Both the position numbers and the translations under genes were made by a program. Source: Pseudomonadota bacterium (lineage in GTDB: Bacteria; Desulfobacterota; Desulfovibrionia; Desulfovibrionales; Desulfovibrionaceae). Taken from it: a DNA stretch of 54,779 nucleotides. The stretch is from the NCBI GenBank assembly GCA_018817515.1, contig JAHIUD010000098.1, positions 1-54,779 of the forward strand, read 5' to 3'. This document shows, one piece after another, positions 1 to 54,779 of the stretch (position 1 is the stretch's first letter; every line of letters begins with the position of its first letter). The notes under the pieces were generated by a model that made no database searches, was not told where the DNA came from, and saw only the letters and a list, made by a program, of their open reading frames with translations.

Positions 1-1226
1 AGCCGCCAACGCTTGAGGAGGCCGCCGCCGAGGTGCGCCGCCTGCTGGAGGATGCGGTGCGCCTACGCATGGACTGCGATGTGCCTTACGGCGCGTATCT
101 TTCCGGCGGCGTGGATTCGTCAACGGTTACGGCACTCATGGCGCGCTTCCACGGCCAACCGGTGAAGACCTTCTGCCTGGGCTACGCCGACGATGCCCAG
201 GGCCAGTTCGCGGGCAAGGCCCAGGACATCCACTACGCCCGGGAGATGAGCACTCGCCTGGGTACCGAACACCATGAGCTCATCATCGACGCACCTTTTT
301 TCGCGGAGAAGATACCCGAGATCGTACGCAGCTTCGACGAGCCCTTCTCCGGCACGGTGTCCACCTTCTTTCTGTCCATCCTCATCCACGAGCATGTGAA
401 GGTTGCCCTGTCCGGCGACGGGGCCGACGAGCTCTTCGCCAGCTACCTGACGCATCGTCTGGCTTTTCCCATCGAGGCGCTCCTGGCGTACCGCGCCCAG
501 GGCAAGGCCCGGCGCGAGGATCTGACCCCGGAGGAACTGGCCCTGCTCGCGCCCTTCGACTCGCCCCCGCAGTACGGCTTCCTCTCGCGCATCGCGGCCG
601 GAACGCAAGCCAACTGGCGCGACGCTCTGGCCGTGTTTCCGCTCTCCGAGCGCCTGGAGCTGCTCACGCCGGAGTTTTTGGCCGGGCTGCCTGCGGCCCA
701 GCGCCATGATCCCTACGCCGGCCTGGAGGCGGGCCTCAGCGCCGGGGGCGACGCCCTGAACCGGGTGCTTGAGGTCGACCAGGCCGAGCTTTTGCAAAAC
801 CAAATACTGCCCTTTGTGGACCGGCTCAGCATGGCCCACAGCATTGAAGTGCGCTGTCCGTTCCTGGACCACCGGCTGGTGGAGTATGTGAACCGGCTGC
901 CGGGGTATCTGAAGATTGGAGGCAAGCCCGGGGCCCCGGTGAACAAATGCGCGCTCAAACTGGCCGTGGCCGACCTGCTGCCGCCGGAACTCATCAACAG
1001 GCCCAAGGAAGGCTTCGTGCAGCCCATCTACACCTGGATGCACGGCGAGCTGAAGGACTGGACGCTCTCCTGCCTGGACGCTCTGCCCGCTGACATGTTC
1101 AACCCCGCGCCGCTGTCCGCCCTGCGCAGGCGCTTTCAGGGTGGGGACACCGGCGTCAACGCCAAGGTCTGGAACCTGGCCAGCCTGGGCCTGTGGTGGC
1201 GGGAGTACGGCTTGACATCATTTTGA
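1..1226 (+). CDS. Asparagine synthase-type amidotransferase, synthetase domain (5' end outside window)
   Basis: The frame is already open at base 3 and runs to a TGA at 1224-1226, so the window holds only the C-terminal part; the N-terminal glutaminase domain would lie upstream. The ATP-pyrophosphatase loop is visible as SGGVDSS (nt 102-122), followed by the expected ALSGDGADELF segment and a late RPKEGF motif. Enzymes of this family activate a carboxylate with ATP and amidate it with ammonia from glutamine. In polysaccharide loci they often amidate uronic acids or other sugar carboxylates rather than aspartate. The gene is 24 bases before a GNAT gene and heads the glycan island, which favours a glycan role, but the substrate cannot be read from the sequence. 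A GTG at 33 is an internal codon, not a credible start. Confidence 0.88.
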   Translation, partial: PPTLEEAAAEVRRLLEDAVRLRMDCDVPYGAYLSGGVDSSTVTALMARFHGQPVKTFCLGYADDAQGQFAGKAQDIHYAREMSTRLGTEHHELIIDAPFFAEKIPEIVRSFDEPFSGTVSTFFLSILIHEHVKVALSGDGADELFASYLTHRLAFPIEALLAYRAQGKARREDLTPEELALLAPFDSPPQYGFLSRIAAGTQANWRDALAVFPLSERLELLTPEFLAGLPAAQRHDPYAGLEAGLSAGGDALNRVLEVDQAELLQNQILPFVDRLSMAHSIEVRCPFLDHRLVEYVNRLPGYLKIGGKPGAPVNKCALKLAVADLLPPELINRPKEGFVQPIYTWMHGELKDWTLSCLDALPADMFNPAPLSALRRRFQGGDTGVNAKVWNLASLGLWWREYGLTSF

Positions 1227-1250
1227 GAAAAGGCGAGCTCTCCCAAAGTT

Positions 1251-1775
1251 ATGATGCACGCGGGCGATGTCCATCTGCGGCCCATTTCCGAGGCCGAACT
1301 GGAGCAGACGCGGGCCTGGGCCAACGACCCGGAGCTGCGCCGGTTGATATTGCGCGTGGGCGAGGTGACCTGCGCCGACCAGCAGCGCTGGTTTGAGCGC
1401 CTCCAGACGGATGCTTCACGCCAAGTCTACGCCGTGATCGAGGCTGGTCAGCACGTGGGCAACACGGGTTTCTACCATTGGGACAAGGTCCACGGCCGGG
1501 CGGAATTTTGGATACTGCTGGGTCACGGCTCAAGCCGGGGCAGAGGGCTAGGCGGCGTGGTGCTGCGGCTCATGCTGGCTCATGGCTTCAACACCCTGAA
1601 ACTCAACAAAATTTTTCTCCATGTGGGCGAAGACAACCTCCCGGCGTTGAGGTTGTATGAAAAATTCGGTTTCCGCAGAGAATCCCTGCTGCGGGAGCAC
1701 TACCAGATCGAGGATGCCTCGGTGAATGTCCTGGGCCTGTCCCTCTTGCGGAGCGAATACAATGGCGAGAAGTGA
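1251..1775 (+). CDS. GNAT-family N-acetyltransferase (PseH/RimJ-like)
   Basis: A 174-residue single-domain protein. The GNAT fold is shown by the acetyl-CoA loop region around GSSRGRGLGG (residues about 91-100) and by the C-terminal pattern NLPALRLYEKFGFRRE, which matches the usual NxxAxxLYxKxGF signature. Such enzymes transfer an acyl group from CoA to an amine. In glycan clusters they N-acylate amino sugars made by PLP aminotransferases, so the aminotransferase at 5500 is a candidate partner. The start could be ATG 1251 or ATG 1254; they are adjacent. The 3' end overlaps the next gene by 14 bases, which suggests co-translation. The sugar substrate is not known. Confidence 0.85.
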   Translation: MMHAGDVHLRPISEAELEQTRAWANDPELRRLILRVGEVTCADQQRWFERLQTDASRQVYAVIEAGQHVGNTGFYHWDKVHGRAEFWILLGHGSSRGRGLGGVVLRLMLAHGFNTLKLNKIFLHVGEDNLPALRLYEKFGFRRESLLREHYQIEDASVNVLGLSLLRSEYNGEK

Positions 1776-2706
1776 CGTGAACAAGGCCGACAGGACCCAG
1801 GAGGCCGTGGAGTTTCCACGCGTGGTGCTCATTGACAACACCAACGCCTGCAACCTGCGCTGCTCCATGTGCGACCACCCCAACGTGAAGAACTACCGCA
1901 AGGTGCAGGTCATGGACCTGGACCTGTACAAGAAGATCATCGACGAAATCGCGGTGGAGAATCCCACGGCCCGCGTCTGGGGCATCTTCTTCGGCGACCC
2001 CTTCATGTGCCGCGACATCGCCGCGCGCATCCAGTACGGAAAAGACAAGGGGCTCACCGACATGGTGCTGAACACCAACGGCGTGCTCATGAGCCCGGAA
2101 AAGGGCCGCGCCGTCATCGCAGCCGGGCTGGACGCGCTCTACGTGGGCATCGACGCCGCCACCCCCGAGACCTACGTCAAGATCCGCGTGGGCGGCGATT
2201 ACGACAAGGCCGTGAGGAACGTCCTAGCCTACCGCGACGCCCTGAAGGAAATCGGCAAGCCCCACCAAAAACTCTTCGTGCAGTTCGTGGTCAGCGACAT
2301 CAACGAGGACCAGGTGGAGGCTTTCAAGGCCTTCTGGACAGCCGCAGGCATCAACGTGAAGATCCGGCCCAAGGTGAGCTGGGCGGGCCTTGTGGACGCC
2401 CCCAACCTGGCCGACAACTCCCAGGTGGAACGCAAGCCTTGCTACTGGCTTATGCAGACCATCAACATCTGCGCCGACGGCCGCGTGGCCCTATGCTCGG
2501 TGGACATCCACTGCCGCGTGCCCTGCGGCGACGTGACCGAGCGCTCCATCAAGGACGTCTGGCAGACGGGCCTGAAGGCCATGCGCGCCATGCACAAGGA
2601 AGGACGCTTCGCCGAGTTGCCGGACATGTGCCGCAACTGCTCTGACTGGCAGAGCGCCTACGCCGAATACCAGCCCGCCAGTCCCACCCAGGAGAAATCG
2701 CCATGA
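1762..2706 (+). CDS. Radical SAM/SPASM domain protein, first of a tandem pair
   Basis: A 314-residue radical SAM enzyme. The [4Fe-4S]/SAM motif CNLRCSMC gives Cys30, Cys34 and Cys37, and a Cys-rich SPASM-type C-terminus is visible (CYW near residue 225, ADGRVALC, then CRNCSDW near the end). The ATG at 1762 is chosen over the upstream in-frame ATG at 1726 because GGAG at 1750-1753 is correctly spaced for it and the upstream start would overlap the GNAT gene by 50 bases. The SPASM family includes peptide-maturing enzymes, sulfatase-maturing enzymes and 2-deoxy-scyllo-inosamine dehydrogenase. The glycan setting makes a sugar or sugar-peptide substrate likely (inference). The stop overlaps the next start as ATGA. 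Confidence 0.88.
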   Translation: MARSDVNKADRTQEAVEFPRVVLIDNTNACNLRCSMCDHPNVKNYRKVQVMDLDLYKKIIDEIAVENPTARVWGIFFGDPFMCRDIAARIQYGKDKGLTDMVLNTNGVLMSPEKGRAVIAAGLDALYVGIDAATPETYVKIRVGGDYDKAVRNVLAYRDALKEIGKPHQKLFVQFVVSDINEDQVEAFKAFWTAAGINVKIRPKVSWAGLVDAPNLADNSQVERKPCYWLMQTINICADGRVALCSVDIHCRVPCGDVTERSIKDVWQTGLKAMRAMHKEGRFAELPDMCRNCSDWQSAYAEYQPASPTQEKSP

Positions 2707-3671
2707 GCAACGAGATCAAGGTCCACACCCAGGAAGAGTACGGCCTGCGGCCCGAGGCCAAAGAGTTCCCCATGATGCTCGTGCTCTCCTTCGTCTACGT
2801 GTGCAACGCGGGCTGCCCCAACTGCCCGTACAACAATTCCGAGATCCGCGAGACCTACAAGGACGCCATGCTCATGAGCGACGAGGTGTTCCATCGCTTG
2901 GCCGACGAGTGCGGGCCGCATGGCAGCCTGCTCCGGCTTTCCGGCGGGGGCGAGCCCATGCTCCACCCCAAGGCCGTAGAGCACATGCTCTACGCCAAGG
3001 ACAAGGGCTGCCGCATCGGGCTCATCACCAACGGTTCGCGCTTCAACGAGGAGAACCTGACCGCCCTCATCGCTGCTGGCATAGACGCCCTCGAGTTCAG
3101 CGTGGACGCAGGCGATGCCGAGACTTACGCCATCGTACGCGCCAACCTGGACTGGGACCGCCTGAACGAAAGCGTACGCATGGCCGTGGAGATCAGAAAC
3201 CGTTTGAAGTCCCCCACGCGCATCGTGACCAGCATCATCAACCAGCAGGGCGTGGACGTGGACAAGGCCGAGGCCCACTGGAGCGCCATCGTGGACAAGG
3301 TGCAGATACGCAAGTTCCTCACCTGGGGCTACAACGAGGATAAGTCTGCAGACGACAGCGCCTACCTGCCCCCTGAGGACCGCCTGCCCTGCCCCTGGCT
3401 TTTCGAGCGCTTCAACGTGGATTCGCGCGGCGACGTCACCCTCTGCGGCGAGGACATCGCCTTCAAGGAGCGTTTCGCCAACGTCATGGAGCGCAGCATC
3501 AAGGACATCTGGCTCGGACCGGAGTTCGAACACTATCGCTCCCTTCATCTGGCGCGGCGAGGCCACGAGATCCCCATCTGCGCGGCCTGCCCGGACTGGA
3601 AATATCGCTCCTGGCAGTACAACTACTGGAAGGTCCTTAAGGACGCGGAAACAGCAAGTCCCCACAAGTAG
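2703..3671 (+). CDS. Radical SAM/SPASM domain protein, second of a tandem pair
   Basis: A 322-residue protein with the motif CNAGCPNC (Cys34, Cys38, Cys41) and a SPASM-like C-terminal Cys set (CPWLF, DVTLCGED, CAACPDW). It shares layout and C-terminal phrases with the preceding gene: RSIKD(V/I)W in both, and a final Cys-x-x-Cys followed by DW. The pair therefore looks like an old, strongly diverged tandem duplication. Translation is coupled to the first copy by a 4-base ATGA overlap. Two different SPASM enzymes in one operon suggests either a heterodimeric or two-step radical modification. No small peptide gene that could be a RiPP precursor was seen beside them, so a glycan or nucleotide-sugar substrate is preferred. 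The product is not known. Confidence 0.88.
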   Translation: MSNEIKVHTQEEYGLRPEAKEFPMMLVLSFVYVCNAGCPNCPYNNSEIRETYKDAMLMSDEVFHRLADECGPHGSLLRLSGGGEPMLHPKAVEHMLYAKDKGCRIGLITNGSRFNEENLTALIAAGIDALEFSVDAGDAETYAIVRANLDWDRLNESVRMAVEIRNRLKSPTRIVTSIINQQGVDVDKAEAHWSAIVDKVQIRKFLTWGYNEDKSADDSAYLPPEDRLPCPWLFERFNVDSRGDVTLCGEDIAFKERFANVMERSIKDIWLGPEFEHYRSLHLARRGHEIPICAACPDWKYRSWQYNYWKVLKDAETASPHK

Positions 3672-3764
3672 GGCGGATTACCTGGCGAAGGGAAGCAAGA
3701 GACCCTGCCCGACGGCGCCGGCTACATGACGCGAAGGGAAGGCACGCCCAGGAGTTGCAGCGCT

Positions 3765-4460
3765 ATGACTAATGTCGTCGGAATTCTCCAGCCCAGCTAT
3801 TTGCCGTGGTTGGGCTACTTTGAGCAGATTCACCGGGCGGACGTTTTCGTCTTGTATGATGACGTGCAGTTTGAGAAGGGCTCCTGGCGCAACCGCAACC
3901 GCATCAAGACCCCGAATGGGCCGCAATGGCTCACCGTGCCGGTGCTGACCAAGGGCCAGGAATTCCCGCTCATCAACCAGATTCGCGTGAACAACGACCA
4001 GTGCTGGCAGAAGAAACATCTGCGCTCTCTGGCGCAATACTATTCCAAGGCGCCGTACTACGGCCAGTACGCCCCGGCCCTGGAGGATATTCTTGCCGAG
4101 CCCTGGGAGTCGCTGTGTGAGCTGAACATCTCGCTCATTCGTCATCTCGCCGCAGCGCTCGGCATCGACACGCCCTTCGTGCTCTCGTCAGAACTCGACG
4201 TCCCTGGCTCCGGCGCGGCGCGCCTGGTGGAGATCCTGAGCCGGCTAGGCGGCACGGTGTTTTATGAGGGTGCGGCCGGGCGCGACTATATCGAAGAGAC
4301 CCTCTTTGAAGCGCGCGGAATGCGCTTGGAATACCAGGACTACCGGCACCCCGTGTACACGCAGTTGCACGGCGAATTTGTTCCCTATCTGTCCGTGGTG
4401 GACCTTTTGTTCAACCATGGGCCAAACAGCCTCTCCATACTTTTGCGGAGCCAGCAATGA
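3765..4460 (+). CDS. WbqC-like family protein
   Basis: A 231-residue protein that starts with the family hallmark GILQPSYLPWLGYFEQI and continues with FVLYDDVQFEKGSWRNRNRIK and a WLTVPV block, all typical of WbqC-like proteins found in O-antigen and other surface-glycan loci. The biochemical function of the family is not established; members often sit beside aminotransferases and acyltransferases of amino-sugar pathways. The ATG at 3765 is preferred to the ATG at 3726 because AGGAG at 3750-3754 lies upstream of it and the family motif begins almost at once. The stop overlaps the next ATG (ATGA). The 93 bases before it hold no recognised feature. Confidence 0.85.
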   Translation: MTNVVGILQPSYLPWLGYFEQIHRADVFVLYDDVQFEKGSWRNRNRIKTPNGPQWLTVPVLTKGQEFPLINQIRVNNDQCWQKKHLRSLAQYYSKAPYYGQYAPALEDILAEPWESLCELNISLIRHLAAALGIDTPFVLSSELDVPGSGAARLVEILSRLGGTVFYEGAAGRDYIEETLFEARGMRLEYQDYRHPVYTQLHGEFVPYLSVVDLLFNHGPNSLSILLRSQQ

Positions 4461-5497
4461 AGAAGACCATCCTCATCACCGGCGGCGCGGGCTTTATCGG
4501 CTCGGCCTTCACGCACTACATCTACAATGCCTACCCCGACTACAACATCATCGTTGTGGACGCCCTGACCTACGCTGGCAACGTGGAAAACCTGCCGGTC
4601 AAGATCTGGCAGGATTTGGACAATCCGCGCCTACAGTTCTGGTACGGCAATATCCTCAATGGCGAGCTTATGGACACGCTCATCTCCCAAAGCGATTATG
4701 TGGTCCACTTCGCGGCCGAGAGCCACGTCACCCGTTCCATCTATGACAACCGCAATTTCTTCGAGACGGATGTCATCGGCACCCAGACCGTGGCCAACGC
4801 CGTGTGCAAGTACAAGGACAGTGTGGAGCGCTTTATCCACATCAGCACCAGCGAGGTCTACGGCACAGCCATCGCCCCGGCCATGGACGAGGACCATCCA
4901 TTGAACCCCATGAGCCCTTACGCGGGCGCCAAGACCGGGGCCGATAGGCTCGTCTACTCCTACTGGGCCACTTACCAGATACCTGCGGTCATCATCCGCC
5001 CCTTCAACAACTACGGCGCCCGCCAGCACCTGGAAAAGGTCATTCCGCGCTTTGTCACCAGCGTCATTCTTGGTGAGAAGCTGCGCGTGCACGGTGATGG
5101 CTCCTCGGCTCGCGACTTCATTCATACCGAGGACACTTGCCGGGCTATCGACCTGGCCCTGCACGCTCCGGCCGAGAAGGTCGTGGGCGAGGTCTTCAAC
5201 GTGGGCTCCGGCATCGACCACTCCATCCTGTCCATCGCCCAGGACATCACCAAGCTCATGTGCGCCAGCAAGGAATGCTATATCAACGTGGGGGATCGCC
5301 CCGGGCAGGTTATGCGCCACACTGCGGACTCCGCCAAGATCAAGCGCGTGCTGGGCTGGGAGCCCAAAGTTACCTGGGAGCAGGGATTGGAGAGCACCGT
5401 GAAGTGGTACGTCGACCACGAGGACTGGTGGCGCAAGATGCTCTGGATGCGCGAGATCCCCATCGTCACCTCCTCGGGCAAGCGCGAGTTGCACTAG
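4457..5497 (+). CDS. Nucleotide-sugar 4,6-dehydratase, RfbB/LegB-like SDR
   Basis: A 346-residue extended short-chain dehydrogenase. The NAD-binding motif GGAGFIG is at residues 9-15, and the catalytic Tyr155 and Lys159 are in SPYAGAK, preceded by an STSEVYG block. These, together with PFNNYG and a DFIHTED segment, place it with dTDP-glucose 4,6-dehydratases and the related LegB group. The expected reaction is oxidation at C4 and loss of water across C5-C6, giving a 4-keto-6-deoxy sugar nucleotide. The next gene, starting two bases after its stop, is a PLP aminotransferase that would use this ketone. Whether the donor is dTDP-, UDP- or GDP-linked cannot be told here. An rmlA-like thymidylyltransferase gene is not in the window. 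Confidence 0.87.
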   Translation: MKKTILITGGAGFIGSAFTHYIYNAYPDYNIIVVDALTYAGNVENLPVKIWQDLDNPRLQFWYGNILNGELMDTLISQSDYVVHFAAESHVTRSIYDNRNFFETDVIGTQTVANAVCKYKDSVERFIHISTSEVYGTAIAPAMDEDHPLNPMSPYAGAKTGADRLVYSYWATYQIPAVIIRPFNNYGARQHLEKVIPRFVTSVILGEKLRVHGDGSSARDFIHTEDTCRAIDLALHAPAEKVVGEVFNVGSGIDHSILSIAQDITKLMCASKECYINVGDRPGQVMRHTADSAKIKRVLGWEPKVTWEQGLESTVKWYVDHEDWWRKMLWMREIPIVTSSGKRELH

Positions 5498-5499
5498 AC

Positions 5500-6627
5500 A
5501 TGCGCATCGAGTTCTTCCGGCACGCACTGGACGAGCGCGATATCGAGAGCGCCGTCGAGACCCTGCGCTCGGTGTTCCTGACCACCGGGCCAGCCTGTGG
5601 TCGCTTCGAGGAGGGCTTTGCCGCCTACACCGGGCTTACGCACTGCGTGAGCCTAAACTCCTGCACGGCGGCCCTGCACCTGGCCTTGCTGGCCCTGGGC
5701 ATCGGCCCTGGCGACGAGGTCATCACCACGTCCATGACTTTCATCGCCAGCGCCACCTCGGTGCTGCACACCGGCGCCACCCCGGTGCTGGTGGATGTGG
5801 ACCCGGACACCGGCCTCATCGATCCCAAGGCGGTGGAGGCGGCCATCACCTCGCGCACCAGGGCCATTCTGCCCGTGCACCTGTACGGTGTCATGGCCGA
5901 CATGCGGGCCCTGCGCGTCATTGCCGACAAGCATCACCTCGCCATCGTGGAGGACGCGGCCCACTGCATCGAAGCCAGCCGCGACGGCGTGCGGCCCGGC
6001 GAACTCGGCGACGCGGCGTGCTACAGCTTCTACGCCACCAAGAACCTCACCTGCGGCGAGGGCGGAGCCGTGTGCACCAACCGCGCGGACATTGCCAGCC
6101 AGGTGCTGTTGCTGCGCCAGCACGGCATGAGCAAGGAGGCCGCCAAACGCTACCACGGCCTTTACCAGCACTGGGACATGGTGGAATTGGGCTGGAAGTA
6201 CAACCTAAGCGACATCCAGGCCGCGCTCATGGTGCACCAGCTTAAGCGGCTGGACGACCTCTGGGAGCAACGCCGCGCCATTTACGACATGTATGCGCAG
6301 GCCCTTGCGGACATTCCCAGCCTGCGCCTGCCAGCCTTGCGCGGTAAGAGCGCCCTGCACCTGTTCACCGTGCAGGTCCCGGCGGACAAGCGTGACGATC
6401 TGCTGGCCTATCTGGGCCAGAACGAAATCGGCGTTGCGGTGAATTACCGGGCCATCCACACCCTGACGTGGTTCCGCAAGCACCTCGGTTGCAAGCCCGA
6501 GGACTTTCCCAATGCCCTCGCATTCGGACAAGGCACGCTCAGTCTGCCCTTCCACACCCGGATAACAGGCCAGGAGATCGCCTATGTGGCAGAAATGTTG
6601 CGCACACACCTTACCTCGGTATTTTGA
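5500..6627 (+). CDS. DegT/DnrJ/EryC1/StrS sugar aminotransferase
   Basis: A 375-residue PLP-dependent aminotransferase of the DegT/ArnB type. The PLP-binding lysine is Lys181 in YATKNLTCGEGG, and the family phrases LNSCTAALHLAL, GPGDEVITTSMTF and VEDAAHCIEA are present. It would aminate the 4-keto group made by the dehydratase just upstream, giving a 4-amino-4,6-dideoxy sugar nucleotide. An acetyltransferase at the start of the operon (1251) could then N-acylate it. Start ATG 5500 lies two bases past the dehydratase stop. It resembles the island's other two aminotransferases in its first third, so it is a paralogue with a probably different substrate. The operon stops here: the next gene is 635 bases away. 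Confidence 0.9.
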   Translation: MRIEFFRHALDERDIESAVETLRSVFLTTGPACGRFEEGFAAYTGLTHCVSLNSCTAALHLALLALGIGPGDEVITTSMTFIASATSVLHTGATPVLVDVDPDTGLIDPKAVEAAITSRTRAILPVHLYGVMADMRALRVIADKHHLAIVEDAAHCIEASRDGVRPGELGDAACYSFYATKNLTCGEGGAVCTNRADIASQVLLLRQHGMSKEAAKRYHGLYQHWDMVELGWKYNLSDIQAALMVHQLKRLDDLWEQRRAIYDMYAQALADIPSLRLPALRGKSALHLFTVQVPADKRDDLLAYLGQNEIGVAVNYRAIHTLTWFRKHLGCKPEDFPNALAFGQGTLSLPFHTRITGQEIAYVAEMLRTHLTSVF

Positions 6628-7262
6628 GAGCGGCTCCTTACCTGACGTTCCCACAACTGCGAAAGCTGGACACTTGGCGCAGCAGTCCACGCCGAGCGCG
6701 AGCGAGACCGCCATACCCTGTTGACACTTTGTTCAATTTTACTGTACAAACAACGCACCCGTGTATCGATAGTTTTTGACAAACCGGTACTAATACCTAT
6801 GTCCGATCACTTCCGGAATCTGAGGTTCTGCTTTTTTGGGAGACTCGCAAAATGAGAGATGTCTTCCTCCGAACCCACTCAGAGACATAGGCTAGCCAAA
6901 GTGAGGCCGGGCACTGAAACGTTGACAGAACGACTGGAGCATTTCATTTTGGGGTATCACGTCACCCTCTCCAGTGATGCAATGCGCTTGCTGCTATAGC
7001 ATGCGTGTTGGGAGACATCCCTCGAGACGCTGACCATGTTCGTGTTTGCAAAAGGGTTCCTGCCTGGGGGCACTGTACAGGGCAAGGGACAACGGTTTCA
7101 GCAAGAGCTCCCCTTAGGGATTGTTGCAACCGACACAACAAGCGAGAGGGCTCGCCACGAGGCGAAGACGGACCAAAGGCGCCTTGAAGTGTACCCCACA
7201 GGAAAAGGGGAGTCATTCACCTCAAGCGAACATACTGAAAGCATAAGTTGGCAGGAGTCTAC
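6628..7262 (+). other. 635-base non-coding gap in front of the pse operon
   Basis: No convincing gene is seen on either strand. Short open frames at about 7005-7187 and 7036-7287 have no ribosome-binding site or recognisable sequence. The first half is AT-richer than the flanks and carries a sigma-70-like promoter (6721-6750) and a second isolated TTGACA at 6776-6781. If transcription starts near 6758, the pseB leader is about 500 bases, long enough for untranslated regulation, although no terminator or RfaH/ops element was found. No intact inverted repeat or transposase is visible. Confidence 0.5.
6721..6750 (+). promoter_or_regulatory. Candidate sigma-70 promoter for the pse operon
   Basis: TTGACA at 6721-6726, an 18-base spacer and TACAAA at 6745-6750 lie in an AT-rich patch of the gap. 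The -35 box is perfect and the -10 matches four of six positions. It is oriented toward pseB, 512 bases downstream. Assignment is by pattern only. Confidence 0.45.
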
Positions 7263-8237
7263 ATGTTCAACGGAAAATGCGTCCTAATCACCGGCGGCAC
7301 GGGCTCCTTTGGTCGAGCCTGCGCTCATACCTTGCTCACCCGGCACAAGCCGACCAAGGTCATTATCCTCAGTCGCGATGAACTCAAGCAATACGAGATG
7401 GCTCAAGATTTCGCCGAGTATGAGAACATCCGCTTTTTCCTTGGCGATGTGCGTGACAAAGACCGCTTGTACCGCGCCTTTCGCGGAGTGGACATCATCA
7501 TCCACGCGGCTGCGCTCAAGCAGGTTCCCGCAGCTGAGTATAATCCCTTCGAGGTCATCAAGACCAACATTATGGGCGCGCAGAACATCATCGACGCGGC
7601 CATCGACACCCAGGTCAGCCATGTCCTGGCGCTCTCCACGGACAAGGCCGCCGCGCCCATCAACCTCTATGGCGCCACCAAGCTCTGCTCGGACAAGCTG
7701 TTCATAGCGGCCAATTCCTATGCCGGTACCGGGGACACCAAGTTCTCCGTCGTGCGCTACGGCAATGTGCTTGGCAGCCGAGGCAGCGTCATCCCCTTCT
7801 TCCGCGAGCAATGCAAAAGCGGCGTGCTCACGGTCACTGACCCGCGCATGACCCGCTTCTGGATCACCCTGGAGCAAGGGGTCGACTTTGTGCTGAGAAG
7901 CATCCCGGCCATGGTCGGCGGTGAGCTTTTCGTTCCGAAGCTTCCCAGCATGAACATTATGACCCTGGCCCATGCCATGTGCCCAGGAGGCAAAATCGAA
8001 ATCACCGGCATCCGTCCTGGAGAGAAGCTCCACGAGGTCATGGTGCCACGCGATGAGGCTCACAACACCGTGGAATTCGAGAACCACTTCCTCATCAAAC
8101 CGAATTTCCGTTTCTTCAATAAACGCTTTGATAGTTGCGGTGCGCGTCCCGTAGCCGACGATTTCGAGTACAACTCCCTGGACAACCCTTGGCAATTGAC
8201 TGTCGAGAAATTGCAGGAACTCATCGAGGAGTTATGA
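7263..8237 (+). CDS. pseB: UDP-N-acetylglucosamine 4,6-dehydratase (inverting), PseB
   Basis: A 324-residue SDR of the PseB/FlaA1 group. The NAD motif GGTGSFG begins at residue 11, followed by IILSRDELKQ, HAAALKQVPAAEYNP, the catalytic LSTDKA and YGATK, and the late GIRPGEKLHEV signature. PseB converts UDP-GlcNAc to UDP-2-acetamido-2,6-dideoxy-beta-L-arabino-hexos-4-ulose, the first step of pseudaminic acid synthesis. AGGAG at 7253-7257 five bases ahead of ATG 7263 fixes this start; the TTG at 7248 is rejected. The stop overlaps pseC as ATGA, and pseC, pseG/H, pseI and pseF follow on the same strand, which makes the assignment firm. Confidence 0.96.
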   Translation: MFNGKCVLITGGTGSFGRACAHTLLTRHKPTKVIILSRDELKQYEMAQDFAEYENIRFFLGDVRDKDRLYRAFRGVDIIIHAAALKQVPAAEYNPFEVIKTNIMGAQNIIDAAIDTQVSHVLALSTDKAAAPINLYGATKLCSDKLFIAANSYAGTGDTKFSVVRYGNVLGSRGSVIPFFREQCKSGVLTVTDPRMTRFWITLEQGVDFVLRSIPAMVGGELFVPKLPSMNIMTLAHAMCPGGKIEITGIRPGEKLHEVMVPRDEAHNTVEFENHFLIKPNFRFFNKRFDSCGARPVADDFEYNSLDNPWQLTVEKLQELIEEL

Positions 8238-9349
8238 TCCCTTACGGACGCCAAAGTATCGACGAAGACGACATCAGGGCCGTCTGCGAGGCCCTGCGCT
8301 CCGACTGGCTGACCACTGGCCCTCGGGTTGAACAGTTTGAGCGAGCAGTGGCCGAGTTTTGCGGTACGGCCTTTGGGGTCGCCGTGGCCAGCGGCACGGC
8401 AGCTCTACACTGCGCCATGCACGCTCTGGGCATCGGCCCCGGCGACGAAGTCATCGTTCCGACCATGACCTTTGCGGCCACGGCGAATTGTGTGCGCTAC
8501 GCGGGTGCCACCCCGGTCTTCGCCGATGTGGACCCAGACACCCTGCTCTTACCCGCCGCCGAAGTGGGACGCCTAGCGACACCCCGCACCCGTGCGGTCA
8601 TCGCAGTGGACTACGCCGGGCAGCCCTGCGACTACGACAGCCTGCGCAAAATCTGCGCGGCCCACAATCTCGTCCTCGTGGCCGATGCCTGCCACGCCCT
8701 TGGAGCAGCAACAGGCCAGGGCGCTGTCGGAAGCTTGGCGGACCTCACCGTGTTCAGTTTCCATCCTGTGAAGCATATCACCACCGGCGAGGGGGGCATG
8801 GTCATGGGCCATGACAAAGCGCTTGAAGCCAAGCTGCGCCGCTTCCGCAACCACGGTATCGACACGGAATTCCGACAACGGCAGGAGCAGGGCACCTGGC
8901 GCTACGACATGGTCGAGCTGGGCATGAACTATCGCATCACGGACATCCAGTGCGCTCTGGGCATAAGTCAGCTGACCAAGCTGCCCGGCTTTCTTGCCCG
9001 GCGCAACGAGATAGCCGCCCGATATGACCAGGCCTTCGCTGGCACCTCTGTGCGTCCTCTGGTCGCCATGCCAGGCGCACTGCACGCCTATCATCTTTAT
9101 GTCGTCCGCGTGACCCGGCGCGACGCGATATTCACCGCACTGCGCGCGGCGGGCATCGGCGTCAACGTGCACTACTCGCCTGTGCACCTACATCCCTATT
9201 ACCGCCAATCCCTGGGAACCGGCCCCGGCCTGTGCCCCGTGGCGGAGGCCACGAGTGAAACAATCCTGAGCCTGCCCCTGCACCCCGGCATGAGCGATGC
9301 GGATGTGGAGACGGTGGTACGGGAAACCCTACGTTTCATGGGGAAGTAA
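8234..9349 (+). CDS. pseC: UDP-4-amino-4,6-dideoxy-N-acetyl-beta-L-altrosamine transaminase, PseC
   Basis: A 371-residue PLP aminotransferase. It opens with IPYGRQSIDEDDI and has the PseC phrases SDWLTTGP, ASGTAALHCAM and VIVPTMTFAATANC, with PLP Lys180 in FHPVKHITTGEGG and VNVHYSPVHLHPYY near the end. PseC transfers an amino group from glutamate to C4 of the PseB product. Start ATG 8234 overlaps the pseB stop by four bases and has GAGGAG just upstream (8226-8231). The next start, ATG 9350, follows its TAA with no gap, so translation along the operon is probably coupled. Its place between pseB and the pseG/H fusion separates it from the other two DegT-type genes. Confidence 0.95.
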   Translation: MIPYGRQSIDEDDIRAVCEALRSDWLTTGPRVEQFERAVAEFCGTAFGVAVASGTAALHCAMHALGIGPGDEVIVPTMTFAATANCVRYAGATPVFADVDPDTLLLPAAEVGRLATPRTRAVIAVDYAGQPCDYDSLRKICAAHNLVLVADACHALGAATGQGAVGSLADLTVFSFHPVKHITTGEGGMVMGHDKALEAKLRRFRNHGIDTEFRQRQEQGTWRYDMVELGMNYRITDIQCALGISQLTKLPGFLARRNEIAARYDQAFAGTSVRPLVAMPGALHAYHLYVVRVTRRDAIFTALRAAGIGVNVHYSPVHLHPYYRQSLGTGPGLCPVAEATSETILSLPLHPGMSDADVETVVRETLRFMGK

Positions 9350-10846
9350 ATGGCCTGCAGCCTGACCATACGCGCCGATGGCGATGCCCGCATGGGCACA
9401 GGTCACGTCATGCGCATGCTGGCTCTGGCCCAGGCCTGGGCTACCCAGAGCGAACCGGTGCGCTTTGTGGGGCGTATAGAGGCTGGACCGCTGCGGGAGC
9501 TAATAATCGCTGGTGGCTTTTCGCTTACGGTCCTGAACGCCGTGCACCCCGACCCGGCTGACATGGCTGTGCTTTTAGAACAAAGCAGCCCGGACGGTTG
9601 GGTGGCTCTTGACGGCTACCACCTCGACTCTGGCTACCAGTGCGGCGTGCGCGCAGCCGGGCGCAAGAGCTTTGTAGTGGACGACACCTGCGACCGGGAT
9701 GCTTACGATGCCAACGTCTACCTGAATCAAAATATCGGAGCCGAAGAGTTAAGCCCAAAGCTTAGCCCCGATGCGCTGAAACTGCTCGGACCGCGCTACG
9801 CTCTGCTGCGCCAGGAGTTTCGCGCCGTGCGGCAGACGACAAAGCCATGCCCGAAACGCGCCCGCAACATCATGGTGACCTTCGGCGGTTCGGACCCAGG
9901 CAATGTTTCCAGCCGAGTATTGCAGGCGCTGGCCTGCTTGGCGGACCCAAGCTTGCACGTTCTCGTCGTAGCTGGTGCGGCCAACCCGCACGCGGAATTC
10001 CTGCGACCCTTAGCGGCAGCCCTGCCCTGCACCTGCGAAGTGCTCCAGGCCGTCACCGACATGCCCGGACTCATGGCCTGGGCGGAACTGGCGATATCCG
10101 CAGCAGGAAGCACCTGCTGGGAGCTGTGCTATTTCGGCGTTCCCATGCTGATCACCTCGGTGGCAGACAACCAGGACATCATCCTAACCGAGCTGGTTAG
10201 ATCCGGGGCAGCGCAAGCCTTCCCGCCACAGACGCGCCCGGAAGAGCTCGCCTCGGCTCTCGGCGCGCTGGTCACCGACGCAGCTTTGCGCCAGAGCATG
10301 CACGAGACCAGCCAAAGGCTGGTCGACGGACATGGGGCAGAACGCGTGGTCAGGGCGATGCGGAGCGAAAGTATTTCCCTGCGTCCGGCCCGGCCTGAAG
10401 ATGCCGAGACACTGCTGTTTTGGCGAAACCATCCTTCGATCGTGGCGCAGAGCTTCTCGCCAGACCTCGTCACCCCAGAAAGCCACGCCAGATGGTTCGC
10501 CAGCAGGCTCGCCGACCCCGATTGCCTGCTGTTCATCGCCGAGGACAGTGCTAGAGCCCCTATCGGACAGATTCGCTTCGACATCCAGGACGATTCCGCC
10601 TTGCTCAGCATAAGCGTAGCGCCGCAATGCCAGAAGCAAGGTTTTGGTACGGCCATGACCCGCAGGGCCTGCTCCATGTTGCTGAGAGACAGGCCCAGCC
10701 TCGTCGTGCAGGCGCTGGTGAAACCCCAAAACACCCATTCCAAGACCATGTTCGAATCTGTCGGGTTTTCTCAGGGCATCGCCAAGAAGGACTTCGCGCA
10801 TCCGCATCTGCTCTTTGAATTGAAGGGAGGGAGCCATGCCCGCTAA
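9350..10846 (+). CDS. pseG: Fused PseG (UDP-sugar hydrolase) and PseH-like (GNAT) protein
   Basis: A 498-residue two-domain protein. Residues 1 to about 340 are PseG: IRADGDARMGTGHVMR contains His19 at the place of the catalytic His in the GxGHxxR motif, then NIMVTFGGSDPGN and AAGSTCWELCYFGVP of the GT-B-like fold. PseG removes UDP from UDP-2,4-diacetamido-2,4,6-trideoxy-beta-L-altropyranose. Residues about 343-490 form a GNAT domain (ISLRPARPEDAETLLFWRN, SVAPQCQKQGFG, NTHSKTMFESVGF), as expected for the PseH step that N-acetylates C4 before PseG acts. One polypeptide thus probably does two consecutive steps. In Campylobacter and Helicobacter these are separate genes. The 3' end overlaps pseI by 11 bases. 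Confidence 0.93.
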   Translation: MACSLTIRADGDARMGTGHVMRMLALAQAWATQSEPVRFVGRIEAGPLRELIIAGGFSLTVLNAVHPDPADMAVLLEQSSPDGWVALDGYHLDSGYQCGVRAAGRKSFVVDDTCDRDAYDANVYLNQNIGAEELSPKLSPDALKLLGPRYALLRQEFRAVRQTTKPCPKRARNIMVTFGGSDPGNVSSRVLQALACLADPSLHVLVVAGAANPHAEFLRPLAAALPCTCEVLQAVTDMPGLMAWAELAISAAGSTCWELCYFGVPMLITSVADNQDIILTELVRSGAAQAFPPQTRPEELASALGALVTDAALRQSMHETSQRLVDGHGAERVVRAMRSESISLRPARPEDAETLLFWRNHPSIVAQSFSPDLVTPESHARWFASRLADPDCLLFIAEDSARAPIGQIRFDIQDDSALLSISVAPQCQKQGFGTAMTRRACSMLLRDRPSLVVQALVKPQNTHSKTMFESVGFSQGIAKKDFAHPHLLFELKGGSHAR

Positions 10847-11879
10847 GTCGTTCTTTGATCCGCAGACCTCAGTCTTCATCATCGCGGAAATGAGCTGCAA
10901 CCACGGGGGTGACTTTGGCACTGCCCTGCGCATCCTGGAGGCCGCCAAGATCGCCGGAGCAGATGCGGTCAAACTTCAGACCTACACAGCCGACACGCTC
11001 ACCATCGACTGCGGCAACGAGTATTTCCGGATCAAGGAAACTCTGTGGGAAGGCCGCACTCTTTACGACCTCTACCACGAGGCATTCACCCCCTGGGAAT
11101 GGCATCCCAGGCTCAAGGCCGCAGCGGAGGGCATGGGCCTTGTCCTGTTCTCAACCCCCTTTGACGCAAGCGCAGTGGACTTTCTGGAGACCCTGGACGT
11201 GCCATGCCATAAGATCGCCTCCTTCGAAAACGTGGACCTGCCGCTCATCCGCAAGGTTGCAGCCACGGGCAAGCCGGTCATCATGTCCACGGGCATGGCC
11301 AGCGAGGCCGAGCTTGATGAGGCCGTAGCGACCTTCCGCGAGGCCGGAGGCATGGAACTGGCGCTGCTCAAGTGCACCTCTGCCTATCCCGCTCCCATGG
11401 AAGAGATGCACCTGAACACCATCCCTTACCTGGCCGCGAAATATGCAGTGCCTGTCGGACTTTCCGACCACACCATGGGCAACGCTGCATCCATTGCCGC
11501 CACGGCCTTGGGGGCGCGCATCATCGAGAAACACCTCTGCCTGGACCGATCAAGGCCCGGTCCGGATTCCGCCTTTTCCCTGGAGCCTTCAGAGTTCAAG
11601 GCCATGGTGGAAGGCGTAAGGGCCACCGAGAAAGCCCTCGGCCAAGTGAGCTTTGCCTTGACAGAGAAACAGCAGGCCAGCGCGGCGTTTCGGCGGTCTC
11701 TCTTTGTCGTAAATGACATGACCGCCGGCGAAAACTTCACTGAGCAGAACTTGCGCTCCATCCGACCCGGGTTCGGCCTGCACACCAGGCACCTGGAGGC
11801 CGTGCTGGGTCGGCAGGCCACCTGCGCAATAAAACGCGGCACGCCTCTATGCTGGGAACTTGTGGAGGGGCAAAAATGA
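10836..11879 (+). CDS. pseI: Pseudaminic acid synthase, PseI (NeuB family)
   Basis: A 347-residue NeuB-family protein. The N-terminal TIM barrel is marked by FIIAEMSCNHGGD, AVKLQTYTADT, STPFDASAVDFLE, KIASFE, MSTGMA, CTSAYPAP and GLSDHTMG. The C-terminal part (residues about 285-345, SLFVVNDMTAGENFTEQNLRSIRPG) is a SAF/antifreeze-like domain. PseI condenses phosphoenolpyruvate with the six-carbon 2,4-diacetamido sugar released by PseG to give pseudaminic acid. The length is typical. It starts inside the pseG/H reading frame, with GGGAGG just upstream, and its stop overlaps the next gene as ATGA. Confidence 0.95.
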   Translation: MPAKSFFDPQTSVFIIAEMSCNHGGDFGTALRILEAAKIAGADAVKLQTYTADTLTIDCGNEYFRIKETLWEGRTLYDLYHEAFTPWEWHPRLKAAAEGMGLVLFSTPFDASAVDFLETLDVPCHKIASFENVDLPLIRKVAATGKPVIMSTGMASEAELDEAVATFREAGGMELALLKCTSAYPAPMEEMHLNTIPYLAAKYAVPVGLSDHTMGNAASIAATALGARIIEKHLCLDRSRPGPDSAFSLEPSEFKAMVEGVRATEKALGQVSFALTEKQQASAAFRRSLFVVNDMTAGENFTEQNLRSIRPGFGLHTRHLEAVLGRQATCAIKRGTPLCWELVEGQK

Positions 11880-12847
11880 CCGCAAGACTCACTGCGGCGC
11901 TTTGCGGCCTGGGCAACATTTCCTGGCGTTTCGGCAAGGATGCCGAAGGCGATGCCCTGTGCCATGCCGAGGCAATGCTTCAGCATCCAGGCGTCCGGCT
12001 CGCTGGAGGCTGCGACCCGGACAGTTCTTTTCGTGCAGAATTCACTGCGCATCATGGGCTGCGGACTTTTGAAGGCCTTGCGGAGATGCTTGGTGCACTG
12101 AACCCGCACATCGTGTCCATCTGCTCTCCCGCCGCGCTACACCTGGAGCACGCCCAGCGCTGCATCGAGCACGGCGTTCCCATGATCTGGCTAGAAAAAC
12201 CTCCCGCCGGGGACTGCTCACAGCTGCGCCTACTGCTCGATCAGCAGAAGGCGCAAGGCGGACGAAGCACGGTGCTGGTCAATTATCAACGCCGCTACAC
12301 ACCCTGCTTTGTCAATCTCAGAGATGCTCTCCGGCGACAGACAATGGGACGTCTCGTCCGCATTGACGTCAACTATTCTAGGGGACTGGAGACAAACGGC
12401 AGTCATCTTCTTGACCAGGTATTCTTCCTCCTTGGTGAAGACTTGGGTTACACTCTTGACTGGGTCTCCGGCGCCAGCAGCGCCAATCCCTGTTGCGGCC
12501 TCACCACCGCTCAGGGCGTCCGCATCGTCATTCAGGGCGACGAACTGCCCTATCACAACATCGACATCCGCGCGACTTGCGAGGGCGGGCGCCTCTCCAT
12601 ATTGCACGGCGGCATGACCACCGAAGTGGAGCGGATCAGAGAGCATGAGTGCTACCCTGGATTCTATCGGCTGGCCCAGGAGGATGCATCGCTGCTGGGG
12701 CCGGGGGGGCAACTCGGGGCTTTCTCCACAGCTCTTGAAGACCTCATAGAGGCCCACCGCAGCGGTCGCCAGCCCATCAGCAGCCTGCGTTCAGCCCTGA
12801 GTGGGCAGGTACTTATGGAGCGCATCTTGCCCGAGGCAAGATCGTGA
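11876..12847 (+). CDS. Gfo/Idh/MocA-family oxidoreductase
   Basis: A 323-residue NAD(P)-dependent oxidoreductase. The Rossmann motif is GLGNIS near the N-terminus; CSPAALHLEHAQRCIEHG and WLEKPPAGD follow, the latter carrying the EKP lysine typical of the family, then NYQRRYTP. Family members oxidise or reduce sugar hydroxyls, as WbpB does at C3 of UDP-GlcNAcA. It is embedded between pseI and pseF with ATGA and GTGA overlaps, so it is made with the pseudaminic enzymes although the standard pathway has no step for it. With the aminotransferase at 14654 and the GNAT at 15955 it could form an oxidise-aminate-acylate set (inference). GGAGGGG upstream of ATG 11876 supports this start over the ATG at 11849. 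Confidence 0.85.
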   Translation: MTARLTAALCGLGNISWRFGKDAEGDALCHAEAMLQHPGVRLAGGCDPDSSFRAEFTAHHGLRTFEGLAEMLGALNPHIVSICSPAALHLEHAQRCIEHGVPMIWLEKPPAGDCSQLRLLLDQQKAQGGRSTVLVNYQRRYTPCFVNLRDALRRQTMGRLVRIDVNYSRGLETNGSHLLDQVFFLLGEDLGYTLDWVSGASSANPCCGLTTAQGVRIVIQGDELPYHNIDIRATCEGGRLSILHGGMTTEVERIREHECYPGFYRLAQEDASLLGPGGQLGAFSTALEDLIEAHRSGRQPISSLRSALSGQVLMERILPEARS

Positions 12848-13959
12848 CCCTGCTCTTTGCCGCCAGCGAGATCGGGAGCTGGCACGCGCTTGCACCAGTG
12901 GCCCACAGCTGCGTGCAATCCGGAATGACCGTACTGCTTTCGCAGCGGGGAGCGGCCGAGACCGCGACAGTCGGCATTGGCGCGGCACTCCTGCCCTGCG
13001 GGGAGACCCCCGCGCAGATCGACGCTTTCCTCCTACAGCATAATGTCCAAGCTGTTGTTTTTTCCTCCAACGTCAGCGACCCGCAGCCGTTGTCCATCGC
13101 CAGGCGCGCCAGCCAGAAGGGGCTGCCAACCCTACATGTTCTGGACTATTGGAATGGATATGCTCAGCGCTTGAGGCTCGACGGACTGCCCCAATTTCAA
13201 CCAGACATTTATGCAGTGCCCGACAAATTGGCCCAGACGGCCGCCTTGGGCGAGGGCATCGCGGGGAAAACTCTCCGAGTCACCGGCCAGCCGGCCTTCG
13301 CTGACACCTTCACGGCCGTTGCGCCAAACGATCAGGACAAGCGTGCACAAAAAAAAGCGGCGGGGTGCGATCCTGATCTGCCGCTCATGCTGTTCGTGTC
13401 TGAGCCGGTAACCCAGGACCAGGGCAGCGACCCGACCAGTCCGGGATACAGAGGGTACACGGAGCGCGACGTCATAAGGCTCATTCTGTCAATCCTGCGA
13501 CCCCTTGCCGGAAGACTGCAGTTGGCCGCCCTTCCGCATCCAAGAGAGGACGGCACGATGCTTTGCGCCCAGCTGGAACAGGGCAAGGGAGCGCTCGCAA
13601 CCTGCCTGATCCGCCTTGCCCGGGGGCGAGATGCGCTGGCCCTGGCGGACGGCGTGGCAGGCATGGCCTCCACCTTGCTTTACGAGGCATGGCTTCACGG
13701 CCTGCCTGTGGCCAGTATCCAGCCGGGGCTGCAAGTGTCGTCCCTCGCAACCCTGCGGCAGCGTCAGGGAGTACTCTTTCTCGATCAGCATGAGGGCCTG
13801 CAAACGGCCCTGACAGCATGGTCCGAAGGCCTGGGCTGCGGGCCTCGGCCCAGGGTGCGCCCGGAGGCGGCACTCCACAGCAGGGCGGTCGACAGCCTGC
13901 GCGACATAATTTGCGGGCTCTTGAACAACAACCAGCTCAGCCAAGGCAAACATTCATGA
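12844..13959 (+). CDS. GT-B-like protein of unknown function in the pse operon
   Basis: A 371-residue protein that I cannot assign to a named family with certainty. It begins with a Rossmann-like TLLFAASEIGSWHALAPVA and has an interior GQPAF turn, LPHPRE, and a C-terminal GVAGMASTLLYEAWLHGLPVASIQPG that resembles the nucleotide-binding half of GT-B glycosyltransferases, UDP-sugar 2-epimerases and capsule transferases. The GTG start at 12844 overlaps the oxidoreductase stop (GTGA), and its stop overlaps pseF (ATGA). A glycosyltransferase acting with the CMP-nonulosonic acid, or a nucleotide-sugar hydrolase, are both possible. No signal peptide or membrane segment is seen. Confidence 0.7.
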   Translation: MTLLFAASEIGSWHALAPVAHSCVQSGMTVLLSQRGAAETATVGIGAALLPCGETPAQIDAFLLQHNVQAVVFSSNVSDPQPLSIARRASQKGLPTLHVLDYWNGYAQRLRLDGLPQFQPDIYAVPDKLAQTAALGEGIAGKTLRVTGQPAFADTFTAVAPNDQDKRAQKKAAGCDPDLPLMLFVSEPVTQDQGSDPTSPGYRGYTERDVIRLILSILRPLAGRLQLAALPHPREDGTMLCAQLEQGKGALATCLIRLARGRDALALADGVAGMASTLLYEAWLHGLPVASIQPGLQVSSLATLRQRQGVLFLDQHEGLQTALTAWSEGLGCGPRPRVRPEAALHSRAVDSLRDIICGLLNNNQLSQGKHS

Positions 13960-14657
13960 ACATCGCCGTCATCCCCGCACGCGCTGGCAGCAAACGCATC
14001 CCGGGCAAAAACATCCGGCCCTTCTGCGGCAAGCCCATGATCGCCTGGTCCATCGAGGCGGCCCGTAACGCCGGGATATTTGACAGGGTGATCGTGTCAA
14101 CGGACTCAGAAGAGATTGCGGCGGTTGCTCGCCACCATGGCGCGGAAACGCCCTTCCTGCGCCCCGCAAAGCTATCCGGGGACCACATTGCCACGGCACC
14201 GGTGTTGGAGCACGCCCTTGCCTGGCTGAATGGCCAGGGGCAAACCCCAGAGCGATTGTGCTGCATTTACGCCACTGCGGCTTTCGTACGACCCGAGCAC
14301 CTTCGCCAAGGCCTGGAGACGCTCATGTCCACAGGCTGCTCAAGCTGCTTCTCCGCGACGAGTTATGCCTTCTCCATCTTCCGCAGCCTCAAGCTGGAAC
14401 AGGACGGCACTCTGAGCATGTTCTGGCCGGAACATGAGATGACCCGCTCACAAGATCTGCCCGAAGCCTATCACGATGCCGGGCAGTTCTACTGGCTTGA
14501 CTGCCGGGAATTTCAGCAAAGTGGAAAGATCTACGCTGCGGATGCCCGACCGGTACTTCTGCCACGCCACATCGTGCAGGACATAGACACCCCGGAGGAT
14601 TGGATCAGAGCGGAGTATATGTTCCAGGCCGTCCGAAACGCCGAGGGAATTTCATGA
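13956..14657 (+). CDS. pseF: CMP-pseudaminic acid cytidylyltransferase, PseF
   Basis: A 233-residue NeuA/PseF-type protein. The nucleotide-binding motif PARAGSKRIPGKNIRPFCGKP begins at residue 7; RVIVSTDSEEIA, FLRPAKLSGD, CIYATAAFV and the C-terminal VQDIDTPEDW are characteristic of the PseF branch. It activates pseudaminic acid with CTP to CMP-pseudaminic acid, the glycosyl donor. Translation is coupled to both neighbours by ATGA overlaps. An in-frame ATG at 13818 lies inside the previous gene and is rejected, since the family motif starts right after Met13956. With this gene the CMP-Pse pathway in the window is complete. Confidence 0.94.
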   Translation: MNIAVIPARAGSKRIPGKNIRPFCGKPMIAWSIEAARNAGIFDRVIVSTDSEEIAAVARHHGAETPFLRPAKLSGDHIATAPVLEHALAWLNGQGQTPERLCCIYATAAFVRPEHLRQGLETLMSTGCSSCFSATSYAFSIFRSLKLEQDGTLSMFWPEHEMTRSQDLPEAYHDAGQFYWLDCREFQQSGKIYAADARPVLLPRHIVQDIDTPEDWIRAEYMFQAVRNAEGIS

Positions 14658-15958
14658 CCACACTAGCGATCCACGGAGGCGAGCCCGTGCGCACCAAGCC
14701 CTTCCCGGCCTATGTCACCGTGGGCAAGGAGGAGAAGCAGGCGCTTGCTGCGGTCATCGATTCCGGCTGCCTGTCCAAGTACCTTGGCGTATGGCACGAG
14801 CAATTCCTGGGCGGAGAGCAGGTACGGGCGTTGGAGGCCGAATGGGCTGCGTACTTCGGTGCGCGCCACGCCGTGGCTGTCAACTCCTGCACCTCCGGAC
14901 TCATCTGCGCCGTGGGCGCGGTGGGGATTAGTCCCGGTGACGAGGTCATCGTCACCCCCTACACAATGAGCGCCACGGCCACGGCCATCCTCGTCTGGGG
15001 CGGCATCCCCGTATTCGCAGACGTTGAACCAGGGTACTACTGCCTGGACCCCAAGGACGTGGAGCGAAAGATCACCCCGCGCACCAGAGCCATTATGGCC
15101 GTAGACATCTTTGGCCAGCCTATCGATGCCCCGGCGTTGCAGGACCTGGCAGAGCGCCACAGGCTCACGCTCATCGAGGATACGGCCCAGGCTCCCGGAG
15201 CCAAACTCGATGGTCGCCATACTGGAACCCTGGGCCATATGGGCGTTTTTTCCCTTAATTATCACAAGCACATCCACTGCGGCGAGGGCGGGATCATCCT
15301 CACTGACGACGACCGCCTGGCCGAACGCTGCCAACTCATCCGCAACCACGCCGAGGCCGTGGTGGAGGCCAAGGGCGTGACCGAGCTGGCGAACATGGTG
15401 GGCTTCAACTTCCGCATGACCGAACTGGAAGCCGCAGTGGCACGCTGCCAGCTGCGAAAACTGGACGGACTGCTCAAGCGCAGGCTGGCCAACGTGAGAC
15501 TCTTTGAAGAGCGCGTTGCGCACATCCCGGCCATCAGCGCCCCGCGCCTGCGCCCCGACGCAAGCCACGCCTATTACGTCCACGCCTGCCGCTTTGACGC
15601 AGAAGTGGCCGGTGTGCCCCGCGATGCGTTCATCAACGCCGTACGCGCGGAGCTGCCGCACCATGAACTGCGTCGCGCGGAGGGCGTCAAACTCGGCTGC
15701 GGTTACGTGCGCCCACTGTATCTGCAGCCCCTTTTTCAGAAGCGCATTGCCTTCGGTGCTGGCGGCTACCCCTTTTCCCTGGGCGAGCAGGACTACGCCA
15801 AAGGCCTGTGCCCGGTTTGCGAGGGGTTGCATGAGCGGGAGCTGTTCACCCATGAATTTATGCTACCAAGCATGACCGAGGTGGATATTGATGATGTGGG
15901 CCAGGCCTTTGACAAGGTTTGGAGTCTGCGGCACGAATTGCGCGGGAGGCAGGAATGA
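14654..15958 (+). CDS. DegT/DnrJ/EryC1/StrS aminotransferase, extra copy in the pse operon
   Basis: A 434-residue PLP aminotransferase, clearly longer than PseC (371). It begins TLAIHGGEPVR, a start typical of the StrS/AHBA-synthase-like branch, and has VNSCTSGLICAVGAVG, VEPGYYCLDP, IEDTAQAPGA and PLP Lys205 in NYHKHIHCGEGG. The extra length is C-terminal, with GLCPVCEGLHERELFTHEF near the end, an unusual Cys-x-x-Cys for this family. Since pseB/pseC already supply the C4 amine of the hexose, this enzyme must aminate something else: either a further position on the nonulosonic acid or another sugar. The oxidoreductase at 11876 could make its ketone. ATGA overlaps join it to pseF and to the GNAT that follows. 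Confidence 0.86.
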   Translation: MTTLAIHGGEPVRTKPFPAYVTVGKEEKQALAAVIDSGCLSKYLGVWHEQFLGGEQVRALEAEWAAYFGARHAVAVNSCTSGLICAVGAVGISPGDEVIVTPYTMSATATAILVWGGIPVFADVEPGYYCLDPKDVERKITPRTRAIMAVDIFGQPIDAPALQDLAERHRLTLIEDTAQAPGAKLDGRHTGTLGHMGVFSLNYHKHIHCGEGGIILTDDDRLAERCQLIRNHAEAVVEAKGVTELANMVGFNFRMTELEAAVARCQLRKLDGLLKRRLANVRLFEERVAHIPAISAPRLRPDASHAYYVHACRFDAEVAGVPRDAFINAVRAELPHHELRRAEGVKLGCGYVRPLYLQPLFQKRIAFGAGGYPFSLGEQDYAKGLCPVCEGLHERELFTHEFMLPSMTEVDIDDVGQAFDKVWSLRHELRGRQE

Positions 15959-16533
15959 TCAATGCCGTCCTTACCGCAGGCCGGGTACGGCTTGCCCCAT
16001 TTGAACAAAGGCATCTGAGTCCGGAGTATGTCTCCTGGCTCAACGACCAGGATCTCATGAGCTGCAGCGAGCAGCGCCACCGGCAGCACACGCTAGAATC
16101 CTGCCGAACATATTGGGAGGGGTTTTCTGGAACGCCCCACTGCTTTTGGGCCATTGAGGCTCTGGACCTGGGCGGCCTGCACATCGGAAATCTCAATGCC
16201 TACATCGACAGGGCCAACGGAATCGCCGACATGGGGCTTCTCATCGGACACTCCAGAGCACGGCGCAAAGGTTACGGCCAGCTTGCATGGAATACAGCAC
16301 TTTCGCACCTGCTCAACCAGACTGAAATCCGCAAAGTGACTGCCGGCGCGATGGCTGTAAACGAGGGTATGCTCCGCATCGCTGAACACTCAGGCATGCA
16401 TCAAGACGGTTGCAGGAGCCGGCATTTCATGCGCGAGGGCAAAGAAGTCGACCTTGTCTACTGGGCGGCCTTTTCACGGCCTACGCAGCCACACATTCCG
16501 ACCACACAGCCCAAACCGGACGGCCACCAGTGA
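15955..16533 (+). CDS. GNAT-family acetyltransferase
   Basis: A 192-residue protein of the RimJ/PseH-like GNAT group: VRLAPFEQRHLSPEYVSWLND at the start, IADMGLLIGHSRARRKGYG as the CoA-binding strand-loop, and a later NEGMLRIAEHSG helix matching the NxxxxxxxEkxGF region. It should N-acylate an amine. It directly follows the extra aminotransferase (ATGA overlap), so the natural reading is that it acylates that product. AGGCAGG lies just before ATG 15955; the upstream in-frame ATG at 15919 is inside the aminotransferase. The last 18 residues (QPHIPTTQPKPDGHQ) look like a non-conserved tail. This is the third acetyltransferase domain of the island. Confidence 0.85.
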   Translation: MINAVLTAGRVRLAPFEQRHLSPEYVSWLNDQDLMSCSEQRHRQHTLESCRTYWEGFSGTPHCFWAIEALDLGGLHIGNLNAYIDRANGIADMGLLIGHSRARRKGYGQLAWNTALSHLLNQTEIRKVTAGAMAVNEGMLRIAEHSGMHQDGCRSRHFMREGKEVDLVYWAAFSRPTQPHIPTTQPKPDGHQ

Positions 16534-16547
16534 CCCTGCAGCCCCAG

Positions 16548-16560
16548 GTAATAGTATTAC
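16548..16560. repeat. 13-base palindrome before the amidotransferase gene
   Basis: GTAATAGTATTAC is a perfect inverted repeat of 6-base arms around one central G, in the 60-base gap that follows the coupled gene chain. It is AT-rich in a GC-rich locus and could be a protein-binding site, or chance. Confidence 0.3.
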
Positions 16561-16593
16561 ATTGGAACAGGGCGTAAGGAAGGAGACCACACG

Positions 16594-17790
16594 ATGACGT
16601 GCTCAGAACCACTGCTCAGCACCCTGCGCTACTGTATGCGGTGCAATATCCCTGAGACCCAGGAAGGGGTTATTTTTGACGAGATGGGCATCTGCCAAGC
16701 CTGCCAATCCTCAGAACAAAAGATCCACATAGACTGGACCGAGCGCTACGCCCTGCTGCAGGAGATAGTCGCAGACGCCAAGTCCAAATCCGGCAGCGGC
16801 TATGACTGTATCCTACCTGTAAGCGGCGGTAAGGACAGCACCTACCAGGCCTATGTGCTGGTTGAACAACTGGGGCTCAAACCCCTTTGTGTCACCTTCA
16901 ATCACAATTGGATGAGCCAGACAGGCTGGTACAATCTGCAGAACCTGCTTGAACGGTTCAACCTGGACCATGTGATGTTCACCCCCAACCGGAAACTGGT
17001 CAACCGTCTTGCCAAACGATCCTTGGAGATGATCGGTGACGCCTGCTGGCACTGCCATTCGGGAGTTCCGGCCTTTGTCCTCTCCATGGCCGTCAAGTTC
17101 AAAATCCCGCTCATCATCTGGGGCGAGTCCATTGCCGAGGCATCCGGACGGGCCAGTTACAAGGATCCTGTCCATCACTTTGACAGGGATTATTTCTTAA
17201 AAGTCTCAAGCAAAATCAGGCCGGAGCTAATGATCTGCGATTATCTGAACTCGCGCGACCTGTATCCCTTCGATCTGCCAAGTGCAGAAGAGCTGGAGAC
17301 CGTCGGAGTCTACGGCCTGCATTTAGGCGACTACATCTTCTGGGACGAGGAGCGCCAGGTGGAATTCATCCGCGAGCATTACGGCTGGCTGGAGACAGAG
17401 ATGGAAGGCGCCTTCAAGGGCTATAAGAGTGCGGAATGCGTCATGGCCGGAGTGCATGACTTTACCTGCTACCTCAAGCGGGGCTATGCGCGTGGCAGCT
17501 TTCAGGCCAGCGTGGACGTGCGCAACGGGCTGCTCACGCGGGCCGAGGGCTTTAAACTGGCCCAAAAGTGCGACACCATGCGCCCAGAAGCTCTCGATTA
17601 TTTCCTGCAGGCAACTGGCATGACCGAGGAGGATTTCTTCAAGATCATGCGCGAGCAAATGCATCCCAAGATCAAAGGGACGCAACTTCCGGTCACACTT
17701 CCTGACCACCCCAATGGCGAACGGATCAAACCGTTTTCACAACATATCCTCGATACCATGGCCGGACGCAAGGACCCCAGGGAAGGTTGA
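16594..17790 (+). CDS. N-acetyl sugar amidotransferase, PseA/WbpG/LegA-like
   Basis: A 398-residue ATP-PPase-type amidotransferase. Four cysteines near the N-terminus (Cys14, Cys17, Cys34, Cys37) form a likely zinc site, the PP-loop SGGKDST is at residues 77-83, and FNHNWMSQTGWYN, GDACWHCHSG and IWGESIAEASGR are family signatures. Members turn an N-acetyl group into an acetamidino group (PseA on pseudaminic acid, WbpG on a uronic acid) using ammonia. WbpG is known to need HisH/HisF-type partners for ammonia; neither is in this window. Instead an amidase gene starts four bases after the stop. The start has a strong AAGGAAGGAG. The first gap in the coupled operon (60 bases) precedes it. Confidence 0.9.
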   Translation: MTCSEPLLSTLRYCMRCNIPETQEGVIFDEMGICQACQSSEQKIHIDWTERYALLQEIVADAKSKSGSGYDCILPVSGGKDSTYQAYVLVEQLGLKPLCVTFNHNWMSQTGWYNLQNLLERFNLDHVMFTPNRKLVNRLAKRSLEMIGDACWHCHSGVPAFVLSMAVKFKIPLIIWGESIAEASGRASYKDPVHHFDRDYFLKVSSKIRPELMICDYLNSRDLYPFDLPSAEELETVGVYGLHLGDYIFWDEERQVEFIREHYGWLETEMEGAFKGYKSAECVMAGVHDFTCYLKRGYARGSFQASVDVRNGLLTRAEGFKLAQKCDTMRPEALDYFLQATGMTEEDFFKIMREQMHPKIKGTQLPVTLPDHPNGERIKPFSQHILDTMAGRKDPREG

Positions 17791-17794
17791 CAGC

Positions 17795-19162
17795 ATGCTT
17801 GATCCTTTCAGAGCAACAGACATAAGCACCCTGCACGAGTGGATCGCCCGCGGCGAGATCCGCGCCTCCGAACTCAGCGAATGGACCATCGCGCGTTCCA
17901 AGGATCTTGATCCGCACTACCACTTCTGGGTCTGCCACGACCCGGACAATTTGCGTGACCAGGCCCGGCTCTCGCAAGCGCGAGTGACGGAGGGTCAAAC
18001 GCTACGGCCGCTGGAGGCCATGCCCGTCGGGGTAAAGGACATCTTCAACACGCATGACTATCCCACCCAAATGGGAAGCCCCCTATGGAAGGACTTCAGG
18101 CCGGGCAATGACGCCCGTGTTGTCTATTCCTTGCGAAACGCAGGCGGGCTGGTGGCCGGGAAGACCGTCACTGCTGAATTCGCGGTTCATGCGGAGCCAG
18201 AGACCATTAACCCGCATAATCCAGCGCTGACGCCGGGAACATCCTCCAGCGGTTCGGCAGTGGCGGTGGCCCTGGGTGTTGTTCCAGTGGCTCTGGGCAC
18301 CCAGACCGGAGCCTCCATCACACGGCCGGCAAGCTTTTGCGGTATTTATGGATTCAAGCCCTCCTTCGGATTGCTCCCGCGGACCGGCATTTTGAAAACC
18401 ACGGACAGTCTCGACACCGTGGGATTTTTCTCCTCGCGCTACGGGAATTTGCGCCGCGTCTTCAACGTGCTGCGGGTGCAGGGGATGAATTACCCCCTGA
18501 GCCACAAAGCCCTCATGGACCAGGAGCGGCAATCCCCTACGCCCGGACGCCCCTTTAAAATCCTCCTGGCCAGAACGCACACCTGGGACCAGGCCACTGA
18601 AGAGGCTCGTTCGCAGCTCTTGGCCTACGCACATGAACTCAGCGCAAGCGGCGCAGTGGAGATCTTTGAAGATCCTCTTCCCGGCTCCCTGGAGCAATGC
18701 CACATACTGCATTCCATCATCTACGACAAATCCCTGTCGTACTATTTCAAGGACGAGAGCAGGCAAGAGATGCTTATCTCACCGGCAATCAGGGAGATGC
18801 TCGCGCACGGGTCAAGCGTTGGCGTTTCCGACTTCCATGCAGCCGTGGCACGGCAAGAGCAACTTTGTGCCAGCGTTGACGCTTTCTTGACGAAATACGA
18901 TGCCGTCCTCTCGCTCTCCACAGCCGGGCCTGCGCCTCTGCGCGACACATATCCCCCTGCCGATCCGGGCCTGATGTGGACCATGCTACATTTGCCAAGC
19001 ATTTCGGTGCCACGTTTCGCCACGAAAGAAGGCCTTCCCATCGGGGTGCAGTTTAGCGCACGGCGCTTCAACGACTTCCTTCTGCTAGGAGTGCTTGATA
19101 CACTGCGCGCCTTGGATCTTGTCCCTGCGGGCTCTTTCCCCGTGGCCCACCCCATCGTTTAA
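17795..19162 (+). CDS. Amidase-signature family enzyme (GatA/AtzF-like fold)
   Basis: A 455-residue amidase-signature protein. The Ser-cisSer-Lys triad is visible: Lys81 in PVGVKDIF, the Ser-rich loop TPGTSSSGSA (Ser150-152) with the cis-serine, and nucleophile Ser174 in GTQTGASITRPASFCG. The family hydrolyses amides; GatA-type members release ammonia from glutamine and pass it through a channel to a partner. ATG 17795 is four bases past the amidotransferase stop, so the two are almost certainly co-translated. I infer an ammonia-supplying or amide-editing role with that protein; an unrelated catabolic amidase is the alternative. The longer frame starting at 17714 would overlap the previous gene by 77 bases and is rejected. 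No signal peptide, so cytoplasmic. Confidence 0.88.
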   Translation: MLDPFRATDISTLHEWIARGEIRASELSEWTIARSKDLDPHYHFWVCHDPDNLRDQARLSQARVTEGQTLRPLEAMPVGVKDIFNTHDYPTQMGSPLWKDFRPGNDARVVYSLRNAGGLVAGKTVTAEFAVHAEPETINPHNPALTPGTSSSGSAVAVALGVVPVALGTQTGASITRPASFCGIYGFKPSFGLLPRTGILKTTDSLDTVGFFSSRYGNLRRVFNVLRVQGMNYPLSHKALMDQERQSPTPGRPFKILLARTHTWDQATEEARSQLLAYAHELSASGAVEIFEDPLPGSLEQCHILHSIIYDKSLSYYFKDESRQEMLISPAIREMLAHGSSVGVSDFHAAVARQEQLCASVDAFLTKYDAVLSLSTAGPAPLRDTYPPADPGLMWTMLHLPSISVPRFATKEGLPIGVQFSARRFNDFLLLGVLDTLRALDLVPAGSFPVAHPIV

Positions 19163-19176
19163 TTTGGAGAATCCCC

Positions 19177-20160
19177 ATGCCTACGAAGGAAGATCGGAAG
19201 TATATCACGCGGTTCAAGCAGAGGGACATTGAGGAACTGCTGATGTGCAGGCACGGAGCCCGGTTCGCCGAGTACAGGCAGCAATGGGCGCAATCCGGCC
19301 AGCACTGCCAGGCGGCGGAGCTCCCTTTAGCCCTTTACCTAGAGACAAACGCGCACTGCAACCTGAAATGCAAGATGTGCCCGCACAGCCATTTTGGTGA
19401 CCAGGAAGCCTACCTGCCAATGCACCTTATCGAGAAGGCGGCCGAGGAATGCGCGGCTCTGGGAGTCCCATCCGTGCTGGTCGGGGCGAGCACGGAATGC
19501 CTCATTCACCCGCGCATCGCAGACATTCTCAATCTTTTCAAATATTCGTCCATGCTCGATTTCTTCGTCATCACCAATGGCATCAAGCTGACGGAGTCAA
19601 TTGCTAAAACACTCATTGGACTACAGGTCGAAAGGCTCAACGTCTCGCTGGACGCAGCCACACCCGAGACCTACCGCACCATCCGAGGTGGCAAACTTGA
19701 GCTTGTGGAGAAAAACATTTACCGATTCTTGGAATTGCGCAAAAAAGCCCAAAGTGAACTCCCCTACCTGCGGCTCAGCTTTGTGGTTCAAGCAGACAAT
19801 CTGCACGAACGCGACGCATTCTATGAAAAGTGGAAGGACAAGGCTGACCTCATTGACTTTCAAGACGAAGTGGACTTCACCCCCCTCATGCAGTTACGGC
19901 AGATTGAGGTTCCACCCTTCACCTGCCCTGATCCATTCCAAAAGCTGGCAATTAGCTGGGATGGCACCATCTACCCCTGTTGCAGCTTCTACCAGCGCTA
20001 CTTTCCTCTTGGAAACATCGCCACCATGACCCTTAAGGAAGCGTGGCAGAGCAAGACCGCCCGGATGTTACGGGAAAGCTTTCAGAGTGGAAACACGCAG
20101 ATGGCCTGTCGCAACTGTCTTGGCATCACGCTCCAGCGCAAGCAGGAGAGCCACCCGTGA
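19177..20160 (+). CDS. Radical SAM/SPASM domain protein, third copy
   Basis: A 327-residue radical SAM enzyme with CNLKCKMC (Cys61, Cys65, Cys68) and a SPASM-like C-terminus (WDGTIYPCCSFYQRYFPLGNI, then CRNCLG). It has about 30 more N-terminal residues than the pair at 1762-3671 and differs in sequence, so it is not a recent copy. It lies 14 bases after the amidase and overlaps the ABC exporter by four bases (GTGA), which ties it to late glycan steps. The substrate is unknown. Radical chemistry on the nonulosonic acid, on the lipid-linked glycan or on a peptide are all open; no peptide precursor gene is visible beside it. AATTTGGAG precedes the ATG. Confidence 0.86.
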   Translation: MPTKEDRKYITRFKQRDIEELLMCRHGARFAEYRQQWAQSGQHCQAAELPLALYLETNAHCNLKCKMCPHSHFGDQEAYLPMHLIEKAAEECAALGVPSVLVGASTECLIHPRIADILNLFKYSSMLDFFVITNGIKLTESIAKTLIGLQVERLNVSLDAATPETYRTIRGGKLELVEKNIYRFLELRKKAQSELPYLRLSFVVQADNLHERDAFYEKWKDKADLIDFQDEVDFTPLMQLRQIEVPPFTCPDPFQKLAISWDGTIYPCCSFYQRYFPLGNIATMTLKEAWQSKTARMLRESFQSGNTQMACRNCLGITLQRKQESHP

Positions 20161-21863
20161 ATTCCACCAGGCCATCATACGCCTTCTTCTTGCGCGAGTA
20201 TCCGCGGCAGACCGGGCTCATGCTCCTGTATCTGTTTTTGGGTGGCATCCTGGAGACCATGGGAGCGGTGAGCCTTGTCCCACTGCTCGCGGGCCTCTTC
20301 GGCCAGGGCGTTGGCTCTTCGACCTTGCTGGAGCATATCTCTGGAGCCTTTCAGCTTCTTGGGCTCGCAGCTACCCTGGAGAACACCATCCTTGTGATAT
20401 GCGCGGCCATGCTCCTCAAAGGCTTGTTCACCTTCCTGGCTTACCTGCAGGTGGGGTATGTAGAGGCTGAGGTGACCACAAGACTGCGCTCAGACCTTCT
20501 GGACAACATCCTGAGTGTCCGCTGGCCCTTCTTCGTCTCACAACCCTCGGGCGCGCTCTCTTACGCCCTGTCGACTGAGGCCCCACAGGCCGGGGTGGCT
20601 CTGCGCTATTTTTGCCTGGTACTTTCAAGCCTTGCACAGACGCTGGCCTACACCCTAGCCGGGCTACTGATCTCCTGGCAGGTCATGGTCGTAGCCTGCC
20701 TCTGTGGGGGCTTTTTCCTGTTGGCCTTCCGGAGACTTATCAAAAGCGTGCGAAATGCAGGTATGCGCCAATCCGAAACCTTGAACAGCATGACCTCGGT
20801 GTTTACCGACGGCCTAGCCGGAGCCAAACCCCTTAAAGTCATGGGAGCAGAGGAACATTTCGTCAGCTTCGTACGGACCCAGTCCGAGCGATATAAACAG
20901 GCTGCACGGCAGTACGTGATGGGCGTAGGCGCCCTGGCCGCGGCGCAAGAGCCAGCGCTGGCCGTGCTGCTTGCCGCCGGGCTTTATTGGGGACACTCCC
21001 TGCTGGCCGTAGACGGGTTGACCCTGGTCACTCTGGCCTTCTTCTTCCACCGAGCAGTCAGCCGTTTTTCTGGCGCACAGCAATCCTACCAGCAATTTGT
21101 CGGCGTCGAAGGTATATTGTCATCGCTACGTGCTAAAATCGCGTCCCTTCGACGCCAGCGTGAGCCAGGTGGTGTGGGCCACCGTGTAACGCTTAAGCGT
21201 GAGGTGCGCCTGGAAGGTGTAAAATTTGCCTACGAGGGCAAAATCGTGTTGGAAGGGTTGGACTTGACCATTTCCATGGGCTCCATTACGGCTCTGCACG
21301 GCCCTTCCGGTGCTGGCAAGACAACCGTAGCGGACCTGGTGGCCGGGCTAGTGGCTCCGGGGGCCGGGAGAGTAACCGTGGACAGCGTCCCCTTGTCTGA
21401 ACTGGACCTGCGCCACTGGCGGACTCAGATTGGCTATGTCCCCCAGGAGGTGTTCCTCTTTAATGACACCATCCGCAACAATGTTGCTTTGGGCCGAGAC
21501 ATCCCGGACGAACGCATCTGGGAGGCCCTTGACCAGGCCGGGGCTAAAAGCTTTGTGGAGACTGCCGGGTGCGGGCTGGACTACCAGACGGGGGAACATG
21601 GCCGCGCCCTCTCCGGCGGACAGCGCCAACGTTTGATGATCGCGCGAGCACTGGCGGGCTCGCCACGTCTGCTCATACTCGACGAGGCCACCACCGGACT
21701 AGATGAGGCCACGGAACGAGAGATCTGGTCGCGCATAGTCCTGCTCAAAGGCAGCATGGCCGTGCTAGCCGTTTCGCATCAGCAGATTGTACAAGAAGTT
21801 GCTGACAGCGTGATACAAATCGAAATGGACCTCGGACCTCAGGCCAAGCCTACGGGCAAATAG
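20157..21863 (+). CDS. ABC exporter, fused membrane and ATPase domains (PglK/MsbA-like)
   Basis: A 568-residue half-transporter. Residues 1 to about 310 hold five to six membrane segments, beginning LMLLYLFLGGILETMGAVSLVPLL. The ATPase half has Walker A GPSGAGKTT with Lys388, an NPQEV-like Q-loop (YVPQEVFLFNDTIRNN), signature LSGGQRQR and Walker B LLILDEATTGLD. Fused exporters in such loci flip lipid-linked oligosaccharides (PglK) or lipids. The start is taken as GTG 20157, which overlaps the SPASM gene by four bases; ATG 20220 is the next option but would cut into the first hydrophobic segment. A Wzx or Wzy gene is not seen in the window, which makes flippase activity of this protein attractive (inference). 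Confidence 0.9.
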   Translation: MNSTRPSYAFFLREYPRQTGLMLLYLFLGGILETMGAVSLVPLLAGLFGQGVGSSTLLEHISGAFQLLGLAATLENTILVICAAMLLKGLFTFLAYLQVGYVEAEVTTRLRSDLLDNILSVRWPFFVSQPSGALSYALSTEAPQAGVALRYFCLVLSSLAQTLAYTLAGLLISWQVMVVACLCGGFFLLAFRRLIKSVRNAGMRQSETLNSMTSVFTDGLAGAKPLKVMGAEEHFVSFVRTQSERYKQAARQYVMGVGALAAAQEPALAVLLAAGLYWGHSLLAVDGLTLVTLAFFFHRAVSRFSGAQQSYQQFVGVEGILSSLRAKIASLRRQREPGGVGHRVTLKREVRLEGVKFAYEGKIVLEGLDLTISMGSITALHGPSGAGKTTVADLVAGLVAPGAGRVTVDSVPLSELDLRHWRTQIGYVPQEVFLFNDTIRNNVALGRDIPDERIWEALDQAGAKSFVETAGCGLDYQTGEHGRALSGGQRQRLMIARALAGSPRLLILDEATTGLDEATEREIWSRIVLLKGSMAVLAVSHQQIVQEVADSVIQIEMDLGPQAKPTGK

Positions 21864-21879
21864 AGCTGGAGCACTCAGG

Positions 21880-23376
21880 ATGGACTGCGTCATAATCATG
21901 ATTTCAAGCCCCCTCATTGAAGTGTTCCGAGCCACAGGGGTCGTCTTCGACAAACCAGTGGTGGGCATCGTGCCATACCAGCACATTGAGCGCGGAATCT
22001 CTCTCCCCCCTGAAGAGGAGAAGAAATTCGGCAAACTCCTCTCAATCCCAAGCTATTACGCGGAACAGCGCGATTCCTTGCAGCGCATGAGTTGGGCCGA
22101 ACTGGACGCGGAACAACTAGCGGTGGAAGAGCGCCTGGGGTTGAAAAACAACAATATGGTTGTGTCCTATGATCGCGATTTTCTGAATGTATCAGACTAC
22201 CGAACATCACGTGAACTTCAGCTTATGTACCTGCGCTTCACCGAGATGCTCTTTGCTCAGTACTCTCCCAGTGCCATTATACTCGGCCGTGAGTCATACC
22301 TGCGCAGCCTCATCACCGATACAGGGCTGCGTCGTGGCATCCCAGCGTTCCACGTATTCATGGCCGCACGTACCATGGGTTTGCGCCTTGCCACCTTCGA
22401 CCCCAAAGGCCAGCAGGCTGGCATGGAAGACGTCTTCAACCAACTCACGGCCGGGGACTTGGCGGCTTGCGACACAGAAACAGCGGCTTTGGCCGACCGC
22501 GACTACGACGCATTTGTGAACCGCCCCAAGCAACCGGTTTACGCCACGCCATACACCCCTTCCTTCCTTAGAAGTGTCACGATCGCGCTGACCACAGGCC
22601 TCCGACATATACTCGCCGGGGCGATACGCTACGCCATGCACCCCTTTGATCGGCACATCGGTGCCTTGCCCTCTCCTTTGTCCCTGCTGGCGCGCTGGCC
22701 GCAAAAAGCCCTGCGCATGTACCTTTTAGACTACTCAAACCTCACCCACAAGCGCCCAGACTACTCAATGAAGTATATTTACCTGCCTCTTCATTACACT
22801 CCAGAAGAGACGGACATGTATTACGGCAGAGAATACAGCCACCATGAGGGCTTCATTGTCAACCTTGCACGGCGCATCCCTTCAGATACATGTCTATATG
22901 TTAAAGACAACCCCTTCATGCTTGGAAATCGTCCACTATCTTTCTATAGAAATTTGAACAAACTGCACAATGTATATATTGTTCACAATCACACTAATAC
23001 TTTTGAGCTCATCAATAACGCACAGGCTGTACTTACCGTTGTAGGCACCGCTGGATGGGAAGGGTACTTACTTAACCGCCCGGTAGTCGTTCTTGGCGAT
23101 GTGTTCTATAACTTTTTGCCAGGAGTATTATACACAAGCCTATGTGACCCTGCGTTCACAGAACGTCTTGTGAGTTACCTGCGAGAATTCAAGCCCGACC
23201 CACAAGAACGCCGCTTAGCCCTACGCGCTTGCTACGCCAGCTCCCTATACCTAGGGCAGGCAACAGGTGGGCAGAGTAACCAAAGCGTAGAGGAGCAGAA
23301 TGCCTACGCCATATCCCGGCTGGCGCTAACACTCATGAACCGTTACCGAGCCCAGTTGAGCCAACCCAGAGACTAG
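21880..23376 (+). CDS. Capsule polysaccharide-type glycosyltransferase (KpsS/KpsC-like)
   Basis: A 498-residue protein whose C-terminal half carries the pattern of capsule biosynthesis proteins: KYIYLPLHYTPEETDMYYG, then a nucleotide-binding-like HNHTNTFELINNAQAVLTVVGTAGWEGYLLNRPVVVLG. KpsC and KpsS transfer Kdo, another keto-sugar acid, from a CMP donor. In a locus making CMP-pseudaminic acid, this is a reasonable candidate for the transferase that uses it (inference). The N-terminal half (to about residue 230) is not recognised. It lies 16 bases after the ABC exporter. The second half of the gene is noticeably AT-richer than the genes before it, the start of a composition shift that lasts to about 28.8 kb. 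Confidence 0.75.
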   Translation: MDCVIIMISSPLIEVFRATGVVFDKPVVGIVPYQHIERGISLPPEEEKKFGKLLSIPSYYAEQRDSLQRMSWAELDAEQLAVEERLGLKNNNMVVSYDRDFLNVSDYRTSRELQLMYLRFTEMLFAQYSPSAIILGRESYLRSLITDTGLRRGIPAFHVFMAARTMGLRLATFDPKGQQAGMEDVFNQLTAGDLAACDTETAALADRDYDAFVNRPKQPVYATPYTPSFLRSVTIALTTGLRHILAGAIRYAMHPFDRHIGALPSPLSLLARWPQKALRMYLLDYSNLTHKRPDYSMKYIYLPLHYTPEETDMYYGREYSHHEGFIVNLARRIPSDTCLYVKDNPFMLGNRPLSFYRNLNKLHNVYIVHNHTNTFELINNAQAVLTVVGTAGWEGYLLNRPVVVLGDVFYNFLPGVLYTSLCDPAFTERLVSYLREFKPDPQERRLALRACYASSLYLGQATGGQSNQSVEEQNAYAISRLALTLMNRYRAQLSQPRD

Positions 23377-23743
23377 AGAGAGTCAGAGATAGCTGTCTTC
23401 GAAGTGTTCCAGACAGGCTTCTTGGAGCGAAACAAGGATGCTGATTATTGTGGATCACGTGTTTTCAATTTACTATTTTCAATACTGCATAATACCCTGA
23501 CTGCTCTGGAAATACTCTGTCAGGATTTCTATGGGATTTGGTTTTTCGATTCGCAGAGATGATGCCATCCCTTGGCCTCCTCTGCGCCAAGAAAGCACTG
23601 CACAAAAGACGACTGGTGGCGGCACCTTTAAGGGTACGTCGAGATCACCTCGTCTCAATTAGCGGGGCTACGCGGATCGTTATATCCAGACCAATGCAAC
23701 TGTCGCACATCACAATCCTCGGCGCGACAAGGAGAACCAATCA
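23377..23743 (+). other. 367-base non-coding gap
   Basis: No gene is supported. An open frame at 23538-23843 overlaps the next gene, has no ribosome-binding site and no recognisable sequence. The 5' half is AT-rich and contains a promoter-like site at 23448-23476. A weak CTGTCT/AGACAG hairpin lies soon after the preceding stop but has no T-run, so a terminator is not claimed. Confidence 0.45.
23448..23476 (+). promoter_or_regulatory. Candidate sigma-70 promoter
   Basis: TTGTGG at 23448-23453, a spacer of exactly 17 bases, and TACTAT at 23471-23476, in AT-rich sequence upstream of the methyltransferase-like gene. It suggests that the AT-rich block can be transcribed separately from the pse operon. 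Confidence 0.35.
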
Positions 23744-24988
23744 ATGCACACAGGCAAACGAGAAGTTAATTCTGGCTATCAACTCTATGTGGAAAAGATC
23801 TCCAAACAGGGCCAGAATAAGCTTAGTCGCCCCAAACAAATAGCCTCACATATTACACATGCACTGAAGGTCGTGCTCTGCATTCCACTATACGCATCCT
23901 TCGTAATTCTATCAACAGCAGTAATTTCATACGCCTATATATACATCGTCTGCTCCGGACGCAAAGCCTCAAGCAGCGCCCAAGCAATAAAGTATATCAA
24001 AAGATTTGCGCCGATATACCCGTTTCATCTTTACCCCCTTGTAGCGAAATCTCTCGAGATGTACTATTTATGCGATATTATCAGAGTTCAACACGCGCCG
24101 CTCGTTTTTGAAGTCGCCATTGGGGACGGGTACCTTTCAAAGTCTATTTTTGGCGCCACGGAGGTTTTTGGTTTCGACATCAACCCATACTCCCTTGACA
24201 AGGCCGACGGCAAACATATCCGGCAAAAAGTTGTTGCCAATTGCCTTCGCCTACCGGTAATGCCTCACTCTGGGGCAACCCTAGTGGCAAACAACCTAAT
24301 GCACCACATCACGGACAAGAGCACCGCCATTTCGGACTGGGCCGGCAAAGTGGGGCGGCTTGTCTTCAACGAAAACACAATCTACTGGGCCACCTCATGG
24401 CCTCTTGCGGCCCTGGCCAAAAGCATCGGCCTGACCAAGACCGCAGACGAAATCGTCCAACAGATCAATAACACCAACATGCAGACATTGCTAAGCAAGC
24501 CGGAGCTCGACACTTTGGTCTCACGGCTTACTGGGCCATGCAAAACTTACTCGTACTACTCACAGAAAGTGCACACCATTTCCCTATTGTACAGCTGCCT
24601 GTTCACTGCTTTCATCCAGCCGTGCTATGGACCCCCAACCCCAGCTGTCTTCAAGAGAGTCATTGAATATTTCCCTCCAGTAGAAAAATTGACACACTAC
24701 TTAACTGAGCTTGTTGCAGCCGCCTTGATCCGGCTGGATGCCATTGAAGAGCGGGATAAAGACGTGTTTGTCCACTACGACTGCAAAGGACTTTGCACAC
24801 AGATACAAGATGTTAAAGAAGCTGTTCTTTCCTGCCCTGACTGCATGTCACCATTACATGGACAGGACTGCCCAAAGTGTTCACGGCATTTCCAAGTCAT
24901 TAATGGAATGCTCTTCCTGTGCGACGAAGCCGTCGCCTCGAACTATACACCGGAGGCATCGGCAAGCATCCCAAAGCACCACCTATAG
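23744..24988 (+). CDS. Membrane-anchored methyltransferase-like protein with C-terminal zinc ribbon
   Basis: A 414-residue protein with three visible parts. A hydrophobic stretch at about residues 40-68 (VVLCIPLYASFVILSTAVISYAYIYIV) should anchor it in the membrane. A class I SAM-methyltransferase pattern follows: FEVAIGDGYLSKSIF as motif I near residue 122, GFDINPYSLDKA as the acidic loop, and NNLMHHITDK. At the C-terminus, CPDCMSPLHGQDCPKCSRHFQVINGMLFL (two Cys-x-x-Cys pairs, residues about 364-380) resembles the Trm112-type zinc ribbon. It may methylate a glycan or lipid-linked intermediate at the inner membrane, but no substrate is known. Its AT content is higher than that of the pse genes. 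AAGGAG precedes ATG 23744. Confidence 0.72.
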   Translation: MHTGKREVNSGYQLYVEKISKQGQNKLSRPKQIASHITHALKVVLCIPLYASFVILSTAVISYAYIYIVCSGRKASSSAQAIKYIKRFAPIYPFHLYPLVAKSLEMYYLCDIIRVQHAPLVFEVAIGDGYLSKSIFGATEVFGFDINPYSLDKADGKHIRQKVVANCLRLPVMPHSGATLVANNLMHHITDKSTAISDWAGKVGRLVFNENTIYWATSWPLAALAKSIGLTKTADEIVQQINNTNMQTLLSKPELDTLVSRLTGPCKTYSYYSQKVHTISLLYSCLFTAFIQPCYGPPTPAVFKRVIEYFPPVEKLTHYLTELVAAALIRLDAIEERDKDVFVHYDCKGLCTQIQDVKEAVLSCPDCMSPLHGQDCPKCSRHFQVINGMLFLCDEAVASNYTPEASASIPKHHL

Positions 24989-25054
24989 TCATTTCCGTTC
25001 ATAGATGTAGAGGCAACGCAAAGGTGCCTTGACAAACCGAGAGGGTACAGAAAA

Positions 25055-26416
25055 ATGCCGGGGAAGATATCTATAAGATGGAAGAATCCGCGCATACTTT
25101 TCGTTGTTCTGCTCGCCGTGTCAATGATCACTTTCGCCATTTTCTGCAGGCACAAGGACCTCTCTCCCTCAGGTATAATTGCGATCACGGCATTGTTTGC
25201 GTCTTTTATTGTACTTACCTTCGCCACCGGTGCGCAGCGCAAAAACATTCTGCTTCTGCTTTGCTCCGTAATATTCTCACTGTACATTATTGAGTGTACG
25301 CTACACTTCTTCCTCACCCCTAAAGAACGCAGAGTGCTGGACCAAGTCGTTAGGCAAACGAAAATCCGCCCAGACACCCGCACTGCTCTTGAATTTGTCG
25401 CAGACATGGTGCGTGACGGCAACCCGGCCGCGCCGTTCATCCCACCCAAAAGCTTTACAAGGATTGTGGGCTTGTCGTTATTCCCACTCTCGGCGCTGTC
25501 CAGGATACAAACCGTTTTCTGCAATGATTACGGAATCTGGCAAACATATTTGAGCGACCAACACGGCTTCAATAACCCCGTTGCTGATTACTCAGTAAAC
25601 GCCAATGACGCCGTCATTGTCGGCGACTCCTTCGTCAATGGTCACTGCGTACCTTGGGGCGAGGACGTGGGCAGCTTTCTGCGGCTGGGCGGGGTTAGGT
25701 GCCTCAACCTCGGAATGGCGGGGAACGGACCGTTGATCGAGCTCGGCGTAATCACCGAGTACGCCGAGCGCCTCAAACCGAAAACGGTGTTTTGGTGCTA
25801 CTTTGAGGGCAACGACCTGAATGATTTGCAGGACGAACTTGCAAGCAACATACTACCTGATTATCTGAATGATGACTTCAGCCAAAACCTCATGAATCGG
25901 CAGCAGGAACTGGACGACCTGCTGAGGGAACATGTGGCCGCTGCCTCGAAGAATCCTCCCGAAACAACTACTCGGCCCCTTACATCCATATTATTTTTAC
26001 GCAACATCCGCTCGCGCCTTGGATTTTCATTCTTTAAGGACCACTCGGACGCTTTGCAGAACACTTTCTATTCGATCATCGGCAAGGCGAATACACGTGT
26101 CAACTCCTGGGGAGGCCAGATGGTCTTCGTCTATCTCCCCACCTATCAAACCATATTCGACAAGAGCACGGACGCCACACGCGCACTATTTTTAGAGCGC
26201 ATCCGACTTCAGGGCATCACTGTCATTGATATGGCGCAGGAGTTCCGCCAGATGGATGATCCACTGGAGGCCTTCCCGTTCAGGTTGCCGGGGCACTATT
26301 CCTCGACCGGATACCGTAGACTTGCTGAAGCGTTCCTTCATTTCCTAAAGAAAGACAAACCAGTCACGCGAAATTTTCACCGGCAAGACCTGGGAAAACG
26401 GCTATGCGCAAAGTAA
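25055..26416 (+). CDS. SGNH-hydrolase-type membrane protein
   Basis: A 453-residue protein. Three N-terminal hydrophobic segments (residues about 12-30, 40-58 and 64-86) are followed by a likely periplasmic domain of SGNH type: VIVGDSFVNG with Ser192, then EGNDLND with Asn253, and GHYSSTGYRRLAEAF with His414. The Asp that normally lies three residues before the His appears to be Leu, so the triad may be completed differently. Such proteins act as O-acetylesterases or O-acetyltransferases on surface polysaccharides. It overlaps the next glycosyltransferase gene by 13 bases. A second, truncated relative is on the opposite strand at 34410-34778. Confidence 0.75.
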   Translation: MPGKISIRWKNPRILFVVLLAVSMITFAIFCRHKDLSPSGIIAITALFASFIVLTFATGAQRKNILLLLCSVIFSLYIIECTLHFFLTPKERRVLDQVVRQTKIRPDTRTALEFVADMVRDGNPAAPFIPPKSFTRIVGLSLFPLSALSRIQTVFCNDYGIWQTYLSDQHGFNNPVADYSVNANDAVIVGDSFVNGHCVPWGEDVGSFLRLGGVRCLNLGMAGNGPLIELGVITEYAERLKPKTVFWCYFEGNDLNDLQDELASNILPDYLNDDFSQNLMNRQQELDDLLREHVAAASKNPPETTTRPLTSILFLRNIRSRLGFSFFKDHSDALQNTFYSIIGKANTRVNSWGGQMVFVYLPTYQTIFDKSTDATRALFLERIRLQGITVIDMAQEFRQMDDPLEAFPFRLPGHYSSTGYRRLAEAFLHFLKKDKPVTRNFHRQDLGKRLCAK

Positions 26417-27597
26417 CCCATCTAATTTTCTGCTCCTTTGAGGTTGGAGGGCTGCCGTTCAGCATGGCGGAAATTCTGAATCGCCATGACCAGGACTGCC
26501 TCTACGTTGCGCTCACCACGCAACACACCTCCGCGCATGACAGCACGCACTATCACTTCGGCCTGACAGCAGCTCCCTGGGACTATTCCGCACGCTTTCG
26601 CGCCATTGCACACAGCGATGAGCTAGTTGTCAAAGAGTTACGGAGACTTAATGCTGAATACGGCCTTTCGACATGCCTTGCGCTTGGATCAAAGGCCCAT
26701 CTTTTGGCCTGCGCGGATATCCCGTTCAAATATTGGAGCTACGGCTCAGATCTTGACCAGAATTGTTTTGGTCCTCTATGGCCCGCAGGCTATCCATTTT
26801 GGAAGCGTCTCGCAGTCTATGCTATTTTCCTGGCGAACACGCGCAAGCAAACTCGCCAGTCCATACGCCAAGCAGAGTCAGTGCTTATTGCGCCATACCA
26901 AAAGCCTGCGCTGGATCGAGTAGCTCCAGGCAAGCCCCTCTTCTGGTTGCCTCACTTTTTCCCAGTGCTTTCGCATGAAGTAACACTAACGTTTAAAACT
27001 AATGCACGCCAAACCGTTTACGAAGCCATTGGCCCAGGCCGTTTCCTCTTTTCGTCTACCCGTCATGTCTGGTGCGGCGCCCTGAGTAAACAAGCTGATA
27101 ACAAAGGCAATGACATCATCCTGAAAGCATTTCAGAGTTACGTCCAGCGCACTGGAGACTTGGAACTGAGACTCGTGCTCGTCCTCAAGGGGCCAGATAT
27201 TGAGGCAACACAAAAGCTTGCGGTAGATATTGGACTCACCCGGCAAATAGTATGGGTGGACCAGATGCCAAGGCCCAAACTCTACGCATTCTATGCCGCG
27301 GCAGAGGTTTGTTTTGGACAGTTTGGAACACCTGTTTTGACTGGCGCTGCACTGGAGCCACTGGCCCAGGCGACTCCCGCGATCTCCAGCTTTACAACTG
27401 AAACGGCAGTGCCGAGCTATTCCGTTGCCCCACCGATCTTCAACAGCAACAACCCGGAGCGCATCGGGGAGCACCTTTCGGCCATCCTCCACTCACCGCG
27501 AGAGTACGCTCGACTGTCCTTCAATTCCTGGCAGTGGAGCAATTCCTCCACCTCCGAAGAAAATTTTGTCAAGCATTTTTCGGCAGAATTCGGCTAA
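26404..27597 (+). CDS. GT4-like (GT-B fold) glycosyltransferase
   Basis: A 397-residue protein. The N-terminal Rossmann half starts THLIFCSFEVGGLPFSMAEIL; the C-terminal half has FLFSSTRHVW, DNKGNDIILKAF, LVLVLKGPD, IVWVDQMPRPKLYAFYAAAEVCFGQFG and GAALEPLAQATPAI, the usual donor-binding order of GT-B enzymes. The match to GT4 is weaker than for the next gene: the E-x7-E element is changed and the usual GRL motif is replaced by SSTRHVW. No membrane segment is seen. It starts 13 bases inside the SGNH gene. Donor and linkage cannot be predicted. Confidence 0.75.
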   Translation: MRKVTHLIFCSFEVGGLPFSMAEILNRHDQDCLYVALTTQHTSAHDSTHYHFGLTAAPWDYSARFRAIAHSDELVVKELRRLNAEYGLSTCLALGSKAHLLACADIPFKYWSYGSDLDQNCFGPLWPAGYPFWKRLAVYAIFLANTRKQTRQSIRQAESVLIAPYQKPALDRVAPGKPLFWLPHFFPVLSHEVTLTFKTNARQTVYEAIGPGRFLFSSTRHVWCGALSKQADNKGNDIILKAFQSYVQRTGDLELRLVLVLKGPDIEATQKLAVDIGLTRQIVWVDQMPRPKLYAFYAAAEVCFGQFGTPVLTGAALEPLAQATPAISSFTTETAVPSYSVAPPIFNSNNPERIGEHLSAILHSPREYARLSFNSWQWSNSSTSEENFVKHFSAEFG

Positions 27598-27735
27598 GCA
27601 ACAGTTCCTCAACGCGTAAGGACATAATGCACCGGTGTCTTGTGGCAACAAATGTAGTGTGCCACTCGACTAAACATCATTCTGGACATCGCGCCCCAAA
27701 AGCCGCCAAGACTGGCGAAGGATTCTTGGCCCCCA

Positions 27736-28854
27736 ATGAGAATTGCGCTAACTATATCCAGCCTGGGCATTGGCGGTGCTCAATACGTCATGACTTGGCT
27801 TGCTGAGACCCTGGTTTCACATGGGCATACAGTCTCCCTGCACTGTTTCGATACTGTTGAGTGTCAACCATTTTTCCCACTGCACCGAGACATTAAGCTA
27901 TTGCGCCTTGGACTAGCATCACCCTCGAGTAATATCTCCCAGGCCCTGATGACGAACTATGCACGGGTGCGCGGTCTGCGGCAATCGGTCCTTGAGCAAC
28001 GCCCTGATGTCGCACTCAGTTTCATGACTGAGATGAACGTGCTCGCACTACTTGCACTGTCTGACAAAGTGCCCGTGGTTGTTTCTGAACGTGTCAACCC
28101 AGTCCGCCACAACATCGGACCAATATGGTCTTCACTTCGGCGCATCGCATACCAACGCGCGACTGCGGTGGTAGTGCAAACACAGGACATCCTCCCCTTC
28201 TTTTCGCGCCGGTTGCGCAACCGTTGTACCGTCATACCGAACCCAGTGTTTCCGCCACAACATGGGGCACTGCCCCATGCTCATCTCAAAAGGCCCATAA
28301 TAGTCGGGCTGGGCAGACTACAACACCAAAAGGGCTTCGACATACTGCTGCGTGCCTTCGCGGCAACTCGCGAGGCACATCCCGAGTGGTCCCTCGTTGT
28401 TTATGGAGAAGGGCCCCAACTCCAAGAGTTACAGGACCTGTGCACCAGGATGGGACTTAACGCACAGGAAATTTTCCCCGGAGTCACTCACCAAGCGGGG
28501 GCCATTCTCGCCCAAGCAGATATTTTTGTCTTGCCCTCACGCTTCGAGGGGTTCCCCAACGCCCTCTGCCAAGCTATGGCTGCTGGAGTCGCCTGCATCG
28601 CCACAAACTGTGAGAGCGGGCCATCTAATGTGATCGATCAGGAAGTAAACGGACTGCTCGTGCCAGTCGAGGATGAGCAAGGTTTGACAACGACGCTGGC
28701 CCGACTCATGGAGGATGATGGTCTACGGCTGCGCTTGGGCCAGCGAGCCACGGAAGTCCTCATACGTTTCGCCCCTGATAATGTCGCAGAGATCTGGGAG
28801 CGACTGCTTTCCAACATCAGCACGCGCAAAGGTGGCGGCACATGTGCGGTATAG
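27736..28854 (+). CDS. GT4-family glycosyltransferase
   Basis: A 372-residue GT-B enzyme of the group 1 type. It begins ALTISSLGIGGAQYVM (the GG loop), has VIPNPV, the LGRLQHQKGFDILLRAF motif, YGEGPQLQELQ and the donor-site sequence SRFEGFPNALCQAMAAGVACIATN with the E-x7-E spacing altered to E-GFPNALCQA. It resembles PglH/AmsD-like transferases that add HexNAc residues. The 138-base gap upstream has no feature beyond a weak AAGGA 14 bases before the ATG. The 3' end overlaps asnB by 13 bases, so both belong to one transcript. Confidence 0.87.
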   Translation: MRIALTISSLGIGGAQYVMTWLAETLVSHGHTVSLHCFDTVECQPFFPLHRDIKLLRLGLASPSSNISQALMTNYARVRGLRQSVLEQRPDVALSFMTEMNVLALLALSDKVPVVVSERVNPVRHNIGPIWSSLRRIAYQRATAVVVQTQDILPFFSRRLRNRCTVIPNPVFPPQHGALPHAHLKRPIIVGLGRLQHQKGFDILLRAFAATREAHPEWSLVVYGEGPQLQELQDLCTRMGLNAQEIFPGVTHQAGAILAQADIFVLPSRFEGFPNALCQAMAAGVACIATNCESGPSNVIDQEVNGLLVPVEDEQGLTTTLARLMEDDGLRLRLGQRATEVLIRFAPDNVAEIWERLLSNISTRKGGGTCAV

Positions 28855-30758
28855 CGGGCATCCTCTCGCCAAGCGGTGTGACCGAGGAATGCCTCAACGC
28901 CCTGTGCCGGGCCATGACCGGCACCCTGCACCACCGTGGACCAGATGACTACGGCGTGTGGACAGACCCTGCGGCAGGCATCACCCTAGGCCATAGGCGC
29001 CTGTCAATACAGGATCTTTCTCCTCTTGGGCATCAGCCAATGGTTTCAGAAAGTGGTCGATATCAAATAGTGTTCAATGGCGAAATCTACAATTTCCTGG
29101 TGATTAAGGCCAAGCTGACCACGCTGGGGCACAGCTTTCGGGGCGGCTCAGACACCGAAGTGCTCCTCGCGGCCTTCGAAGAGTGGGGAACTGAAGCCCT
29201 CATCCACATGAATGGCATGTTTGCCTTTGCCCTATGGGACCGTGAGCAACGAACACTGCTCCTGGCCCGCGATCGCTTGGGCAAAAAGCCGCTTTATTAT
29301 GGCATGGCCGGGCCAGACTTCGTGTTCGGCTCTGAACTTAAAGCCCTGCGTGAGCACCCGGCATTCGACCCGGTAATCGACCGCAACGCATTGTGCCTAT
29401 ATTTCCGCCACAATTACATCCCTGCTCCACATTCCATCTACAGTCAGGTGCGCAAATTGCCTCCGGGCCACACCCTGACGGTCAGCGATGGTATTCCGAA
29501 CAACCCCGTGTGCTACTGGTCTCCGAAAGAGATTTTCCGCAACGGGCTGACCCATCCTTTTCTGGGTGACGAAGAGGAAGCCAGCCAGCAGCTCGAACGC
29601 TTGCTTTTAGACGCCACGGGCCTGCGCATGCTGGCCGACGTGCCTGTGGGCGCTTTCCTCTCCGGGGGCATAGATTCAAGCCTCGTGGTGGCCATGATGC
29701 AGGCCCGAAGCAACATTCCGGTGAAGACTTTCTCCATCGGCTTCGACGAGGAACGCTTCAATGAAGCACACCACGCTAGTGCTGTGGCCCGACACCTGGG
29801 TACGGACCACACCGAACTCATCCTGACCCCTAAGGACCTGCTCGGCAGCCTAGCGTCGTTACCGTGGCACTGGGATGAGCCCTTTTCGGACTCAGGCCAA
29901 TTTACAGCACTCTCCGTATGCAAACTGGCGCGCGAGCAGGTCACGGTGGCGCTCTCCGGCGATGGAGGCGACGAGTTGTTCCTCGGCTATGACCGCTATG
30001 GGTTTACCGCCGGAAGATGGGAGCGCCTGGCTGGATTGCCCTTGGGCCTGCGCCAAGCCTTGGGCAGAGCCTCAAGGATACTCCCCACAGCATTCTGGAA
30101 TTCCCTCGGCGTGCTGGGACCAAAGCTCCAGTGGCGTCTGGAGACTCTGGGCGCGCCCGACTTCACTGCATTATATCAGATGTTCATCTCGCATCGACGC
30201 CAACCGGAATGCTTTGTCCTCGGCGGGCGCGAACCTGCCACGGCCTACTCCCAGCCGCTGGACCTCCCCGGCCTGGACAACTATCAGACCATGAGCCTCC
30301 GCGACATACTGGTTTACCTGCCAGACGATATCCTATGCAAAGTGGACCGGGCCAGTATGGCAGTCTCCCTGGAGACAAGGGCCCCACTTTTGGACTACCG
30401 CGTTGCGGAATTCGCCGCCACCCTCCCCACGGACTTCAAGAACAGCAGAGGAGTAGCCAAGCGGGTATTGCGGCGGGTGCTATACCGCCACGTACCACGC
30501 GCACTTCTGGAACGGCCCAAAATGGGCTTTGGCGTCCCCGTTGAGGAATGGCTGCGCGGCCCGCTACGCTCCTGGTGCGAGGACATGCTTGACGAACGCT
30601 TGCTGTACCAGCAAAATTACGTTGATGCGGCTCAAGTCCGCTCCATGTGGAAACAATTTCTGGCCGGGCAGAACAATTTGCATCAACGCCTCTGGGACGT
30701 TCTCATGTTCCAGGCGTGGCTTGCGCAATCCCACGACAACCGCCCACCGGGGAGATAA
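28842..30758 (+). CDS. asnB: Asparagine synthase (glutamine-hydrolysing) family, AsnB-like
   Basis: A complete 638-residue AsnB-type enzyme. Cys2 in MCGIAGIL is the glutaminase nucleophile, HHRGPDD and FNGEIYNF follow, and the synthetase domain has the PP-loop SGGIDSS (near residue 276), GDGGDELF and RPKMGFGVP. The family makes amides from carboxylates, using glutamine. Its position between a glycosyltransferase and a B12-type radical SAM gene argues for amidation of a sugar carboxylate, as proposed for similar genes in O-antigen loci; plain asparagine synthesis remains possible. It is the second such gene of the island and does not look like a recent duplicate of the one at the left edge. 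Confidence 0.92.
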   Translation: MCGIAGILSPSGVTEECLNALCRAMTGTLHHRGPDDYGVWTDPAAGITLGHRRLSIQDLSPLGHQPMVSESGRYQIVFNGEIYNFLVIKAKLTTLGHSFRGGSDTEVLLAAFEEWGTEALIHMNGMFAFALWDREQRTLLLARDRLGKKPLYYGMAGPDFVFGSELKALREHPAFDPVIDRNALCLYFRHNYIPAPHSIYSQVRKLPPGHTLTVSDGIPNNPVCYWSPKEIFRNGLTHPFLGDEEEASQQLERLLLDATGLRMLADVPVGAFLSGGIDSSLVVAMMQARSNIPVKTFSIGFDEERFNEAHHASAVARHLGTDHTELILTPKDLLGSLASLPWHWDEPFSDSGQFTALSVCKLAREQVTVALSGDGGDELFLGYDRYGFTAGRWERLAGLPLGLRQALGRASRILPTAFWNSLGVLGPKLQWRLETLGAPDFTALYQMFISHRRQPECFVLGGREPATAYSQPLDLPGLDNYQTMSLRDILVYLPDDILCKVDRASMAVSLETRAPLLDYRVAEFAATLPTDFKNSRGVAKRVLRRVLYRHVPRALLERPKMGFGVPVEEWLRGPLRSWCEDMLDERLLYQQNYVDAAQVRSMWKQFLAGQNNLHQRLWDVLMFQAWLAQSHDNRPPGR

Positions 30759-30760
30759 TT

Positions 30761-32239
30761 ATGGACATCCTGCTCATCGAACCGGACCACAAATGCGGCA
30801 TCGAATACTTCCCCTGGGGCATCTTGGCCGTGGGCAGCTACTTGCGTCAGCAGAACTTTGATGTGGGCCTCATCAACGCCAGCTATCTATTGGAGCGCGA
30901 CTTCCGAGCCCAACTCTTCGAAGCCTTGCCCAAGACCCGCGCCGTGGGCATCAGTTGCTTCTCCACAGATGCGGCCTTCGTGCGCGACCTCTGCGCCGAG
31001 ATCAAAGGCATACGGCCAGAACTGCAAATCATCGTGGGCGGCCCGCATGCCGTGCTACGCCCGGAACAGACCGCCGCCCACCCAGACATCGACTTCGTGA
31101 TCCACGGACCAGGCGAAGAGCCCACAGAACAGTTGCTCACAATGCTAGGCCAAGGCAACACGGACTTCGAAAAAGTACCGGGCATCTGCTTTCGACGCGA
31201 TGGGCGCCTGATCCGCACCCCTCCGGTTGGCCCGGTGCCGGAGTATCGCGTGGACTATTCGCTGCTTCCCGCCAACAAGCTGGCCACTCTTGCCGAGTAT
31301 ATGGAAGTGCTGAGCGGTCGTGGCTGCTCCTTTCAATGCACATTTTGCTACAACGCCGTGTGCGGGCAAAAGTGGCTGGGCAAGACTGCCGACGCCCTGC
31401 TAGACGAAATTGACGTAGTGTTGAAGCGCTATAATCCTCATGCCATCAACTTCCGCGACGAGAACTTCTTTCAGTCCAAAGAACGCATACTGGCCTTCCT
31501 GGCGGGCTATCACGAGCGAGGGTACACCTTCCGCTGGGATGCCACCTGCCGTGCCAGCTACTTCACCAAAAGCTACATCGACGAGGCACTGTTGCAGCGC
31601 ATCGCTCAGGCCAACTGTCGGCGGCTCAAGTTCGGGTTTGAAAGCGGCTCCCAGCGCGTGCTGAACTTCCTAAAAAAAGGCAACAAGGTTGAGAGTTACC
31701 TGCAAGTGGCCAAGCTTGTGGAAGGCACACCCATCATTGGCAGTTATTCCTTCCTCGTTGGCGTTCCGACAGAAACGGCCGAGGAGTGTAGGCAGACCCT
31801 TGCTCTTGTGCGCGACATCCTAGATGTCGACCCCAACTGTGAGATTCTGGGACCGCAATACTATCGAGTTTACCCTGGCGGAGAACTGTATAACTACATC
31901 TTGGCGGGCGGCTACGGCTATTCCGAACCTGACAGTTTCGAGGGCTGGGCCAAAGTCGCGCGCGGTGACTACTTCGGATTGGCCAAGGGGGCCACGCACC
32001 CATGGATCAAGGGCTTCAAGACCCTGGCGCGCCACGCGGACATGCTCGTGTTCCTGGCGCGAACGCCCATTAACCGCTTACTCGTACCGCGCAAACTGCT
32101 TGGCATCCCCTTTGCTTTGCTTGCCAAATTACGTCTGCGATTCCGCCTATATGCTCTACCCTGGGATCTCAAGTTAGCCGGAGCGCTTTACTCCCGCTAT
32201 GCATCTATGATGCTGCCCAAAAGCAAGCGATCTGTATGA
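30761..32239 (+). CDS. B12-binding-domain radical SAM protein
   Basis: A 492-residue protein. Residues 1 to about 140 are a cobalamin-binding-type Rossmann domain (LLIEPDHKCGIEYFPWGILAVGSYLRQ, AVGISCFSTDA, IIVGGPHAVLRPE). The radical SAM core follows with CSFQCTFC (Cys189, Cys193, Cys196), NFRDENFF and LKFGFESGSQRVLNFLKKG. The class includes methylases of unactivated carbons and ring-rearranging enzymes; many members of unknown role occur in polysaccharide clusters. The C-terminal 80 residues are basic and hydrophobic and may touch the membrane. GGGGAG before ATG 30761, two bases after the asnB stop, sets the start; a longer frame from 30647 is rejected. ATGA overlap with the next gene. Confidence 0.88.
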   Translation: MDILLIEPDHKCGIEYFPWGILAVGSYLRQQNFDVGLINASYLLERDFRAQLFEALPKTRAVGISCFSTDAAFVRDLCAEIKGIRPELQIIVGGPHAVLRPEQTAAHPDIDFVIHGPGEEPTEQLLTMLGQGNTDFEKVPGICFRRDGRLIRTPPVGPVPEYRVDYSLLPANKLATLAEYMEVLSGRGCSFQCTFCYNAVCGQKWLGKTADALLDEIDVVLKRYNPHAINFRDENFFQSKERILAFLAGYHERGYTFRWDATCRASYFTKSYIDEALLQRIAQANCRRLKFGFESGSQRVLNFLKKGNKVESYLQVAKLVEGTPIIGSYSFLVGVPTETAEECRQTLALVRDILDVDPNCEILGPQYYRVYPGGELYNYILAGGYGYSEPDSFEGWAKVARGDYFGLAKGATHPWIKGFKTLARHADMLVFLARTPINRLLVPRKLLGIPFALLAKLRLRFRLYALPWDLKLAGALYSRYASMMLPKSKRSV

Positions 32240-33150
32240 AGTCCGGCACGCTGGCCTTCATCCCACACCGCATCGGCCAGATGCTGCGCAAGAGTGGCCC
32301 GGCACCAGATTGCGCGTTATTCCTACGCCTGATGCTTAAGGATGGGAAACTAAAAACCTTTCTGCTGCGATTCCTGCGCCTCCGGGTCTCGCCAGACGCG
32401 CTTCTGCGTATACGCCGGATGCCGCTACCGCTAGAAGAACGCGCACGGCTGTTTTGCCAGGCCATTTCACTGATCAACGTCAACGAAACGTACAAGACCA
32501 CAGGCAGGGATCGGACACGATTGGCGGATAAGGCCATCTTAAAGCTGGCGGCCTGCAAGGACGCTGTGCGGCTTCTTGACATCGGAGTCTCCGATGGCAG
32601 CGCTTCCCTGACGCTGCTCTCCGACCTGCCCAACCTACGTGAGGCCGTGCTCACCGACCTGCACCCTCTGCTGTATGCCTGGGGCCCTCGCCTTTTCCGC
32701 GTCTTTCTGGATGGGCAGCAGCGGCTTCTTGGCATCAAACTGCTTGGCTTGTATATCATTCTCTCGTTCACCACACCGCGTAGCGCCCAGGGCTTCGAAA
32801 CCATTAGCACCCTGAACCCGCTGCTCTCAGAGCGCCTCGGCATCGCCGCCATTCGTCCATTCAACGCCCTGTGCGACCGCCTGTCAAAACCTGTGGACAT
32901 CATCAAATGCGCCAACGTACTCAACCGAGCCTACTTCTCTGAGGCGGACCTCCGCACAGCCGTGGCCAACCTGGCCCTGAGCCTGGTTGAAGCCGGACAT
33001 TTAGTGATCTCCCAGAACAACGCCCGCTACACCGGCGGTGAGGCCTATTTCATCCTGAAACGACAAGGCCCGGATATGGTCTTGGAGGAAGAGCAGGGGG
33101 GCCACGAAGTCCTAAGGTTGTTCCAGGGAGACGGGGAGGGCCGGACTTGA
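32236..33150 (+). CDS. SAM-dependent methyltransferase-like protein
   Basis: A 304-residue protein. LLDIGVSDGSASLTLL (residues about 114-129) is a methyltransferase motif I, preceded by INVNETYKTTGRDRTR and followed by AVLTDLHPLL as a motif II-like strand; VDIIKCANVLNRAYF matches the motif IV region. No zinc ribbon or membrane anchor is seen, unlike the protein at 23744. The first 90 residues are basic and not recognised. Tight coupling to the B12 radical SAM gene (ATGA) suggests that they act on the same molecule. Function beyond methyl transfer is not known. Confidence 0.72.
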   Translation: MKSGTLAFIPHRIGQMLRKSGPAPDCALFLRLMLKDGKLKTFLLRFLRLRVSPDALLRIRRMPLPLEERARLFCQAISLINVNETYKTTGRDRTRLADKAILKLAACKDAVRLLDIGVSDGSASLTLLSDLPNLREAVLTDLHPLLYAWGPRLFRVFLDGQQRLLGIKLLGLYIILSFTTPRSAQGFETISTLNPLLSERLGIAAIRPFNALCDRLSKPVDIIKCANVLNRAYFSEADLRTAVANLALSLVEAGHLVISQNNARYTGGEAYFILKRQGPDMVLEEEQGGHEVLRLFQGDGEGRT

Positions 33151-34289
33151 TGCGCATCCTTCTGAGCATCCCCAACCTCATGCTTGGCGGGGCCGAGCGC
33201 CAGTTCGCCGAGCTGGCTGCGGGACTAGCAACGCGCGGGCACAAGGTGATGGCCGTGGCACTGGGCCAGGCAGGCCCACTGGAGGCCGCCCTGGGCCAGG
33301 CGGAACTTGTCACACTGAACAAGCTTGGCCGCTGGGACAACCTGCGCGTGGCCCTGCGCCTAGCGGGGCTGCTGCACTCCTTCCGACCCCAGATCCACTA
33401 CGCTTTCCTGCCTACTCCCTGCGTTCTTGGCGCCCTCGTGCGGCCGGTTACTCCATACTCGCGGCTGGTCATGGGCATGCGCTCTACCAACGTGAACGCC
33501 GGGGCCTATGCCCATGGCCAGGCCGGAAGCTGGCTGCAGAGCATGGAGGCCCGGCTGTCGTTCCTGGCCGACCTGTTCATAGTCAACTCCAATGCTGGCC
33601 TGCGCGACTGCCTCGCGCGTGGTTTTTCTAGGACGCTCGGCGTGGTCGTGCCAAACGGGATAGACACGGTCCGCTGCCGGTCGGACAGGGGCCTGGGTGC
33701 GGCTCTGCGCAAGGCCTGGGGCATCGGGCCAGACGAACAGCTTATTGGCTTGGTGGCGAGGCTGGACCCTATGAAGGATCACCCCAATTTCTTACGCGCA
33801 GCGGCCCTGCTGAACGCCAAATGCCCAAAGACGCGCTTTGTCTGCGTGGGCGCTGGTCCAGAGGACTACACGGCCGAACTCCACCGCCAGGTCGAGGAGC
33901 TTGGGTTACCCGGACGCATTGTCTGGGCCGGAGGCTACACGGACATGCCTGCGGTTTACAACGCCTTGGATGCTCTGTGCCTGTCCTCGGCCTTTGGCGA
34001 AGGCTTTCCCAACGTGCTGGGGGAGGCCATGGCTTGCGGCGTGCCATGCTGTACTACGGACGTAGGCGACGCGGCCCTGGTTCTTGGTAGTACAGGCAAG
34101 GTTGTCCCCAAGGGTGACCCCAAGTCTCTCGCCGCTGGGCTGGAGGAACTGCTCGAGCGCCTGGACCGGGAAGGCCAGGGTCTGCGTGCGGCCTGCCGGG
34201 AGCGTATCGTGATGAATTACGGGGTGCAGCGCATGATCGAGACCACCGAGGGCCTGCTGGTAGGGCTGTGCGGAAAGGTCCGGCCATGA
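33150..34289 (+). CDS. GT4-family glycosyltransferase
   Basis: A 379-residue GT-B enzyme. It starts RILLSIPNLMLGGAERQFAELA (GG loop), has VVPNGIDT, the LVARLDPMKDHPNFLRAA motif, CVGAGPEDYTAELHRQ and the donor site SSAFGEGFPNVLGEAMACGVPCCTTDVGD with a normal E-x7-E. This layout is typical of GT4 enzymes that extend surface oligosaccharides. ATG 33150 is chosen; a TTG at 33147 is one codon upstream. The TGA of the previous gene overlaps the ATG by one base. It is the last intact gene of the island, and a 16-codon frame begins at its stop (ATGA, 34286) but ends at once. Confidence 0.88.
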   Translation: MRILLSIPNLMLGGAERQFAELAAGLATRGHKVMAVALGQAGPLEAALGQAELVTLNKLGRWDNLRVALRLAGLLHSFRPQIHYAFLPTPCVLGALVRPVTPYSRLVMGMRSTNVNAGAYAHGQAGSWLQSMEARLSFLADLFIVNSNAGLRDCLARGFSRTLGVVVPNGIDTVRCRSDRGLGAALRKAWGIGPDEQLIGLVARLDPMKDHPNFLRAAALLNAKCPKTRFVCVGAGPEDYTAELHRQVEELGLPGRIVWAGGYTDMPAVYNALDALCLSSAFGEGFPNVLGEAMACGVPCCTTDVGDAALVLGSTGKVVPKGDPKSLAAGLEELLERLDREGQGLRAACRERIVMNYGVQRMIETTEGLLVGLCGKVRP

Positions 34290-34407
34290 GCGGCCGCCGC
34301 AGCGCCAATGGTTGGCAGGATTTGTACTCTCTTTAGTAGTGGCTTTGACCGCCAGTGCGATGATTCTGGACACGGTGCAGCCCGTGGTCTTTGATTCCCA
34401 ATTCTAA
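34288..34407 (+). pseudogene. Possible frameshifted remnant of a membrane protein
   Basis: An ATG at 34286, overlapping the previous stop, gives only 16 codons. In the next frame, bases 34291-34404 read as RPPQRQWLAGFVLSLVVALT then ASAMILDTVQPVVFDSQF before a TAA at 34405: a basic start, then a clean hydrophobic segment, as in the first residues of an inner-membrane protein. One missing base near 34299 would join the ATG to this frame. I read it as a small relic of a coupled gene at the island's end, cut off soon after its first membrane segment. Low certainty, since a 38-codon frame can arise by chance. Confidence 0.3.
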
Positions 34408-34409
34408 CG

Positions 34410-34778
34410 TTAAATAACATAGCCCAGAACATCCTCGCCCACACGCGGTGAAGTATGGGCTGCGTCCACCATGGCCGCTTCGACGAAAGAATCGCCGACC
34501 ACGGCCACAAGGGGCAAAGGCGCAGCGGGGTCATAGTCCTGGTCGTTGACGAAGCCCACGCTGTTCACGCGGACACGGTTGGCCATGGTCATGTCGCCGA
34601 AGGCCGACCAGGTGCGTGTGCTGTTGGGCTCAAAATGCAGGATGGGAGACTGATCGTTCACAGGCTGCACGCGCAGCCCCTCGCTCACCGGAAGCAGGCG
34701 CAACACACCCTCAAAGACGAGCAGCAAGAACAATAACGACAGGGCGAACAGCCCCAAGTTCTTGATCCAATCGCGCAT
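34410..34778 (-). pseudogene. 3'-truncated SGNH-hydrolase-type membrane protein
   Basis: A 122-residue frame on the minus strand. It starts MRDWIKNLGLFALSLLFLLLVFEGVLRLL (an anchor segment), then NSTRTWSAFGDMTMANRVRVNSVGFVNDQDY and the SGNH block I VAVVGDSFVEAAMV at residues about 92-105. Relatives normally continue for another 200-300 residues with the GND and final His blocks; here the frame stops about 20 residues after the GDS motif. It has GGGAGG before the ATG and a promoter-like site at 34828-34856, so the 5' end looks intact and the 3' end lost. The event probably accompanied insertion or rearrangement of the adjacent island. A short functional protein is unlikely. Confidence 0.6.
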
Positions 34779-34827
34779 CGTCTGGAGACCTCCCGTCAAC
34801 GTATGCCCAAGGGCCACAAACTGGTGG

Positions 34828-34856
34828 AAGGTATGCGCGACACCACCCCTGGTCAA
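34828..34856 (-). promoter_or_regulatory. Candidate sigma-70 promoter for the truncated SGNH gene
   Basis: On the minus strand TTGACC (34856-34851), a 17-base spacer and TACCTT (34833-34828) lie about 50 bases ahead of the ATG at 34778. Confidence 0.4.
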
Positions 34857-34871
34857 CCCCCGCCCCAGGAC

Positions 34872-34909
34872 GCAAAAAAAGAGCCGGGCAGGCCCCCCAC
34901 CTGCCCGGC
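34872..34909 (-). terminator. Strong intrinsic terminator, minus strand
   Basis: A perfect 10-base-pair stem, GCCGGGCAGG (34883-34892) with CCTGCCCGGC (34900-34909), has a 7-base loop and is followed on the minus strand by a run of seven T (complement of 34874-34880). It can only end minus-strand transcripts coming from the right. No protein gene lies there: the next gene to the right points the other way. Confidence 0.8.
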
Positions 34910-34990
34910 AGACATGCCGGTCCAACCGACATGGCCGCCGGAAACGTTGCCGCCCGGCGCACACAAGGTCCCTATCAATATTCATTCCAA
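34883..34990 (-). ncRNA. Candidate structured small RNA or leader ending in the terminator
   Basis: Upstream of the terminator on the minus strand are two further hairpins: CATGTCGG/CCGGCATG around a 5-base loop (34913-34933, one G-T pair) and CGCCGG/CCGGCG around a 12-base loop (34936-34959). Three hairpins in a row followed by a T-run, without a protein gene, fit a small RNA of about 100 bases, or an attenuated leader for the gene at 34778. No convincing promoter was found and no known RNA family was recognised. Confidence 0.3.
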
Positions 34991-35144
34991 CTTGCCCGCT
35001 CGCCGTCTACCCCTTGATTTGTCTCAAATTGCGGGTATTACGTACTTGCCCACTAGCAATTTCTGAGCGTTGCCGGTATGCTTTAGCCAGAATTATTCCA
35101 CTTTCTCCGGAATCCCCTGTCACAAACATCCTCATGGAGCGTGT

Positions 35145-36602
35145 GTGGCCAAGATCCTTGTGGTCGATGACGACGAACTCATCCGCGAACTGCTCACCGA
35201 CGCCGTGGGCAGGCACGGGCATACGGCCCTGTGCGCCGGCACACTGGCCGAGGCCAGGAGCATCCTGTCCCGCGAGGAACCGGACCTCGTCTACATGGAC
35301 GTGCGCCTGCCCGACGGCTCGGGCATCAACGCCCTGGAGGAGATCCGCGCGGGCAAAAGCGCGCCCGAGGTCATCATCATCACCGGCCAGGGCGACCCGG
35401 ACGGCGCGGAACTGGCCCTGCGCTGCGGGGCCTGGGATTACATCGAGAAGCCCTCTTCCGTTGAACGCATGGTGCTGCCGCTGCTGCGGGCCCTGGCTTT
35501 TCGCGAGGAAAAACGGCGGCGGCGCGCGCCCACTCTGGCTGCGGATTCCGGCATCGTGGGCACCAGCCCGAAGATGGCCGCCTGCCTGGCGCGCGCGGCC
35601 ATGGCCGCCGCCAGCCGGGTCGACGTGTTCATCAGCGGCGAGACCGGCACAGGCAAGGAGGTCTTCGCCCAGGCCATCCACCAGAGCGGCAGCCGCGCCA
35701 AGAACCGATTCGTGGTGGTGGACTGCACCACCCTGCCCGGCAATCTGGCCGAGAGCGAGCTCTTTGGGCACGAGCGCGGCTCCTTCACCGGGGCCGACCG
35801 CCGCCAGACCGGGCTCATCGCCCAGGCCGACGGCGGCACCCTGTTCCTGGACGAGGTGGGCGAGCTGCCCTTGCCGCTGCAGATCAAGTTCCTGCGCGTG
35901 CTCCAGGAGCGGCGCTTTCGGCCCATCGGCAGCGATACCGAGATCAAGAGCGACTTCCGGCTGGTGGCCGCCACCAACCGCGATCTCTCGGCCATGGTCC
36001 GGCGCGGCGAGTTCCGCGACGACCTGCTCTACCGGCTGCGGGCTTTTCGCATCGAGCTGCCGCCCCTGCGCGAGCGCGAGGGCGACATCCAGGCCCTGGT
36101 GGCGGCCCACCTGACCAAGACCGCAGAACGCCTGGGGGGCAAGCCGCGCGAGGCCAGCCCGGAATTTCTGGAGCTCCTAGGGGCCCACGACTGGCCTGGA
36201 AATGTCCGCGAATTGCTGCAGACTGTGGACATGAGCCTGGTTTCAGCGCAAGGTAACGAGGCTCTCCTTCCGCAGCACCTGCCGCTGGATCTGCGCGTGC
36301 GGCTCATGCGCCGCAGCGTCAGCGACAAGGCGGAGGCAGGCCTCGCAGCACCCCTGGTCCAGGACGGCCGCCAAGGAGCGCAACCCGGGAAGCTCAAGCC
36401 CTGGCGCGAGCACCGCACGCAGCTCTTGGACGAGGCCGAGCGCGCCTACTTTTCGGAGTTGATGAAAATGACCGGCGCCGATGCGGCAAAAGCGGCCCAG
36501 CTCTCGGGCCTCAAGTCGGCCCGGCTGTATGAGATTCTTGCCAAGCACGACCTGCTTAAAGCCAGGCGCGGCCAGGCGCGCATTCCGGATTTCCCGGAAT
36601 AG
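35145..36602 (+). CDS. NtrC-family sigma-54-dependent response regulator
   Basis: A 485-residue activator with three parts. A receiver domain (residues 1-120) has the acidic pocket VDDDE and phospho-acceptor Asp52 in YMDVRLPDG. The AAA+ domain (about 140-375) has Walker A GETGTGKE with Lys171, the sigma-54 contact loop GSFTGA at 212-217, and Walker B GGTLFLDEVGE. A Fis-type helix-turn-helix closes it (AAKAAQLSGLKSARLYEILAKH). The start is GTG 35145, with GGAG five bases upstream (35136-35139); a longer frame from 35070 adds an unconserved stretch. The Ala-to-Ser change in the GAFTGA loop is tolerated in several family members. No partner kinase adjoins it on its 5' side; the hybrid kinase at 37136 is the nearest candidate. 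Confidence 0.92.
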   Translation: MAKILVVDDDELIRELLTDAVGRHGHTALCAGTLAEARSILSREEPDLVYMDVRLPDGSGINALEEIRAGKSAPEVIIITGQGDPDGAELALRCGAWDYIEKPSSVERMVLPLLRALAFREEKRRRRAPTLAADSGIVGTSPKMAACLARAAMAAASRVDVFISGETGTGKEVFAQAIHQSGSRAKNRFVVVDCTTLPGNLAESELFGHERGSFTGADRRQTGLIAQADGGTLFLDEVGELPLPLQIKFLRVLQERRFRPIGSDTEIKSDFRLVAATNRDLSAMVRRGEFRDDLLYRLRAFRIELPPLREREGDIQALVAAHLTKTAERLGGKPREASPEFLELLGAHDWPGNVRELLQTVDMSLVSAQGNEALLPQHLPLDLRVRLMRRSVSDKAEAGLAAPLVQDGRQGAQPGKLKPWREHRTQLLDEAERAYFSELMKMTGADAAKAAQLSGLKSARLYEILAKHDLLKARRGQARIPDFPE

Positions 36603-36741
36603 CACAAGCTCCATCGCAACGGGGAACATCAATCCCTTGTTATTGTGCCAAGTTATCTGCGCGGCGATTATTGGAACGGTTCTTGATATATGGCAATTTT
36701 GGAGCGGGCTATCACACTGATGCCTGTGAGGAGAGAATTCA

Positions 36742-37107
36742 ATGGCCAAGATTCTCATCGCCGAGGACGACGCCCTGTCCCAGAAATTCGTGGCAACAGT
36801 CGTGGAGCGCATGGGCCACTGCGCCTTTGTCAGCCCTGATGGGCGCCACGCCTGGGAGGCCCTCTGCGCCGAAAACCATTTCGACATGCTCATCACCGAC
36901 ATCATGATGCCCATCATGGACGGCACCACGCTCATCCGCACCATCCGGGAAGACGCACGCTTCGCCACCATGCCCATCGTCATCATGTCCGCCTTCATAG
37001 GCGTCAAGGAAATCGCGGAACTGCTCAAGAGCGGAGCCACCTGGTTCATGGCGAAGCCCGTGGACCGGGCCATGCTGGAAGACTATCTCACCCGGGCCAA
37101 AAAATAG
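36742..37107 (+). CDS. Single-domain CheY-like response regulator
   Basis: A 121-residue stand-alone receiver: IAEDDALSQ (acidic pocket), Asp53 in LITDIMMPIMDG as phospho-acceptor, a Ser in IVIMSA at the switch Thr position, and Lys in FMAKPV. It has no output domain, so it either works by protein contact or as a phosphorelay shuttle for the hybrid kinase that starts 28 bases later. GAGGAG at 36728-36733 supports the start. The 139 bases before it contain TGGAACG followed four bases later by TTGAT (36672-36687), which has sigma-54 spacing but lacks the conserved GC of the -12 element, so a sigma-54 promoter is only a weak suggestion. Confidence 0.92.
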   Translation: MAKILIAEDDALSQKFVATVVERMGHCAFVSPDGRHAWEALCAENHFDMLITDIMMPIMDGTTLIRTIREDARFATMPIVIMSAFIGVKEIAELLKSGATWFMAKPVDRAMLEDYLTRAKK

Positions 37108-37135
37108 CGCGGCTGGCCCCCGTGCGGAGCGCCTC

Positions 37136-40100
37136 ATGCACAGCGACCCGCCAGCGCCCCCGCGCGGGAACCGGGCCTGGACAGCCAGGCCGCGCCACGC
37201 TGCCCACAGCGGCTCTCCCTGCGCCGGAACCGCCTGCTGCCGCCTGGGTCTGCTCTTCGCATTAAGCCTTGCCCTGGGTCTCCTCCTCGGGCTCACCGAC
37301 CCGGCCCTTTCGGCCAGCCGCGCCGACCCCGTCACTTCGGACCAATCCGCCGCCGCCCCGGCCCCGGCCGCCCCGCCTCAGGAGCTCCGCGCCGCCGCCC
37401 CGGCCAACCTGCCGCCGTTCTATCTTCCTGACGCCGAGGCCAACCCCAGCGGTTTCGCCGTGGAGCTGCTGCGGCGCGTAGCCACGGGCGCAGGGTACGG
37501 CCTGCGCCTTGTCCCAACGGCCGACTTGAGCGAGGCCGAGCGCCTGCTGCGCCAGGGCAAGGTCCAGGTTTTGCCGGGCCTGGGCGTCAGCCCCACCCGC
37601 AAGCGGGCCATGGGCTTCACCCGCCCCTTTGAAACCCTGCCGGTGCACATCTTCTTCCGCGCAGGCTCCCCGCCCCTGGGGGACCTCCGCGCCCTGGCCG
37701 GGAAACGGCTGGCCCTGGTGGCCGGGAGCATTCCCCTGGAGCGGCTGATGAACCGGCCAGAGCTGAACATCCGGCTCACCCAGACCCTGGCCGAAGCCAT
37801 CTTCGACGTCCTCTCGGGCCAGGCCGACGCCCTGGTTTATCTCGCACCCGTTGTACAGGCCGCCGCCCGCTCCGCCGGGGTGGAGCACAAGCTCGGCCAG
37901 AGCGTCCATCCCCTGTTCGAGGTAGACCGGGCACTGGCCGTGGCCCCTGGCAATCCACAACTTCTCGCACGGCTGGACGCTGCCTTGGACGCTTTCCTCG
38001 ACACCCAGGAGTTCCGGGACCTCTACCGCAAATGGCACCCCGCGCCCAAGCCGCCCAACTTCTCACCCGTAGCCCTCTGGACGATGGCCGCCCTGGCCGC
38101 AGCCCTGGCCGCCGCGCTTTTGGCCTGGCGCTCCGTCTCGTTGATGCGCCTGAACCGCAGGCTGCGGCTGACCGTCAGCCAGCGTGACCAGGCCCTGGCC
38201 GCTCAACGCCTGACCGAGGAGCGCCTGGAGGCCCTGTTCACACTGGCCCACATGGACGCCGCCAGCACCGAAGAGCTTGTAGACTTCGCCCTTGAGCAGG
38301 GCGTGCGGCTTACAGGCAGCAGCAGCGGCTACCTTCTCTTCATCGAGGGCGAGAACGCGGACCATGGCCGGGCCGTCTGGTCCAAAACGGTCAAGCAGCG
38401 CGGCTTCCTCCTGCCGGAGCAGCAGGAGAACGCAACCTTCACCATCAGCCAAGGCGGGCTCTGGGCCGAATGCCTGCGCACCGGTCAGCCGTCCATCATC
38501 AACGACTACCCCGCCCACCCCGGCCAGCGCCCCCTGCCCGAGGGCCACGCCCCCATCATGCGGCACATGGGCGTGCCCCTGGTGGAGAATGACCGGGCCC
38601 TGGTCATGTTCGGCGTGGGCGACAAGCCCGAGCCCTACGACGACACCGACGCCCGCCAACTCCAGCTCTTCCTCTCCGGGCTGTGGCGCGTGCTCAAGGC
38701 CCGCCGCGACGCCGACGCCATCCGCCAGGCCAGGGACTACGCCGAAAACCTGCTTGAGGGCGCCAACACCATGATCGTGGGCCTGGACCGCTGTGGCCGG
38801 GTCACGGCCTTCAACGCCGCCGCCGAGGCCATCACCGGCCATGCCCGCGGCGCCATGCTCGGTCGCGACTGGTTCAGCACGGTGTACCCCGGCCCGCGCG
38901 GCCAAGGCCTGGCCCAAAGCTACCGACGGATCATGGCCAGGGAGGCCCCGCTGCGCAGACAAGGCCTGGCTCCCCTGTGCACCAGCAACGGAGAGCAGCG
39001 GCTCATCTCCTGGCAGAACAGCCTGCTGCGCCAGGGCGGCGAGACCGTCGGCCTCATCGCCTTCGGCATCGACATCACCGAGAGCAGCAGAGCCGAGGAG
39101 ACGCTCCAGGCCCAGAACAAGGAGATCCGGGCCCTGTTCGACAGCGTCCCGGGCCTGATCTTCTACAAGAGCCTGGACAACCGGGTCCTGCGCGCCAACG
39201 CGGCCTGGTTCAAGACCCTGGGCCTGGACGAGTCCATCCTCGGCGTCCCGTTGGAGCAAGTTTTCCCGGAATCTGTGGCTCAAAAATTCCTCCGCGACGA
39301 CATGGAGGTTCTGCAAAGCGGCCAGGCCAAAATGAACATCATGGAGACTGTGGCCACACCCCAGGGGCTGCGCCGGTTCATCACCCAAAAGATGCCGCGG
39401 CTCGACGCCAAGGGCACGGTGAGCGGGCTCATCTGCATCGCCACCGACGTCACCGAACTGCACCTGGCAAAAGACGCCCTGGCCCAGAGCGAGGAGATGT
39501 TCCGCACCCTGGCCGAGGACTCTCCGGCGCTCATCTGCCGGTCACTGCCCGGCTACATCATCACTTACGTCAACAGGGCCTACCAGGACACTTTCCGCAG
39601 AAACGCCGATGAGCTCGTCGGCACCTGCTTCCTGGACTACTGGCCGCCGGAGGAGCATGAGCGCATCCGCGCCAACATCGCGGCCCTGACCCCCGAATCC
39701 CCGGTGAATTCGCACGAGCACACCCTCGTGCTGCCGGACGGACGCACCGTCTGGCAACGGTGGACCGACCGCGCCCTGTTCGACCCGGACGGCACCGTCA
39801 GGGCCTACCAGAGCGTGGGCATCGACATCACCGAACGCAAACAGGCCGAAATAGACCTGCGGCGTCTGCACCGGGCCATCGAGCAGGCCGCCGAGGGCGT
39901 GCTCATCACCGACAGGGACGGCACCATCACCTACGTCAACCCCGCCCTGGAGCGCATGACCGGGCTCTCCGGTCCGGAGGCCAGGGAGAACGGGCTGTCC
40001 GTGCAGGAGATCCGCCGTGCCGTGCTGCAGCACCAGCAGTCGGCCGTGGACATGAACGAGGGCGGCAACGTCTGGCGCGGCACCAGCTTCTTTGCCAGGC

Positions 40101-41377
40101 CCCACGGGCAGAACGTGGAGGTGGAGTTCACCATCTCGGCCATCCACGACCCCTCAGGCGAGGTCATCAGCTTTGTTGCCGTGTGCCGAGACGTCACCGA
40201 AAAGCGCCTGCTGGAGCGCCAGCTCTGGCAGGCACAGAAGATGGAGGCCCTGGGCACCCTGGCCGGGGGCATCGCCCATGACTTCAACAACATCCTGGCC
40301 TCCATCATGGGCTTCACCGAGCTGGCCCTGGACGACACGCCTCCCACGGGCCGGGCCAGGGGCAGCCTCACGCGCGTGCTCAAGGCCAGCAGCCGCGCCA
40401 AGGAGCTGGTGCGCCAGATCCTCACCTTCAGCCGCCGCGCCGACCGCGAGCGGCGCACCCTCCAGGCAGATGAGGTCATCGGCGAGGCCCTGCGGCTCAT
40501 GAAGGCCTCCCTGCCCAAGGACATCTGCATCGAGCCCCGGATGCAGGCCCAGGGCTGCGCAATCCTGGCCGATCCCACACAGCTCCACCAGATCGTCATG
40601 AACCTGTGCACCAACGCGGCCCAGGCCATGCGCGGCGGCGGGCGCATGGATGTGCGCACCCAGGTGGTTTGCCTGGGCGAGGAAGCCCCGGCCCACGCGC
40701 ACGGACTGCCCCCCGGGCAGTACCTGTCGCTCACCGTGGAGGACACCGGCCCCGGCATCGCGCCCGAAGTCCTGGGGCGCATCTTCGATCCCTTCTTCAC
40801 CACCAAGGACTCCGGCGAGGGCACCGGGCTCGGCCTGGCCGTGGTCCACGGCATCGTATCGAGCCTCGGCGGCTCGGTCTTCGCCGAGAGCGAGCCCGGC
40901 TGCGGCGCGCGCCTGACGGTGCTGCTGCCCACGGCCCAGGCCTGCCCCAGTCCTCCGCCCGCGCCCCTTTCGGACCACCCCAAGGGCCACGAGCGCATCC
41001 TCCTGGTGGACGACGAGACCGAACTGCTCGACCTGGTTCGCCAGACCCTGGAGCCTCTGGGGTATCAGGTGGCCGCCCACAACCTGCCCGAGGCCGCGCT
41101 CACGGAATTTCTGGCCAGCCCCCAGGCCTTCGACCTCGTCCTCACCGACCAGAGCATGCCCAGGCTGAGCGGCCTCCAGCTGGCCGCGCGCCTGCGCGAA
41201 GTGCGCCCGGACCTGCCCATCGTCTTGTGCACCGGCTTGAGCATGGTCATCCCCCCCGACCGGCTCCAGGCCCTTGGCGAAGCCTGGCTTCTGTCCAAGC
41301 CCTTCTCCACCAGCGAGCTGGCACGCGTGGTGCGCCAGGCGCTCTCAAACACCCGGGGGGGTTGCGATGCCGCATAG
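37136..41377 (+). CDS. Hybrid sensor histidine kinase with periplasmic solute-binding sensor, GAF and four PAS domains
   Basis: A 1413-residue membrane kinase. Order: a signal or first membrane segment (about residues 37-60), a family-3 solute-binding-protein-like sensor (about 85-305; LPPFYLPDAEANPSGFAVELLRRV, RKRAMGFTRPF), a membrane segment (313-331), a GAF domain (about 365-525), four PAS/PAC units (about 540-1030, each ending in a DITE/DVTE phrase), HisKA with His1048 in GGIAHDFNNI, an HATPase domain with DTGPGIAP and GTGLGLAVVHG, and a C-terminal receiver with Asp1338 in LTDQSMP. It should sense an amino acid or similar small polar ligand outside the cell, plus cytoplasmic cues. It overlaps the next receiver gene by 11 bases. 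The receiver genes on both sides suggest a multi-step phosphorelay. Confidence 0.93.
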   Translation: MHSDPPAPPRGNRAWTARPRHAAHSGSPCAGTACCRLGLLFALSLALGLLLGLTDPALSASRADPVTSDQSAAAPAPAAPPQELRAAAPANLPPFYLPDAEANPSGFAVELLRRVATGAGYGLRLVPTADLSEAERLLRQGKVQVLPGLGVSPTRKRAMGFTRPFETLPVHIFFRAGSPPLGDLRALAGKRLALVAGSIPLERLMNRPELNIRLTQTLAEAIFDVLSGQADALVYLAPVVQAAARSAGVEHKLGQSVHPLFEVDRALAVAPGNPQLLARLDAALDAFLDTQEFRDLYRKWHPAPKPPNFSPVALWTMAALAAALAAALLAWRSVSLMRLNRRLRLTVSQRDQALAAQRLTEERLEALFTLAHMDAASTEELVDFALEQGVRLTGSSSGYLLFIEGENADHGRAVWSKTVKQRGFLLPEQQENATFTISQGGLWAECLRTGQPSIINDYPAHPGQRPLPEGHAPIMRHMGVPLVENDRALVMFGVGDKPEPYDDTDARQLQLFLSGLWRVLKARRDADAIRQARDYAENLLEGANTMIVGLDRCGRVTAFNAAAEAITGHARGAMLGRDWFSTVYPGPRGQGLAQSYRRIMAREAPLRRQGLAPLCTSNGEQRLISWQNSLLRQGGETVGLIAFGIDITESSRAEETLQAQNKEIRALFDSVPGLIFYKSLDNRVLRANAAWFKTLGLDESILGVPLEQVFPESVAQKFLRDDMEVLQSGQAKMNIMETVATPQGLRRFITQKMPRLDAKGTVSGLICIATDVTELHLAKDALAQSEEMFRTLAEDSPALICRSLPGYIITYVNRAYQDTFRRNADELVGTCFLDYWPPEEHERIRANIAALTPESPVNSHEHTLVLPDGRTVWQRWTDRALFDPDGTVRAYQSVGIDITERKQAEIDLRRLHRAIEQAAEGVLITDRDGTITYVNPALERMTGLSGPEARENGLSVQEIRRAVLQHQQSAVDMNEGGNVWRGTSFFARPHGQNVEVEFTISAIHDPSGEVISFVAVCRDVTEKRLLERQLWQAQKMEALGTLAGGIAHDFNNILASIMGFTELALDDTPPTGRARGSLTRVLKASSRAKELVRQILTFSRRADRERRTLQADEVIGEALRLMKASLPKDICIEPRMQAQGCAILADPTQLHQIVMNLCTNAAQAMRGGGRMDVRTQVVCLGEEAPAHAHGLPPGQYLSLTVEDTGPGIAPEVLGRIFDPFFTTKDSGEGTGLGLAVVHGIVSSLGGSVFAESEPGCGARLTVLLPTAQACPSPPPAPLSDHPKGHERILLVDDETELLDLVRQTLEPLGYQVAAHNLPEAALTEFLASPQAFDLVLTDQSMPRLSGLQLAARLREVRPDLPIVLCTGLSMVIPPDRLQALGEAWLLSKPFSTSELARVVRQALSNTRGGCDAA

Positions 41378-41738
41378 GATTCTTGTCGTTGACGACGACG
41401 CGGATGTGCGCGACATGCTCTGCCGCACGCTCACGGCCAGCGGCTACGAGGCCATTCCCGCCGCAGGCGGGCGGCAGGCCGTGGAATACCTGACGCTGGG
41501 CGCCCCGGACCTCGTCATCACCGACGTGGTCATGCCCGGGGTGGACGGCTTCGAGGTGCTGCTGAAGCTCCGGCGCATGCTCCCCGGCGCGCGCGCGCTG
41601 ATCATGAGCGGAGGCGGGCGGATCGAGCCGGAAGTATACCTGGACATGGCCCGCCGCCTGGGCGCACGCTGCATCCTGCGCAAGCCCTTCACCAGAGCCG
41701 AGATGCTCGATGCCGTTGAGCAGGCCCTGACCCCCTGA
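41367..41738 (+). CDS. Single-domain response regulator
   Basis: A 123-residue receiver: ILVVDDDADVRD, phospho-acceptor Asp53 in VITDVVMPGVDG, and Lys in ILRKPF. It begins inside the hybrid kinase gene (11-base overlap), where the longer frame from 41274 is just read-through of kinase sequence. No output domain follows. It is a likely phosphorelay partner of the kinase, distinct in sequence from the receiver at 36742. Confidence 0.92.
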   Translation: MPHRILVVDDDADVRDMLCRTLTASGYEAIPAAGGRQAVEYLTLGAPDLVITDVVMPGVDGFEVLLKLRRMLPGARALIMSGGGRIEPEVYLDMARRLGARCILRKPFTRAEMLDAVEQALTP

Positions 41739-41762
41739 ACCGCAAGCCACCAAGGAGTTCCC

Positions 41763-42263
41763 ATGCCCTCGGACATGACCCCGTTGACCCAGGCCTTTGT
41801 GCACCAGTCCCTGGCCGCCGCAAAAAATCGCGTGCGCGCGAGCAAGGCCACCCAGGACGGCCAGCCGGACGCGGCCCTGACCCTGCGCGCCCTGGCCGAA
41901 GCCCAGGAGGTCCACGCCAAGAAAGCCCTGACCTTCCTGCGCGGGCGCATCGGCACCAGCGCCGAAAATCTGGCCCTGGCCCTGCAGGAGGCCCGCGAGA
42001 TGGCCGTCTACGCCCTGGGCTGGACCCTGCAGTCCGAGGCCGACACGGACAGGGCCGCTGGCTCGCTTCTGACCCAGATGGCCCGCGCCGTGCAAAGCCA
42101 CCTGGCCCTGCCCGGCCTCGCGCACAAGGCCCCCGACCAGGCCGGCGCCGACATGCGCTACCATGTCTGCGTCATCTGCGGGCACGTCCATATGGGCGAT
42201 GCGCCGGGCCGCTGCCCCGTGTGCCACGCCGTGCCGGAAAAATTCAGCGAGGTCACGGTCTAG
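41763..42263 (+). CDS. Rubrerythrin-like protein with altered diiron site
   Basis: A 166-residue protein: a four-helix ferritin-like domain (about 1-125) and a C-terminal rubredoxin-type iron site with CVIC and CPVC (YHVCVICGHVHMGDAPGRCPVC). Aligned by eye with Desulfovibrio rubrerythrin, helix 2 keeps Glu-x-x-His (EAQEVHAKK) and helix 3 keeps Glu-x-x-Glu (QEAREMA), but the first-helix Glu of GES is Gln (HQS) and the Glu of the last helix is also Gln (AVQSH). Two carboxylate ligands thus seem lost, so normal peroxidase activity is doubtful. It sits 24 bases after a receiver gene inside a signalling operon, where a redox-sensing or electron-relay role is conceivable (inference). Confidence 0.83.
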   Translation: MPSDMTPLTQAFVHQSLAAAKNRVRASKATQDGQPDAALTLRALAEAQEVHAKKALTFLRGRIGTSAENLALALQEAREMAVYALGWTLQSEADTDRAAGSLLTQMARAVQSHLALPGLAHKAPDQAGADMRYHVCVICGHVHMGDAPGRCPVCHAVPEKFSEVTV

Positions 42264-42268
42264 CCACC

Positions 42269-43081
42269 ATGCTGGCCGAGGCCCTCAAATACGCCGCAGC
42301 GCGCCTGCGCGGCCAGAGCGACCCCTACGGGCACCTGGCCCAGCAGGTGGCCATCTGGGCACGCCACAAGCGCCACAGCGCGGTCTGGCAGCCGCACCTG
42401 ACGCGTGCGAAGGCCCTTGCCCTGGCCTCGGCCCGCGCCTGCCCGGAGCAGGCCCGGCGCACAGCCCTGGTCATGGGGCCGGGCCTGCTGCTGGATGTGC
42501 CTCTTGACGAGCTCTCTGCCCTGTTTCAAACAGTGGTGCTGGCCGATATGGCTTTTGTGCCCGAAGTCCGCGCCAGGGCCGCCCGCCTGGGCAATGTGCA
42601 GACCCTGGAGGTGGACCTCACCGGGAGGCTGGGCCAACGGCCCGACGTCGTTCCGGACGCGGCCTCTGGTTTGGCCCAGGTGGCAGCAGACCTGCCGGAG
42701 CTTGATTTCGCGTACTCGGCGAACCTGCTCTCGCAACTGCCGCTGTTCGCCCTGGACGCGCTGAAGCCGGAGAGAGCGCCGGACATGGCGCCAGGCATGA
42801 AGCAGGAGCGCCGAGCAAAGCTCGCCGCAGAGCTGGTGCGCCAGCACCTGGACGGACTCAAGGCGCTGGGCTGCCCGGCCTGCCTGGTCACCGACGTGAC
42901 CGAACGCGGCTTGCGCCAGGGGGTGGTCAACTACGAGGCGGATCTGCTTTTCGGAGTGCAGCCCGGTCTGACCGGCGAGAGCTGGATCTGGGACCTGGCC
43001 CCGGACGGGGAGGCCGTGCGCGGCCTGGATGTGGAGCGGGTGGTGCTTGGCGTTTCAGACGTCCGAGCCGCAACAGTCTGA
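42269..43081 (+). CDS. Conserved-looking protein of unknown function, Rossmann/methyltransferase-like
   Basis: A 270-residue cytoplasmic protein that I do not recognise. The middle part, ALVMGPGLLLDVPLDELSALFQTVVLADMAFVPEVRARA, reads like the first two strands of a SAM-binding Rossmann fold (GxG turn and an acidic end of strand 2), and LDFAYSANLLSQLPLFAL fits a motif IV strand. The N-terminus (YAAARLRGQSDPYGHLAQQVAIWARHKRH) is helical and basic. It starts five bases after the rubrerythrin-like gene and ends 12 bases before the kinase-like gene, so it belongs to the same operon. No signal peptide or membrane segment. Confidence 0.65.
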   Translation: MLAEALKYAAARLRGQSDPYGHLAQQVAIWARHKRHSAVWQPHLTRAKALALASARACPEQARRTALVMGPGLLLDVPLDELSALFQTVVLADMAFVPEVRARAARLGNVQTLEVDLTGRLGQRPDVVPDAASGLAQVAADLPELDFAYSANLLSQLPLFALDALKPERAPDMAPGMKQERRAKLAAELVRQHLDGLKALGCPACLVTDVTERGLRQGVVNYEADLLFGVQPGLTGESWIWDLAPDGEAVRGLDVERVVLGVSDVRAATV

Positions 43082-43093
43082 CCCGAGGAGAAC

Positions 43094-44512
43094 ATGAAAA
43101 GCGAAGACAGTGCACTGCAGGCAGGCGCCCGACCGGAAGAAGAGACCGCGCAGGCCCCCGTGCCGCCGCTGCCGCCAGACCCGGCCCAGTGCGTGGAGAA
43201 CGACCCGGTGCGCCGCGAGGCCCTGGTCCGCCGCGCCCTTGAGAAGCTCACCGCCGCCGAGGGCTATGGTTTCAGCGCAGATGAGCTGCGCATGCTCACC
43301 GTGTTCTTCGAGCTGTCCATGGAATTCGATACGCGCCGCGACTTCCTGAGCCTGTGCATACAGCTGCCCATGGTCTTCTTCGACCAGGACTGCCGCCTGT
43401 ACCTGCGCACCGGGCCCAAGGCCTGGAAGCTGGCGCGCTGCCTCACGCTGCCCGCCGCCCTGCCGGATGTCGAGCCGCCCCCGCACCCGGCCGTGCGCGG
43501 CGCTAACTTCTACGCCCCGATCCACGGCCGCAAGGACACCGCAGACGTGCTGGGCTTCGAGGTGCCCGACAATATCATGGGCTGGCTGGAGGTGACGGGG
43601 GGTGCCGGGCTGTCGCGCCACAAGCAACTGTATTTCGAGAAATACGCCGGGCGCATCGGCTTCCAGCTGCACAACCGCCTGGCGCTCTCCAAGAACCGCG
43701 AGCACCTGTCCTTCATCCAGAGCCTGGTGGAGGACATCGGCCACAACGTCATCGTGCCGAACATGGTCTTCAAGCTCTTCTTCAACCGCCTGAACGCGAC
43801 CATCGGCGCCCTGGCACGCTGCGTGGCCGAGGCCCCGGCCGAGACCCCGGCGGACTTCACCGCCAGCCTGAACTTCCTCCAGGCGCGGCTGTCCGACCAG
43901 TACGCGGAGATCAGCAGCCACTACGCGCAGACCAGCCTGTTCCTGGAAACCCTGCTGCGGCGGCGGCATTTCCAGGAAGGCCGCTACGTGCTGGAGAAAC
44001 GCCGCGTGAACCTGTTCAAGCAGGTGGTGGCCCCGCAGGTGGAGCGCTACCGCCCGCGCATGGAGGACCGGGGCATCGCCATCGACCTGTCCATGGGCGG
44101 CATCCCCGACGAGCCAGTGCTCCTCATGGCCGACCTGGGCCTCATCGCCCAGGTGTACGCCAACCTGTTCTCCAACGCGGTGAAGTACACGCGCACAGTC
44201 ACCGGGCCCGACGGGCTGCCGCTGAAGTTCATGGCCTACGGCTGGGACATCCTGCCGAACGCCTTCCACCAGGGCCGGACAGGCGTGAAGCTCAACGTCT
44301 TCACCACCGGGACCCCCATACCCGAGACGGAACGCGAGGGGCTGTTCAAGCCCGGCTTCCGCTCCGCCACCACCCAGCGCGAGCACGGCACGGGCCAGGG
44401 CCTGGCCTTCGTGCACCAGGTGGTGGAGCTGCACGGCGGGATCGTCGGCTACGAGCCGCAGGAGTTGGGCAACAACTTCTATCTGGTGCTGCCGCTGGAA
44501 GAAGAGGAGTAG
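43094..44512 (+). CDS. Histidine-kinase-like ATPase protein without a clear H-box
   Basis: A 472-residue protein. The C-terminal 140 residues are an HATPase domain: LIAQVYANLFSNAVKYTR as the N-box, then an altered G1 region (FTTGTPIPETEREGLFKPGF) and GTGQGLAFVHQVVELHGG as G2. Before it, LVEDIGHNVIVPNMVFKLF contains a His in a helical setting that could be the phospho-acceptor, but it does not match a standard HisKA. The middle (about 110-220) may be a GAF-like sensor (FFDQDCRLYLRTGP). No membrane segment is present, so it is soluble. It ends the signalling operon; the next gene converges from the other strand 12 bases away, with no obvious terminator between them. Confidence 0.78.
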   Translation: MKSEDSALQAGARPEEETAQAPVPPLPPDPAQCVENDPVRREALVRRALEKLTAAEGYGFSADELRMLTVFFELSMEFDTRRDFLSLCIQLPMVFFDQDCRLYLRTGPKAWKLARCLTLPAALPDVEPPPHPAVRGANFYAPIHGRKDTADVLGFEVPDNIMGWLEVTGGAGLSRHKQLYFEKYAGRIGFQLHNRLALSKNREHLSFIQSLVEDIGHNVIVPNMVFKLFFNRLNATIGALARCVAEAPAETPADFTASLNFLQARLSDQYAEISSHYAQTSLFLETLLRRRHFQEGRYVLEKRRVNLFKQVVAPQVERYRPRMEDRGIAIDLSMGGIPDEPVLLMADLGLIAQVYANLFSNAVKYTRTVTGPDGLPLKFMAYGWDILPNAFHQGRTGVKLNVFTTGTPIPETEREGLFKPGFRSATTQREHGTGQGLAFVHQVVELHGGIVGYEPQELGNNFYLVLPLEEEE

Positions 44513-44524
44513 GGAAAAAGAGGA

Positions 44525-45616
44525 CTAGCCCCGCGGCTCCTGCCGGGTCAGGCAGTGGATGGTGCCCAGGCCCCAGACCAGGTCCACGGCGTGGATGCCG
44601 ACCACGGGCCGCCCATGCTTGCCGGAGAAGATCTCCGACAGGATACCCAGCGCCAGGCGGTCGTTCACGTCGTTGAAGGTGGGCACCAGCACCGCGGCAT
44701 CGGTGATGAGAAAGTTGGCGTAGCTGGCGGGCAGGCGCAGCCCGTCGAAGTAGAGCGGCGCGGGCATGGGCAGGCGGATGACTTCGGGCCTCTTGCCGTC
44801 CTCCAGCCGGGCCGTTTCCAGGCGTTCGCGGTTCTCCTCCAGGATGGCGTGGTTGGCGTCTCCTGCGTCCTTCTCCTCGCAAAGCACCAAAGTCGTCGGG
44901 TTCACGAAGCGGCAGAAGTCGTCCACGTGGCCGTGGGTATCGTCGCCCGCGATGCCATTGGCCAGCCAGAGGGTGTTGGTGACGCCGAGCGCGCTTGCGA
45001 ACACGGCCTCATAGTCGGCGTGCTCAAAGCCGGGGTTGCGCACCTGGATGTCGGGGTGCAGGCAGCATTCCTCAGTGGTCACCAGGGTGCCGCGCCCGTT
45101 GATGTCCAGCGCGCCGCCCTCGAAAACCACTTGCCTGCCCTTGTGCTCTACGGCCTCAAGCGGCAGGCCGGTGAGCCGGGCCACGGTCTGCGGCACCTCG
45201 GCGTCCAGTTCGAAATCCGGGTACTTGCTCCAGGCGTCGAAACCAAAGCCAGCGATGGCCAGCCCGCCGTCCTTCTCGCCTGTCCGTTCGATGAAGCAGG
45301 GGCCGCAGTCACGCATCCAGCCGCGATTCGTGGGGATGACGAGGAAATCGACGCGCGAGAGGTCCACATGAGCCTTGGCCAACTGGCCGCTGGCGCGGTG
45401 CAGCACCTCGGCCGAGCCCACGAGCACGCGCACGCGCTCGCCACTCTCGGCATTGGCTATCTTGCGGATGATCTCGGCAAAGGCCCAGGGCATGGGCTGG
45501 AACTTGCCCGGCCAGTCGCGCGGGTTCTGCGGCCAGGTGATCCAGGTGGCGGCGTGGGGCTCCCACTCCGCTGGCAGGCGGACGTCCCTTGGCTCAGGGC
45601 TCCGGGCCGCGCTCAT
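44525..45616 (-). CDS. aguA: Agmatine deiminase family protein
   Basis: A 363-residue guanidino-modifying enzyme of the peptidyl-arginine/agmatine deiminase family. Signatures: WEPHAATWITWP at the start, GWMRDCGPCF, the His-containing GDDTHGHVDDFCRF, and catalytic Cys355 in GTIHCLTRQEP. It should hydrolyse agmatine to N-carbamoylputrescine and ammonia. The gene lies eight bases after the deoxyhypusine-synthase-family gene and downstream of an arginine decarboxylase, so arginine to agmatine to N-carbamoylputrescine is a consistent route; an aguB-type amidohydrolase gene for the next step is not in the window. The glycine-rich loop before the Cys reads GLG rather than the more common GGG. Confidence 0.92.
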   Translation of the reverse strand: MSAARSPEPRDVRLPAEWEPHAATWITWPQNPRDWPGKFQPMPWAFAEIIRKIANAESGERVRVLVGSAEVLHRASGQLAKAHVDLSRVDFLVIPTNRGWMRDCGPCFIERTGEKDGGLAIAGFGFDAWSKYPDFELDAEVPQTVARLTGLPLEAVEHKGRQVVFEGGALDINGRGTLVTTEECCLHPDIQVRNPGFEHADYEAVFASALGVTNTLWLANGIAGDDTHGHVDDFCRFVNPTTLVLCEEKDAGDANHAILEENRERLETARLEDGKRPEVIRLPMPAPLYFDGLRLPASYANFLITDAAVLVPTFNDVNDRLALGILSEIFSGKHGRPVVGIHAVDLVWGLGTIHCLTRQEPRG

Positions 45617-45624
45617 GGCCCGCC

Positions 45625-46746
45625 CTACTTCTTCGCCTTGGCTGTAGTCTTGGCCGCCGGCTTGGCCTTGGCCTTCTTGGCCAGGCGGTCCTGCAGACCC
45701 TTGATGAGCAGGGGCCAGACCACGGTGGCGTCGGAGTGGACCTCGGCGAACTGGCCGCCCTCGGCCGGGGGCACGAACTTGCCCCAGGAGATGCCCTCCT
45801 GGTAGGTGCAGCCGGACAGGCCGCCCCAGTGCACGGGCTCCGGGCAGATGCGGATGGCGTAGGTGAAGCGGCGCTCGGGCAGGTCGCGCTCCAGGCGCTC
45901 GCCCATGACGTCGAAGAACGGGCCGATCTGCTGCGCCCAGTTGCGCGGCACCCCGCCGCCGATGGTGAAGATGGCCATCTTCTTGGCGCCGAACATCTTC
46001 CTGGAATAGCTGAAGAGGTCCAGGAACGGGTTGAACTGGAAGGGCAGGGCCTCGGGGCCCTTCTCGCCCAGGAGGTGGCCGAAATCCTTGGCCAGGATGG
46101 AACAGGCCACGTCCAGGGCCAGCTCCGAGTCCGTGAAGGCCGGGATGTAGACAGGCACGCCCTTCTTGTAGGCGCTCTTCAGGATGCCGGGGCCGTTGTA
46201 CTTCTCGCTCAGATGCTTGCCGATGGCCTTGCAGATGAGCTCGCTGGACAGGTGCGTGACCTTTTCCACGTCCATGAGCTGGTGCATGACCTCGCGGACC
46301 ACCAGCTCGGCCTGGGCGAAGTTGGCCTCAGGCTCCAGCGTGTCGTAGACGCGGTTGTACCCGGCGTCGAACAGGGACTTGTCGTTCATGCGCGCGGGCT
46401 CGTACTTGAAATGCTTGAGCCCGATGGACTCGATGAAGCCGTGGGCCATGAGCGCGCCGGTGGAGACCACCACGTCGAGCCAGCCCTCGTCGATCATCTT
46501 GATCAACAGCTTGCTCTGCTTGGCCACGGTCATGGCGCCGGAGAAGGTGCCCACCACCACGCAGTCGGGGTCCTCCACCATGGCCTGCAGCACGTCCAGG
46601 GCTTCGCCCAGGCAGCGGCCGCCAAATGCCGTGCGGCCCATGGCGGTCAAGAGCTCGTCGAAGTCGCTGATCTTGTCCGGGTCAAGGGTGGAAAGGGCGG
46701 TGAGCTTGTCCTTGACGCCGTCGTGCAGGATGCGCTTGGTGGACAT
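45625..46746 (-). CDS. Deoxyhypusine synthase family protein
   Basis: A 373-residue protein of the deoxyhypusine/homospermidine synthase family: VVGTFSGAMTVAKQSKLL, DVVVSTGALMAHGF, the GYNRVYDT block, FTDSELALDV, and the NAD-site IGGGVPRNWAQQ followed by EGISWGKF. Bacteria lack eIF5A, so such homologues are thought to act on free polyamines; some have been reported to make homospermidine. At the position of the Lys that carries the enzyme-substrate imine in human deoxyhypusine synthase (GGGVVKHH), this protein has Arg (GGGVPRNW). Start ATG 46746 with AAGGA upstream; the longer frame to 46869 runs through a terminator hairpin. The C-terminus ends in a Lys/Ala-rich tail. Confidence 0.88.
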   Translation of the reverse strand: MSTKRILHDGVKDKLTALSTLDPDKISDFDELLTAMGRTAFGGRCLGEALDVLQAMVEDPDCVVVGTFSGAMTVAKQSKLLIKMIDEGWLDVVVSTGALMAHGFIESIGLKHFKYEPARMNDKSLFDAGYNRVYDTLEPEANFAQAELVVREVMHQLMDVEKVTHLSSELICKAIGKHLSEKYNGPGILKSAYKKGVPVYIPAFTDSELALDVACSILAKDFGHLLGEKGPEALPFQFNPFLDLFSYSRKMFGAKKMAIFTIGGGVPRNWAQQIGPFFDVMGERLERDLPERRFTYAIRICPEPVHWGGLSGCTYQEGISWGKFVPPAEGGQFAEVHSDATVVWPLLIKGLQDRLAKKAKAKPAAKTTAKAKK

Positions 46747-46757
46747 GGGAGCTTCCT

Positions 46758-46801
46758 TAAAAAGACGGGCCTTCCGCTCCCGGGTGCGGAACGGAAGGCC
46801 C
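46758..46801 (-). terminator. Intrinsic terminator between the arginine decarboxylase and the deoxyhypusine-synthase-family gene
   Basis: GGGCCTTCCGCTCC (46767-46780) pairs with GGAACGGAAGGCCC (46788-46801), 13 of 14 positions, around a 7-base loop. On the minus strand it is followed by TCTTTTT. It lies after the decarboxylase stop and ends only some ten bases before the ribosome-binding site of the next gene, so it can reduce downstream expression without separating the genes fully. Confidence 0.82.
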
Positions 46802-46829
46802 GGCCTTGGGTTCTGTTCAGGCCTGTGGT

Positions 46830-47384
46830 CTAGAAGATGAAAACGACCGCAGACACGGTGGTGGTCCACATGTTTCCGGTGCCGATGGCGGAAACCGGGG
46901 CAGAGATGGAGTCGATGATCTTGCCGCTCATGAGGTAGACCTCGCGGCGCTCGTCATAGCCGATCTCCGGGTCGAAATCCACGCCAAGCGTGGTGGCCAG
47001 CATGGTGGAGGCCAGGTCCTCGGCGAAATCGCCCAGTTCCTTCTCCTCCTCGCCGAAGCTGTGGTGCTCGGAGATGTAGCCGTAGTGCTGCTTGTCGGCC
47101 GGGATGGCCATGCCGCAGGCGCTGCCCACCAGGCGGCCCTTCTCGTTGGTCTGGTTGCGGGCCATGACGCAGAAGGTGATCTGGCCGGGGTGCAGGGCCT
47201 TGACGCCCTCCTCCAGGCTCACCAGCTCGCAATTGGGCGGATAGATACTCGAAACGTACACAAGATTCTGTTTTTCGATGCCGGCCTCGCGCAGCGCCAG
47301 CTCGAAGGATTGCAGCTTGTTTTTGTGGACGCCCACGCCTTTGGTGAAGAACGCGTGGGTGGGAACCATGGGATGATTGGCCAT
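46830..47384 (-). CDS. pdaD: Pyruvoyl-dependent arginine decarboxylase
   Basis: A 184-residue proenzyme. VGVHKNKLQSFELALREAGI is the N-terminal family block, and LVYVSSIYPPNC contains the Ser45-Ser46 pair at the expected self-cleavage site, where Ser46 would become the pyruvoyl group of the alpha chain. ISEHHSFGEEE and ATTLGVDFDPEIGYDERREVY follow. The enzyme decarboxylates arginine to agmatine and is common in archaea and Desulfovibrio-like bacteria. AGGAGG eight bases before ATG 47384 sets the start over the upstream ATG at 47438. It is the first gene of the polyamine operon and is followed by a strong terminator. Confidence 0.93.
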   Translation of the reverse strand: MANHPMVPTHAFFTKGVGVHKNKLQSFELALREAGIEKQNLVYVSSIYPPNCELVSLEEGVKALHPGQITFCVMARNQTNEKGRLVGSACGMAIPADKQHYGYISEHHSFGEEEKELGDFAEDLASTMLATTLGVDFDPEIGYDERREVYLMSGKIIDSISAPVSAIGTGNMWTTTVSAVVFIF

Positions 47385-47461
47385 GTGGTGACCCTCCTGG
47401 GCTAATGATAGCGTCGGTGCCCCGACGAGAGACGGCATATATTTTTTTGGAAGGGCTGGCT

Positions 47462-47489
47462 ACTATAAAATTGGCGCGGTCCTGGCAAG
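47462..47489 (-). promoter_or_regulatory. Candidate promoter of the polyamine operon
   Basis: On the minus strand TATAGT (47467-47462) is a good -10 box in an AT-rich patch; CTTGCC, 16 bases upstream (47489-47484), is a weak -35. It would give a leader of about 70 bases before pdaD. Confidence 0.4.
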
Positions 47490-47556
47490 CTCTTTTTCAA
47501 AGCCACGCCGACCGCCCTTCCCCGGAGCCTTTCCCCGGCCCTTCCTTCCGTCCATA

Positions 47557-48645
47557 CTACGCCACTTCTTCCGGTCCGGCCAGAAGCTTCAACTGGCCGC
47601 ACGCCGCAGCGATGTCCTGGCCCATGCTGCGGCGGATGAAGGTGGTGATGCGCTTGCTGCGCAGGTATTCCTCAAAGGCCAGCACCACGCCCGGCTCCGG
47701 CGCGCGGTAGGGTGGATTCGGACTCACTTCCGGGGGCGGCGGGTTGTAGCCTATGAGATTGACCTTGCAGCGCCGCTGCCCCAAAAGCTTCACCAACTGC
47801 TTGGCGTGGACCAGGGAATCGTTCACCCCGCCGAGCATGATGTACTCGTAGGTCACGCGCTCGCGCGACTTCAGCGGATAGCTGTCCAGCGCCGCCAGAA
47901 GCTCGTCCAGAGGCACGCGCGCGGCCTTGGGCATGAGCTGTTCGCGCAGCTCCTGGGTCGGCGCGTGCAGCGAAATGGCGGGCACGGCCAGGCCGGAATC
48001 GCCCAGAATCTTCAGCGCCTGCGGAATGCCCACGCTGCTCACCGTGGCCCGGCGCGAGGCGATGGAGATGCCCTCGGCGCTGCCCAGGGTCTCCAGGCTG
48101 CGCAACAGCTCGCCCAGATTCATCAGCGGCTCGCCCATGCCCATGAACACGAGGTTGCGCACCGTGGGCAGCCCGGCTTGGGCCAAATGCTCCCGGCCCA
48201 CCATGATCTGACCCAGAATTTCGCCCATGCTCATGTTGCGCGTCAGGCCGAGCTCGCCGGTGGAGCAGAAGGAGCAGGCCATGGCGCAGCCCACCTGGGT
48301 GGACAAACACTGGGTGTAGTGCTGGGCCATGGGGATGAGCACCGTCTCGATGCGTTCGCCGTCGGCCAGGCGCAGCAACAGCTTGATGGTGCCGTCGCGG
48401 CTGGTGCGGGCCACGTCCACCCCGGGCCAGGAGATCCTCGCGCGCTCCGCCAGCTTCGCCTTCAGGTCCTTGGAGAGGTTGGTCATGGCCGCGAAATCCC
48501 GCACCCCGCGCTGCCACAGCCAATGCCAAAGCTGGTCCGCGCGAAAACGCGGCAGACGCAACTCGCCCACCACAAACGCCTCAAGCTCCGAGCGCGTCAG
48601 GTTCAAAAGGTCCACTTTGGACAGCGTGGCTGCTGCATCCATCAT
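47557..48645 (-). CDS. rlmN: Dual-specificity RNA methyltransferase RlmN
   Basis: A 362-residue radical SAM methylase. The cluster motif CAMACSFC gives Cys120, Cys124 and Cys127; MGMGEPLMN, SISLHAPTQ and GVNDS are RlmN signatures; and Cys349 near the end (GQDIAAACGQL) matches the conserved Cys that carries the transferred methylene. RlmN methylates C2 of A2503 in 23S rRNA and A37 in some tRNAs. The start is ATG 48645 or the adjacent ATG 48642; a longer frame reaching 49080 overlaps the divergent YggS gene and is rejected. The 154-base divergent gap to the next gene would hold both promoters; none is clear. Confidence 0.95.
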   Translation of the reverse strand: MMDAAATLSKVDLLNLTRSELEAFVVGELRLPRFRADQLWHWLWQRGVRDFAAMTNLSKDLKAKLAERARISWPGVDVARTSRDGTIKLLLRLADGERIETVLIPMAQHYTQCLSTQVGCAMACSFCSTGELGLTRNMSMGEILGQIMVGREHLAQAGLPTVRNLVFMGMGEPLMNLGELLRSLETLGSAEGISIASRRATVSSVGIPQALKILGDSGLAVPAISLHAPTQELREQLMPKAARVPLDELLAALDSYPLKSRERVTYEYIMLGGVNDSLVHAKQLVKLLGQRRCKVNLIGYNPPPPEVSPNPPYRAPEPGVVLAFEEYLRSKRITTFIRRSMGQDIAAACGQLKLLAGPEEVA

Positions 48646-48799
48646 CGTCCAAGCATGTACCAGCATGAACCCCGATAGACAAGCGGCCAAGACCGGTAGA
48701 GGCCTCTGCCCGCGCCACCCCGGCCCAGGCCCCCGGCGGGGTGCCGGGGCGGCGCCCCGACTCTTCCCTCCTTCGGTGTTTTGGCGTAGGCAGACCCCC

Positions 48800-49531
48800 A
48801 TGGCATTCATCATCAATCCTGCTCGCGCCCAGAAGCTTGCCGCCAACTTGGCCGCCGTACGTTCCCGCATGGCCAAGGCTTGTGCGCGCGCTGGCCGCGA
48901 CCCTGAAAGCGTGCGTCTGGTGGCGGTGAGCAAGTTCCACCCGGCCAGCGATGTTTTGGCCTTGGCCAATGCCGGCCAGCGCGAGTTCGCGGAGTCGTAT
49001 GTCCAGGAGGCGCTGCTCAAGCAGGACGAGCTGATGGGCGAGGACGTTCTTTGGCATTTTGTGGGCGGGCTGCAGACCAAGAAGGCGAAGGCGGTGGCTG
49101 GCCGTTTCGTGCTGGTGCACAGCGTGGACAGCGAGAAGCTGGCCGTGGAGCTGGCGCGGCGCGCGGCGGATCAGGGCGTTTTGCAGAGCGTGCTCATCGA
49201 GGTCAACATGGGCGAGGAGCAGAAGGCCGGGGTGGACGAGGCCGAGCTGCCGGGCCTGGCCGAGCTGGTGATGTCCCTGCGGGAGGACGGCGTCGGCCTG
49301 GATCTGCAGGGGCTCATGTGCCTGCCGCCGATGTTCGACGCGCCCGAAGAGGCGAGGCTCTATTTCACCCGCCTGCGCGAACTGCGCGACGAGCTGTCGG
49401 CCAGCCTGGGCGTGGCTTTGCCGCATCTTTCCATGGGCATGACCGGCGATTTCGAGGCCGCCATCGAAGAAGGCGCGACCATCATTCGGGTGGGCACGTC
49501 CATTTTCGGCCCGCGCCCCCAAAAGCGCTAG
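48800..49531 (+). CDS. yggS: YggS-family pyridoxal phosphate-binding protein
   Basis: A 243-residue protein of the YggS/PROSC family, which binds PLP and helps keep PLP and amino acid pools balanced. The PLP lysine is Lys45 in RLVAVSKFHPASDV, with EFAESYVQEA, WHFVGGLQTKKAK (usually HFIGxLQxNK), LIEVNMGEEQKAG, GLMCLPP, LSMGMTGDFEAAI and a final IRVGTSIFGPR. The start is ATG 48800; upstream sequence in the frame belongs to the rlmN region. The family often adjoins housekeeping genes; no operon partner is tightly linked here. The following 145 bases show nothing recognisable. Confidence 0.94.
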   Translation: MAFIINPARAQKLAANLAAVRSRMAKACARAGRDPESVRLVAVSKFHPASDVLALANAGQREFAESYVQEALLKQDELMGEDVLWHFVGGLQTKKAKAVAGRFVLVHSVDSEKLAVELARRAADQGVLQSVLIEVNMGEEQKAGVDEAELPGLAELVMSLREDGVGLDLQGLMCLPPMFDAPEEARLYFTRLRELRDELSASLGVALPHLSMGMTGDFEAAIEEGATIIRVGTSIFGPRPQKR

Positions 49532-49676
49532 GGAACCTTCCGGGAAATCAGGTCTGCCAAGGGCAGGGAGCCGCGTCCGGCCTTGCACATCGCCGGGGCG
49601 AATGCTATTCGGTCGTGTGCGCGGGCTCTTTGTGCTTTTGCCATGCGCCAACATCTGACCCTGGACAACGCCGCCC

Positions 49677-50261
49677 ATGCAGCGCACCCGCCGCCCATCC
49701 CCGGCCGCCACAGCGGTCTACGCCCTGGCCCTTGCAACGGCCATGACCCTGTGGGCCACGACCGCGCAGGCGCAGTCCCTGGTGCTTTCCAACCTCGTGG
49801 TGGACAACAAGGCGGGCAGCCTCACGGCGCACTTCGGCGTGACGGCGGACGACGTGGCGATGCTGGCCGAGGGGCTCCGGAACGGCGGCTCCCTGGCGCT
49901 GTCCTGCAAGGCCAAGCTCAACAAGAAGAGCGGACTGTTCGGCAGCCCGCAGATCGCCGCGGCCGAGCTGACGAGCCGCCTCAAGTACGACTCCCTGACC
50001 AAGGAATACTCGCTTCAGCTGCCGGGCCGCGAGGCCCCCCTGAAGAACGCGGGCTTAAACGACCTGCTGCGCGAGGGCTGGGGCGGGCTGACGCTCGACA
50101 TGGGCTCCTGGCAGTTGCTGGAGCGCGACCAGGAATACACCCTGACGCTGGACATCCGCCTCCAACAGACGGACATCCCCAACTGGTTCAAGCGCACCCT
50201 GTTCTTCTGGGCCTGGGATGTGGCGCCATCGGCCACATACCAGCTGCACTTCAAGTACTAA
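49677..50261 (+). CDS. DUF4390 family protein, exported
   Basis: A 194-residue protein with a signal peptide (basic start, hydrophobic ALALATAMTLWATTA, cleavage after AQA near residue 32). The mature part has LVLSNLVVDNKAGSLTAHFGV and a C-terminal RTLFFWAWDVAPSATYQLHF, as in DUF4390 proteins. The function is unknown. The family is regularly found directly before an NtrY-type kinase gene, as here (18-base gap), which suggests an accessory sensory role in the periplasm (inference). Confidence 0.82.
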   Translation: MQRTRRPSPAATAVYALALATAMTLWATTAQAQSLVLSNLVVDNKAGSLTAHFGVTADDVAMLAEGLRNGGSLALSCKAKLNKKSGLFGSPQIAAAELTSRLKYDSLTKEYSLQLPGREAPLKNAGLNDLLREGWGGLTLDMGSWQLLERDQEYTLTLDIRLQQTDIPNWFKRTLFFWAWDVAPSATYQLHFKY

Positions 50262-50279
50262 CGCCGGGGCGCTGAGCAC

Positions 50280-52562
50280 ATGGACCAGGCCCCCGCACAA
50301 AGCCCCGGACCCGCACCAGGACCCGCGCCAGATCAGCCACCAGACCAGGCGCCAGGCCAGGCGCCCAGCCAGCACATGACGCAGGATGCCCGCGAACGGG
50401 CCCGGCGCAAGCGCGAGGTGGTCATCGCGCTCATCGGCGTGCTGCTCATCGTGGTGCTGACCTGGGTGGAGCTCAAGCTCCTGGGCGTCAACTCCTACCT
50501 CTTCCTCGGCCTGTTCAACCTGAACTTCATCCTGCTGCTGGTGGTGCTCTTCGTGGTCGCCCGCAACGGGGTCAAGCTCGTGCTGGAGCGCCGCCGCAAT
50601 GTGCTCGGCTCGCGTCTGCGCTCGCGCCTGGTGCTGGCCTTCATCTTCCTGTCGCTGGTGCCCGTGGCGCTCATGTTCTACGTCTCGGCCAAGTTCGTGC
50701 AGACCAGCGTGGACTACTGGTTCAAGACCCAGGTGGAGGACTCCATGGAGCAGTCCCTGGAGATCGGCCGGGCCTTCTACCAGTCCGCCCAGGCGCGGGT
50801 GGAACAGCGCGGCCGGGAGGTCCTGGCCCAGGTGGCGGACAACCACCTGACCTGGGGCGGCAAGGCCATGGACGCCCACCTGGTGGATTCCCAGCGGGAG
50901 TACGGTCTGGCCCTCATCGGGGTCATCACGCCCGAGGGCCGCGACCAGAACAAGCACCCTCCGCAGGTTTTCGACCGCATCTGGAGCGAGGCCAGGGGCA
51001 AGATCGACCTGGAGAGCCTGAAGAAGAATCCGCACTACATCTCGGTGGTGCTCTCAAGCGCGGGCAACGATCTCATCATCGGCATCCTGCCCGTGGACGA
51101 GGGCAAGACCGGTTTTCTGGTGCTGGGCGAGAGCATCGGCAGCGGGCTGATGTACAAGCTCGACCAGGTGGTGCGCGGCCTGGACGAGTACAAGAAGCTC
51201 CGCAAGCTCAAATATCCCTGGAAGATGAACCTCTACCTGACCCTTGGCGTCATGAGCCTCTTGATCGTGCTCGGGGCCTCGTGGTTCGGCTTCCGTCTGG
51301 CCAAGGAAATCAGCGCGCCGGTGCAGGCCATGGCGCTCGGCACGGAGCGCATCGCCAAGGGCGACCTCTCCGTGCGCCTGGACGACGCGGGCGACGACGA
51401 GCTGGGAAGCCTGGTGCGCTCCTTCAACCACATGGCCGAGGACCTGGAGGCCGGGCAGGCGCGCCTGATGAACGCCAACGAGCGCATGGCCCAGCAGTAT
51501 GAGGAGCTGGAGCGACGGGGCCGCTACATCGAGGCCGTGCTCGACAACATCACCTCCGGGGTCGTCTCCACCGACGCCTTTGGCCGCATCGGCACCGTGA
51601 ACAAGGCCGCCGAGGCCATGCTCGGCATCCGCGCCGAGCAGATCCTGGGGCTCAAGGCCCAGCACCTGGTGCAGGGCGATTTTTCCGAGCTGCTGAAGGA
51701 GGCCCTGGTCCAGATCGCCAAGAACCCCGCGGCTCAGTGGACCAGGCAGATCGACCTGCCCCTGCAGGGTCGCAGCGCCCGCTTCCTGGTCAACGTGGTG
51801 GGACTGGCCTCCGGTCATGGACAGGCCGGGCAGGCCGAGGGCACGGGCCTGGTGGCCGTGTTCGAGGACATCACCGAGCTTGAGAAGATGCAGCGCCTGG
51901 CCGCCTGGCGCGAGGTGGCCCAGAGGATCGCCCATGAGATCAAGAACCCGCTGACGCCCATCAAGCTCTCGGCCCAGCGCCTGCTGCGCAAGTTCGGACC
52001 GGAGAACGCCGACCCCTCCTTCAACGAGTGCGGCCAGCTCATCGTGCGCGAGGTGGAGCGTCTGCAGCAGCTGGTGGCCGAGTTCTCGAACTACGCCAAG
52101 CTGCCCGAGCCGGACATGCGCAACGCCGACTTGAGCGCGCTGCTGGAAGAGGTTGTGGGCACCTTTGCCACGGCCCATCGGGACATCGCCTGGACCCTGA
52201 CCCCGGACCCGGCGCTGCCGAGCTTCCCCTTCGACGCCGAGGGCCTGCGCAAGGTCTTCATGAACCTCTTGACCAACGCCGCCGAGGCCCTGGAAGGACG
52301 CGAGGACGGCACAGTGGCCGTGCGCGCCGAATTGCAGGCCGCAAGCGGACGGGTGCGGGTGACCGTGGCCGACAACGGGCCCGGCTTCAGCCAGGAGGAG
52401 CGCGCGCGCATGTTCGAGCCTTACTACTCGCGCAAGAAGTCCGGCACGGGCCTGGGGCTGACCATCGTGCGCTCCATCGTCACCGACCACAAGGGCGCGG
52501 TGCGCGTGGAGGCGGCCAAGCCCACGGGCTCGATCTTCGTGGTGGAGCTGCCGCTGGGCTAG
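50280..52562 (+). CDS. NtrY-like sensor histidine kinase
   Basis: A 760-residue membrane kinase. The first 33 residues are a low-complexity Pro/Ala/Gln tract. Membrane segments lie at about 48-66, 75-92, 118-137 and 320-338 (LYLTLGVMSLLIVLGASWF), giving a periplasmic loop of about 180 residues. A HAMP domain (about 340-395, AKEISAPVQAMALGTERIAKGDLSVRL), a PAS domain (about 415-535), HisKA with His552 in IAHEIKNPLTPIKLSAQR, and an HATPase (NLLTNAAEAL, DNGPGFSQEE, GTGLGLTIVRSIV) follow. This layout is that of NtrY, which often pairs with an NtrC-type regulator. None is adjacent downstream; the NtrC-family gene at 35145 is 15 kb away. Confidence 0.92.
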   Translation: MDQAPAQSPGPAPGPAPDQPPDQAPGQAPSQHMTQDARERARRKREVVIALIGVLLIVVLTWVELKLLGVNSYLFLGLFNLNFILLLVVLFVVARNGVKLVLERRRNVLGSRLRSRLVLAFIFLSLVPVALMFYVSAKFVQTSVDYWFKTQVEDSMEQSLEIGRAFYQSAQARVEQRGREVLAQVADNHLTWGGKAMDAHLVDSQREYGLALIGVITPEGRDQNKHPPQVFDRIWSEARGKIDLESLKKNPHYISVVLSSAGNDLIIGILPVDEGKTGFLVLGESIGSGLMYKLDQVVRGLDEYKKLRKLKYPWKMNLYLTLGVMSLLIVLGASWFGFRLAKEISAPVQAMALGTERIAKGDLSVRLDDAGDDELGSLVRSFNHMAEDLEAGQARLMNANERMAQQYEELERRGRYIEAVLDNITSGVVSTDAFGRIGTVNKAAEAMLGIRAEQILGLKAQHLVQGDFSELLKEALVQIAKNPAAQWTRQIDLPLQGRSARFLVNVVGLASGHGQAGQAEGTGLVAVFEDITELEKMQRLAAWREVAQRIAHEIKNPLTPIKLSAQRLLRKFGPENADPSFNECGQLIVREVERLQQLVAEFSNYAKLPEPDMRNADLSALLEEVVGTFATAHRDIAWTLTPDPALPSFPFDAEGLRKVFMNLLTNAAEALEGREDGTVAVRAELQAASGRVRVTVADNGPGFSQEERARMFEPYYSRKKSGTGLGLTIVRSIVTDHKGAVRVEAAKPTGSIFVVELPLG

Positions 52563-52598
52563 GGCGACTTCAGGAAGGATCTGCGGCGGCGCCGGGGT

Positions 52599-54419
52599 TC
52601 AGCCCAGGCGCTCCAACTGTTCCGCCAGCACCCCGGCAAAGTGCCGGGCCATGCGCAGCACATGCTCCAGATAGTAGCGCAGGCCCCAGAGCTTCTCCGC
52701 CTCCGGCCCGGGCCCGAACACCGCCGCGTGGAAGCGCTGGTTGTCGAAGGCCTCGAACCGCTGCACCAAATAGGTCACGCTGCCCTGGTCGAATTGCTCC
52801 AGGGTCTTCGAGGCGGCGGCCAGAAATTCCGCCCCCTGCCTGTCCAGGATGCCCTCCACCGCCGCAGACACGGAGCGCCAAAGTCCCAGGTCGCGTTGCA
52901 GGTAGGCCCGCACGGGCTCGCGGGGGATGTCGCGGGGCCGCAGCGCCGCAGCGCCCGCCAGGCACTGGCCCAGCCGCCCCGTCTCCTGCACCGGATAGTC
53001 CGGCGCATATTCCACCCCGGGCCCGGCAATGATGCTCTCCGGCGTGATGTTGACGCACGGGATGCCCGAAATGCGTATCTCGTCGCGCAGCCAGTGCGCC
53101 GCGTCCAGAAAGTTGAGCGTGGTGTAAAGCGTCTGCCCCCCCTGGGCGGTGACCGGCACCAACTGCGGCCAGGCGTTTATGAGCGGGCGCGCGGGCACGG
53201 GCTCTTGCCCTTGCTCGGGCCGGGACTCGTCCCGGGACTCATGAATGCTCCCACGCGAATAGCCGAGCTTCCAAGGGTCCGGCGAGCAGAGCTGCGCCCC
53301 CACGAACACGCAGCGCGCGCAGCCCATGAGCCGCGCCAGGGAGAAGGCTGCGGTGATCACCGAGCCGTGCAGCCGGAGGTCCTGGCGCTTGCCGAAGAGC
53401 TCCTCCATGTACGTGCCGAAAATGTACTTGCGCCCGAACACCTGCCCGCCCAGGTCCGTCAGGCAGTGGCCCACCAGGGACACGTCGGGCAGCCGCCCCA
53501 GGCCCTCCCAGGAGCGCCCGGTGTGCACGGAGGTGTCGTTGGCCACCACGAAATGCGGCCGCACCCCGGCCGCCACCATGGGCTTGAGCGCGTTGTTCAC
53601 GGCGATGACCACCGCCCGCTCGCGCACAGAGCGCAGATAGTCCAGGCGCTCGGCCAGGTCCGGCCCGGCGGCCACCAGCACCGCCGTCTCGCCCCGAAAG
53701 GCCCGCCGCAGGTGCTGGATGTCCGGCCAGCGCAGGCACTCCACGGCATTGACGTAGGCGTGCTGCTGCTGGTCGAAGAACAGCCCGCGCGTCAGCGGAC
53801 GGATGGGCAGGCTGTGGAAATTGGCCTGCCCGCTGAGGACGTACACCCGATGGCGGTAGAACAAAATCTCCACCAGCTCCACCAGCCGGGCCGCCTGCTC
53901 CGTGGCGGCGAACTCCGGCAGGCCCAGAAACACCGGAAAGCCCAGGGCGAAAAGCGCTGGCGGCAGCAGGTCCGACACCGGCGGGCGGAAGGCGTCCGGG
54001 TCGCCGAGCAGGATCAGCGCGCGCCGGGCCAGCCGGGCTGCGGGAACGCTGGCGGCGAACCGGGCCAGGCGCCGGGCATCGGGCTCCAGGATGAGCAGGA
54101 ACGTGTCGGGCTTCTCCAGGCAGCGGCGGAACGTCGGTGTGTCCGCCGCGCCCAGGAAAACCACCAGCCGCGTCTTGGCCAGCACCTCGTCCAGCCCCAG
54201 GTCCGGCGGCAACAGCTCAAAAACCCGGTCCTGCCCCTGCTCGGCAAAGGGATATTCGTAGTATGGGTGCTCATAGGCCCACAGCGGCGTATGCGCGTGC
54301 GGGACATGGTCAACGGCCTGGGCCTGCGGCTCCTGCTGGTCCGTGATGTTGCTGGCGCCAGGGGCCTCGAAGAGCACGCCCAGCTCGCGCAGGACGGAAA
54401 AGAGGACCTCCGGGGTCAT
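52599..54419 (-). CDS. Maf-type motility accessory factor, likely flagellin glycosyltransferase (DUF115)
   Basis: A 606-residue protein. The central block TAVLVAAGPDLAERLDYLRSV corresponds to the GPSL loop of the DUF115/Maf family (Ser replaced by Asp), followed by AVVIAVNNALKPMVAAGVRPHFVVANDTS, VSLVGHCLTDL, GSVITAAFSLARLMGCARCVFVGAQLCSPD. The N-terminal 200 residues (PLWAYEHPYYEYPFAEQGQDRVFEL) match the Maf N-terminal region. Maf proteins transfer pseudaminic or legionaminic acid from the CMP sugar to serine or threonine of flagellin in Campylobacter, Helicobacter and Aeromonas. The pse operon in this window would supply that donor (inference). The ATG overlaps the stop of the TPR gene upstream (ATGA). 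Confidence 0.85.
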   Translation of the reverse strand: MTPEVLFSVLRELGVLFEAPGASNITDQQEPQAQAVDHVPHAHTPLWAYEHPYYEYPFAEQGQDRVFELLPPDLGLDEVLAKTRLVVFLGAADTPTFRRCLEKPDTFLLILEPDARRLARFAASVPAARLARRALILLGDPDAFRPPVSDLLPPALFALGFPVFLGLPEFAATEQAARLVELVEILFYRHRVYVLSGQANFHSLPIRPLTRGLFFDQQQHAYVNAVECLRWPDIQHLRRAFRGETAVLVAAGPDLAERLDYLRSVRERAVVIAVNNALKPMVAAGVRPHFVVANDTSVHTGRSWEGLGRLPDVSLVGHCLTDLGGQVFGRKYIFGTYMEELFGKRQDLRLHGSVITAAFSLARLMGCARCVFVGAQLCSPDPWKLGYSRGSIHESRDESRPEQGQEPVPARPLINAWPQLVPVTAQGGQTLYTTLNFLDAAHWLRDEIRISGIPCVNITPESIIAGPGVEYAPDYPVQETGRLGQCLAGAAALRPRDIPREPVRAYLQRDLGLWRSVSAAVEGILDRQGAEFLAAASKTLEQFDQGSVTYLVQRFEAFDNQRFHAAVFGPGPEAEKLWGLRYYLEHVLRMARHFAGVLAEQLERLG

Positions 54420-54779
54420 CGCCCCGCCGGACCTGTACCAGCCGCAGAGCCGTCCACACCGCCGGGAAACAGCTTTCTGTAGGCGTGCTCCATGGGGTCC
54501 AGCCGCTCAAGGTCCGCGCCGGACAAGACGGCGTCGCGGTGCTCGCGCAGCAGCCTGGCCTGGCCCTTGAAGGCGCGGGCCATGCGCTCGTCGCCGCAGG
54601 CCTCGTAGGCCTTCGCCGCCCAGTCGTACAGGCCGGGGCACGTCGGATTCTGCTGGATTGCCAGCCGCGCCAGCTCCCTGGCCCGCCTGGGCCGTCCCTG
54701 GGCCAGGCGGATGCTTACAGCGAGGGCCACAGCCGTCGAATGCTGGCGGGTGATCTCAAACAGCGCCAGCAGCTTCTCC
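54416..54779 (-). CDS. TPR-repeat protein, C-terminal part (cut by window edge)
   Basis: The frame is open to the right-hand window edge and ends at a TGA (54418-54416) that overlaps the Maf start. The visible 120 residues contain two helix-turn-helix pairs of TPR type: ALAVSIRLAQGRPRRARELARLAIQQNP and LYDWAAKAYEACGDERMARAFKGQARLL, then a linker and an unstructured tail. A GTG at 54730 is internal, since the upstream codons (EKLLALFEITRQHSTAVA) continue the repeat pattern. Coupled to the Maf gene, it is probably part of the same flagellar or glycosylation operon; TPR proteins are frequent neighbours of maf genes. Confidence 0.7.
   Translation of the reverse strand, partial: EKLLALFEITRQHSTAVALAVSIRLAQGRPRRARELARLAIQQNPTCPGLYDWAAKAYEACGDERMARAFKGQARLLREHRDAVLSGADLERLDPMEHAYRKLFPGGVDGSAAGTGPAGR

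Follow-up and report, generated by a model that had tools for sequence, protein, structure and literature searches.

A conserved gene set within a pseudaminic acid operon may add an acylated nitrogen to nonulosonic acids

Why does an operon that encodes the route to CMP-pseudaminic acid also carry additional oxidoreductase, aminotransferase and acyltransferase genes? The locus lies in a stretch of 54,779 nucleotides from a Desulfovibrionaceae genome (contig JAHIUD010000098.1), hereafter called the window. Its genes for PseB, PseC, a PseG-PseH fusion, PseI and PseF form one chain on the forward strand, as the initial annotation had described. PseB (UDP-GlcNAc 4,6-dehydratase, 5-inverting; 7248..8237; TIGR03589, 497.1 bits, cut-off 407.75), the aminotransferase PseC (8234..9349; TIGR03588, 455.5 bits, cut-off 423.5), the PseG part of the fusion of UDP-sugar hydrolase and GNAT (9350..10846; TIGR03590, 206.7 bits, cut-off 153.55), the pseudaminic acid synthase PseI (10836..11879; TIGR03586, 487.5 bits, cut-off 340.25) and the CMP-nonulosonate synthetase PseF (13956..14657; TIGR03584, 313.4 bits, cut-off 205.7) all exceed their NCBIfam cut-offs. 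The C-terminal PseH half of the fusion remains below its own (TIGR03585, 35.9 bits, cut-off 93.1).

Unlike the CMP-pseudaminic acid pathway, with which it shares these families, the window adds further genes interleaved with and trailing the Pse genes. These encode a Gfo/Idh oxidoreductase, putatively oxidising a nonulosonate hydroxyl (11876..12847, +; PF01408), a GT-B protein without family match (12844..13959, +), a DegT-type PLP aminotransferase termed AT2 (14654..15958, +; PF01041, 285.8 bits), a GNAT acyltransferase (15955..16533, +; PF13302) and a PseA/WbuX-type N-acetyl sugar amidotransferase (16594..17790, +; TIGR03573, 330.9 bits, cut-off 203.2). Next follows an amidase-signature protein (17795..19162, +; PF01425, 220.9 bits), the putative ammonia donor for PseA. 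The frames of oxidoreductase, aminotransferase and GNAT exist and match their families; with the starts chosen in the initial annotation, every junction from PseI through GNAT is a 4-base overlap, in agreement with the coupling claimed there, and the amidotransferase is indeed found behind the set. The listed open frames start earlier for Gfo/Idh (11849), AT2 (14600) and GNAT (15919). The longest amidase frame begins at 17714 and overlaps PseA; in our judgement the in-frame ATG at 17795 better fits the relatives. Both the GT-B frame and the amidase had been overlooked before.

The arrangement is not a singular one. All rates given here apply to close AT2 relatives, as the sample comprises the best 80 of 577 AT2 loci. 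Of these, 71 carry Gfo, 64 the GT-B protein by profile search, 59 a PseF-type gene, 52 a nonulosonate (NulO) synthase and 48 a GNAT. By plain blastp, the GT-B family is detected in 42 of these 80 loci; the GT-B profile was itself built from loci of this sample. In the subset of 49 loci with 5 kb on both sides, the counts within ~5.5 kb are 44 for Gfo, 43 for GT-B, 37 for PseF-type genes, 34 for NulO synthases and 29 for GNAT. The AT2 relatives in the best 80 of 577 belong to many phyla, e.g. Sulfurimonas, Clostridium, Pedobacter and Azospira. Since the same or a similar order recurs in distant genomes, the operon block is more than chance, and the interpretation given in the initial annotation, which had been made dependent on a conserved gene order, survives this check. 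For 25 of the 28 synthase-less loci of this sample, the genome has a PF03102 match at another place (17 of 19 and 8 of 9), for 24 of the 25 below E 1e-49, whereas the genomes of the other three lack any such match. Of 14 control genomes, 9 give a PF03102 match as well.

The chemistry, including catalytic steps, their order and site and what the GT-B protein and the amidase do, is predicted from sequence. PseB, PseC, PseH, PseG and PseI would produce pseudaminic acid, one hydroxyl of which would be oxidised to a ketone by Gfo/Idh. AT2 would convert the ketone to an amine and the GNAT would acylate it. PseF would then yield the CMP-sugar, which the GT-B protein would probably transfer, and PseA would turn one N-acetyl into an acetamidino group using ammonia from the amidase instead of HisH/HisF. 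We lean towards such a conserved tailoring cassette that adds an extra acylated nitrogen to a nonulosonic acid. That the cassette acts on the nonulosonate itself is likely, because the set is also found beside synthases of the NeuB type and on contigs of phages. The comparative evidence favours the product suggested earlier, a nonulosonate bearing a third nitrogen in acylated or amidino form. The initial interpretation is supported in part; its alternative, a partner sugar made in step, is less likely.

Ten synthases are less than 40% identical to PseI. Apart from a fragment in locus L056, which was excluded, they were scored with both models, and the NeuB model exceeds the PseI model in 9 of 9. 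One phage synthase likewise scores higher with the NeuB model. Moreover, Gfo-adjacent PseF genes cluster on the PseF tree, with 13 changes compared with 25.5 under shuffling; none of 500 shuffles reached so low a value. Nine loci contribute two PseF genes each to the tree, and there the Gfo-adjacent copy falls inside one 30-row lineage (support 90/98) that includes eight genes without the Gfo-adjacent label; the partner copies fall outside, several of them as long branches of unsure placement. The tree took frames of 150-420 residues; it lacks the partners of L074 and L103, which are fused, and that of L076. The window has a single PseF of the ordinary clade, on which the argument from two-PseF loci has no direct bearing.

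A different use of the same enzymes has to be weighed here. Gfo and AT2 could place a 3-amino group on a UDP-HexNAc, the GNAT could acylate it, the GT-B protein could epimerise C2 and PseA could amidinate the product, a sugar laid beside pseudaminic acid. The Wbp set of Pseudomonas aeruginosa follows this logic with the same number of enzyme kinds: WbpB, WbpE, WbpD, WbpI and WbpG/HisH/HisF correspond to Gfo/Idh, DegT aminotransferase, acyltransferase, 2-epimerase superfamily protein and amidotransferase. In the window, however, a GNAT replaces the WbpD type, the amidase replaces HisH and the set is linked to PseI and PseF. The parallel to WbpB, WbpE and WbpD drawn in the initial annotation thus holds as logic, but not in the acyltransferase type, and the UDP-sugar 6-dehydrogenase (WbpA-type) is encoded in only 3 of 83 loci. 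All four UDP-sugar 6-dehydrogenases of the source genome above the cut-off are located on contigs other than that of the window.

Searched against the PDB, the AT2 profile reaches 245.9 bits with 5k8b, which we take to be the 8-amino-Kdo aminotransferase KdnA (fourth of 55 matches); 8gyh, presumably Fic25, and perosamine synthases equal or exceed this score. QdtB (184.2 bits) ranks below KdnA and the perosamine synthases, as does WbpE (167.8 bits, 28th of 55), whereby this is a ranking and no tree. PseC is represented, as we assume, by 2fn6. AT2 is thus closer by score to aminotransferases other than WbpE. Its residue K205 is invariant in nine sequences and kept in at least 90% of 40. Gfo carries an invariant E107-K108-P109 and H177 in an alignment of 37 sequences including that of the window. 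Its PDB matches are not specific and give no hint of regiochemistry; the name WbpB is absent among the best 60 of 99.

One argument for a Wbp-like route is the GT-B protein. For its frame (12844-13959) family searches with NCBIfam and Pfam returned no match. The AlphaFold2 model (pLDDT 93.4) resembles MurG and UDP-GlcNAc 2-epimerases among the matches listed. The best PDB matches of the profile are UDP-2,3-diacetamido-glucuronic acid 2-epimerases (E 1.5e-5), and hhalign against 2-epimerases gives 98.9%. It is hence a distant relative of UDP-sugar 2-epimerases. Non-hydrolysing 2-epimerases use the Glu of a VEAG motif and the His of an HR(A/E)N motif as active-site residues. Neither is kept: in all 42 relatives the column aligned to the Glu is occupied by L, I or V, and the columns under the His hold His in 0 or 1 of 42, by alignment. 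H232-P233 and R109 are in turn invariant in all 42. The weak Pfam matches of these relatives comprise polysialyl- (7), glycerophospho- (7) and capsule transferases (2) besides Epimerase_2 (12), DUF354 (8) and MGDG synthase (7). The assignment as a putative transferase of a CMP-activated sugar is about an even call. The cassette is furthermore paired with CMP-synthetase and NulO synthase genes, even with a separate PseF lineage, and one phage locus consists of PseF-Gfo-AT2-GNAT without a GT-B match. We consider a Wbp-type partner sugar improbable. An alignment of the GT-B protein with the PseG set by hhalign was uninformative, probably owing to PseH/GNAT sequence in that set. An apparent AT2-GT-B fusion in L060 and L066 (frames of 819 and 616 residues) was rejected, as the first parts are out-of-frame extensions.

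If the cassette acts on a nonulosonate, C8 is the probable site by analogy. It is favoured by precedent and because, prior to PseI action, C5 of the hexose is locked in the ring. In Shewanella, KdnB and KdnA oxidise and then transaminate C8 of a 2-ulosonic acid to give 8-amino-Kdo. AT2 resembles this transaminase (5k8b), but the window has a Gfo/Idh enzyme and not one of the KdnB type, a metal-dependent alcohol dehydrogenase; KdnA/KdnB come without a GNAT, and the Kdo carbon is terminal where that of the nonulosonate is secondary. An 8-amino-pentadeoxy nonulosonate is known in Flexibacter (Tenacibaculum) maritimus (PMC3210612) and 8-O-acetyl Pse occurs in Campylobacter (PMC3068675).

Tailoring might nevertheless take another course, such as amination at C4, oxidation and transamination replacing a group already there, or inversion of C8 with AT2 on a side branch. 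C8 rests on precedent, and the Gfo matches are silent on regiochemistry. Moreover, EpaA and EpaB of Acinetobacter prophages convert Pse to its 8-epimer without amination (PMC12053666). Like the cassette, this phage-borne system combines a cytidylyltransferase with oxidoreductases altering C8 of Pse; it differs in employing an aldo-keto reductase and an SDR without aminotransferase, the result being inversion (PMC12053666). The window PseF has 233 residues, matches nucleotidyltransferase models and lacks the fusion of cytidylyltransferase and aldo-keto reductase seen in EpaA/EpaB. Against another site or outcome stands that AT2 accompanies Gfo in 71 of the best 80 of 577 loci and that a natural 8-amino nonulosonate is on record (PMC3210612). 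The mean column identity of AT2 (63%) exceeds that of Gfo (33%) and of the GT-B protein (25%), which suits a direct hand-over of the ketone to the aminotransferase. A different site or outcome is rather unlikely, and amination at C8 stays the preferred reading.

No account of such a cassette was found in the open-licence literature, which is no proof of its absence from print. In the part of PMC7874193 at hand, genes for Gfo/Idh, GNAT and PLP-transferase are listed in some Aeromonas islands without a function being given. Likewise, the open-licence literature searched names no genes for the 8-amino nonulosonate; the cassette would supply a concrete gene candidate.

The amidase requires a separate explanation. 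Each of the 11 counted PseA genes at least 56% identical to that of the window lies next to an amidase or is fused with one, and none of the 11 has HisH nearby. Of 39 distant PseA genes (at most 38% identical), 30 have HisH nearby and none has the amidase; the nine without HisH are all in viral contigs. Near means here a start within 4 kb, and HisH calls rest on blastp with a single query protein of the source genome; this query and five of the tested neighbours pass the HisH cut-off. Seven loci repeating another and six of 56 PseA genes with less than 250 bases downstream were excluded, among the latter L026, L096 and L019 (at least 56% identical), which lack the amidase because the contig ends. 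Tandem PseA genes in one locus were counted separately, so the 39 genes are not 39 contigs, and L107 and L108 possibly represent one phage population, so the 11 cases may be ten independent ones. None of the eight PF00117 matches of the genome is on the window contig. The asparagine synthase at 28842 in the window has a different glutaminase domain.

Since amidase and HisH exclude each other by PseA subfamily, the amidase probably supplies the ammonia in place of HisH. The amidase-signature motifs Lys, cis-Ser and Ser are kept in the window protein and ten PseA-linked relatives, as aligned with the GatA-like protein of the genome (an L106 fragment was excluded). GatA of GatCAB is an amidase-signature glutaminase that feeds a partner, and the window amidase, if read correctly, would similarly supply ammonia to another enzyme. 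It differs by the sugar amidotransferase as partner and by the GatA glutamine-binding stretch, which the PseA-linked amidases do not keep. Retained motifs with a lost glutamine-binding stretch would also fit deacylation or amide hydrolysis on the sugar or glycan, a function we regard as doubtful given the exchange with HisH and the fusion of amidase and PseA in L099. Feeding of PseA by the putative amidase is the likely function. If true, it would constitute a second, independent ammonia supply for sugar amidotransferases, and the swap would guide annotators on which PseA needs which partner.

PseF-Gfo-AT2 is also found in four of six viral contigs, in one of them between head genes. Two phage contigs carry PseB and a NeuB-type synthase in addition, which contradicts the idea of phages equipped with tailoring genes alone; blastp detected no PseC or PseG genes in pieces of these two records. 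Far more speculative is the notion of a widespread new route to 5,7,8-triamino nonulosonates with a new type of amidinating amidotransferase/amidase pair, spread over many phyla and over uncultured phages that also carry a CstII-like transferase. If so, the phage cassettes interspersed with virion genes would allow phages to sugar-coat their particles. In the INPHARED phage set no PseA relatives were found at E 1e-15. AT2 relatives of isolated phages occur in 12 of 50,697 records and are at most 36.5% identical.

In the window, the genes for PseB, PseC, PseG-PseH, PseI, the Gfo/Idh oxidoreductase (Gfo, 11876-12847), a GT-B protein (12844 protein, 12844-13959), PseF, the DegT-type aminotransferase AT2 (14654-15958), a GNAT, the amidotransferase PseA (16594-17790) and an amidase-signature protein (17795-19162) form one chain on the plus strand (7248-19162). 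As 4-base overlaps are found at every gene junction from PseI through GNAT, Gfo/Idh and 12844 are interleaved with PseI and PseF instead of merely following the pair. The initial annotation was right in locating an extra enzyme set within the pseudaminic acid (Pse) operon. At 3726-6627 an RmlB-like dehydratase and a PseC-like aminotransferase, each below its cut-off, follow a WbqC-like gene and two radical SAM/SPASM genes; they perhaps serve a further amino sugar.

Loss of gene order in relatives had been named as a finding that would refute the proposal. Of 297 genomes in the phylum, 5 (counting the window's own) have Gfo/Idh relatives, and two of them keep the order: one (G181) shows the window's arrangement PseI-Gfo-12844-PseF-AT2-GNAT with 35-59% identity between counterparts, and a second (G241) retains Gfo-12844-PseF-AT2 as far as the contig end. 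G213 carries a looser form, and G242 has Gfo and no AT2. When named genomes were searched with AT2, 577 relatives came up, and the best 80 were used for locus counts. They derive from Campylobacterota, Bacillota, Bacteroidota, Pseudomonadota, Omnitrophota and Melainabacteria, among others, as well as candidate phyla and a Lokiarchaeal bin. Profile searches of these 80 loci find Gfo in 71, the 12844 family in 64 (42 by plain blastp), PseF-type proteins in 59, a nonulosonate synthase in 52, GNAT in 48, PseB-type proteins in 41, PseA in 28 and the amidase in 7, including a PseA-amidase fusion (L099) and a locus without PseA (L063). Where each side of AT2 extends to at least 5 kb (49 loci), the stretch within ~5.5 kb of AT2 contains Gfo (44), the 12844 family (43), PseF-type proteins (37) and a synthase (34). 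The Gfo/12844/AT2 arrangement is a recurrent cassette.

Since the partners of the set are synthase and CMP-synthetase genes rather than UDP-sugar dehydrogenases, its likely substrate, judged from gene content, is a nonulosonate. A nonulosonate with a third acylated or amidino nitrogen, as initially proposed, would be the favoured product. Where no synthase is visible at the AT2 locus, the genome has a PF03102 match in 25 of 28 cases (17/19 and 8/9). More than one synthase type accompanies the set: nine divergent bacterial synthases and one phage synthase score higher with the NeuB than with the PseI model, none of the ten being above the cut-off of either. PseB occurs with a NeuB-type synthase in L093 and in the phage contigs L125 and L126, with neither PseC nor PseG seen in these three; the product is perhaps a nonulosonate lacking nitrogen at C7.

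The hexose supplies carbons 4-9 of Pse, whereby its C5, becoming C8, keeps its oxygen in the ring until PseI acts. In the product, C4 and C8 therefore bear free hydroxyl groups. AT2 profile scores are 277.6 bits for 8gyh, 246.9 for perosamine synthase and 245.9 for the 8-amino-Kdo transaminase KdnA, and lower for QdtB (184.2), WbpE (167.8) and 2fn6 (158.5). They lean away from 3-amino enzymes without singling out KdnA. Precedents exist for C8 as the candidate site of the nitrogen: the Flexibacter maritimus O-antigen contains an 8-amino-3,5,7,8,9-pentadeoxy nonulosonate (PMC3210612), EpaA and EpaB convert Pse into its 8-epimer (PMC12053666), and Campylobacter has an 8-O-acetyl derivative (PMC3068675). 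The cassette may make an 8-amino sugar.

The AlphaFold2 model of the 12844 protein (pLDDT 93.4) has a GT-B fold. Its top matches are the UDP-GlcNAc 2-epimerase 1f6d in Foldseek (E 2.2e-13, 13% identity) and MurG 1nlm in VIA-align (Z 24.6, rmsd 3.2, 313 aligned). The family is distantly related to 2-epimerases (hhalign, 98.9%) but lacks their Glu and conserved His at aligned columns, while Arg109 and His232-Pro233 are invariant in 42/42 sequences. Single members weakly match Epimerase_2 (12/42), DUF354 (8/42), glycerophosphotransferase, polysialyltransferase and MGDG synthase (7/42 each) and capsule synthesis (2/42). Our guess, with roughly even chances, is that the protein transfers the CMP-activated sugar.

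A second CMP-synthetase retained at the side of Gfo is to be expected should Gfo and AT2 yield a different nonulosonate. Mapped on a tree of 79 PseF proteins, adjacency to Gfo requires 13 changes, compared to a mean of 25.5 in 500 shuffles, none of which was as low, with near-copies contributing to such clustering. At loci with several PseF genes the Gfo-side proteins all (11/11) fall within one 30-row lineage (support 90/98; 22 next to Gfo, 8 not). In the nine such loci with a partner in the tree, the partner lies outside this lineage, some partners being long branches of unsure placement. The window has a single PseF of the ordinary lineage. In L074:2518-4572 and L103:445-2502, a cytidylyltransferase and a class III aminotransferase form a single fused protein, which is another, unrelated link between CMP-nonulosonate synthesis and an aminotransferase.

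The amidase is beside or fused to PseA in 11/11 cases of at least 56% identity to the window PseA versus 0/39 at 38% or less, and HisH, an ammonia-supplying partner, lies within 4 kb in 0/11 versus 30/39 (Fisher p = 2.7e-11 and 4.5e-6; the sequences are related, hence not independent). The HisH probe and five neighbours examined score above the HisH cut-off. Distant PseA genes without HisH number nine, every one viral. None of the eight PF00117 matches in the 3.6 Mb genome is on the window contig. L099 encodes PseA and amidase in one 870-residue frame, the amidase half being confirmed by Pfam. PseA-linked amidases retain the amidase motifs but lack the glutamine-binding stretch of GatA; the amidase may be the partner that feeds PseA. 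Loci L053, L057, L061, L064, L066, L067, L075, L079 and L085 carry PseA copies in tandem, with HisH next to the copies or in the middle.

Scanning IMG/VR with AT2 gave six contigs, four with PseF-Gfo-AT2 and two starting within or shortly before AT2; GNAT adjoins AT2 in five. In one viral contig the cassette is flanked by a major head protein and a head-tail adaptor. Farther along, two contigs carry a second GNAT together with PseB and a NeuB-type synthase; one of the two also has a Pfam-confirmed RmlD-like reductase. PF03102 matches 5 of 10 viral records examined, two strongly. No PseA relatives were found in isolated phages (INPHARED set, E 1e-15). A 292-residue protein precedes the phage cassette, without match in PHROG or Pfam; a search of viral contigs chosen for their nonulosonate genes found relatives of it in others of these contigs. 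Its model is weak (pLDDT 68.1); of its ten best Foldseek matches, nine are sialyltransferase chains of Campylobacter, eight of these being CstII, and the tenth comes from Pasteurella (best E 1.5e-3, none below 0.001; all TM-scores below 0.45). In the uncultured phage contigs L020 (2125-14320), L104, L105, L106, L125 and L126, nonulosonate genes including PseF-Gfo-AT2-GNAT, PseA-amidase and the CstII-like protein are interspersed among phage genes; these phages possibly glycosylate their own particles. At L110:16459-18219 the CstII-like phage protein contains a long insertion, intein or homing-endonuclease-like as judged by eye from the alignment.
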